Position numbers and translations under genes: made by a program
Assembly: GCA_023381645.1 (NCBI GenBank)
Contig: JAMCRJ010000061.1
Location: forward strand, 1-38,739
Reading direction: 5' to 3'
Origin: Gammaproteobacteria bacterium
GTDB lineage: Bacteria; Pseudomonadota; Gammaproteobacteria; Acidithiobacillales; Acidithiobacillaceae
Length of the DNA stretch: 38,739 bases
The notes under the pieces: model-generated
What the model saw: the letters and a program-made list of their open reading frames with translations, nothing else
What the model was told of the DNA's origin: nothing
Databases searched by the model: none
In this document: piece after piece, positions 1 through 38,739 of the stretch
Layout of the letters: each line of letters starts with the position of its first letter
How positions within the stretch are numbered: position 1 is the stretch's first letter

Positions 1-370
1 ATTGGGCGGCTGCGCGCAAGGCTGCCGCAGCGCCGGTGCTGGCACCGAAATAACCCAGGGGCAGGCCCGCTGCCTCCGGCTGTCGCTGTGTCCAGCGGGT
101 AGCTAAAGCCAGGCGCTCGCTCAGCAGACCGATATCGAAGCGGGTGGCATATACCCGATCCTCCTCTTCGGTCAGCAGATCAAAGAGCAAGGTAGCAATA
201 CCGCCGTCACGCAGCACCTGCGCCACGTAATTATTCCTGGGACTTAGGCGGCTGCTGCCGCTGCCGTGAGCAAAGAGCACCAGGCCGAGGGCGTTTTCGG
301 GAATCACCCAGTTGCCTTCCAATCTCAACCCTTCTGCCGAAATGTGAACGGACCGTTCTGACCCTACCAT
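1..370 (-). CDS. Alpha/beta hydrolase, dienelactone-hydrolase-like (C-terminus beyond window)
   Basis: Reading the minus strand from an ATG at 370, about 123 codons are open and run off the left edge. A strong ribosome binding site (GGGAGGT) lies 5 nt before the start. The protein shows an oxyanion-loop motif HGSGSS near residue 35 and a nucleophile elbow GASTGA near residue 113, the usual layout of the dienelactone hydrolase branch of alpha/beta hydrolases. The catalytic Asp and His would lie outside the window. There is no signal peptide, so it is probably cytoplasmic. The substrate cannot be told. It is divergent in context from the plus-strand genes and runs in the same direction as the heat-shock gene at 532-969. 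Confidence 0.75.
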   Translation of the reverse strand, partial: MVGSERSVHISAEGLRLEGNWVIPENALGLVLFAHGSGSSRLSPRNNYVAQVLRDGGIATLLFDLLTEEEDRVYATRFDIGLLSERLALATRWTQRQPEAAGLPLGYFGASTGAAAALRAAAQ

Positions 371-531
371 GCCTTACCTCCCGTTGACCGATCAACTCGC
401 TCATGACAACAATGGTCACGGCCAATCGTGCCAAAAATCCGGGCGTCATCCCAAAACCCCTGCATAGCAGCCAGAATACAGCAGGTAAATGCTGCATCCG
501 ACACGCACGGCGGAGCGGTTTGCGGGCGCAA

Positions 532-969
532 TTACTCCACTTTCACTTCAATGGCATTATGCTTCGCCCGAGCACTTTTGGGCACCTGAAGATTCAGCAT
601 ACCATCCTTGAACGTGGCTTTTATGTTGGATTCGTCAACATTATCTGGCAGCGTAAAGCTACGGATGAAACTTCCGTAGTATCGCTCGATTCTATGAAAT
701 TTTTTCCCTTTCTCCTCCTTCTCCTGCTTCCGTTCCCCCTGGATGGTAAGCACCCCTTTATCCACACTGACTTTGACATCTTCTTTCTTGACCTCAGGTA
801 TTTCGGCCTTGATCAGGAACTCGTTATCAGTCTCGCTAATATCAACGCGGGGCGACCAATCACCCGCTGTTATGAGTTCCTGACGCCGGGAAGGCCAACC
901 CATCGACATTATATAGCGGTCGAACATGTCGTCTATTTCACGCAGTGGTTCCCATTTCATAAGTGCCAT
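532..969 (-). CDS. Small heat shock protein, Hsp20 / alpha-crystallin family
   Basis: 145 residues, the usual size of a bacterial Hsp20. The alpha-crystallin domain spans roughly residues 40-140: the opening motif PRVDISETDNEFLIKAEIP, the central strand with GVLTIQGER, and the closing GMLNLQVPKS. This family forms ATP-independent oligomers that hold unfolding proteins for refolding by DnaK and ClpB. The start ATG at 969 is supported by AGGAG 7 nt upstream. It is a single-gene unit; an extended -10 element lies about 115 nt upstream of the start. I see no convincing heat-shock sigma-factor promoter. Confidence 0.95.
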   Translation of the reverse strand: MALMKWEPLREIDDMFDRYIMSMGWPSRRQELITAGDWSPRVDISETDNEFLIKAEIPEVKKEDVKVSVDKGVLTIQGERKQEKEEKGKKFHRIERYYGSFIRSFTLPDNVDESNIKATFKDGMLNLQVPKSARAKHNAIEVKVE

Positions 970-1307
970 GTTATTGCTCCTGAATGATGCGGGACGGGGC
1001 CCTCACCTTGCAGGATCGCCCGCGTTCTGTCCGGCAAGGCCTGGCGCTGCGCTGTTGAATCTCAACGCCAGTCCATTTCATTATAGCAATGGATTCCCGC
1101 ACCATGGTGGTGCGCATCACTCTGGGATTCCGCAGGGGGTGCCCCGGTGGTGACAGATATCGTGGCGGGTGCCGCCCTCGTTGTCATGGCTGGCGACGCG
1201 ACCATTGCCGGCTGGTCTACAATTGCAGAATCAGGCTTGTTGCTTTCCGTAAACCCGCGACGGTACGTCGTCATGGAAGTTATATGGCGACTACAAGGAG
1301 GTGTTTC
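970..1307. other. Gene-free stretch between Hsp20 and alcohol dehydrogenase genes
   Basis: 338 nt between divergently read genes. It holds the Hsp20 extended -10 element and, at its right end, the AAGGAGG ribosome binding site of the dehydrogenase. Several short open frames cross it but none has a plausible start site or recognisable product. I see nothing else I can support. Confidence 0.5.
1080..1088 (-). promoter_or_regulatory. Extended -10 promoter element, probably for the Hsp20 gene
   Basis: On the minus strand the bases read TGCTATAAT, a perfect extended -10 (TGn plus TATAAT). No clear -35 hexamer lies at the right distance. The predicted start of transcription would leave a leader of about 110 nt before the Hsp20 start codon. 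That leader contains a short inverted repeat (GTTGA-GAT-TCAAC). Confidence 0.45.
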
Positions 1308-2315
1308 ATGCATGCCATGGTTCTGGAAGAGGTGGGTAGGCCTTTGGTGCCCACTGAATTGCCGCGACCGCGGCCACAGCCGGGCCAGGTCCTGGTAAAA
1401 ATACTGGCGTGCGGAGTGTGCCGTACCGATCTGCATGTAGTGGACGGTGAATTGCCCAACCCCAAACTACCACTCGTTCCCGGCCATGAAGTAGTCGGCC
1501 AGATAGAATCGGTGGGAAGCCCCGATATTTCCTTACAGACCGGTCAGATGGTGGGAATTCCCTGGCTCGCATGGACCTGCGGTGCCTGCGAATATTGTCG
1601 AGCAGGACGGGAGAATCTTTGTGACCAGGCGCGTTTTCATGGCTACACCGTGGATGGCGGTTACGCCGAGTATATGGTCGCCGATGCGCGTTACTGCTTC
1701 CCTCTTCCAGACATTTACGCCAATCCGGAAGGTGCCCCGCTGTTGTGTGCGGGGCTCATCGGCTTTCGGGCCTTACGTTTTGCCGCGGGAAGACGACGCC
1801 TGGGTCTTTATGGATTCGGCGCTGCCGCGCATTTACTGATTCAGGTAGCGCGTTATCAAGGCATGGAGGTCTATGCATTTACCCGCCCGGGCGATAGCAA
1901 GGCACAGGATCTAGCGATCAAATTGGGGGCTGTGTGGGTAGGTGGATCGGAGGTCCTGCCGCCACAACCGCTGGATGCGGCAATTTTGTTTGCACCGGTT
2001 GGAGCCCTGATACCTATTGCTCTTCAGGCGGTCAAGAAAGGGGGTGTTGTGATCAGTGCGGGGATTCACATGTCGGATATCCCAGCTTTCCCCTATTCCT
2101 TACTCTGGGAGGAGCGACAGGTGCGATCGGTTGCCAACCTGACGCGCAAAGATGCCGAGGACTATTTCCCACTGGCACGACGGGTCCCGGTGCAAAGCCA
2201 TATCACGACGTATCCTTTGGCCATGGCGAATGTGGCATTGGCGGATTTGAGAGGTGGCGCGGTCCACGGTGCCGCGGTACTGGTTATGGGGGCATGGCAG
2301 GAACGCGAGACGTGA
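1308..2315 (+). CDS. Zinc-dependent alcohol dehydrogenase (MDR family)
   Basis: 335 residues from the ATG at 1308, which has AAGGAGG 6 nt upstream; the longer upstream frame has no such site. The catalytic zinc ligands are visible as C38 (GVCRTD) and H60-E61 (GHEVVG). The structural zinc loop has four cysteines: C91, C94, C97 and C105. A Rossmann fold for NAD(P) binding starts near residue 163 (GLYGFGAAAHL). The family oxidises alcohols or reduces aldehydes with a nicotinamide cofactor in the cytoplasm; the physiological substrate is unknown. The sequence looks like the AdhP/AdhA-like group. Its stop codon overlaps the GTG start of the L,D-transpeptidase, so the two are translationally coupled. 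Confidence 0.93.
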   Translation: MHAMVLEEVGRPLVPTELPRPRPQPGQVLVKILACGVCRTDLHVVDGELPNPKLPLVPGHEVVGQIESVGSPDISLQTGQMVGIPWLAWTCGACEYCRAGRENLCDQARFHGYTVDGGYAEYMVADARYCFPLPDIYANPEGAPLLCAGLIGFRALRFAAGRRRLGLYGFGAAAHLLIQVARYQGMEVYAFTRPGDSKAQDLAIKLGAVWVGGSEVLPPQPLDAAILFAPVGALIPIALQAVKKGGVVISAGIHMSDIPAFPYSLLWEERQVRSVANLTRKDAEDYFPLARRVPVQSHITTYPLAMANVALADLRGGAVHGAAVLVMGAWQERET

Positions 2316-3094
2316 AAAGGATATGGATTCTGATGGTCCTGTTATGGCCCGCTTCTGCTGCTGGCGGCGGCGCACTCGCGGCAACAACGCCGGCACCAGC
2401 TTGGTTGCGTGTTGCCCGCGCGCTTGCGCAAATGCACTATTTACCAGGGCAAGTGGGCTGGACCGGGCTAGGGGGGGAAAACCCACAAATTTGGTGGTTA
2501 TGGCCGTCAGGCACGCCGCCTTCACTGCAGATGCTCACCCCGAACTCTCCGGGATCGCCCTTGCTCTTCGGGGCACTGGATTTTTTTGCCAAGGTGCACG
2601 GGCTGCCATGGTCCAACCAAAGCAGCGACTGGTTTGATCATGACAACCGCCATCGCCTTTATGCGGCTGTCCTTGCCGCCCATCGGCGCGGAGAAGACGC
2701 GCCAAAGCCGTTTGTGTGGGTTTATGTGCGCAAAGGCACGCCAGAAACGTTGTCCATCTGGCGCTACAACGCGGAAACGGATAGGGGTAAATGGGTGTTG
2801 CAAAGCCCGACCAATACCGGGGTGCCCGGTGCGATCACCCCCAACGGTACCTGGGCAGTCTACGCGCGCTTTCTGAGTACGCGAATGACCGGTTGTTTTC
2901 CCCATGGCGAGTGTTATAACGATTCAGGCGTGCGCTTCGTCAACTACTTCTGGGATGGCCGTGCGGTGCACTATTTTCCCCGTCTTGCGTACGGGTTTCG
3001 GCAAAGTAACGGTTGTGTGGAACTGCCGTTAAAGGCGGCACAAAGAGCCTATGGAATGATGCATATCGGTACGCCGGTGACGGTGGCGCCATGA
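2312..3094 (+). CDS. L,D-transpeptidase (YkuD domain), secreted
   Basis: 260 residues from GTG 2312 (GTGA overlap with the preceding gene). A Sec signal peptide covers about residues 1-24 (MKRIWILMVLLWPASA followed by small residues). The YkuD catalytic motif appears near the end as SNGCVELP with nucleophile Cys at about residue 235. These enzymes form 3-3 crosslinks in peptidoglycan or attach proteins to it in the periplasm. The frame is open far upstream (from 1934), but that part is the antisense-free shadow of the dehydrogenase and is not used. Coupling to a cytoplasmic dehydrogenase has no obvious functional reason. Confidence 0.88.
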   Translation: MKRIWILMVLLWPASAAGGGALAATTPAPAWLRVARALAQMHYLPGQVGWTGLGGENPQIWWLWPSGTPPSLQMLTPNSPGSPLLFGALDFFAKVHGLPWSNQSSDWFDHDNRHRLYAAVLAAHRRGEDAPKPFVWVYVRKGTPETLSIWRYNAETDRGKWVLQSPTNTGVPGAITPNGTWAVYARFLSTRMTGCFPHGECYNDSGVRFVNYFWDGRAVHYFPRLAYGFRQSNGCVELPLKAAQRAYGMMHIGTPVTVAP

Positions 3095-3416
3095 TACGTT
3101 TGAGGCGGCTCAGCGGGAGAGATAATCCATAGTAATCAGGATAAGGTCGCAGTGCGCCTTCTGGTGTTGCCTCCTTCCGCATTTCAAAAGGGGTTGCAAA
3201 TCAGAATGACGCTGGACGGAAAAATCCGACCTCATGTGCGGACGCGCGCATCTTTCACCATGACTCATGTATACCGTGGGAAAATCGTGACCGTGTCCCC
3301 CGTGGTGGGTGTTTTATCCATGGCATGCTTCCCGTTTATTTCATGCCGCTTCCATTCATTAGGCCTGGCAACGGATATATGGGCTGGGGTCAAAAGATTC
3401 CCAAAGAGAGGGCTTA
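3095..3416. other. Gene-free stretch before the M48 protease gene
   Basis: 322 nt between two plus-strand genes. A frame at 3152-3457 is open but lacks a ribosome binding site and a recognisable product, so I do not call it. No clear terminator or promoter is visible apart from AGAGAGGG, which serves the next gene. Confidence 0.4.
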
Positions 3417-4358
3417 ATGTTGCGTTGGCGTTGGCACCATCTTGTCAATTGGCTTGAATCGACAGGCATCATCAGCGCGATGTTGTTGCTGATGATGTGG
3501 ATCGGTTGGCTCCTGGGTGGAGTAGATACGCTTTACGTGATGTTGGGTGCGGGCATTCTGTTTATTTTATTTGCGCCCCGGCTGATGCCACAATTACTCA
3601 TTCGTAGAATGGGAGCGGAAGTCATTACACCCGGGCAATCGCCGCTGCTCTTCGATATGGTGCAAAGATTGTCCGAACGCTCCGGGCTGGAACATTTTCC
3701 GACCTTGTATCACCTGCCCACCCCTGCCCTGAATGCATTTTCCACCGGACTGGATGCACATGTGTCCTTGGTGATTTCCGATGGCCTGCTGCGCACACTT
3801 GATGGGCGTGAACTGGCTGCTGTGTTGGCACATGAGATCTCCCATATCCGCCACAAGGATATCTGGGTCATGATTGTTGCGGATCTCTTCAGCCAGATGA
3901 CATGGACGTTCTGTTTGCTGGGCCAGGTTTTGATCCTGATCAATTTACCCTTATGGATCATGCATAAGTACACCATGCCATGGGGACTGATTTTTTTGCT
4001 GATGGTCGCACCCTCGGTAAGTATGTCGTTGCAATTGGTTCTTTCTCGCACACGTGAGTTTGAGGCGGATCGTGGTGCCATGGAACTCACCCATGACCCC
4101 CAGGGTCTGGCCAGCGCACTGCAAAAGATGGAAGATGCCCAGGAACGGGAAATGAAAATACTGTTCCCCAAACTGGGGAGAGTAGCCGTTCCCTCGTGGT
4201 TACGCACCCATCCGAGGACAGAAGAACGCATTCGCCGACTTTTCGCCACAGCGCGTCCCTTGAGCCATCCGGAAATATGGGCATGGGACCACGGTGTAAG
4301 TCTGCCCATAGCCAAAGACCTGCCACGCTGGCGTCACCTGTCGGGTTTTCGCTGGTAG
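3417..4358 (+). CDS. HtpX-like M48 family zinc metalloprotease, membrane-bound
   Basis: 313 residues. Two hydrophobic segments come early (about 17-35 and 40-55) and two more at about 155-178 and 187-208. The zinc-binding HEXXH motif is HEISH at residues 139-143, and the third ligand is Glu214 in the downstream REFEAD motif. This matches HtpX-type proteases, which degrade misfolded inner-membrane proteins with the active site on the cytoplasmic side. The start ATG follows AGAGAGGG. A C-terminal segment with THPRTEERIRRL is also typical of the family. It stands alone. Confidence 0.9.
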   Translation: MLRWRWHHLVNWLESTGIISAMLLLMMWIGWLLGGVDTLYVMLGAGILFILFAPRLMPQLLIRRMGAEVITPGQSPLLFDMVQRLSERSGLEHFPTLYHLPTPALNAFSTGLDAHVSLVISDGLLRTLDGRELAAVLAHEISHIRHKDIWVMIVADLFSQMTWTFCLLGQVLILINLPLWIMHKYTMPWGLIFLLMVAPSVSMSLQLVLSRTREFEADRGAMELTHDPQGLASALQKMEDAQEREMKILFPKLGRVAVPSWLRTHPRTEERIRRLFATARPLSHPEIWAWDHGVSLPIAKDLPRWRHLSGFRW

Positions 4359-4462
4359 TGGGGACAGCGCATTACTTTCTCACGGCAGGAATCCCCATTG
4401 GCTGGCACCCCGTATAGCTCACGGCGGGCGCAATTCACGGTTTTACCAAAGGAGATAACCCC

Positions 4463-5992
4463 TTGGCGGCAAGCGCAATTCATGCGACTACCCCTCCTGA
4501 ATCATCCCAAGAGCATCGTTGGCTGATCACCATCGCCTTCATGCTGGCGATGGTGATGGTCTTGTTGGACATGACCGTAGTGAGCGTGGCGCTGCCCTAT
4601 ATGATGGGAACCTTGGCTGCTACGCCGAACCGGATCACTTGGGTGCTCACCGCCTATCTGGCCGCCAACGCAGTCACTATACCATTGACCAGCCATCTTG
4701 CCGCCCTCTTTGGGCGGCGGCGTCTTTTCCTCATCAGTGTTTCCGGTTTTGTCATTGCCTCGGGGCTGTGCGGGGCGAGCCAGACTTTGGCGGAAATCGT
4801 CTTTTTACGCACCCTGCAAGGGGGATTCGGCGCGCTCATGGTGGTCTTGGCTCAATCCACCATGGTCGACCTCTTTCCGGGCAAGGAACGGGGGCGAGCC
4901 ATGGCCATTTGGGGCATGGTGCTGATGGTGGCGCCGGCCATGGGTCCGGTTTTGGGTGGCTATATCACGCAGCACATGGGCTGGCGTTGGCTGTTCTACA
5001 TCAACCTTCCCGTCGGGATTTTTTCGCTCTTGCTGGGTGCCGCCACCATGCGGGAGAGCGAAAGAAAAAATCTGTCCACCGACTGGCCGGGTCTGTTGCT
5101 CATGGCGATTGGAATCGGCTGCCTGCAAATCGTGCTGTCACGGGGTAATGAGGATTATTGGTTTGACTCCAGACTCATCGTGGCCCTGTCGATCCTCGCG
5201 GTTTTTGGTATCCTCACCTTTTTGCTGCGGGGATGGATGATCGCCGACAACATCATCAATCTCCATCTCTTTCGCGACCGCAGTTTCGCTACCGCCACGC
5301 TGATCACCGGCGTATTCGGCCTTGGCCTCTTCGGCACCACCGCCATGCAGCCGCTCATGCTGGAGGGGCTGCTGAATTACATGCCGGAAACCATCGGCTG
5401 GGTCATGTTTCCGCGCGGCGTTGCCAGCGCCGTTACCATGATGATCGTTGGGCGCTTCATCAATCGTTACCAGCCGCGACTTTTTATCGTAGCCGGGGTT
5501 TTGCTGACCGGGATCAGTACCTGGATCATGACCAGTTACAGTCTGTATATCAGTCCTGTTTGGGTCATTTATCCCGGTATTATCCGGGGGATCGGCATGG
5601 GGATGATCTTCGTGCCCCTTACCGTCATCGCCTTCGATACCCTGCCGCTTGCGGTATCGGCGGAAGCCAGCGGCATTTTCAACCTCGCCCGCACCCTCGG
5701 GAATTCCATCGGCATCGCCATCGACGGTACCGTGCTCACGAATGAGACCCAGATCAACTGGAACCAGTTGGGCGGACACATCAATACCTTCAGTGCGACG
5801 CTGCCGAATTGGCTGCAAGCCAGCGGATTGGCACCACAGGATCCTCGCGTCTGGGCATTGCTCGGTCAGACCTTATTCAGCCAGGCCGAAATGATCGGCT
5901 TCCTGGACGTGTTTCAGTGGATCACCATCATCTTCTTTTGCTTGTTACCCCTGATATTGCTCATCCCCAAGCGTATTCTTCCAACAGGTTAA
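4463..5992 (+). CDS. DHA2-family MFS multidrug exporter (EmrB/QacA type)
   Basis: 509 residues, the usual length for 14-helix proton-driven drug exporters. Diagnostic motifs are LDMTVVSVALPYM in helix 1, the loop motif LAALFGRRRLF between helices 2 and 3, and GWRWLFYINLPVG after helix 5. The start is a TTG at 4463 with AAAGGAG 8 nt upstream; no better ATG fits before the first helix. EmrB normally works with an EmrA adaptor and an outer-membrane channel, but neither is adjacent, so the substrate and partners are open. Confidence 0.92.
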   Translation: MAASAIHATTPPESSQEHRWLITIAFMLAMVMVLLDMTVVSVALPYMMGTLAATPNRITWVLTAYLAANAVTIPLTSHLAALFGRRRLFLISVSGFVIASGLCGASQTLAEIVFLRTLQGGFGALMVVLAQSTMVDLFPGKERGRAMAIWGMVLMVAPAMGPVLGGYITQHMGWRWLFYINLPVGIFSLLLGAATMRESERKNLSTDWPGLLLMAIGIGCLQIVLSRGNEDYWFDSRLIVALSILAVFGILTFLLRGWMIADNIINLHLFRDRSFATATLITGVFGLGLFGTTAMQPLMLEGLLNYMPETIGWVMFPRGVASAVTMMIVGRFINRYQPRLFIVAGVLLTGISTWIMTSYSLYISPVWVIYPGIIRGIGMGMIFVPLTVIAFDTLPLAVSAEASGIFNLARTLGNSIGIAIDGTVLTNETQINWNQLGGHINTFSATLPNWLQASGLAPQDPRVWALLGQTLFSQAEMIGFLDVFQWITIIFFCLLPLILLIPKRILPTG

Positions 5993-6211
5993 GCCGAGAT
6001 GACCGGTACGGATGGGACGAGAATGGACAGGAGGAGCGTCCGGAAGCCCGCGTTGGTGGTGCAGCTTCAGCCAGAGATCCCCGAAGCGCCACACCCGACG
6101 GTAGGCTTCGCTCTCCCAGCCGTCCACCTGATTATGGGTTTGGCGGCGCAAGGCCCAGACCGTGAGATCCAGGCGAAAGGGCGGGCGCGGCGCGAGGGTG
6201 AAAAATCCCAT
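5993..6211 (-). pseudogene. Fragment resembling the N-terminus of an AlkA-like DNA glycosylase
   Basis: On the minus strand from an ATG at 6211 the frame reads FTLAPRPPFRLDLTVWALRR and continues to about KLHHQRG. I recall this as the beginning of DNA-3-methyladenine glycosylase 2-type proteins, with their N-terminal TATA-like domain. The similarity then ends against the 3' end of the exporter gene and no glycosylase helix-hairpin-helix or catalytic Asp follows. It is therefore a truncated relic. The identification rests on memory of the family and is moderate at best. Confidence 0.4.
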
Positions 6212-6362
6212 GCTAGCGCGTCAGGTCCGGCCGATAGCTGCCTCCGGATTCTTCGAGTTCCTGCCACCATACTCCAGAAAGCCTGGAATGAACCTAAAAA
6301 AGCAGTTACGGCCCGGCCAGAGCAGGAATCGCCCCATCGGGTAACCACGGTGATTGGGTAAT

Positions 6363-7864
6363 TTAGGCGACGATGTAGCGCACGAGGAGGTCCCATGGCT
6401 GGCGCCCCAGCAACCGCTCCGCAGTCTGGCGAACCGCCCGTAAGCCTCGGCGGATATTCTCAATTCCGCGCTCGACCTTTTTCTGCGCGGCATGCATGAG
6501 CGTCAGGTAAAGCTGGGTCTGTCCAGCGTGTTTCGTGCTTCGGCCTATGGCGGACAGCAGCAATGGACGGCTGGTGATAGCCTCTCGCCGGGATTCCGGA
6601 AAGGCCAGTCGGGTATACCAGCTCCACCAGTTATACACCAGTCCCACCGCACGGGCAGAAAGTCGGCAACGCGCCAGATCCCGGGTGGTGTAGCCACCCC
6701 ACCCCCATTGATTCTTGAGTTCGTCAAAACCGTTCTCCGCATCCACCCGGTCCCGGTACATCTGCGCGATGCCCAGAATACTTTCTGTAAGATCCGTCAC
6801 CAGCACGGCGTATTCGTAGACCTTGGTCTGTCGCCGGTCCACGAAAGCAAATTCCAGTTGGCCCTGCTGTTCCTGGGTGGCGATCAGGTTTTGCTTCAGC
6901 AAACGCCGGAGAATGACCACCCGACGGCTCTGCTGCCACCCGGCCAGTTGAATACGATCCTCGCGACCTTCCCAACCCTGTCCCGCATCCACCCAGTCCC
7001 GGCGGGTAAAAACCCGCTGCAGCAGGCGCTTGACGCGGGGTGACTGACGTAATTTGAACAGGTACGGCTGCTGCCGGGACTCCATTTCCCGAATAACGGC
7101 GTCATTACCAAAACCACAGTCGCCACGGACCAGATAAGGGCGCTGTTCAGTATTCAGGGAGTCCAGTACGCGGTTCAGTCCTGGTTGGACATGGTTGGAG
7201 GCCGTGGTGTTGCCGGCCGTGACTTCCACATCCAGCAGCAGACGAGATTGCCCATCCAGTACGCGTGATAGGCGTGGGACGGACGCCCCGGTTTGTGCGG
7301 ATTGTAGCCCACTTCCGCCCCTTCCTGATGCCCGAACAAGGTTTTGATGGTGGTATCGATATCGAGAATCCAGGGCGTGTGACAGGCCGCTGTTACGCTT
7401 TTGAACAAATGCTTGCGCATCCATTCGGTCCCTTCGGCTTCGGGGATTTTCCCCAGCGCCCGGCGCAGAGCGTCTTCGCTGACGATCTTGCTCATCCCCA
7501 GGATTTAGGGACTCACGCCATCACTGCGTAATGCCGTGACGTGTGCGTAGCGTCGGTGACCTGCCAGGATGGAGAGATTCCAGGTGCCCAATACATCGCG
7601 CTTCTTCGGGGCATTGGGGCTGTTGTAGATCAAGGGGCATTCTTCTACCCAGGCATCAAACAAACCGCTGACCTCCAGAAACTCAGCAAAGAACACCAAC
7701 TGGCCAAAGGGAGTAGCGGCCGATTCCGGATCCCAGGATACCTGAACGCGACCGCCCAGTGTGTCCACGACCATGGCTTTTACTGCCGCAGGAATGGCCT
7801 TTTGCGACCGATTTTCGTCATCACCCACAGGGTGAGCCTCCATGACAATGGAAAAACCAATCAT
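6363..7864 (-). pseudogene. IS1380-family transposase, inactivated
   Basis: The reading starts at ATG 7864 and shows WDPESAATPFGQLVFFAEFL and AHRRYAHVTALRSDGV. It then meets an in-frame TAA at 7505-7507, with no frame change: the same frame continues as ILGMSKIVSEDALRRALG. Near 7245-7260 a single-base indel moves the reading from HAYWMGNL to RLLLDVEVTAGNTTASNHV, and the rest is open to 6363. The DDE-type transposase core pieces are present (DIDTTIK, GDCGFGND, the ENGFDELKNQWGWGGYT region near the end). With one nonsense codon and one frameshift it should be inactive. I could not identify clean terminal inverted repeats. Confidence 0.85.
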
Positions 7865-7954
7865 ATCAAAGATATCCTGCCAAATCAGTAGAGGTAACTG
7901 CCGAATTTAGAATAATACGCTGGTCTATCATCAATTGATTTCTGGACTGCTTCG

Positions 7955-7983
7955 TTGTCAATTGAATAAAAACTCCATATTGT
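7955..7983 (+). promoter_or_regulatory. Candidate sigma-70 promoter upstream of the RiPP locus
   Basis: TTGTCA at 7955-7960 is separated by exactly 17 nt from TATTGT at 7978-7983. Each hexamer matches the consensus at four or more positions. It points towards the RiPP precursor gene but lies 465 nt upstream, with an IS30 remnant between, so it may equally be a chance match in AT-rich DNA or a promoter for the remnant. Confidence 0.3.
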
Positions 7984-8125
7984 CATGAACGTGCAAGAAT
8001 AGGTTCATAAATGTGTAACATAACTGTGTTAGGCTTAATGCAAAATGTTAGGTTTTTGGATTAAACAAGGGCGCGCCCTAGAATGAAGTGCAACACCTCT
8101 GGTCGAAGGTAGGCGGAGGTAAGGG

Positions 8126-8370
8126 ATGGTAAGAAAATATACGCAATTGATGCCCGATCAGCAGAACCAGATTCAGCGTGGTTTAAACCAAGGTGAGTAT
8201 TCGCGGCATTGCTAGGCAGCTGGGCAGGAGTCCCAGCACGATCAGGCGGAAGATTCGGCGAGGCTGCGTGACGCACGGACTTATGATGTAATGTGCGGTC
8301 GGGAAGAGGCCCAGAGGCGACGACGCGAGGGAGCCAGAAAGTTGACTGTTTCAATTTCTGCTATTGGTTG
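8126..8370 (+). pseudogene. IS30-family transposase, N-terminal remnant
   Basis: From ATG 8126 the frame reads KYTQLMPDQQNQIQRGLNQG, the typical IS30 transposase opening, and stops at an early TAG. Shifting frame gives IRGIARQLGRSPSTIRRKIR, the family's helix-turn-helix, followed by an arginine-rich stretch. The DDE catalytic domain is missing. It is therefore a short decayed relic lying directly upstream of the RiPP precursor. Confidence 0.65.
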
Positions 8371-8448
8371 AATGGAGGGGAAATTATGAACACATAGTTA
8401 ATAGATACCATTGAAAAAATTTTACCCCATTTCTATAGGAGAAACACA

Positions 8449-8586
8449 ATGTTTAAGATTTCAGCATTTGGTAACGACGTATTCAGCAATAACATCGGCA
8501 ACGTTCGTGGCAACCGACCATTGAGTTCGAGCGGCCAGGGCGGTATATACTGCTGTTGTTGCGCAGACTGCTGCTGCTGCGGATAA
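8449..8586 (+). CDS. Thiazole/oxazole-modified microcin (TOMM/LAP) precursor peptide
   Basis: 45 residues, with a very good ribosome binding site (AGGAG, 7 nt spacing). The leader contains two overlapping FxxxB-type recognition motifs, F7-GND-V11 and F12-SNN-I16, of the kind bound by leader-binding domains in streptolysin-type systems. A Ser/Gly hinge (SSSGQGG) precedes the C-terminal core IYCCCCADCCCCG, with eight cysteines at 35-38 and 41-44. A YcaO cyclodehydratase and a flavin dehydrogenase lie just downstream, so the cysteines are expected to become thiazolines and then thiazoles. A Gly-Gly at 31-32 is a possible leader cleavage site. No function or target can be read from the sequence. 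Confidence 0.88.
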   Translation: MFKISAFGNDVFSNNIGNVRGNRPLSSSGQGGIYCCCCADCCCCG

Positions 8587-8607
8587 TGACAATTAACTAG
8601 CCTTTAC

Positions 8608-8635
8608 GTGCGGCGCTTAAAGAGCCGCACTTTTT
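8608..8635 (+). terminator. Rho-independent terminator / attenuator after the precursor gene
   Basis: GTGCGGC (8608-8614) and GCCGCAC (8624-8630) form a perfect 7-bp GC-rich stem with a 9-nt loop, followed by five T residues. It sits between the precursor stop codon and the ribosome binding site of the next gene. Partial read-through would give many precursor transcripts per enzyme transcript, as seen in other RiPP operons such as the streptolysin S operon. Confidence 0.85.
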
Positions 8636-8656
8636 ATAGTTGTAATAGGAGGATAA

Positions 8657-9523
8657 ATGAACATTTGGAATGGTGCATGTAATTTAGGTTTTTTACCGAG
8701 TGAACATTTTTTAGTAATATGGTCAGACGGATTACACTTACAAATTGACGGGCCAGTGAAAGAATTAATTAAGGAATATGATGGAGAGCTTAATATACTA
8801 GATCGGACAACAAATGGAAAATCCGAAATTGAAACCGCCGAGCTATTAGAGTCACTAAGCACTTTAGGTGTAGTTATCAAGGAAGAAGGTGAGAGGCATG
8901 ATATACAAGCGTTTAGCAAGGTTACATTTATCGTAGATGACCATAGCAAAACAGCAAACGAAGTAGTCAACACATGTATTTCACTGATGAGCCAAGAATC
9001 TTTTAAAACTACATTTTATGGCTGTGAAGTCGATGTCGTAACCCCGCAAGGATTAGATGGAATAGGAGAAAATATGCGATCCAGGTTATTTATAGCGATC
9101 GGATTAAATCCGAAAGACTTCTACAGGATTAATAAAAAATTTTCATATCAAAAAATTGAATGGATATATGTCTATTCGCCGTCATTTAATATGGTTCTTA
9201 TCAGCAACCTAACAGATTACAAAAACGGTTGCTATAAGTGCCTAAGGGGTCTTCATATTGGTAGCCTGCCACACGAGCACATGCCAATAGCTGCTAACAT
9301 AGAGAGTTGGATAGAAAATGATCAAATTCATTTAGTTAAAGTTAATGATATTTCGATAGAAGCAAAGAACCAATATTATATAGCGCTAACGTCAAGTTTT
9401 ATTCTTGTAAACATTATAAAAAAAGTAAGGAATATCGTGCATACTATTACATTTGACGATTTAGGTGTAGAGGTCAATCGTAGCGCAACCATAGCGCTTC
9501 CACAGTGTGGCTGTTGTACATAA
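8657..9523 (+). CDS. TOMM cyclodehydratase C protein (leader-binding, E1/ThiF-like)
   Basis: 288 residues with AGGAGG 4 nt before the ATG. Residues about 15-80 look like the winged-helix RiPP recognition element that binds the precursor leader (short strands, then the ELLESLSTLGVVIKEEG helix-turn). The remainder resembles the degenerate ThiF/E1-like part of SagC/McbB-type proteins. The family's structural zinc site is present as C192-x-x-C195 and C284-x-x-C287, the latter almost at the C-terminus. No ATP-binding glycine loop is evident, in line with C proteins that do not bind ATP but deliver substrate to and activate the YcaO partner. It is AT-rich, unlike the flanking core genes. Family assignment is by pattern only. 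Confidence 0.75.
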   Translation: MNIWNGACNLGFLPSEHFLVIWSDGLHLQIDGPVKELIKEYDGELNILDRTTNGKSEIETAELLESLSTLGVVIKEEGERHDIQAFSKVTFIVDDHSKTANEVVNTCISLMSQESFKTTFYGCEVDVVTPQGLDGIGENMRSRLFIAIGLNPKDFYRINKKFSYQKIEWIYVYSPSFNMVLISNLTDYKNGCYKCLRGLHIGSLPHEHMPIAANIESWIENDQIHLVKVNDISIEAKNQYYIALTSSFILVNIIKKVRNIVHTITFDDLGVEVNRSATIALPQCGCCT

Positions 9524-9526
9524 TGC

Positions 9527-9550
9527 TTTGTGGTGACAAACTTCCACAAA
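9527..9550 (+). other. Stem-loop between C protein and YcaO genes
   Basis: TTTGTGG (9527-9533) and CCACAAA (9544-9550) form a 7-bp stem with a 10-nt loop just after the stop codon. There is no following T-tract, so it is more likely an mRNA processing or stability element than a terminator. Confidence 0.4.
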
Positions 9551-9624
9551 ACCAGTGGCGACTAAGACTGTAAGCTCTTAATTACACTGTTATAGTATAA
9601 ATGAAATCAACACATGGAGGATAT

Positions 9625-10928
9625 ATGATTTTTATTAATAAGCCACAAATATATGGCATTTTCAGTGAAGCTACAATATCTAGAAAACCCTTATGGTATT
9701 CGGATATGTCTTTTGTATCTATTCAAGTAAATCCAGCCATTCGCCTAACTAATCAAAAGAAAGCGCTAAAAGATAATGCCTATAACAACGAGTCCTCAAA
9801 TTTATTCGTGCATGGGGCATTAGAAAATGGTATAGTTGGAGTGGGAAATGATTTCAACCTAGATACCGCCTATCAAAAAGCATATTCAGAAGCTGTTGAA
9901 CGAATGAGTTCTTTTCTGATGTTAGAGAAGGATATTGTTACAGAAATACCGCATAAACTAGAAGATAATGGCATTTATTATAAAATACCTCATAGTAATA
10001 TCGATAAAAATTTAATGATATCATTCACTAATGTTATCCCACTGGCTAGAAGTAAAAAAGAATCCCCGGTGTTATATCCTGCAACGCATGTTTACATGGG
10101 TGTTAGCAATCAAACTTGCTGCCATGAGTCTCTCAGTACAGGCAAGGCCGCTCATGTTTCTCAAGACAAAGCATTGGTTTCAGGCGCGCTCGAACTTGTA
10201 GAACGAGACTCATTTGTATTGTTCTGGCTTAGCAGATCAGGATTTACCGAGATTGACCATGTTAGATACTTTACTAATAAGTCTATATCTAAAATTTTTG
10301 CAGAAACCTCCAGAGCTGATATTTCGATACGGCTATATGATATTACGACAGATTTATTGGTGCCGTCAATTTTATGCTATATAAATCAATCAGCATTTCC
10401 ATATAATCTAATATCAACAGCCTCTGGGTTGACTTATGAAGACGCTATTGAACACTGTTTATCTGAAATAATGCTAGGATTAATTAGTTATACTTTGGTT
10501 ACGGAGAGTGTAATTCATGATCAGTTATTATCTTCTATAGAAAGCACTTCGGATGATGTTTCTCTTTTTCCTAATGGAGGACCTATTAGATTCCATAGTG
10601 ATTGGTATGCTTGCGATCCTGGTAAATCTGAAGCATTTGACTTTCTGAACACCAATAGGGATAAGCACTTAGCTCCATACAGAGGAACTGAATTTACCGG
10701 GTTACGTGACCTAGTCACTCACTTACAAAAAAAGGTATTAACATGTACTATAAAAATATTGACGCTAGCCATTTATCATGTGGTGGAAGATTTGTGGTAA
10801 GCGTAGTTTCACCCGATCTGGTTCCTTTGTATAATAGTGAGAGACACCGCCCTCTCGATAACCTACGTCTCATAAGAAGAATTGGAGAAAGTGGTTCACT
10901 TAATGAATGGCCGCACCCGTTCCCATAA
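9625..10928 (+). CDS. YcaO-domain cyclodehydratase (TOMM D protein), split by a -1 frameshift
   Basis: The start is ATG 9625 with GGAGG 4 nt upstream, rather than the longer frame from 9601. YcaO proteins use ATP to cyclise Cys/Ser/Thr of a precursor to azolines. Family ATP/Mg motifs are visible as SEAVER (88-93) and STGKAAHVSQ...ALELVERDSF (171-197). The zero frame runs past the expected sequence and ends at 10800 as a 392-residue product with an alien tail. The -1 frame beginning with GGT at 10734 continues as GINMYYKNID, then CGGRFVVSVVSPDLVPLY, and ends in EWPHPFP at 10928, the proline-rich terminus important in azoline-forming YcaO enzymes. The junction is exactly A-AAA-AAG, so a -1 slip gives a complete protein of about 434 residues. 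It could otherwise be a one-base loss in an A8 tract or a sequencing error. Confidence 0.85.
10728..10734 (+). promoter_or_regulatory. Candidate -1 ribosomal frameshift site A-AAA-AAG in ycaO
   Basis: In the zero frame the bases parse as A AAA AAG, the same heptamer used by E. coli dnaX. After tandem slippage the next codon is GGT at 10734, the exact frame that encodes the missing YcaO C-terminus. A weak downstream hairpin is possible (ACATG 10741-10745 with CATGT 10777-10781), but no strong stimulator is evident, and no Shine-Dalgarno-like stimulator sits at the usual 10-14 nt upstream. Confidence 0.5.
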
Positions 10929-11037
10929 ATCAAACAATGAACATTAGTTTTATATATGATAAAACGCTTTCGGTTCGGATGCATATTTTAATAAAATAAT
11001 AATTTTTACCGAGATAAAAATCTGAAGGAGATTTAAA

Positions 11038-11730
11038 TTGGATATTGGTGAGATGTTCCTACGCAATATTGGCAGACCAAATGTCAAAAGCAATATCACA
11101 ACAAGCTATGACATAGGCGCTTTTAATCAGCAATATAATGATTCTATTGTCACCCATTTGCCTGTATCTGGAGAAATTCTGGATGTGAACTTACTTCAAT
11201 GTTTAAACTCCCGTAGTTCATGCATTAACTTCGACGAAAATGACAATCTAAACGATGATGATCTAGGTTATATTTTAAAAAATGCCTTTGGTTTGGCCCC
11301 GCGTGATGGAATTGAAAAACGAGCTTATCCAAGCGGTGGTGGATTTTATCCAGTTGAAGCATACATCGTTAAAAGCAGTAATGATGGAGAACATGAGTTC
11401 TACCAGTACGACGTTAATAAGCACGCGTTGGTTTACTATAAATCCCTGTCAGAGGGGCTAATTAATAGCCATTTTACCGGAAAAACGTTGACAATTTTAT
11501 TCTCTATAAATACAGTTTATAGTAAGGCTAACTATGGTGAGTTATCTTGGCTTCTAGCTTTACTAGAATGTGGCCATCTAGCACAAAATATTTATCTAGT
11601 GTGTGCCTCTAGTGGAATAGGCTGCTGTGGCATTGGGGGCGTAAAATGGGATTTAGCTCGATCTCTCGTAGGTAAAAATCGCTACCCGGCTTACGCAATG
11701 ATCTTAGGCTATACGGCAAAGCAGTCATAA
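11038..11730 (+). CDS. SagB-type FMN-dependent azoline dehydrogenase
   Basis: 230 residues from a TTG at 11038 with GAAGGAG 7 nt upstream; the next ATG (11053) has no such site. It belongs to the nitroreductase fold: an FMN-binding RSS motif at 59-61 followed by FDENDNLNDDDLGYIL, the SagB/ThcOx signature PSGGGFYPVEAY at 98-109, and the late GIGCCGIGG and AMILGY segments. The enzyme would oxidise thiazolines made by the YcaO complex to aromatic thiazoles. At 230 residues it is near the short end for SagB proteins. It is co-directional with the precursor and cyclodehydratase genes and shares their AT-rich composition. Confidence 0.88.
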   Translation: MDIGEMFLRNIGRPNVKSNITTSYDIGAFNQQYNDSIVTHLPVSGEILDVNLLQCLNSRSSCINFDENDNLNDDDLGYILKNAFGLAPRDGIEKRAYPSGGGFYPVEAYIVKSSNDGEHEFYQYDVNKHALVYYKSLSEGLINSHFTGKTLTILFSINTVYSKANYGELSWLLALLECGHLAQNIYLVCASSGIGCCGIGGVKWDLARSLVGKNRYPAYAMILGYTAKQS

Positions 11731-11784
11731 TGATTATGAATAGTTTTCTACTCGTTTTTAAAGCTTTACCTACGGTATTTAGTC

Positions 11785-12471
11785 GTGGTTGATAGAAAGA
11801 TCTTGTCATGTATTAATGAAATGGTCTCCCAGGAGTATCCGTATTCCCGGGGAATATTACTCTCTGGAAGCCTTGCAGCTGGTACTTTTTCTGTTAAATC
11901 AGATATTGATTTGATTGTTATTACAGATCGTGACGAGCTTATTGATAGCTCCATACGTTATAAGCGCTACAATTTTGACATTGTTGGCGGTAGCATTAAT
12001 ACATTAGTGAAACTTATTCATGATGATTGCACTATTCGGCGAGGGGTTTACGCACATATGGTTGGACATTCAAAAGTTCTCTTTGAAGTAAATAATGAGG
12101 CTTCAGATCTTAGGACTTTAGCCGTATCATTGTGGGATAACGGTACAAACGTTTGCCCAAGCCATTTAAACACATATCGTGGTACAATTGATGGCATTCT
12201 TGCAAATATTAAGAACATCCATGATGACTTGGAAAAATGTATTAATATTGATGGCGAGCGTTTATATGTGACTGCAAATCTTGTTTGGGCAATGACTCAG
12301 TATATCACTCATAAAAAAGGCCGCTGGATTGGAGGCGTGGGTAAATGGCAGTTCAGACATTTACGTGAGGCAAATACTGATATCGACGACTTTGTCCAAG
12401 CTTGCTACGCATATCTATTAAGTAATGATCCGTCATTGTTGATAGATATTACTGCCAAATACATCAGTTAA
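11785..12471 (+). CDS. Nucleotidyltransferase-fold protein in the RiPP locus
   Basis: 228 residues from GTG 11785; no strong ribosome binding site, and ATG 11821 is an alternative start that keeps the catalytic motif. The Pol-beta-type nucleotidyltransferase motif is complete: GSLAAG at 28-33 followed by SDIDLIVI with Asp40 and Asp42, and a third acidic residue in YNFDIVGG (Asp65). A helical C-terminal part (about 125-228) resembles the substrate domain of MNT/KNT-type antibiotic or small-substrate nucleotidyltransferases. It could nucleotidylate the peptide product, act as self-resistance, or modify another target; none of this can be decided here. Its place between the dehydrogenase and a sulfotransferase suggests a tailoring or immunity role. 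Confidence 0.72.
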   Translation: MVDRKILSCINEMVSQEYPYSRGILLSGSLAAGTFSVKSDIDLIVITDRDELIDSSIRYKRYNFDIVGGSINTLVKLIHDDCTIRRGVYAHMVGHSKVLFEVNNEASDLRTLAVSLWDNGTNVCPSHLNTYRGTIDGILANIKNIHDDLEKCINIDGERLYVTANLVWAMTQYITHKKGRWIGGVGKWQFRHLREANTDIDDFVQACYAYLLSNDPSLLIDITAKYIS

Positions 12472-12487
12472 TTGAGAGGATAATATA

Positions 12488-13069
12488 GTGTATTTCGACC
12501 AATCTAAGCGTTTACTATTTATACACAACCCGAAAACTGGCGGTAGCTCTATTCGTCGCATACTTAGCTTGCATGACCATGGAAATGCTAGGTTTATTCA
12601 TGTTAGTACCTATGAACTTAAAGATTGCATTTTACAAGAGCTATGGGATCAATATTTTATTTTTGCGATGGTCAGAAATCCATGGCAGAGAATTGTTTCA
12701 TTATACTATTATCACCGATCAGTTGGTTATGCAAGATGGGCTGGACTAACCGATCATCATCTTTTAGCTCGTTATTATAATTTTTCTGAATGGATGGACT
12801 TTAATTTAAAACATGAAAAATCGATCTGGTTTGGTATCCCTCAAAATATATGGATAGATGGCGTTCCAAATGTGGGTATGTATGAATCATTTGATGATTT
12901 TATTTCTAGTATATGCCAGAAGTTTGATGTTGTTTATGAGAATATAGTCGTAAATAAAGGTGAGGCTGATCAGAGTACCTATAAGGATCACTTTGTAAAG
13001 CAGGAACATATTGACTACATTGGCAAAATAGACCATGTTATCATTGATAGGTTTGGTTATAGCTTTTGA
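12488..13069 (+). CDS. Sulfotransferase (PAPS-dependent, Sulfotransfer_2-like)
   Basis: 193 residues from GTG 12488 with GAGAGGA 7 nt upstream. The 5'-phosphosulfate loop is HNPKTGGSS at 13-21 and the 3'-phosphate-binding segment is MVRNPWQRIVSLYY at 61-74. Both PAPS-binding motifs are therefore intact. The protein is somewhat short but matches compact cytosolic members of the family. It starts 16 nt after the nucleotidyltransferase stop, so the two are one transcription unit. A sulfotransferase is not a usual TOMM enzyme; an attractive acceptor would be the Tyr34 hydroxyl just before the cysteine core, or a group added by another enzyme, but this is inference. Confidence 0.82.
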   Translation: MYFDQSKRLLFIHNPKTGGSSIRRILSLHDHGNARFIHVSTYELKDCILQELWDQYFIFAMVRNPWQRIVSLYYYHRSVGYARWAGLTDHHLLARYYNFSEWMDFNLKHEKSIWFGIPQNIWIDGVPNVGMYESFDDFISSICQKFDVVYENIVVNKGEADQSTYKDHFVKQEHIDYIGKIDHVIIDRFGYSF

Positions 13070-13165
13070 TTTTCTTCTGATTAGCACGGTTTTTCCGCTC
13101 TGTTTAGTATTTCCTTTTTTCGATGACACACAATCTAATGATCTTTATAGGCCAAGGGGTGTTTC

Positions 13166-14149
13166 ATGCCGATGAATCGCGTTCAGTTCCAACAAAGACG
13201 GTGTCTTCGTGTCTCACTGAGTCCATGCACTGCTTTGGTAACGAAGGGCAGTACGCCACAGCATTGGAGACCGTACAGTGGTCGGAGAGCTTTCAATGCC
13301 CGCAATGCGGTTACGTTAAATAAAACGTCCTAAAAAGTGGCTCACGCAAACTTTCAGTGCCCCTCCTGCCGACGACACCGCACTTCGCTCATTGCCGGTA
13401 CGGTGTTCCAAAGCACGCACCTTCCGCTGACCATTTGGTTTCTGGCCATCCATCTGATTAGCCAGGTTAAGACGGGCTTGTCTGCACTGGCGCTGAAGCG
13501 CCAATTGGGCGTCAGTTATCCCACAGCCTGGCGCATCCACCACAAGCTGACGCAGGCCATGGTTAAACGCGAGGAGATCTACACGCTACAAGACGAGGTA
13601 CGAGCCGACGATGCGTATCTGGGATGCGGACAGCCCTGCGGCAGGGTTAGTCGCGGGTCGGAAAACAAGGTCCCCTTCGTCGCGGCGGTCCCTCTGGATG
13701 AGCAGCATCATCCCGTCTATGCCAAATTTACGGCCATTATTGACTTCCCGCGCACTGCAGATTGGGCACAAGACTTCTTCACGCCCTACTGCACTGCACT
13801 GGCAGACGGACTCGCCCATTTCAATGGTGTCGCCGATGCATGCTGTCACCACGATGTGATGGTGGCGGGTGGCCGCAAGCCTCGGGGCCTGCCTCAGTTC
13901 TTGTGGGTCAATACCCTGCTCAGCAATCTAAAAACCAGTACCTCCGGTGCCTACCACGCTTTCAAATTCAGCAAATACACGCAACTTTACCTCTCCGTCG
14001 TGACTTACCGCTTCAATCATCGCTTCCGTCACGCCGATCTTCCGGCAAGCCTGTTCAGAGCCGCCGCCAGTGTCGCGCCTCGCTCGGAGCGATGGGGCTC
14101 CGCGCAAGAGTGTAATCGTGCTAATAACTTTTTTGAACGTGGTAATTTT
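13166..14149 (+). pseudogene. IS1595-family transposase, decayed by frameshifts
   Basis: The N-terminus MPMNRVQFQQ begins in one frame at 13166. The zinc-finger segment ATALETVQWSESFQCPQCG follows in a second frame, ending at a TAA near 13321. The first frame is then resumed with FQCPSCRRHRTSLIAGTVFQ and KTGLSALALKRQLGVSYPTAW. The DDE-like core is recognisable (VRADDAYLG, GSENKVPFVAAV, YRFNHRF). At least two frameshifts and a nonsense codon are needed, so it is inactive. The final frame stays open and runs in-frame into the outer-membrane factor gene. Terminal inverted repeats were not identified. Confidence 0.85.
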
Positions 14150-14167
14150 ATGATGGTGAGCCACGAA

Positions 14168-15619
14168 ATGCTTATGTATTTTTTTATTATTATGCGCTTG
14201 CGGTTCCCGTTAGTACCACTTCTTTTTTTGATTCCTAGCGCGAGTGCAGCGCCTCTCGACCTGCTCGTTCATGATCCTCTTGATACCCAGGGATTGGTAA
14301 AGCAACCGCTGGGACAAATCTGGCATGATCCACAGCTCAAACTCCCGCAAATTCGGCTACCCAAAGAACAGACCTTCACCAAAGCCCAAAGCCTCGCTGC
14401 GCTTACCACCTACGCCCTCGCCCACAATCCGCAAACACGGGTGGCTTTCGAGAATCTGCAGGCGTCCGCAGTGGGGCTGGGGGTCGCGGAATCGGCGTGG
14501 TTGCCGAGTCTTTCCCTCACCGACAATGCGGCCCGCTCGCAAAGTAACACCACGGCGGGTTTCAGTATTCCGATCCTCAACAGTAATTCGGATACACTGA
14601 GTTTAAGTTACGTCCTCCTCGATTTTGGACTGCGTAGCGCCCAGCGCGACGCGGCACTCGCACAGATTTATATTTCCGGGTTCAACAACAATAGCGCCCT
14701 GACCAAAGTCGCACTGACGGTGACCCAAAACTATTACCAGCTGATCGGTGAACAGGCGCTGGTACGCGCCTATGCGCAAACCGTCAAGGAAGATGAAGCC
14801 AATTTGGACGCCGCACAATTGAAACAGCATGCGGGTATGGCGACCATTGCCGATGTCCTGCAAGCCAAGTCGGCTCTCGCCCAGGCCCAGGCCCAATTGA
14901 TCTCCGCCCAGGCGACCGTGCGCTCCGATAACGGTGCGCTCGCAGGTAGTTGCGGATTGTCACCCGGCAATGCCATTCCTATTGTTCCACTCAATACCCA
15001 TCGTCTGCCTCCCCATATCACGCCTTCTGTGCACTCTCTGGTATTACATGCGACCCAAAACAACCCCAGCGTGCAGGCTGCCGCCGCCCAGATACTCGCC
15101 AGCCGCGCGACCTTACGCGAAGATCAGGCGCAAGGTTTACCCACTCTCAGCGCCTCGGTATCCGGCGGCAAACGCTTTCAGAATGGGTTGGGACCTTCCC
15201 AAAACTGGGCTATCGGCCTCAGCCTCAAAGTGCCCCTTTTTACGGGCTTTCATGATAGTTATCAGATTCAGCAGGCGCGGCGACAGGAGCGCAGCGCCCG
15301 GGCCTCACTGAACCAGGAGACCCAAAGTATTGCCTTAACGGTGTATCAGGATTATCAGACCGTCATGGGTGCGCGCTCGGCGGCAAAAGCTGCACAAATT
15401 GCGGTCAATAGTGCCCAGGCTTCGCTGGCTGCCATTCGCGCCCAATACAAGGTAGGACTTTCCACCATGCTCAATTTGCTGACTGCCCAGGCGACGCTGA
15501 CGACTGCTGAGCAGACCCGGATTCAGGACATTACAACGGCCTATGTGCAACTGGCCAATCTCGCCAACGCCCTGGGAATGATCGGACTCCCCAACACTAC
15601 AACAGGATTCCACTCATGA
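14168..15619 (+). CDS. Outer membrane factor of a tripartite efflux pump (TolC/OprM-like)
   Basis: About 483 residues. The frame is continuous with the upstream transposase relic, so the start is a choice: ATG 14168 has a GGTGAG element 7 nt upstream, while ATG 14150 and ATG 14192 are alternatives. All give a signal peptide ending PSASA-AP. The body contains two tandem OEP repeats of alternating helices and strands (for example ALAHNPQTRVAFENLQASAVGLG and VLHATQNNPSVQAAAAQILASRATL), as in trimeric outer-membrane channels. It overlaps the start of the adaptor gene by 4 nt and is the first gene of the efflux operon. The fused 760-residue reading is not believed to be real. Confidence 0.88.
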   Translation: MLMYFFIIMRLRFPLVPLLFLIPSASAAPLDLLVHDPLDTQGLVKQPLGQIWHDPQLKLPQIRLPKEQTFTKAQSLAALTTYALAHNPQTRVAFENLQASAVGLGVAESAWLPSLSLTDNAARSQSNTTAGFSIPILNSNSDTLSLSYVLLDFGLRSAQRDAALAQIYISGFNNNSALTKVALTVTQNYYQLIGEQALVRAYAQTVKEDEANLDAAQLKQHAGMATIADVLQAKSALAQAQAQLISAQATVRSDNGALAGSCGLSPGNAIPIVPLNTHRLPPHITPSVHSLVLHATQNNPSVQAAAAQILASRATLREDQAQGLPTLSASVSGGKRFQNGLGPSQNWAIGLSLKVPLFTGFHDSYQIQQARRQERSARASLNQETQSIALTVYQDYQTVMGARSAAKAAQIAVNSAQASLAAIRAQYKVGLSTMLNLLTAQATLTTAEQTRIQDITTAYVQLANLANALGMIGLPNTTTGFHS

Positions 15620-16713
15620 TGCGTTCCCTGCCCGTAAAATCCCTGTTGCTTCCCGTTGCGGCAGCCCTGATCCTGGCGGGCTGCGCCCAGCATAAGCCGC
15701 CCCACAAAAACACGGCGCTGCCCGTGGAAACTGCGACGGTGCAGACCGGCAACCTGCCCATTGTGGTCAACACCCTGGGGCAAGCAGTGGCGTCCCATAG
15801 TGTCACCATCACCCCACAGGTAAGCGGCATTTTGCAAAAGGTTGCCGTCCACTCGGGGCAAGTGATTCAAAAAGGCCAGCTTCTATTCCAGATTGACCCT
15901 GCCACACCGGGTGCTCAGGTGGCTGAAGATCGAGCCAATCTGCAGGGTGAAATCGCTCAGCAACAATATGATGACGCGCAGGTCAAGGCTTATGCGCCTT
16001 TGCTCAGCAAGGATTATGTCACCCGTCAGACGGTCCAGCAGGCACAGGCACAGGCCAACACGGCGGCCGCCACCGTGGCCGCTGATCAGGCGGCGCTGCA
16101 GGCCGCCCGGATTACCCTGGCTGAAACCCGGATTACCGCCCCCATCAGTGGTAGTGTGGGAATCCTGAGTCTCAAATCCGGTAACCTGGTCACCGCCAAC
16201 AGCACGCAACTGGTAACCATCAATCAGATTCAACCCATCTACGTGCAATTCAGTCTGCCTGAAACCTATCTCAACGATTTACATACCGCCATTAGCGATT
16301 ACTCCGGCAAGGTGGACGTCTGGGATGAGAACCATCAGACCCGGATCGGCACCGGGACGGTCACGGTGATTGATAATACCGTCAACACGGCTTCAGCGAC
16401 GGTTACGGCACGCGCCACTCTCAGTAATCAACCAGCCCGGCTCTGGCCCGGTGAATATGTGCAGGTGGATTTCACCGCTCAAGAGCTCCACCATGCCCTG
16501 ATCATTCCCGCAACTGCCTTACAGCAGGGTGTCTCCGGCTCTTTTGTCTATACCATAAAAAAAGACAAGGCTGTCATGCAGGCCGTGCAATTTTTGGGGC
16601 AGAACGGTAAGCAGGTTGCCATAGCCGGAAGCCATTTATTGGGAGACAGCGTGATTGTGGGGGCGCCGACCCGGCTTCATCCCGGTTCTGAAGTGCGCGT
16701 GATCAAGCCATGA
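15616..16713 (+). CDS. RND efflux periplasmic adaptor (membrane fusion protein), lipoprotein
   Basis: 365 residues. The N-terminus is a lipoprotein signal with the lipobox LAGC (Cys23). The usual adaptor order follows: barrel/lipoyl half (PQVSGILQKVAVHSGQVIQKGQLLFQID), alpha-hairpin rich in Ala/Gln (about 100-170), second lipoyl half (ITAPISGSVG), beta-barrel (LWPGEYVQVDF) and membrane-proximal domain. It links the outer-membrane channel to the RND pump in the periplasm. It overlaps both neighbours by 4 nt (ATGA), so the three are translationally coupled. Confidence 0.95.
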   Translation: MMRSLPVKSLLLPVAAALILAGCAQHKPPHKNTALPVETATVQTGNLPIVVNTLGQAVASHSVTITPQVSGILQKVAVHSGQVIQKGQLLFQIDPATPGAQVAEDRANLQGEIAQQQYDDAQVKAYAPLLSKDYVTRQTVQQAQAQANTAAATVAADQAALQAARITLAETRITAPISGSVGILSLKSGNLVTANSTQLVTINQIQPIYVQFSLPETYLNDLHTAISDYSGKVDVWDENHQTRIGTGTVTVIDNTVNTASATVTARATLSNQPARLWPGEYVQVDFTAQELHHALIIPATALQQGVSGSFVYTIKKDKAVMQAVQFLGQNGKQVAIAGSHLLGDSVIVGAPTRLHPGSEVRVIKP

Positions 16714-19700
16714 ACTTATCGGCACCCTTTATTCGTCGCCCCGTCGCCACAACAGTACTCGCAGTAGCCGTGGCCTTGCTGGGTTTATTTGCCTACTTGC
16801 AATTACCCACGGCTTTACTTCCCAACGTCAGCTTTCCGATGGTGATGGTCACCGCAGAACTCCCGGGAGCCAGCCCCAAAACCATGTCCAGCGCGGTAGC
16901 CACCCCACTGGAAAGGCAATTTGCCAGCATTCCCGGCCTCAACTCCATGAGTGCCGTCAGTCAAAACGGAGTGACCCAGATCACCCTGCAGTTCGATCTC
17001 AGCAAATCCCCGCTGGGTGCCACCCAGCAAGTTTCCAACGCCGTTTCCCAGGCTCAGCATTTTTTACCACCGGGCATGCCCGAGCCGCCTTCGGTCCGGC
17101 AAATGAATCCTTCGGCCCAGCCCGTTTTTTATATTGGCATGTCTGCTCCCAACATGCCGCTTTATGATCTGGACAAATACGCTCAAACCAAGGTCAGCAC
17201 GGCATTATCAGGTATATCCGGGGTATCTGACGTGCAAATTTACGGGGCGCAAACCTACGCCGTGCGCATTTATGTGAATCCTTTTGCCCTTTCTGCCCGG
17301 GGCCTGAGTCTGCAGGCCGTACAAAGCGCCCTGGGTAATGCCAACGTCAACCTGCCCGGTGGCACCCTGGATGGGGGTGATCAGGCTTTCGCCACCCAGG
17401 TACACGGTCAGTTACATACCGCAGAAGCCTACAACCATCTGGTTCTGGCCTATGAGGGCGGACAGGCGGTTCCCCTCAGTGCGGTTGGCAAGGCCGTCAA
17501 CAGTACCCAGGATAACCAACAGGAAACCTGGATCAACAAAACTCCCGGTATTGTTCTCGCTGTAACACGACAGCCAGGCAGCAATACCGTCGCCATTTCC
17601 AACAAAATCCGCGCCATGTTGCCGCAATTGCAGGCTGCCATGCCCGGCGGGGTGCATCTGACCAATGTTTTCGATTTGGCCGATTACATTCGCGCGGCGG
17701 TACACGAAGTACTGATGACCCTCATCCTCGCCAGCATTCTGGTAGCAGGCGTCATGTGGCTGTTTCTGCGCCGCCCCTCGGCCACCCTCATCGGCGCAGT
17801 CGCCATACCCCTTTCCTTGCTGGGTACCTTTCTGGTCATGATGCTGCTCGGCTTCAGTATCAATACCCTGACCTTGCTGGCGCTGACTCTTTCGGTGGGC
17901 TTTGTGGTGGATGATGCCGTGGTGATGCTGGAAAACATCAACCGACACATCGACCGGGGAGAAACCGGCATGACTGCCGCCCTCAATGGCAGCCGGGAAA
18001 TCAGTTTTACGGTCCTGTCCATGACCTTGTCCCTGTCCATCATTTTTCTTCCTCTGATTTTTCTGGGTGGCTTTGTCGGCCATTTGTTCTCGGACTTTGG
18101 GGTCAGTATTGCCGTGGTCATCCTGATTTCCGGGATGGTCGCCCTGAGCGTCACGCCCATGCTTTGCAGTCGTTATCTCAAACCCAATCACGCCCATACC
18201 CCGACCGACCTGCACGATACCGGTCACTTGCCTGAAGACGGGATTTTTCAGCGATTTTTCAAGGGCAGTCGCGATTTTTATATTCGCACCCTGAAAGTTG
18301 CCTTGCAGCACAAATACTGGATGCTGGCCCTGGCTGGACTTTCACTGGCGGGTAGTGTCTGGCTGGTAATGATTGTTCCCAAGGCTTTTTTACCTAGCCA
18401 GAACTCGGGAATGATCAATGCCAATATTGAATACCCTACCGGGATGACCTTTGCAGAAGTCAGCCATGAGCAGTCAGAAATCGCCCGGGTGGTGAAATCC
18501 AATCCACGTATTCAATCGGTGGTGTCTTCTGCTGGACAAGGGCCCGGCGGTTTCGGTAGCAGCACTTCGGGACACATGTTTATTCACATTCGCAATGGGT
18601 ACGCGCCAGAAACGGAAGAAATCATCGAGGATCTCAACCGTGCCACACAGGGCTTCCACAATGCCCAGGTTGTATTCCAAGGACCACAGAGCGCCCACTC
18701 AGGTACCGCGAGTGATAATGGCAGCTACGTTTATGAACTCATTGGCAACAACTGGACCGACCTCAACGCCGCCACCCTGAGAATGACCGCAGCGCTACGC
18801 CGTTTGCCGCAACTCAGCTCCGTCAGCAACAGCCTGCAAAACAATAACCCCCAGGTGGCCATCAAAATCAACCGGCCCTGGGCCACGGCCCTCGGCGTTA
18901 CTCCGGCCGCCATTGAAAACACCCTCGGTCTCGCCTTCGGTGGCCATGAGGTAGGAACGATTTATGGTGCCAATGACCAATATGAAGTCATTATGGAACT
19001 CGAACCCCGCTATCAACACAACATCAATGCCCTCTCGACCCTCAGCGTAGCAGGGGCTGGGGGCACGCTGGTACCGCTCTCGGCGGTGGCAGAATTTCAT
19101 TACGATGCCGCTCCCCTCACCCTGATGCAACACAACGGTCAGCCCTCAACCACGATCTCCTTCAATCTCGCGCCGGGGGCCAACCTCGGCCGCGCCATTT
19201 CCGCACTGCAGAGTAAAGCCAAGGACATATTGCCCGCCGGGATCGCCGGCCATCTGGGCGGCACTGCGGCGCAATTCCAGTCCGCTTTCAAATCGTTGCC
19301 ATTTTTGTTGTTGGCCACCGTACTGCTCATTTATGTAGTGCTGGCCATTCTCTACGAGCATTTTCTGCATCCTCTGACCATTCTGACCGCCTTGCCCCTG
19401 GCGGCTTTCGGAGCCTTGCTGTCATTGGTTATTTTTAACGAGCCCCTCGAGTTGTACAGCTTCATCGGCATCATCATGCTGCTCGGGCTGGTCAAGAAAA
19501 ACGGCATCATTCTCGTCGATTTTGCGGTCAGTCGCCGTCGCGAAGGCGCCAGTGCCTATGAGGCCATCGTCGATGCCTGCACAATCCGCTATCGCCCCAT
19601 CATGATGACCACTTTTGCCGCCATCCTTGGTGTACTTCCCATTGCCATCGGCTTTGGCGCCGGCGCAGATAGCCGGGTACCCTTGGGCATCGCCGTAGTC

Positions 19701-19814
19701 GGTGGCCTGATATTTTCCCAGTTTTTGACACTTTACATTACACCCGCTTTTTATTTATTTTTTGATGAATTACAAGCGGCTCCCAAGTATTTCAACTGGT
19801 TATTTGGGCGTTAA
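16710..19814 (+). CDS. RND multidrug efflux pump, HAE-1 / MdtB-MdtC-like
   Basis: 1034 residues, the normal length for AcrB-family pumps. It opens with FIRRPVATTVLAVAVALLG, the typical first helix. It has two large periplasmic loops (after helix 1 and after helix 7) and 12 membrane segments. The proton-relay Asp-Asp pair lies in SVGFVVDDAVVMLENI in helix 4, and the conserved late helix region IIMLLGLVKKNGIILVDFA is present. The sequence looks closer to MdtB/MdtC than to AcrB, although only one pump gene is present. The ABC ATPase gene begins 25 nt after its stop, which suggests a joint transcript. Confidence 0.95.
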   Translation: MNLSAPFIRRPVATTVLAVAVALLGLFAYLQLPTALLPNVSFPMVMVTAELPGASPKTMSSAVATPLERQFASIPGLNSMSAVSQNGVTQITLQFDLSKSPLGATQQVSNAVSQAQHFLPPGMPEPPSVRQMNPSAQPVFYIGMSAPNMPLYDLDKYAQTKVSTALSGISGVSDVQIYGAQTYAVRIYVNPFALSARGLSLQAVQSALGNANVNLPGGTLDGGDQAFATQVHGQLHTAEAYNHLVLAYEGGQAVPLSAVGKAVNSTQDNQQETWINKTPGIVLAVTRQPGSNTVAISNKIRAMLPQLQAAMPGGVHLTNVFDLADYIRAAVHEVLMTLILASILVAGVMWLFLRRPSATLIGAVAIPLSLLGTFLVMMLLGFSINTLTLLALTLSVGFVVDDAVVMLENINRHIDRGETGMTAALNGSREISFTVLSMTLSLSIIFLPLIFLGGFVGHLFSDFGVSIAVVILISGMVALSVTPMLCSRYLKPNHAHTPTDLHDTGHLPEDGIFQRFFKGSRDFYIRTLKVALQHKYWMLALAGLSLAGSVWLVMIVPKAFLPSQNSGMINANIEYPTGMTFAEVSHEQSEIARVVKSNPRIQSVVSSAGQGPGGFGSSTSGHMFIHIRNGYAPETEEIIEDLNRATQGFHNAQVVFQGPQSAHSGTASDNGSYVYELIGNNWTDLNAATLRMTAALRRLPQLSSVSNSLQNNNPQVAIKINRPWATALGVTPAAIENTLGLAFGGHEVGTIYGANDQYEVIMELEPRYQHNINALSTLSVAGAGGTLVPLSAVAEFHYDAAPLTLMQHNGQPSTTISFNLAPGANLGRAISALQSKAKDILPAGIAGHLGGTAAQFQSAFKSLPFLLLATVLLIYVVLAILYEHFLHPLTILTALPLAAFGALLSLVIFNEPLELYSFIGIIMLLGLVKKNGIILVDFAVSRRREGASAYEAIVDACTIRYRPIMMTTFAAILGVLPIAIGFGAGADSRVPLGIAVVGGLIFSQFLTLYITPAFYLFFDELQAAPKYFNWLFGR

Positions 19815-19839
19815 ATAAGTTGACGACAGGAGGGGATTG

Positions 19840-20559
19840 ATGTTTCCTTTAATGGTAGATAGATTGAGTTTTAAATACAATGAAAGGGATCCATGGGTAT
19901 TGAACGACTTGTCTTTTTCCCTGTCATTTGATTCCGGAATTACAGGACTTATAGGACAAAATGGATCTGGGAAAAGTACATTAATTAACTGTTTATCCGG
20001 TGTCCTTCATTCTCGTGTTGGCAGCATTACCTATTTTGGCAAGTCGGCAGGGACTATAATGGCCAAACGACAAATCGGAGTCAGCTTTCAGAATATCGAA
20101 TTTCCAGCAAATCTAAAAGTTCGAGAAATCATTGGAGCAATCTTTACCATTCGAGGATTGCAAGTAAGCTCCCTGGATATCGCCCGGTGGGCGGACGACT
20201 TTCTGCTCAGCGATGTTCTGAAAAAGAATGCTCGGAATCTGAGTGGTGGACGCCAAAAAATGCTAGCCAATTTGCTTGCTTTGGCTTGGGAACCAGCGAT
20301 ATTACTGTTGGACGAGCCTAGTGCCGGATTAGACTTCGATGCGCGGGAATGTGTTTGGCGACATTTGCAAGCGGCACGCCAACGACGTGCAATAGTATTA
20401 ATAGCATCACATACCTATGAAGAACTTACATGTCTCTGCGATGGGATTATCCTGCTGGATAAGGGGCACATTGCTGCTCAAGAACAGTTGAATGGTGTCG
20501 ATAACTCCGTCATTTTGCAAGAATTCAAAACAACCTTGAAGCGAGGTATTTATGTTTAA
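19840..20559 (+). CDS. ABC transporter ATP-binding protein (ABC-2 exporter type)
   Basis: 239 residues from ATG 19840, with AGGAGG 6 nt upstream; a TTG immediately before it is a poorer start. Walker A is GQNGSGKST at 39-47, the signature is LSGGRQKML and Walker B is ILLLDEPSAGLD, then the H-loop in IASHTYEE. All are intact, so it should hydrolyse ATP. It overlaps the first permease by 8 nt. It is AT-richer than the RND genes just upstream and closer to the RiPP genes in composition. By analogy with SagG of the streptolysin S cluster it could power export of, or immunity to, the modified peptide; this is inference from proximity. Confidence 0.9.
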   Translation: MFPLMVDRLSFKYNERDPWVLNDLSFSLSFDSGITGLIGQNGSGKSTLINCLSGVLHSRVGSITYFGKSAGTIMAKRQIGVSFQNIEFPANLKVREIIGAIFTIRGLQVSSLDIARWADDFLLSDVLKKNARNLSGGRQKMLANLLALAWEPAILLLDEPSAGLDFDARECVWRHLQAARQRRAIVLIASHTYEELTCLCDGIILLDKGHIAAQEQLNGVDNSVILQEFKTTLKRGIYV

Positions 20560-21277
20560 AAGAAATCTGGCATTACTAGCTATTATTATCTTACCTAGAT
20601 GGAGACGTAGGCAATATTTTATTTATGTTTTTATTATCCCTCTTATAGTTTTTCTTGTTTCTATGTTCGAAAGGCATGTGTCACCTAATGGAGTACTCTA
20701 CATCAGTTTGCTCATGGCATTAATAGGTGTTATTGTTGGCGCTCTGTTTAATGGTATACGGGTTTTTGGCCTTGTTCCAGATTATCACGGGCTATTACAG
20801 ACGCTCCCAATTTCACAATTGCGTATATTTTTTACGCGGTTAATTACAGTGCTTATCGATGTCCAGTTATCCATAATAATTATTTTATTTGCTGCATTTG
20901 TTGGATGGCACATAGCACTCAACTTGCCTCTATTGTGGCTTTATGAATCATTAGTCTTGAGCATGGCCATCATCATGATTGCCGTTGGCGTTATAATTGC
21001 TCGACTGGCAGGTACTTCATCGGCAGCGATGGCTTGGGCACGAATTGTCCTGTTTTCTATTTTTTTTCTTGGGGGTGGGGGCTATGTTTTCTCTTCAGCG
21101 TTTCCTCCCTTCATCGCCACGCTACAACGCTATTTGCCAACGGGAATCATGCATGCAGAGATTGCCAGCATAGTCCATGGTAGCGGAATTGAAGCGATTG
21201 ACATAGTCATGATGGGGTTATGGCAAGTCGTCCTTGTCGGTACTGCTTTATTGCTTCCTACAAAATGTAGGATCTAA
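20552..21277 (+). CDS. ABC-2-like transporter permease, first subunit
   Basis: 241 residues with about six hydrophobic segments (for example FIYVFIIPLIVFLVSMF, LYISLLMALIGVIVGALF, SIIIILFAAFVGWHIAL and a C-terminal helix). It starts within the end of the ATPase gene, a strong sign of a functional pair. No enzymatic motif is present. It fits a SagH-like role but the family cannot be fixed from sequence by eye. Confidence 0.75.
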   Translation: MFKRNLALLAIIILPRWRRRQYFIYVFIIPLIVFLVSMFERHVSPNGVLYISLLMALIGVIVGALFNGIRVFGLVPDYHGLLQTLPISQLRIFFTRLITVLIDVQLSIIIILFAAFVGWHIALNLPLLWLYESLVLSMAIIMIAVGVIIARLAGTSSAAMAWARIVLFSIFFLGGGGYVFSSAFPPFIATLQRYLPTGIMHAEIASIVHGSGIEAIDIVMMGLWQVVLVGTALLLPTKCRI

Positions 21278-21319
21278 CGTGTATTCTTCCTTTTCTATTT
21301 CTTATAGAGTCTTTCTATA

Positions 21320-22036
21320 ATGCTACCTTTTATTTCATTACTGATTTTGGAAATACTCGGTACCCTGCGATCCAAATCAATGCTCCTCCCGATACTACTT
21401 TATCCTAGTATACTGTATTTCTCTTTACAAAGCGCTAATGTAGTGGCAATAAAAGATGAAGGCTATCTGTTTGCGGCGATACTGGGTTTGACTGTCGCCT
21501 CTGGTTGCTTTATGACTAGTTTCAGTGACCAGCAAAATGGGGGTTGGAATCGATATTTGTATAGCTTGCCCTGCCACCCTATAACTATTATTTTGGCCGA
21601 GCGTAGCGCGCAATGGCTGTTAACTGAATTGTCTATTATTATACTTGTTGTCTCGGCCTACATCGGCTTCTCTCCAATTTTAAATCTGATGACATTAGTG
21701 CTGCTCAATGTTGTGTTGCTTATAGCCTCCTCCCCTTTTTTCTTTCTAGCTGTTGTTCTGCGCGCACGATTTGGTGCGGGGGCTTTCCGCGTGATTGCAC
21801 GTATTCTTCCTATGCTGTTTCTGCTAAATCTTGTGCTGGCGCATGTTAAAGGCGGCAGTTCCCTCCCGAGCGAGATAACCCGCTGGTCACCATTCAATAG
21901 CATCTTGCAACTAGGGTGGAGTGTGGTTGGTGGCTTTCCACCATCGGCGCAGAGCATATTTCCTTTGTTGTATCTATGGTTTTTGGTCGCTCTTTTGTCG
22001 GGGGAGGGAGTTTGGCGGCACACTAAGGCTAATTGA
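21320..22036 (+). CDS. ABC-2-like transporter permease, second subunit
   Basis: 238 residues, about six membrane segments, 42 nt after the first permease. The ATG at 21320 lacks a clear ribosome binding site, so a nearby alternative start is possible. It is similar in size and topology to the preceding permease, suggesting a heterodimeric channel with the upstream ATPase. It is the last gene of the apparent efflux/ABC operon before the tRNA gene. It would correspond in position to SagI if the transporter belongs to the RiPP system. Confidence 0.72.
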   Translation: MLPFISLLILEILGTLRSKSMLLPILLYPSILYFSLQSANVVAIKDEGYLFAAILGLTVASGCFMTSFSDQQNGGWNRYLYSLPCHPITIILAERSAQWLLTELSIIILVVSAYIGFSPILNLMTLVLLNVVLLIASSPFFFLAVVLRARFGAGAFRVIARILPMLFLLNLVLAHVKGGSSLPSEITRWSPFNSILQLGWSVVGGFPPSAQSIFPLLYLWFLVALLSGEGVWRHTKAN

Positions 22037-22193
22037 CTGATAGTTCCTAGGTATGGACGGTTATCACCACAACCTAAGTTCCCCCCAATTATGACAATCT
22101 CGTCATTTCAAGTGGGTAGTCTGAGATCCAGCTTACCAGCATTAACGTTTTTATAAAATTACTGTTTAATATCATTATGTTACTTCGTTTATA

Positions 22194-22503
22194 TGGCGGA
22201 GGCGGTGAGATTCGAACTCACGAGGGGCGTTAACCCCTGCCGGTTTTCCTTACCCACCATGGCTTTCGCCACAGGACCATGAGGGCCCTTTTGGAGTCTG
22301 GATCATGCCTTCACCCTGGCCATGAGGCTGTAGGTGGGAACCGTCTGATCTCTACACCTTCCGGAACCTTTCCGGCTTGGCTCGGCGTTACCTCGGACAA
22401 ACCAGGGGATTCGCCGAATTTGATTCCTGTCACCCTGCCCGTTTCCCGGCAGGGGCTCGATTGGGGACAAGACCGGTGCAATCAACCGCTCTGCCACACC
22501 TCC
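22194..22503 (-). tRNA. tRNA-Ser(UGA) interrupted by a group I intron
   Basis: Reading the minus strand, the 5' exon is 22503-22469 and the 3' exon 22248-22194, together 90 nt with the encoded CCA. The acceptor stem GGAGGTG pairs with CGCCTCC. The T-arm is GAGTTCGAATCTC, and a long serine-type variable arm is present (GGGGTTAACGCCCC). Joining the exons gives the anticodon stem-loop CCGGT-CTTGAAA-ACCGG, hence anticodon UGA. The exact splice point is inferred from the need for a U at the end of the 5' exon and a G at the end of the intron; it then falls between anticodon positions 34 and 35. Confidence 0.88.
22249..22468 (-). ncRNA. Group I self-splicing intron in tRNA-Ser anticodon loop
   Basis: 220 nt on the minus strand. 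The core strings closely resemble the well-known Azoarcus pre-tRNA-Ile intron: ATCAAATTCGGCGAA, AACGCCGAGCCAAGC, GGTGTAGAGATCAGACGG, CCCACCTA, and GGTGAAGGCATGATCCAG. These correspond to the P4-P6, P3/P7 and P8 region with the guanosine-binding site. P1 can be drawn: exon CUU plus intron G pairs with CGAG (plus-strand 22456-22459), placing the required U-G wobble at the 5' splice site. The intron ends in G. No homing endonuclease frame fits inside it, so it is a minimal ribozyme. Confidence 0.9.
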
Positions 22504-22620
22504 GTGGCCCGCTAGTGTAGCGAAAGCGCCGCCTCATGGGAATGGACGCCACGCCAATCCACATTAAAATATTATATGCTTATTTTCTGGTTATTTATCG
22601 TGCAATTAAAAATACCTTGG

Positions 22621-22649
22621 TGTCAACCATAAGGTTCCGGGACTATACT
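22621..22649 (+). promoter_or_regulatory. Candidate promoter of the SCP2-like gene
   Basis: A good -10 box, TATACT, lies at 22644-22649, about 50 nt before the start codon. The hexamer 17 nt upstream (TGTCAA) is a poor -35. The position right before a strongly translated gene supports the call more than the sequence does. Confidence 0.35.
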
Positions 22650-22699
22650 GCCCTCACGCTCGCTATGGAGCGCAAACAGCGAATATGGAGGAGGGGTCG

Positions 22700-23251
22700 A
22701 TGTTCAGAAAAATGACAATGGCGGCCATTTTAGGGCTTAGCCTGGCGGGGCCAACGATGGCTATGGCGGCGGAGGCCCCCTCTGGGGCTACGGGAAGTAC
22801 AGCCGGAGCGCCGGTTGCGCCCCCAGCTTTCATGTCCCCGGCCTGGGCGCAGGATCTATGCACCGCGTGGAACAACAGCCCGACATTGACCGAAAAACTG
22901 GCCGGTTCCTGGGTCAAAAACAACGGCGGTAAAGGCTACAAAGTGATGGAAGTCTCCGACTCCGACATGAAAACCACCCCACCCGTGCAACTAGAAATCG
23001 CCCTCAAAGGGGGCAAAGCGGTATGCAGCTATGGCGGCGCCATCAAAGTCAGTAAGCTTAATTATAATTATGACTATAAAATGTGGGCGACCACCCATGA
23101 TTGGCATCACATGGGGTCCCCGCTGACCGCCATGATGTTCGGGCGCCTGAACTTTAAGGGGCCGAAGATGGAGGCCATGGAAAACATGGGTCCCTTCGCT
23201 GCTTTCCTGAAACTCGTCAAGGACGTGCCCGCAACGGTTCCCGCTTCCTGA
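22700..23251 (+). CDS. Secreted SCP2 sterol-binding-domain-like protein
   Basis: 183 residues from ATG 22700, preceded by GGAGGAGGGG; an in-frame ATG at 22685 lies within that site and is not preferred. A Sec signal peptide covers about 1-24 (ILGLSLAGPTMAMAAE), then a low-complexity Gly/Ala/Pro linker. The folded part (about 50-183) has AGSWVKNNGGKGYKVMEV, LEIALKGGKAVCSYGGA and a C-terminal FGRLNFKGPKMEAMENM. This resembles SCP2 lipid carriers, where the last motif lines the lipid pocket. A periplasmic lipid carrier next to a hopanoid locus would fit hopanoid handling, but this is inference. It is a single-gene unit. Confidence 0.65.
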   Translation: MFRKMTMAAILGLSLAGPTMAMAAEAPSGATGSTAGAPVAPPAFMSPAWAQDLCTAWNNSPTLTEKLAGSWVKNNGGKGYKVMEVSDSDMKTTPPVQLEIALKGGKAVCSYGGAIKVSKLNYNYDYKMWATTHDWHHMGSPLTAMMFGRLNFKGPKMEAMENMGPFAAFLKLVKDVPATVPAS

Positions 23252-23272
23252 GCAGTTGACCAGGGCACAACA

Positions 23273-23306
23273 CGAAGGGGCATCCGGCATTCCTGGTGCC
23301 CCTTCG
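23273..23306. terminator. Strong hairpin between convergent genes, probable bidirectional terminator
   Basis: CGAAGGGGCA (23273-23282) and TGCCCCTTCG (23297-23306) form a perfect 10-bp stem with a 14-nt loop. It lies between the stop of the SCP2-like gene and the stop of gatB. No long T-tract follows on either strand, so termination may be factor-assisted. Confidence 0.6.
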
Positions 23307-23327
23307 GCACGGGTGGAACTCCGCCCG

Positions 23328-24758
23328 CTAACCTTTCTGCAAACGCTCCAGCAAAATAGCGTTTACCTGATCAGGATTGGCTTTTCCCTGACTAGCCTTC
23401 ATCACCTGACCCACGAAGAAGCCCAGTAGCTTGTCCTTCCCGGCGCGAAAGTCAGCCGCCTGCTGCGGATTGGCCGTGACAATGGCGTCCACCATTGCGG
23501 CAATAGCCGCCACATCGGTGATCTGCCGCAAACCGCGATCCTCAATGATGGCGTCCACCTCGCCACCGCGATAGAAAATCTCTTCAAAGATTTCTTTGGC
23601 GATCTTGCCAGAGATCGTCTGGTCCTCGATACGTTGAACCAGCAGACGCAATTTTTCTGCAGAAACCGGGCAGTCCTCAATCTCAATACTCGCCTTGTTG
23701 AGGGCCCCGAGCAGGTCGCCCATGACCCAGTTCGCCGCCAGTTTACCATCCACATCGACGGCTACCTGCTCGTAGTAATCCGCCAGGGTACGGCCGGCGG
23801 TGAGCACGCCGGCGTCATAGACCGGAAGGGCATACTGCCTCATAAACCGGATACGCCTGGCATCGGGCAACTCCGGGAGGGTCTCCCGCACCCGCTCGAT
23901 ACGCGACTCGTCCAGCACCAATGGCAGCAGGTCAGGGTCAGGAAAATAACGGTAGTCGTTGGCCTCTTCTTTACCGCGCATGGAGCGGGTTTCGTCGCGG
24001 TTGGCGTCATAGAGACGTGTTTCCTGCACAATCTGCCCGCCGCTCTCCAGGATATCGCGCTGGCGACCGATCTCATATTCGATCGCCTTTTCCAGAAACC
24101 GAAAAGAGTTGAGATTCTTGATCTCGGCACGGGTTCCATAGGGGGCGCCCGGCCGCCGCAGGGAGACGTTGGCATCACAACGAAAGGAACCTTCCTGCAT
24201 ATTGCCGTCACAAATATCCAGATAACGCACCAGGGTATGCAGTTTTTTGAGATAGGCCACAGCCTCCGCCGACGAGCGCATATCCGGCTCCGACACGATT
24301 TCCAGCAGCGGCGTGCCCGCACGGTTCAGGTCGATACCGGACTGCCCGATAAAGGCTTCGTGAAGTGATTTACCGGCGTCTTCTTCCAGGTGCGCGCGGG
24401 TCACACCCACCACTTTTTCCCCACCGTCAGGCAGTTGCACCGTCAGTGTCCCCTTGCCGACGACGGGCAGTTCGTACTGGCTGATCTGATAGCCCTTGGG
24501 CAAATCGGGGTAAAAGTAGTTCTTGCGGGCAAAAATACTGTGCCGATTCAGCTCCGCGCCAATCGCCAGCCCTAGAGCGATAGCCTTATCCACCGCTGCC
24601 GCATTGAGAACCGGCAGGGCACCGGGCATGGCTAGGCAGACCGGGCAGGTGTGACTGTTAGGCTCCGCCCCGAAAGCGGTCGGACAGCCGCAAAATATTT
24701 TGGTGGCGGTATTGAGCTGGGCGTGAACTTCCAAGCCGATGACGACTTCCCAGTCCAT
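23328..24758 (-). CDS. gatB: Aspartyl/glutamyl-tRNA amidotransferase subunit B
   Basis: 476 residues from ATG 24758 ([15 protein letters not shown], the conserved GatB start), with GGAGG 7 nt upstream; ATG 24764 is too close to that site. GatB carries the kinase and tRNA-binding parts that convert Asp-tRNA(Asn) or Glu-tRNA(Gln) to the amidated form with ammonia from GatA. Conserved segments include [33 protein letters not shown], the [19 protein letters not shown] region and the C-terminal YqeY-like tail. It is the last gene of gatCAB. Its start lies 3 nt from the gatA stop. Confidence 0.98.
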
Positions 24759-24760
24759 AT

Positions 24761-26233
24761 TCATGCCTCCCTCCCATGCACGGACGGATGTGCGCGGTGC
24801 CACTGGGTTTCCTGCTGATAGCGATGGGCTACGTTAAGCAACAGATCATCGGCGAAATAATCCCCCATCAACTGCATGCCCACAGGCAACCCTGCGGCAG
24901 TGAAGCCACACGGAACGCTGAGCGCGGGGATGCCCGCGAGATTCACCGCGATGGTATAAATATCCGCCAGATACATGGCCACCGGATCGGCATTTTTGGC
25001 ACCCAGCGGAAAGGCCGGAGTCGGGGTGGTCGGCCCGACGATCACGTCCACTTCCGCAAAAGCCCGCCGGAAATCCTCGCGAATCAGGCTACGCACCTGT
25101 TGGGCCTTGCGATAATAGGCATCATAATAACCCGCAGAGAGCACGTAGGTCCCCACCAGAATCCGCCGCCGCACCTCCGCGCCAAAGCCCTCATAACGGC
25201 TCTGTTGATACAACTCGGTCAAATCCGCAGGATTCGCCGCTCGGTGGGTATAGCGCACACCGTCAAAACGGGCCAGGTTGCTGGAGGCTTCCGCCGGCGC
25301 CAGGACATAGTACGTGCTCACCGCATGGGGATTATTGGGCAGCCGAATCGACTGCACTGCGGCGCCTTGGCGGGCGAGCTCCGCGATACCCGCCTGCACG
25401 GCGGCCGCCACCTCGGGGTCGAGACCTGCGCCGAAAAACTCCTCCGGGACCCCCACCCGCAAACCCTGCAAGGGACGCTCCAGGCCGCGCAAGAAATCGC
25501 TGGCGGCGGCCGGGTGACTGGTGGAATCGCGCGGGTCATGCGCGGCCATTACGTTCAGCAACAGCGCGCAGTCCTCGGCGTTACGCGCCATGGGCCCGCC
25601 CTGATCCAGACTGGAGGCAAAAGCGATCATGCCGTAACGGGAGACCCGGCCATACGTCGGCTTGATACCCGTGACGCCACAAAGGGCAGCGGGCTGGCGG
25701 ATAGAACCTCCGGTATCGGTGCCGGTCGCCACGGGCACCAGCCCAGCAGCCACCGCTGCGGCCGACCCCCCCGAAGAGCCACCCGGTACCATGCCGGTAT
25801 GCCAGGGATTGCGCACCGGACCAAAATAACTGGTCTCGTTGGAAGAACCCATGGCGAATTCATCCATATTCAGCTTGCCCAGCATGACCATGCCCTCTGC
25901 CGCCAAGCGCTCGACCACGGTGGCATTATAGGGCGCGACAAAGTGCTCCAGCATCCTGGACCCGCACGTGGTGCGCACCCCCGCAGTGCAGAAGATGTCC
26001 TTATGGGCCATGGGAATGCCGAGCAAGGGGCCGTCCTCACCGGCCGCACGCCGTGCATCCGCCGTCGCGGCGGCGGCAAGGGCGTTGCTCTCGGTAACCG
26101 TGACGAAGGCGTTCAATGCCGGATTGAGCGCGGAGATCCGTTTCAGCAGCACCGTGGTCAATTCCACGGAAGAAAAATCCCGATTGCGCAAGCCCTGGCG
26201 GAGTTCCCGCAGGGAGAATTCATGGAGTTCCAA
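24761..26233 (-). CDS. gatA: Aspartyl/glutamyl-tRNA amidotransferase subunit A
   Basis: 490 residues, full length. It is the glutaminase subunit with the amidase signature. The catalytic Lys lies in [12 protein letters not shown], the cis-Ser and nucleophile Ser in [14 protein letters not shown] and [16 protein letters not shown], followed by [13 protein letters not shown]. It releases ammonia from glutamine and channels it to GatB. It lies 9 nt after gatC and just before gatB on the same strand. Confidence 0.98.
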
Positions 26234-26242
26234 AGGTGGCTC

Positions 26243-26530
26243 CTACTCGATAACTTTGGGGACGAGAAAAAGCCCGTGCTCAGCCGCCGGGGCACTTGCC
26301 ATGAGCACCTCACGCTGATCCTGATGGACAACCATATCCGGACGCAGGGGCTGATCCAGGTCAAGGGGATGGGCCATGATCGGGACATCCGTCGTCTCGA
26401 TCGCGCGCAACTCTTCCACCAGCCCCATGATGCGCTCCAACTGATCGGCCACTGCGGGTATCTCCGCCTGGGGCAGCGCAATGCGGGCCAGATGTGCCGT
26501 GCGCCGCACCGTATCCTGATCGAATGCCAT
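26243..26530 (-). CDS. gatC: Aspartyl/glutamyl-tRNA amidotransferase subunit C
   Basis: 95 residues, the usual size. It opens with the family pattern around VRRTAHLARIALPQAEI and has the LERIMGLVEELRAIETTDVPIMAHPLD stretch that wraps around the GatA-GatB interface. It stabilises the complex and has no catalytic role. It begins 2 nt after the mlaA stop, so gatCAB appears to be transcribed with the lipid-transport genes upstream. Confidence 0.96.
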   Translation of the reverse strand: MAFDQDTVRRTAHLARIALPQAEIPAVADQLERIMGLVEELRAIETTDVPIMAHPLDLDQPLRPDMVVHQDQREVLMASAPAAEHGLFLVPKVIE

Positions 26531-26532
26531 AA

Positions 26533-27381
26533 TTATGGTTTTCCTTTCCTGTTCTCGTGGCTCGGGGAAGCTTCACCGGGTGTGGGTGTGGGTGTGGGTG
26601 TGGGTGTGGGTGTGGGTGTGGGTGTGGCGGCGGCCGGCGGCGGCAGTTGCAGGCCCTCCAGCAACTGGTTTTTACTGACCGCCCCACCGGATATCAGATA
26701 TTGCTCATGCTGTTCCCAGGCGTTGCGCATAAATACATAAGGATTAACAGCCTCCTGAACCATCCGGATGTTAGGTCCTTCGACATAGGCCTTGTTGATG
26801 ATTCCTACACCCGTCAGGGCGTACTGAGCCGAACTGACAGTCAGATAATATGCCGGCCCGGTAAAAATCGTCATCGCCAGGCCCGGCAAGCTGCGCAGAG
26901 AACTGGGTCCATAAAACGGCAGCACCAGATAAGGTCCCTGCGGCACCCCCCAGACACCCAGCGTTACCCCCAGGCTGTTTTCGTGGTTAGGCAGATCCAG
27001 ACGGTTCGCCACGTCGAAGAGTCCACCCAGACCGAACACGGAATTGACAAGGAACCGGCTCAGATCCTCCATTCCCTGTCGACCCCGCCCCTGCAGAAAA
27101 TCGTTGATAAAAATATAGGGCATGTCCACATTGGAGAATACATTGCTGACACCCTCGCGGACAAAATCGGGGGTCACGGTCTTGTACCCGGTGGCTACGG
27201 GCTTCAGCACATAATCATAAAGGCCCATATTCAGATGGAACATTGGCTTGTTGACGGCCTCCAGCGGGTCTACGGGTTTCCCCGTAGCGCCCTGAGGCCC
27301 GTTTACCGTAGCGCATCCCGACAGGGTCAACACGCCGACGGTCAGCACGACCCTGGTTAAATGTATACTCGATCGCATCAT
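26533..27381 (-). CDS. mlaA: MlaA/VacJ-family outer-membrane lipoprotein
   Basis: 282 residues. Lipoprotein signal with lipobox LSGC (Cys23). The MlaA core follows: DPLEAVNKPMFHLNMGLYDY, the SNVFSNVDMPYIFINDFLQG segment, RFLVNSVFGLGGLFDVA and GPYLVLPFYGPSSLRSLPG. MlaA sits in the outer membrane with a porin and extracts mislocalised phospholipid from the outer leaflet for MlaC. The C-terminus has an unusual (Thr-Pro)8 tail made by a hexamer repeat. It directly follows the MlaC-like hpnM (stop and start overlap by 1 nt), so the pair probably acts together. MlaFEDB is not in the window. Confidence 0.93.
   Translation of the reverse strand: MMRSSIHLTRVVLTVGVLTLSGCATVNGPQGATGKPVDPLEAVNKPMFHLNMGLYDYVLKPVATGYKTVTPDFVREGVSNVFSNVDMPYIFINDFLQGRGRQGMEDLSRFLVNSVFGLGGLFDVANRLDLPNHENSLGVTLGVWGVPQGPYLVLPFYGPSSLRSLPGLAMTIFTGPAYYLTVSSAQYALTGVGIINKAYVEGPNIRMVQEAVNPYVFMRNAWEQHEQYLISGGAVSKNQLLEGLQLPPPAAATPTPTPTPTPTPTPTPGEASPSHENRKGKP
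26578..26627 (+). repeat. GGGTGT hexanucleotide array (about 8 copies) in the 3' end of mlaA
   Basis: Eight near-perfect copies of GGGTGT on the plus strand (last copy GGTGTGG-CGG at the edge). On the coding (minus) strand they encode alternating Thr-Pro. The unit is six bases, so gain or loss of copies changes tail length but never the frame. Eight GGG runs spaced by three bases also fit the pattern of a stable three-tetrad G-quadruplex. Confidence 0.9.
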
Positions 27382-28040
27382 CAGGACCCTTTGGCGTACC
27401 CGGCAATCTGCGCTTTCAGGTGCGCAATCAGTGCGGCAAAACCCTTTTTCTGCATGGTTTCGGTGTATTCCGCCCGCCGCAGGGAAAGATCACTGACCCC
27501 GTCGGCGACGACATTGACGATACGCCAGAAATCTCCATCTTTCTGCAGGATATAATCAAAACGGTGCACCTTACCGTTATGCTCCGTAAAGGTACTGAAT
27601 ACCCCCTCCGCGCCGGGCTGCAAGGCCTGACTGCCCACAATGGCAAAATGCTCACCGTTGTAGCTGTCGAAACGCGCGGCGTAGGTGGCCGCGGTAAGGT
27701 CTGCGAGCACCCCGACAAACTCGTTTTGTTGTTCCGGGCTTAGCTTTTGCCAATAGTCACCCAGCGTCAAGGCGGCGATTCGCCGGTAATCAAAAACCTT
27801 CTGTACCACCGGGGCCACAATCCGGTAACGGCCGCTGTAACCCAGGCGACGACCGCCCTGCATGGATTTCAGCAGCACCCCATCCAGGGTATTGATCGTC
27901 GCCTCCGGGGTACTGCCGACCGCTGGCGCTCCGTCGGACGACGTGGTAGGTGCAGCCACCGTCACCGCAGCGGCAGACAGGACCGGAGCGATCCCACCGA
28001 CTGTGCAGGCCAGCAGTACCACCAGACTTTTCCTGAGCAT
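27381..28040 (-). CDS. hpnM: MlaC/Ttg2D-like periplasmic lipid carrier, hopanoid-associated
   Basis: 219 residues from ATG 28040, with AAGGGGG 5 nt upstream; ATG 28058 lacks a site. A signal peptide covers about 1-25 (SLVVLLACTVGGIAPVLSAAA). The body shows the MlaC/toluene-tolerance fold: FDYRRIAALTLGDYWQKLSPEQQNEFV, then FDYILQKDGDFWRIVNVVADGVS. The family shuttles lipids across the periplasm between MlaA and the inner-membrane ABC complex. Its place between hpnH and mlaA matches genes called hpnM in hopanoid clusters, so it may carry hopanoids, though phospholipid transport is equally possible. Confidence 0.88.
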   Translation of the reverse strand: MLRKSLVVLLACTVGGIAPVLSAAAVTVAAPTTSSDGAPAVGSTPEATINTLDGVLLKSMQGGRRLGYSGRYRIVAPVVQKVFDYRRIAALTLGDYWQKLSPEQQNEFVGVLADLTAATYAARFDSYNGEHFAIVGSQALQPGAEGVFSTFTEHNGKVHRFDYILQKDGDFWRIVNVVADGVSDLSLRRAEYTETMQKKGFAALIAHLKAQIAGYAKGS

Positions 28041-28084
28041 GAAATCCCCCTTCACCATGAACCTGACATTTTCCGGAACCGCCT

Positions 28085-29188
28085 TCAGCGCTCTACATGC
28101 AAAGGAAAAACCGGGTGTTCGGTACCCTGAGCCGGGGGTGATACCGGCATATCCGGTGCCATGGGACCCGCCGTGCGTGGCCCCAGCAAGGCCACTTTAA
28201 GGGCTTTCAGCGGGTGGGCGAAGGTGTCGTTGACGGCCGTCGGCTCGAAACCGGAATGCACCTGGCACTGGTCGCATTTACCATTCACGCCCACTCCGTA
28301 TTTATCCCATGGCGTCGTTTCCATGAGTTCATTGAAGGTCTGCGCGTAGCCTTCGCTGACCAGGAGGTAGCAAGGCTTCTGCCAGCCAAAAATGTTGCGT
28401 GTCGGATTGCCCCAGGGCGTGCACTGATAATTCTGGTTACCCGCCAGGAAATCCAGAAAAAGGCTGGACTGGTTGAATTTCCAGCGCGACTTCCGCTCTT
28501 TGCCGATGCGGAAGATGTCGCGGAAAAGCTGACGTGAGGCCCGACGCTGGATAAAAACCTCCTGCTGCGGTGCGCGCTCATAATTGAATCCGGGCGAAAT
28601 GGTCACCCCCTCCACCCCCAGTGCCTTGCAGTCATCCAGGAAGGCGGCCACCTCGTCGGCGCCCTCCCCCTGAAACAGGGTGCAGTTTACCGTAACCCGG
28701 AAGCCTCTCCCCACCGCTTCGCGAATGGCTTCCGTAGCGCGTTGATAGGTACCCGGCTGACACACGGAATCATCATGACGATGCGCATTGCCGTCCAGAT
28801 GCACCGAGAAAGTCAGGTAAGGCGAAGGCCGGTAATCGTCCATACGCTTCTTGAGGAGCAACGCATTGGTGCAGAGGTAGACGAAGCGCTTACGCTCGAC
28901 GAGGCCCTCCACAACTACGGGCATATCCTTGTGAATGAGTGGTTCGCCTCCAGCGATGGAGACGATAGGAGCCCCGCACTCCTCGGCAGCGCCGATACAT
29001 TCCTCGACAGACAGCCGCCTGTCGAGTGTTTCATCGGGATAGTCGATCTTACCGCAGCCCGAACAGGCCAAGTTGCAGCGAAACAATGGCTCCAGCATCA
29101 GCACCAAAGGATAGCGCTTACGCCCCTGCAGCTTCTGCGCCAGGATGTAGCGTCCTACCCGATAGCTCTGAATCAAAGGAACACCCAT
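28085..29188 (-). CDS. hpnH: Adenosyl-hopene transferase, radical SAM
   Basis: 367 residues. The radical SAM cluster motif is C38-x3-C42-x2-C45 (RCNLACSGC), and the GGEP motif is seen in SIAGGEPLIH. The C-terminal part has the hopanoid-type cysteines in WQKPCYLLVSEGYAQTF and GKCDQCQVHSGFEPTA (SPASM-like region). HpnH adds the 5'-deoxyadenosyl group of SAM to diploptene to give adenosylhopane, the first step of C35 hopanoid synthesis. It has its own extended -10 element 60-70 nt upstream, in a 105-nt gap after the ferritin-like gene. A Met/Pro-rich tail of about 30 residues follows the conserved part. Confidence 0.97.
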   Translation of the reverse strand: MGVPLIQSYRVGRYILAQKLQGRKRYPLVLMLEPLFRCNLACSGCGKIDYPDETLDRRLSVEECIGAAEECGAPIVSIAGGEPLIHKDMPVVVEGLVERKRFVYLCTNALLLKKRMDDYRPSPYLTFSVHLDGNAHRHDDSVCQPGTYQRATEAIREAVGRGFRVTVNCTLFQGEGADEVAAFLDDCKALGVEGVTISPGFNYERAPQQEVFIQRRASRQLFRDIFRIGKERKSRWKFNQSSLFLDFLAGNQNYQCTPWGNPTRNIFGWQKPCYLLVSEGYAQTFNELMETTPWDKYGVGVNGKCDQCQVHSGFEPTAVNDTFAHPLKALKVALLGPRTAGPMAPDMPVSPPAQGTEHPVFPLHVER

Positions 29189-29250
29189 GACAAAACACCC
29201 CTCTCGGCCGCAACGCAGCGTATATGGACAATGAACGACAAGCTTTGATT

Positions 29251-29259
29251 AGTATAACA
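29251..29259 (-). promoter_or_regulatory. Extended -10 promoter element upstream of hpnH
   Basis: The minus strand reads TGTTATACT, that is TGn followed by a near-consensus -10. It lies about 63 nt before the hpnH start in the only sizeable gap of this gene series. The hexamer TTGTCC 19 nt upstream is a possible but widely spaced -35. It suggests hpnH-hpnM-mlaA-gatCAB can be transcribed independently. Confidence 0.5.
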
Positions 29260-29293
29260 TACCAAACCGTATGTGGGACAAGGCGACGAATCC

Positions 29294-30136
29294 TCAGGCG
29301 GCCCTGCTCCGAGACAAAAAGAAAAACAGCATGTTGGCAATCCGCGGCGCCAGCTTCGGGCGCAACAGACGATCATCATAGGGCGCAAAACGCCGGTCAT
29401 TCTCCTGGCGGCAGAGCGCAAGAAGCTGCTTCAGGCTGACGTCTTTACTCACCTGATCATGCCCCGTCAGGGTGAAATTTTCTTCCTCATGCGCATGTAG
29501 TCCGCGGGCGGTTTGTATGCGCGCCCAGGCCTGCAGGGCAATCACCTGAATGCGCTGGAGCTCGAGCGCCACTTTTTTCCGCCAGGGCAGACGCCGGCGG
29601 TGCCAACTCAGCCAGTTGACAAAAAATATGATATGACGCGCCTCTTCCTGCATGACCGGCTCGAAGATCTTCACCAGGTCGGGCGGGAAGAACCCCGAGT
29701 CTTTGGCGGCAGCGAACAACCCGAAAGCAAAGTAGGAATCCAGGCATTCGCCATAACCCGTATAGAGAAACTCCCAGTACGGATCGCGCACCTGTGGCGG
29801 AGCAGGTAATGGCGGAATTTCGATACCATAATGCTGTACCAGGGCGCGTAGCAGTTCGGAATGGCGCTGTTCCTCCTGCCCGTCGAGGGCCACCGCCGCT
29901 CGCACCACCGGGTCCGGCTCCCGCTCACCCATGCTTTGCACCATACGCGCCGTCACGCTTTCGGTGGCGACGGCTTCGCCCCAGAACGGCAGGGACTTCA
30001 CCCGCCGCGCGGTCTCCGCGTCCAGTTCCGGCCAATCCATATGCTGCGGATCATAATGAATGTGCGTATCGTGAAAGAACTTGCAGAACAGGTCGCGATG
30101 GGCGTCGGACCCTGGATCCAAAGATATCGCCGTCAT
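29294..30136 (-). CDS. Ferritin-like di-iron protein of the hopanoid locus, function unknown
   Basis: 280 residues from ATG 30136, with AGGGAGGG 6 nt upstream; the longer frame from 30208 is not used. It is helical. Two iron-ligand motifs fit a ferritin-like or rubrerythrin-like di-iron carboxylate site: EEQRH (88-92) and EEARH (164-168), with a further Glu at about 130 (YGECLDSYF). The start overlaps the hpnL stop by 4 nt (ATGA), a strong sign of a shared operon. It could be an oxygenase, desaturase-like enzyme or oxidative-stress protein acting on hopanoids; I do not recognise a characterised hpn gene in it. Confidence 0.75.
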
Positions 30137-31164
30137 GAAATGCCCTCCCTGTTGGAACGTATTTGCCGCCACTGGCGGTGCATATGATGGCCTTCCAATG
30201 CTTGCCATGACAAGAGTACCGGAATGCCCGTCAGGGTTTCGCGGAAGCGGCGTGTCAGAGAAAAGGCCAGTGCCAGATCAGGCCCGACACCGATCGCGCT
30301 GCCGAACAGAATGAAGCCGCCCTCCTGCACACCCAGTCCGCCCGGCACCAGAAACGCCATACTGCGCAGGGCCTGCCCGAGGCTTTCCAGGAGTAGCGCT
30401 GCCCAGAAAGGGAGAGGATGGCCCAGCAGCCAGAAGGTAAACCAGACTTCCGCCGTGCCCGCCAACAGACCGCTCAGTTGCCAGACATTCGCCGGGAGCA
30501 GACCCCAGCGACGTGCATAGAGCCGACGGATTTCGGCATCCAGACGCTGGGGTTCTCCTATGAGCGCAAGCAGGTCCTTACCGCCCAGAAGTTTCTTCAT
30601 CAGCATCTGCAGAACCGTGAACAGTCCCCAACGATATTGCAACCAGATAAAGGCCATGAGCAACGGCAGGATCAATGCCAGAAAAAATACCACCTGGAAT
30701 TGCAGATGGTGGTCACTGACCGCGAAAATCAGCACCACGAACCCCGCCAGCGTGAAGATGAACTGGCTCAATAGGGTCAGGGTGACTTCCACCATGACAC
30801 TGGCCCCGGCGACATAGCCGGGCACGCCGTAGTATGTCAGGAGGCGTACACCGAGCACTTCTCCACCCACCCGCGCCACCGGCAGGAGGCCGTTGGCCGC
30901 TTCGCGGACCAGCGCCACCCATAGCAAAAACCAGAAACGGACGCGCGCCTCACCGCGCAGCAGCCACTTCCAGCCCAACACGTCCAGGGACAGCGGCAAC
31001 AGGTGAAGGGGGAGCAGCCACAGCAGACCCCAGCCAGCCACCGCCAGCAATTTCAGGATGTCGGAAACCCCGGCATGCACGACCAGGAAGACGGCCAAAC
31101 CCAGACCGAGCAGACCGGCTGCCAGCATCATCACTTTCTGTTTCAGCAAATTAACTGCCTTCAT
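30133..31164 (-). CDS. hpnL: Hopanoid-associated membrane protein HpnL (UPF0104/AglD-MprF-like)
   Basis: 343 residues from ATG 31164, which lies inside the 3' end of hpnN; a GTG at 31185 is an alternative. About 8-9 hydrophobic segments are visible ([75 protein letters not shown]). The motif [19 protein letters not shown] is the typical loop of the lysylphosphatidylglycerol-synthase-like flippase family. The C-terminal [19 protein letters not shown] also fits. Members associated with hopanoid loci are named HpnL; the function is not established but may be lipid flipping. Confidence 0.88.
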
Positions 31165-33853
31165 CCTGGGCAATGCCCTCTTCACGGGGTGACGGGGTAA
31201 ATAGCAGGAGCAAAGCCGGGAGCACGATCAGAATGCACAGCAGCACGATGGCCAGGGCGAGGCTCAGCGCCTCGCCCAGGCTGGCCATACCCGGATCGCG
31301 GGAAACCGCCATGCTGCCAAAGGCGCTGAGGGTCGTAAGCCCGCTGAAAAAAACGGCCATGGGGGTGGATGTCCCGAGCAGATGCGCCACATCCACACCG
31401 TTGCGCCAGCGCACTACGATGTAGATGGCAAAGGCCACACCGAGACCGATGAGCAGAGGCAGAACGATGATGTTGCCGAGATTGAAGCTCAACCCCAACA
31501 GAGTCATGGCCGCCACCGTGAACAGCGCCGCCAGCAGCAACGGAATCATGATCAGCAACACATCCCGGTAGCGGCGCAAGGCCAGGAGGAGCAGCAGACT
31601 GATGGCTATCAGCGCAATAAACGTAGCCTCCTGAAAGGCACCGAGTACCGCATCTCCGCCTTGGACCAGCATCACCGGTGTACCCACGGCATTGGGCTCC
31701 ACCTTCAGCACACTTCGCACAAAGGTCGCCATCGCCTGATTACTGCTGAGATTGGCCTTGGGAAAAATCTCCACGCGTGCCTGGCCAGAGGCCGCCACAT
31801 ATCGGTCGCGCAGGGACTTCGGCAGGGTCTGCAGGGTTACCGGCGTGGCGGACAACGCCATGCCGAGGCGTTGCAATTCGCCGGGCAAGGTACCCATCAC
31901 CCGCGTTTGCAGATCGGCGATCGCCTGGGCATTCGTGCCACGGGTCGCCAAAAACTGCGCGAGATGGCCAGCCAGCGCCGCCGCCGCCTGTCCGTCGGGT
32001 GTATTCTCGCCGTCCTTTTGCGCGAGGGCCCGCAATTTGGTTACCAATTCCCCAAGACTTTTCGCGGTATCGGGCGTCGGCGGCTGCAAACCGGCAGGCA
32101 TCAGCAGCGAAAAGGGTGGCACAAGGATCTGCAAGTTCTGCAATATGGCCAGCTTCTCGGTTTGATGCTCCGGAATATAGCTGGAAATCGTCAGGGCCTG
32201 CGCCACGGTGGGCAGCCGCGCCACCCGCGCGGCAACGGCCTGCGCCGCCGGAATATCCGGAGTGAGCACCTCCATACGATAGGGCGCCGTCTGTGGATCC
32301 GCGAGGAGCTTCTCGAAAACGCGCACCCCCTCCGCATGGCGGTCGATCATATGCAGCGGATTGAAGTCAAAAGAGGTACGCAGCACCAGCGGCACGGATG
32401 CCAGTGCCAGCAGGGCCACCACGCCCAGTACATAGTAGGCATAACGGTGGATGGGGTGACGCACCAAGGCAGGAATTTGGCGCAGATGCGGATAGTACGT
32501 CGGTTTTGTACGTGTGACCATCATAGGCCAGAGGGTCAAAAAAGCGGGCAGGAAGGTGAGGGTGATGAACAAGGCCACCAGCATGCTGGTGCCGGAAATC
32601 AGTCCGAGATCGACGATGCCGGCGTAGCTGGTAGGCACGAAAGCAAAAAAACTGAAAGCTGCCGCAACGGCGGCAAGGCTCAAGGCGCCGCCCATACCTT
32701 GTGTCACTCGCTGCATGGCCTGCCGGTGAACTGCGCCGTTAAACACTTCTTCCCGATAACGCAGGCAGAACTGAATACCAAAATCAACGCCCAGACCGAT
32801 AAAAAGAATGGCAAAGGCCACGGAAATAAGATTGAAGGGACCGATAAAAAACAGTGCCCAGGCGGTGGTCAGGATCATTCCGGCGATCAGCCCCATCAGC
32901 ACGCCGAAAACCAGTTGCAGCGAGCGCAATGCTATGATCAGCAAAATGATTTCGAGCGTGAACGTCAGCGCCAGAGAAACAGCGGCACCCTGACTCACGG
33001 TTTTTAATTGTTCCGCATCCAGTACCGCACCGCCGGTCACCCCAACGTCCACCCCGTGGGCAGCATTCAGGTTGAGCGAGGTAAGGCCAGCGCGCAAAGT
33101 ATGTATGGCCGCAGCAGCAGGCTCCAGAGACTTGTAATTCAGGGCAGGCTGAATAATGACGAAGCGTTGCGACGGCCCCATTCGGGCCAGATCGCCGCCC
33201 ATGAGTGTACCCCACGAAATGGTATAGGATTTGCCCTGCATCTGCGCCGTGAGCGCCTGATCCAGAGCAGAAAAAATAGCCGTCAATCCGGGCAGTTGCA
33301 CACCATTGGTCAGGCGTTGCCCAATCGCCATGCTCAACAGGCTGCTGAGGCCGTTCAGGCTCGGTTCGGCAGAGAGCCTCGCGATGAGCGGCTGCGCATC
33401 GGTGATGCGGTTGGCAAAATCCTGTACTTGTTTGGGGGAGAGATACAAGAGGCCGTTGCGCTGGAAAAAAGGCCCGCCGCCCGGCACATACACGTCGTGA
33501 AAAGATTGTGGCCGGGCGCGCAGCCAGGTACTGAGGCGATCGACGGCTGTATCCGTAAGATTTCGGTCAGTGCCCTGGAGGACCACCACAATCGTGTTTT
33601 TATCCTGCGGAAACGCTTTCTGGTAAGCCACTTCACGCTTCTGAAAAGGCAGATCACGGGACAAGGCATGGCTGGTATCGGTATCCACGGAGAAATGACC
33701 GACGGAGTAGCCCAGGGCGAGCAGTGTGGCCAGCACGATGGCCGCCAGCATCCAGGCGGCGCGCTGCACCGAGAGGTCCACCAAGGCCACCAGACCCTGA
33801 GAGATACGCGCACCGGAGCGCTGAAGAAAACGGTCAACGAGCGACAAAATCAC
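31151..33853 (-). CDS. hpnN: Hopanoid transporter HpnN, RND superfamily (MMPL-like)
   Basis: 900 residues, typical for HpnN. It has one helix near residues 35-52, a large periplasmic domain, a block of five helices (about 285-440), a second helix and loop, and a final block of five helices. The conserved FIGLGVDFGIQFCLRYREE in the first block and IGLGVAFAIYIVVRWRN in the second replace the drug-pump Asp-Asp relay region. HpnN moves hopanoids from the inner to the outer membrane. The start is GTG 33853, within the last codons of hpnK (20-nt overlap). Confidence 0.96.
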   Translation of the reverse strand: MILSLVDRFLQRSGARISQGLVALVDLSVQRAAWMLAAIVLATLLALGYSVGHFSVDTDTSHALSRDLPFQKREVAYQKAFPQDKNTIVVVLQGTDRNLTDTAVDRLSTWLRARPQSFHDVYVPGGGPFFQRNGLLYLSPKQVQDFANRITDAQPLIARLSAEPSLNGLSSLLSMAIGQRLTNGVQLPGLTAIFSALDQALTAQMQGKSYTISWGTLMGGDLARMGPSQRFVIIQPALNYKSLEPAAAAIHTLRAGLTSLNLNAAHGVDVGVTGGAVLDAEQLKTVSQGAAVSLALTFTLEIILLIIALRSLQLVFGVLMGLIAGMILTTAWALFFIGPFNLISVAFAILFIGLGVDFGIQFCLRYREEVFNGAVHRQAMQRVTQGMGGALSLAAVAAAFSFFAFVPTSYAGIVDLGLISGTSMLVALFITLTFLPAFLTLWPMMVTRTKPTYYPHLRQIPALVRHPIHRYAYYVLGVVALLALASVPLVLRTSFDFNPLHMIDRHAEGVRVFEKLLADPQTAPYRMEVLTPDIPAAQAVAARVARLPTVAQALTISSYIPEHQTEKLAILQNLQILVPPFSLLMPAGLQPPTPDTAKSLGELVTKLRALAQKDGENTPDGQAAAALAGHLAQFLATRGTNAQAIADLQTRVMGTLPGELQRLGMALSATPVTLQTLPKSLRDRYVAASGQARVEIFPKANLSSNQAMATFVRSVLKVEPNAVGTPVMLVQGGDAVLGAFQEATFIALIAISLLLLLALRRYRDVLLIMIPLLLAALFTVAAMTLLGLSFNLGNIIVLPLLIGLGVAFAIYIVVRWRNGVDVAHLLGTSTPMAVFFSGLTTLSAFGSMAVSRDPGMASLGEALSLALAIVLLCILIVLPALLLLFTPSPREEGIAQDEGS

Positions 33854-34709
33854 GGAAAGTACCCTTCGCGATGTCCTGATCGCGCAAATAATCTTTTACC
33901 CGGGGGCTCGTCAGCGCCGCCCACTCGGCGTGCGGTTCATAGTTCGGCATGAGGGCGTGCAGTGCCGCCGTCTGCACCATGGCCGGATGCAGATAAATCT
34001 CCGTAACCCCGGCTGCCGGCAGGCAGCAGAGCATCCGGAGCAGTCGCTCCTCGTCCATGTGGCCAGTGGCGTCCAGACCGTAGAGCTGGTCGTTATGCAT
34101 GATCCGACGACGATCCAGTTGGCGGCGCATGCGCGCCAGCCACGGCGCCAGAAAGATGGACCAGAATGCCGGCGCGACCCCCCTGGCACCGCTGCAGCGT
34201 GCCGCCCGCAAAGGCTCCCAGGGCAAACGCACCGCCCGCAGGCCGAACTCCTTCCCGACTTCCAGCATCTGCGTCAGCACCGTAGGATGCAGATGCAGAT
34301 GTTTATGAGCATTGGCGTGGTCCAGTTCCAGGCCGGTGGCCGCAAAGGCGGCGAACTGGGCACGGATCTCCGCCGCCAGCTGCTTTCTGACCTGTGGCAA
34401 AAAGAAATAGCGCACCCCGCGCCGCCAGAGATCCGCAGCAAAACGCCCTTGTTCATCGACCAGATCCGGAACCTGCTCCGCGGGCAGCAGAGGCGTGCCG
34501 TCCACCAAGGTAAGATGCAGCCCTACGCCCAGGCCGGGCAGCGCCCTGGCACGGGCGACGGCATCCGCGGCGGCCGGCGCCGCGACCATGAGACTGGCGG
34601 TGGTCAGCACACCATCACGGTGTGCGGACTCCACCGCCTCGTTCACCGCCATATCCAAGCCAAAGTCGTCGGCGTTGAAGATGACCCGCCGGCCGCCGCC
34701 CTGCCCCAC
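33834..34709 (-). CDS. hpnK: Hopanoid biosynthesis deacetylase HpnK (YdjC/ChbG family)
   Basis: 291 residues from GTG 34709. The metal-binding Asp pair lies in FNADDFGLDMAVNEAV, and the His motif in GVGLHLTLVDGTPLL. Further motifs are ANAHKHLHLHPTVL and the C-terminal AAGVTEIYLHPA. HpnK removes the acetyl group from N-acetylglucosaminyl bacteriohopanetetrol to give glucosaminyl-BHT, between the HpnI and HpnJ steps. It starts 1 nt after the hpnJ stop. Confidence 0.94.
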   Translation of the reverse strand: MGQGGGRRVIFNADDFGLDMAVNEAVESAHRDGVLTTASLMVAAPAAADAVARARALPGLGVGLHLTLVDGTPLLPAEQVPDLVDEQGRFAADLWRRGVRYFFLPQVRKQLAAEIRAQFAAFAATGLELDHANAHKHLHLHPTVLTQMLEVGKEFGLRAVRLPWEPLRAARCSGARGVAPAFWSIFLAPWLARMRRQLDRRRIMHNDQLYGLDATGHMDEERLLRMLCCLPAAGVTEIYLHPAMVQTAALHALMPNYEPHAEWAALTSPRVKDYLRDQDIAKGTFRDFVAR

Positions 34710-34710
34710 T

Positions 34711-36141
34711 TCAGCCGTGGCGCTGTCGGAGGAAGCGGACGAATTCCACGCCTTCGCGCAAACGACGTTTCATCATTTGCGTGCTCTTGAGCATCTCACC
34801 CGTGATTTCGGCAATCTTGCTGGCGCGGAAGTAGAAGCGCTTGTACATCACCTCCACGGAGTCGAAGATTTCCGTATGGTTGAGGTGCGGGTAACTCATG
34901 GGGCTGATCTGTACGCCGCGGTCATTGACCAGGTGGGCCTCATCTTCGTCCGTCAGCCACCCCTCCTGTTTGGCCTGGTTGTACAGGAAGGTGCCGGGAT
35001 ACGGCGCCGCCAGCGACACCTGTATGGTATGGGGATTGATTTCCTTGGCGAAGTCGATGGTCTTCTGAATGGTCTCCTTCGTCTCGCCCGGTAGGCCAAG
35101 AATAAAGGTACCGTGAATCACGATCCCCAGTTTGTGACAGTCGGCCGTGAATTTGCGCGCCGCCTCGACCTTGAGCCCCTTCTTGATGTTGTTGAGGATC
35201 TGCTGATCGCCCGATTCATAGCCCACCAGCAACAGGCGCAGGCCGTTCTCGTGGAGCACCTTGAGGGTATCGTAGGGCACGTTGGCCTTGGCGTTGCAGG
35301 ACCAGGTCACCCCCAGCTTGCCCAGACCTCGGGCGATTTCTTCGGCACGGGGACGGTCATCGGTAAACGTATCGTCGTCAAAGAAGATTTCCTTGACCTG
35401 CGGGAAGTTCTTCTGGATGTAGCGCACCTCTTCGATGACGCTGGCGGCACTGCGGGTGCGATAGCGATGGCCGCCCACCGTCTGCGGCCAGAGGCAGAAG
35501 GTGCACTGTGAACGGCAGCCGCGCCCGGTGTAGAAGGAAATATAGGGATGCTTGAGGTAACCGATGAAGTAGTCCTCGATGTGCAGATCGCGTTTGTACA
35601 CTTCGGAGACGAAGGGCAAGGCATCCATGTCTTCGATCATGGCGCGATCGGGGTTGTGGATGATCTGACCATTGCTGGAGCGGTAGGTGATGCCGTCCAC
35701 CTCACTCAGGGGCCGGCCTTCGGCGATCTCTTTGAGGGTGTAATCAAACTCCTCGCGGGCCACGAAGTCGACCGCCGCCGCGGCCTGCTGCAGGGACTCC
35801 TCGGGCTCCACCGCCACCTTGGCGCCGACCATGCCGATGAGCAATTTCGGGTAGTGCTCCTTGAGCACTTCAGCCATACGCACATCGGAAGGAAAAGACG
35901 GGGTGCTGGTATGAATGATGCAGAGATCATACCCTGCGGCAACCTGCAGGGTTTCTTCGACACTGACATCTGCGGGAGGGGCGTCGAGCAAGCGGCTGCC
36001 AGGGATCATGGCGGCGGGCTGAGCCAGCCAGGTGGGGAACCAGAAAGAGCGAATTTCCCGCTTGGCCTGATAGCGCGAACCGGCACCACCATCGAATCCC
36101 TCAAAGGAAGGGGCTTGCAAGAACAGGGTTTTCATCGTCAT
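34711..36141 (-). CDS. hpnJ: Hopanoid radical SAM enzyme HpnJ (BHT cyclitol ether synthase)
   Basis: 476 residues from ATG 36141 (GGAG 7 nt upstream; overlaps the hpnI stop). The N-terminal part (about 60-150) is a cobalamin-type Rossmann region as in many B12-dependent radical SAM proteins, although the classic DxHxxG motif is not obvious. The radical SAM cluster motif is C209-x3-C213-x2-C216 (GRGCRSQCTFCLW). The core continues with VGYESGDQQILNNIKKG and HGTFILGLPGET. HpnJ contracts the glucosamine ring of glucosaminyl-BHT to the cyclitol ether. Confidence 0.96.
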   Translation of the reverse strand: MTMKTLFLQAPSFEGFDGGAGSRYQAKREIRSFWFPTWLAQPAAMIPGSRLLDAPPADVSVEETLQVAAGYDLCIIHTSTPSFPSDVRMAEVLKEHYPKLLIGMVGAKVAVEPEESLQQAAAAVDFVAREEFDYTLKEIAEGRPLSEVDGITYRSSNGQIIHNPDRAMIEDMDALPFVSEVYKRDLHIEDYFIGYLKHPYISFYTGRGCRSQCTFCLWPQTVGGHRYRTRSAASVIEEVRYIQKNFPQVKEIFFDDDTFTDDRPRAEEIARGLGKLGVTWSCNAKANVPYDTLKVLHENGLRLLLVGYESGDQQILNNIKKGLKVEAARKFTADCHKLGIVIHGTFILGLPGETKETIQKTIDFAKEINPHTIQVSLAAPYPGTFLYNQAKQEGWLTDEDEAHLVNDRGVQISPMSYPHLNHTEIFDSVEVMYKRFYFRASKIAEITGEMLKSTQMMKRRLREGVEFVRFLRQRHG

Positions 36142-37298
36142 CGTTTTGCTCCGTCATGGCCATCCATCCGCCCGTCGGCGCCGATGGCAAATTGTGACCC
36201 CCGCCAGGCGACGTGCCGTGCGAAAAGGGCGTGAAACCAGATCCACAGGCCCAGAAAATCCCCCAGCAGGGCCACACCAAACGAACCGTCTGCACCAAGT
36301 TTGTGCACAATTTGCTTATGGTACACGAGGCGCAAGAGGAGAACCACACCCAGCGGCACCCCGCCCCAGAGACCCATCCAGGGCGCGAGCAGCAGCACCA
36401 GGGGTAGCGGATAAGTCAAAAAAGAAAAGGCGTGACCCAGCGGCTGTACAGATCGCGTGGTACGCGACCAGCGCAGCGCATGCTGGTAAAAGGCGCGGAA
36501 ATTCGCCTCCCGGACCTCGGTGTCCACCACATAATCCGCGAGCAGGGTGGCTTGCCCCAACTGGCGGCTGTAGGCGCCGAGCCAGTAATCGTCAGCCAGT
36601 TGGTTCGCCAGGCGCGGCAGGCCGCCGATGGCCTCCAGCGTCCGGCGACGCAGGGCCATGGTCGCCCCGCCGCAGAAAATGTTCGGACCCAGGCGCGCCG
36701 CCAGCAACACCGAGGGCAGAAAGAGACCGTTCACCTGACCGGCCAGTACCCGCGACCAGAAGGTGGCTACGGGCCTGGCCCGATAGAGGCAGGTCACCAC
36801 CCCCACATCCCTGTTTTGCAGGGAAGCACAGATCTGGCGCAAGTAATGGGGGCCGACGGAAATATCCGCGTCGCTGATCACCAGGGTGTCGTAACGACAG
36901 AGCGCGAGGATGCCCGCCAGATTATTGACCTTGGGATTACTGCCGATACGCGCTTCCGTACACACCCAGCGCAACGCCAGGGCCGGGAACTCGGCCTGCA
37001 GCCGCTGCACCACCGTGACGGCAGGATCGTCGGGGCGCTGCACGCCAAAAACGATTTCAAATGCCGGGTAGTCCTGCACGCAGAAACTGCGCAAGGCGGC
37101 GTAGAGATCCCCCTCGTCCCCATGCAGGGGCTTGAGCACACTGACCCCGGGCCCGTCGCACAGGATATCTCCGCTGACGGCGGCTTCGCGCTCCGGCAAT
37201 ACCGGATGCCAGCGCGCGATTGCTTGAAGCGCCAACAGCAGATAGACCACGGCGGCCAGGGAAAGCAGGGCCGCAGGGCCGCCTATCCACCAGCACAT
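36138..37298 (-). CDS. hpnI: Hopanoid glycosyltransferase HpnI (GT2, ceramide-glucosyltransferase-like)
   Basis: 386 residues. There is an N-terminal membrane helix (LLSLAAVVYLLLALQAIA), then a GT-A domain with GVSVLKPLHGDEGDLYAALRSF, the metal-binding Asp in VISDADISVGPHYLRQI, and the late QLADDYWLGAYSR and RWSRTTR (QxxRW-like) motifs. Two or three C-terminal helices anchor it. HpnI transfers N-acetylglucosamine from UDP-GlcNAc to bacteriohopanetetrol. It is 42 nt downstream of hpnA and overlaps hpnJ by 4 nt. Confidence 0.95.
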   Translation of the reverse strand: MCWWIGGPAALLSLAAVVYLLLALQAIARWHPVLPEREAAVSGDILCDGPGVSVLKPLHGDEGDLYAALRSFCVQDYPAFEIVFGVQRPDDPAVTVVQRLQAEFPALALRWVCTEARIGSNPKVNNLAGILALCRYDTLVISDADISVGPHYLRQICASLQNRDVGVVTCLYRARPVATFWSRVLAGQVNGLFLPSVLLAARLGPNIFCGGATMALRRRTLEAIGGLPRLANQLADDYWLGAYSRQLGQATLLADYVVDTEVREANFRAFYQHALRWSRTTRSVQPLGHAFSFLTYPLPLVLLLAPWMGLWGGVPLGVVLLLRLVYHKQIVHKLGADGSFGVALLGDFLGLWIWFHALFARHVAWRGSQFAIGADGRMDGHDGAKR

Positions 37299-37340
37299 AG
37301 GGCCCCCACGGCGGCAACCGCCAGACGGCGGGCCGGCAGA

Positions 37341-38330
37341 CTACAGATAGTGGTGCTCCACAAACCATCGTACCGCGTCCCGCAAGGCCTCCTCCGCAGG
37401 ACGATGGGTATAATGCAGGACCCGCTCCGCCTTGGCAGACGAAAAATACATCTTGTGGGCGGCCATGCGCAGCTCGTCCACCGTTACCAGCGGTGTCCCC
37501 CTCCCCCGCAGGCGCACCACCCGCTCCGCCCCCCAGGCCAGGGGATAGAGCAGGCGGCGGGGGATACGCAGCCACGGCGAACGATGCCCGGTCAGACCGG
37601 CAATACGGGTGAGGATCGCCGCCAAGGGGAGGTTGTCGCCACCGAGAATATAGCGTTCCCCGACCTCGCCGTCCGTAAATGCCTGCCAATGGCCCATGGC
37701 CACATCATCCACATGCACCACGTTCAGACCGGTATCGACATACGCCGGCATGCGGCCCGCCGCAGCATCGCGCACCATCCGCCCGGTGGGGGTGGGCTTG
37801 CGATCCGCCGGACCTATGGGCGTCGACGGATTGACGATGACGATGGGCGCACCTTCCTCCCGGCAAAGGGCCCGCAGAGCCTCCTCGGCGAGATATTTGG
37901 AGCGCTTGTAGTGCCCGATCATGTCTTCCAGTTGCGCGGTGGTGTCCTCATCGGCTTCCCGGCCATCAGCGTAGTGACCGAGCACGGCAACGCTGCTGGT
38001 ATAGACGATGCGCTCCACCCCGGCATCGAGCGCCGCGCGCACCAGACGTTCGCTGCCGCCCACATTGGCGGCATACATGGCGCGCGGATCGGGCACCCAG
38101 AGCCGGTAGTCCGCAGCCACATGAAAAACCGCCTGACAGCCAGCCACCGCGCTGTCCAGAGCCGGGCCGTCTGTGAGATCCCCGACCACCAGCTCCACGT
38201 CCAGCCCTTCCCAGTTGGCCGGATCAGCGCCGGTGCGGTGGAGCACTCGTATCTCCAGACCTTCGGCGAGCAGGCGGCGCAGCACCGCGCCACCGACGAA
38301 ACCAGATGCCCCGGTCAACAGGGCCTTCAT
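37341..38330 (-). CDS. hpnA: Hopanoid-associated sugar epimerase HpnA (SDR family)
   Basis: 329 residues, an extended short-chain dehydrogenase. The NAD(P)-binding motif is TGASGFVG at 7-14, the substrate-site Ser-Ser is in VYTSSVAVLG, and the catalytic YxxxK is YKRSK in MIGHYKRSKYLAEEALRAL. Further family pieces are VNPSTPIGPADRKPTPTG and DTGLNVVHVDDVAMGH. HpnA is common in hopanoid loci; its sugar nucleotide substrate is not firmly known. It overlaps the upstream phosphorylase gene by 4 nt. Confidence 0.95.
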   Translation of the reverse strand: MKALLTGASGFVGGAVLRRLLAEGLEIRVLHRTGADPANWEGLDVELVVGDLTDGPALDSAVAGCQAVFHVAADYRLWVPDPRAMYAANVGGSERLVRAALDAGVERIVYTSSVAVLGHYADGREADEDTTAQLEDMIGHYKRSKYLAEEALRALCREEGAPIVIVNPSTPIGPADRKPTPTGRMVRDAAAGRMPAYVDTGLNVVHVDDVAMGHWQAFTDGEVGERYILGGDNLPLAAILTRIAGLTGHRSPWLRIPRRLLYPLAWGAERVVRLRGRGTPLVTVDELRMAAHKMYFSSAKAERVLHYTHRPAEEALRDAVRWFVEHHYL

Positions 38331-38739
38331 GCCGCCTTTCCCGCGTAACGAAGGGCCGGCGCCACCGTGCGGAGCGTTCTCAGCGCCTTCTGCATCTGCC
38401 CACCCAAACCCAGCAAAGTGGATAACTCGGCAGGATGGCGCAACAACCCGCGCGCCAGGCGGAGGGCCTGCGGCCGCCCGTAGGCGTCGACACTCGTCGT
38501 GGCCACCGCCGGCAACGACTGATCCGCAGGGTCCACGACACTGCGGATGACGATGAAGGGAGTATCCGCGTCATGCGCTGCGGCGGCAATGGCACCACTT
38601 TCCATATCCACCCCCTGTGCCGACGGGTAATCCATCAGAAAGGCCGCCTTTGCAGCCCTGGAGCCGCAGGGCTCATCCACCGAAAGCACTCCCCCGGCAT
38701 GGAATGGGATGGATAGGGATTTCGCCAGGCTCCCGCGCC
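38327..38739 (-). CDS. hpnG: Adenosylhopane nucleosidase/phosphorylase HpnG (N-terminus beyond window)
   Basis: About 136 C-terminal residues are present, open to the right edge of the window. The nucleoside-phosphorylase-like core is seen in GVDMESGAIAAAAHD, with the conserved ME binding the ribose, followed by FIVIRSVVDPADQSLP. HpnG cleaves adenine from adenosylhopane after HpnH acts. The final TGA overlaps the hpnA ATG. The apparent GTG start at 38689 is internal to the coding frame and is not used. Confidence 0.9.
   Translation of the reverse strand, partial: RGSLAKSLSIPFHAGGVLSVDEPCGSRAAKAAFLMDYPSAQGVDMESGAIAAAAHDADTPFIVIRSVVDPADQSLPAVATTSVDAYGRPQALRLARGLLRHPAELSTLLGLGGQMQKALRTLRTVAPALRYAGKAA

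Follow-up and report, generated by a model that had tools for sequence, protein, structure and literature searches.

We identified a gene set in Acidithiobacillus ferrooxidans that quite probably forms a genuine, uncharacterised cluster for a thiazole/oxazole-modified microcin (TOMM), situated on an island gained by horizontal transfer, with a 45-residue peptide as its precursor and a mechanism as proposed below. The whole stretch of DNA analysed, 38,739 nucleotides in length, is called the window. In it, a small frame with eight cysteines stands before genes for a C protein, a YcaO enzyme (D protein) and a SagB-type dehydrogenase (B protein), in the order which a preliminary description had given (enzymes at 8657-9523, 9601-10800 and 11038-11730). 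That description had missed that the YcaO frame is broken in the window assembly, that the C protein matches no curated family and that a nucleotidyltransferase and a sulfotransferase gene lie downstream. The TOMM reading is drawn from the simulations, ribosome-binding site and hairpin of the small frame, from the family ties of the YcaO, C and B proteins and from the gene order of a TOMM locus in Alkalihalophilus pseudofirmus OF4; the low-GC island and two database relatives (P0003 and P0005) whose genes probably travel together also point to it. Counting against it are the truncated YcaO of the window, a B protein without the expected Lys, a precursor gene which is not low in GC, the lack of a precursor homologue, a C-protein model with a mean pLDDT of 36 and the absence of a significant BLAST match of the C protein to McbB or to its OF4 counterpart. 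The features were as follows.

8437..8441, + strand: AGGAG resembling a Shine-Dalgarno site, 7 nt upstream of the precursor ATG, read directly from the sequence
8449..8586, + strand: putative TOMM precursor, 45 aa, with a leader (about residues 1-32) and then the core IYCCCCADCCCCG (translation, simulations)
8608..8635, + strand: hairpin with five U after it, a candidate leaky terminator that would divide the precursor from the enzymes (-14.5 kcal/mol, z -1.70)
8657..9523, + strand: C protein (E1-like, McbB-type by fold and profile comparisons), 288 aa, with paired Cys motifs GCYKC and CGCCT
9601..10800, + strand: YcaO (D protein), broken frame, 399 aa, C-terminus lost (PF02624 E 1.7e-23; comparison with genome G001)
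11038..11730, + strand: SagB-type dehydrogenase (B protein), 230 aa (TIGR03605 E 1.2e-18, 67.2 bits, below the cut-off of 78.4)
11785..12471, + strand: nucleotidyltransferase of 228 aa, by position only a candidate for tailoring or immunity (PF01909 E 8e-6)
12488..13069, + strand: sulfotransferase, 193 aa, possible Tyr-sulfating tailoring enzyme by position only (PF03567 E 1.1e-7)
19837..20559, + strand: ATPase of an ABC transporter, 240 aa, which may serve export or immunity (McbF 26% over 206 aa, E 9e-20)
20552..22036, + strand: two membrane proteins, 241 and 238 aa (second, ABC2_membrane_5 E 8.7e-6; first, no family)

Direct translation of 8449-8586 (+) gave MFKISAFGNDVFSNNIGNVRGNRPLSSSGQGGIYCCCCADCCCCG*, bearing out the description of a 45-residue frame with eight cysteines. 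All of these lie in the core IYCCCCADCCCCG, which has the pattern Cys4-Ala-Asp-Cys4, 8 Cys within 13 residues, and a single Tyr adjoining the first Cys block. The leader carries two FxxxB motifs, known as leader-recognition motifs (PMC10634744); both had been described as overlapping, and both are present, but they are adjacent (F7-V11 and F12-I16). Gly-Gly stands at residues 31-32, and the leader is probably cleaved after it. The peptide thus has the FxxxB leader and the Cys/Ser/Thr-rich core of a short TOMM precursor, and there is good support for reading it as a TOMM precursor next to its C, D and B enzymes. The Cys codons are a mixture of TGC and TGT in the first block and TGC throughout the second, and the GC3 of the gene (0.565) is not low, unlike that of the enzyme genes (0.28-0.34). 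The hairpin at 8608-8635 is G+C-rich, and 9 of 200 shuffles folded equally well; it was absent from the output of a consensus terminator scan. Such a hairpin would fit a higher expression of the precursor than of the enzymes. The gene had also been called too short for routine gene calling, and this was supported by the protein database, where the precursor's cluster represents 1 contig and the cluster of the C protein beside it represents 62, indicating that the small gene is usually missed.

The C protein is tied to McbB and LynD, and to TOMM C proteins, by comparisons of predicted fold and of profiles. Even at E 10, none of the NCBIfam models matched it; Pfam gave just one chance-level match (E 0.065) and no curated family. 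Foldseek against PDB, with a model built from two sequences (mean pLDDT 36; such models can yield meaningless matches), gave 4 matches at E ≤ 0.001, namely two LynD chains (4v1t/4v1v) and two chains of the McbBCD complex, with TM-scores of 0.23-0.28 by query length and rmsd of 13-16 A. The latter chains, named '2', were taken as McbB because chains C and D are McbC and McbD. The next matches were the unrelated ExoVII and a sugar isomerase (1.5e-3 to 3.4e-3) and TruD (E 4e-3). In hhalign, comparison with 7 TOMM C sequences gave a score of 48.05, P 7e-6 and a probability of 84%, centred on the paired Cys motifs; the best of 50 column shuffles scored 22.44 and the reversed alignment 19.15. Of the seven, two were C proteins encoded separately and five were long frames cut to their first 400 residues; each of these pieces includes the region of the family, one with its end clipped. 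Against just two of the seven sequences the match was weaker (probability 28%, P 6e-4). BLAST of the C protein against McbB and against the OF4 C protein was not significant, and when PDB sequences were searched with the alignment of the C protein, only chance-level matches came up. An E1-like C protein was therefore recognised through hhalign and Foldseek (the latter with a poor model), outside any curated family. Within residues 9-69, a predicted strand pair and helices fit a RiPP recognition element, at pLDDT below 50.

The B protein bears on the oxidation state of the putative product. It is 31% identical to McbC over 151 aa (E 7e-13), and its family likeness to SagB-type dehydrogenases lies below the TIGR03605 cut-off. 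We take Lys201 and Tyr202 to be essential in McbC, and the Lys-Tyr motif to be catalytic. At this position the window protein has Asn165-Tyr166, so that Tyr is kept and Lys is replaced by Asn; the Lys-Tyr motif of an FMN dehydrogenase, a protein which is optional in TOMM clusters, is thus missing although the family likeness is there. Among 33 other SagB-type proteins, which were the best 30 loci among the matches listed, McbC and two other plasmid proteins, the residue was Lys in 30, His in 2, Leu in 1 and Asn in 0; the 33 probably include some non-TOMM proteins. The preliminary description had proposed a product with two runs of contiguous thiazoles. This was not supported by the B protein, and oxidised thiazole runs cannot be assumed because Asn replaces Lys in the dehydrogenase. 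A fully aromatised product, with two blocks of four thiazoles, is doubtful, with some points in its favour: the cluster has a SagB-family gene that is similar in other respects, Lys163 lies two residues before Asn165 and might substitute for the missing residue, and 3 of the 33 compared proteins also do without Lys. Opposed to it are the Asn at a site where 30 of the 33 have Lys, and the KYGERAYR segment of other B proteins, of which R, Y and R are changed too in the window protein, though a Streptococcus salivarius protein with part of those changes (ELS) retains its Lys. As judged from these sequences, thiazolines or partial oxidation would be as likely as contiguous thiazoles.

The YcaO gene is broken in the window. 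Its likeness to PF02624 is above the cut-off and that to TIGR03604 (E 1.9e-26) below the curated cut-off, and the true start is likely 9625, which is preceded by GGAGG. In G001, a related genome, the protein has 442 aa from the same start and ends in PHPFP, an end also present in two YcaO relatives at 57% and 54% identity. The break comes from a poly-A run whose length differs by one base between the window and G001, which agree there in every other respect, and the window gene, at 399 versus 442 residues, is broken either truly or by assembly error. A D protein is thus present, intact in G001 and truncated in the window. The second one-base difference, at about 23181, is also in an A run and has the opposite effect: the gene at 22685-23251 is complete in the window but carries a frameshift in G001, so a homopolymer error is plausible in either assembly. 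A database YcaO of A. ferrooxidans (P0004) has a different, shorter C-terminus and represents a second altered version. The window's own copy of the cluster may be non-functional. It is conceivable, though unlikely, that the cluster is decaying, that is, a real TOMM system whose product is no longer made in some or all A. ferrooxidans strains. The broken frame of the window, the shortened C-terminus of P0004, the B protein without Lys and the IS1595 element and RND operon lying between the enzymes and the ABC genes would agree with decay. However, all five enzyme frames are intact in G001, and two one-base differences in 19.6 kb without substitutions, one breaking a gene in each genome, fit assembly error equally.

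The TOMM cluster lies on a low-GC island. Between 8.0 and 13.0 kb the GC content in 1-kb windows is 34-43%, whereas to the left of 8 kb it is 51-61% and to the right of 22 kb 53-67%; GC3 of the five genes from C protein to sulfotransferase is 0.28-0.34, against 0.61-0.69 in the host-like genes measured. A transposase gene lies left of the island (6363-7424), and broken frames upstream of the precursor (8120-8350) resemble a transposase remnant, which we take to be IS30-like. PADLOC reported nothing for the nucleotidyltransferase, the sulfotransferase or the C protein, and sulfation of the core Tyr is a guess from gene position. An IS1595 element and a TolC-HlyD-AcrB (RND) operon, of host-like GC, separate the TOMM cluster from the ABC genes; one long frame (13337-15619) fuses the IS1595 transposase with a TolC-type protein, and the efflux gene probably starts inside it. 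The ABC ATPase has a GC3 of 0.39 and together with the two membrane proteins spans 0.37-0.46, whereas the intervening genes have 0.61-0.65. The ATPase and the two membrane proteins may be the original exporter; the likeness of the ATPase to McbF is not specific, because 188 NCBIfam models match it too, and the two membrane proteins gave no significant match to McbE. Further right, at 22194-22503 on the minus strand, a tRNA-Ser(UGA) is split within the anticodon (35/36) by a 220-base insert. It was found only with the intron option of ARAGORN, the default run giving no tRNA, and the insert matched no intron family in Rfam. Among 54 related genomes, 16 match across the insert (including G001, all in the same family, and one clipped at a contig end), and in at least 11 other genomes of the family of G001 the two halves directly abut. 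The insert resembles a mobile, self-splicing intron, putatively group I-like.

By database searches the cluster is rare. The window shares 100% of sampled words with G001, and a YcaO database entry named Acidithiobacillus ferrooxidans was identical over the aligned 94%. Window and G001 differ over 5259-24883 (about 19.6 kb) by 0 substitutions and two one-base differences, both in A runs, while both flanks of this segment carry substitutions, suggesting a recent exchange of a segment including the TOMM island. The C protein was found in 1 of 57 related genomes, which is G001, and the protein database held one other relative (P0003, 45%). For YcaO the same database, searched in a way that reaches only proteins sharing exact five-residue words, gave P0005 (57%), P0006 (54%) and then P0007 (27%). 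The last was aligned as well, but the alignment taken into further searches did not include it. P0003 and P0005 each have a longest contig of 30,413 bases, so their genes are probably neighbours. The YcaO alignment matched one genome among 31 from the order (E ≤ 1e-15), one among 369 from the class (E ≤ 1e-20) and two among 398 from the phylum (E ≤ 1e-12); these samples overlap, and G001 was among the matches each time. The second phylum match (G410, E 6e-13) belongs to a different TOMM cluster; in this other member of the phylum, loci L126, L132 and L155 form a separate cluster with C, B and YcaO proteins. Scans of genome_contigs with two short patterns each, for the C protein and for the YcaO alignment, confirmed 0 of 88 and 0 of 62 stretches. 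The C protein was not found in plasmids or viral contigs, nor the cluster DNA in plasmids.

Rather improbable is a product that serves as a metal-binding thiazoline/thiol peptide (metallophore or metal buffer) and not as an antibacterial. A. ferrooxidans lives in metal-rich, acid habitats; this, the density of cysteines (eight within 13 residues) and the possibility that the B protein leaves thiazolines unoxidised would suit such a role. On the other side, no metal-uptake receptor or regulator occurred among the island proteins scanned, which represent part of the frames, and thiazolines tend to reopen in acid. The putative product of the TOMM cluster may have an antibacterial role.

That the small frame arose by chance, or encodes an unmodified Cys-rich peptide unconnected with the enzymes, is hardly credible: its GC3 is unlike that of the enzyme genes and the protein-database and further homologue searches found no precursor homologue, but frames that are 25-100 residues long and have 8 or more Cys among their last 15, of which the real window has 1, were absent from all first-order Markov simulations (0 of 150 for the whole window, 0 of 600 for the 5.1-kb island), and the position, Shine-Dalgarno site, hairpin and FxxxB motifs of the precursor argue in the same direction. 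A weaker criterion (at least 8 Cys/Ser/Thr in the last 15) separated less, with 5 frames in the real window against a simulated mean of 1.08. The Cys4-two residues-Cys2 DNA pattern has a single occurrence in the G001 genome. In viral contigs the exact core pattern had 0 matches, and the looser Cys4-two residues-Cys4 pattern was matched in at least 120 stretches, where other frames match too. PDB searched with the precursor gave hydrophobin matches only (E 1.3 and 3.4).

Among known systems, microcin B17 (mcbABCDEFG, on E. coli plasmids) likewise has a separate precursor, an McbB-type C protein, a SagB-type dehydrogenase and a YcaO protein. The functions of the mcb genes have been described (PMC10912980), McbB, McbD and McbC being the C, D and B proteins (PMC4979651). 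McbC and McbF share 31% (over 151 aa) and 26% identity with the B protein and ABC ATPase of the window. However, the gene order is precursor-C-B-D in microcin B17 and precursor-C-D-B in the window, the McbA core is Gly-rich with spaced Cys/Ser in place of two Cys4 blocks, and McbC has Lys201 where the window protein has Asn. Both leaders contain KxSxFG; a microcin-B17-like leader was rejected, since 195 of 2000 shuffles scored as high, and the peptide does not combine an McbA-like leader with a Gly-rich core. No McbG-type pentapeptide-repeat protein occurred among the window proteins scanned with Pfam (a subset of the frames), and BLAST of the three ABC-operon proteins against McbG gave no significant match. 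The plasmid TOMM of A. pseudofirmus OF4 (L150) has the same order as the window, with a 46-aa small gene, C, YcaO and SagB; its YcaO is 24% identical over 398 aa and its B protein 33% over 136 aa. Its C protein is not significantly alike by BLAST, its small gene has one short Cys run (AGCCCGGG), unlike the 4+4 core, and no sulfotransferase is among the features listed. Cytolysin TOMMs (the streptolysin S group) have contiguous heterocyclisable residues and B, C and D enzymes. In contrast, the window core has runs of four divided by Ala-Asp, and so lacks the Gly followed by at least 10 potentially heterocyclised residues common to the cytolysin cores identified in PMC4603692. The same study catalogues nearly 1,500 TOMM clusters, and its main text contains neither Acidithiobacillus nor ferrooxidans. 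In the literature searched, Acidithiobacillus, TOMM and YcaO occurred nowhere together, and no A. ferrooxidans TOMM was among the matches listed; PMC9734747 has Acidithiobacillus 11 times and LAP, TOMM and azol 0 times.

In the TOMM cluster proposed here, the C protein would bind the precursor leader, probably at F7-V11 or F12-I16, and present the core to YcaO, which, using ATP, would cyclise some or all of the eight Cys to thiazolines. The SagB-type protein may then oxidise some thiazolines to thiazoles, the missing Lys making a thiazoline-rich or mixed product plausible. After probable removal of the leader behind Gly-Gly, the product would be exported, possibly via the ABC transporter at 19.8-22.0 kb. 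Going further, we would propose, quite speculatively, a new TOMM family of extreme acidophiles, whose product is a 13-residue peptide with two symmetric four-thiazoline (or mixed thiazoline/thiazole) blocks and a Tyr sulfated by the adjacent sulfotransferase; its oxidation would stay incomplete because the SagB-type protein, having lost the catalytic Lys, is mainly structural within the synthetase.

The cluster offers one peptide with its enzymes, open to testing, in an iron-oxidising mine bacterium well known from bioleaching. Its core is all-cysteine in a 4+4 arrangement, its C protein falls outside the family models scanned, and its dehydrogenase is without the expected Lys. Such a set could reveal to what extent contiguous cysteines can be processed by YcaO synthetases, and whether a SagB protein that lacks Lys there performs oxidation, scaffolding only, or something else. 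It also illustrates how a precursor is overlooked in the protein database, with 1 contig against the 62 of its neighbour.
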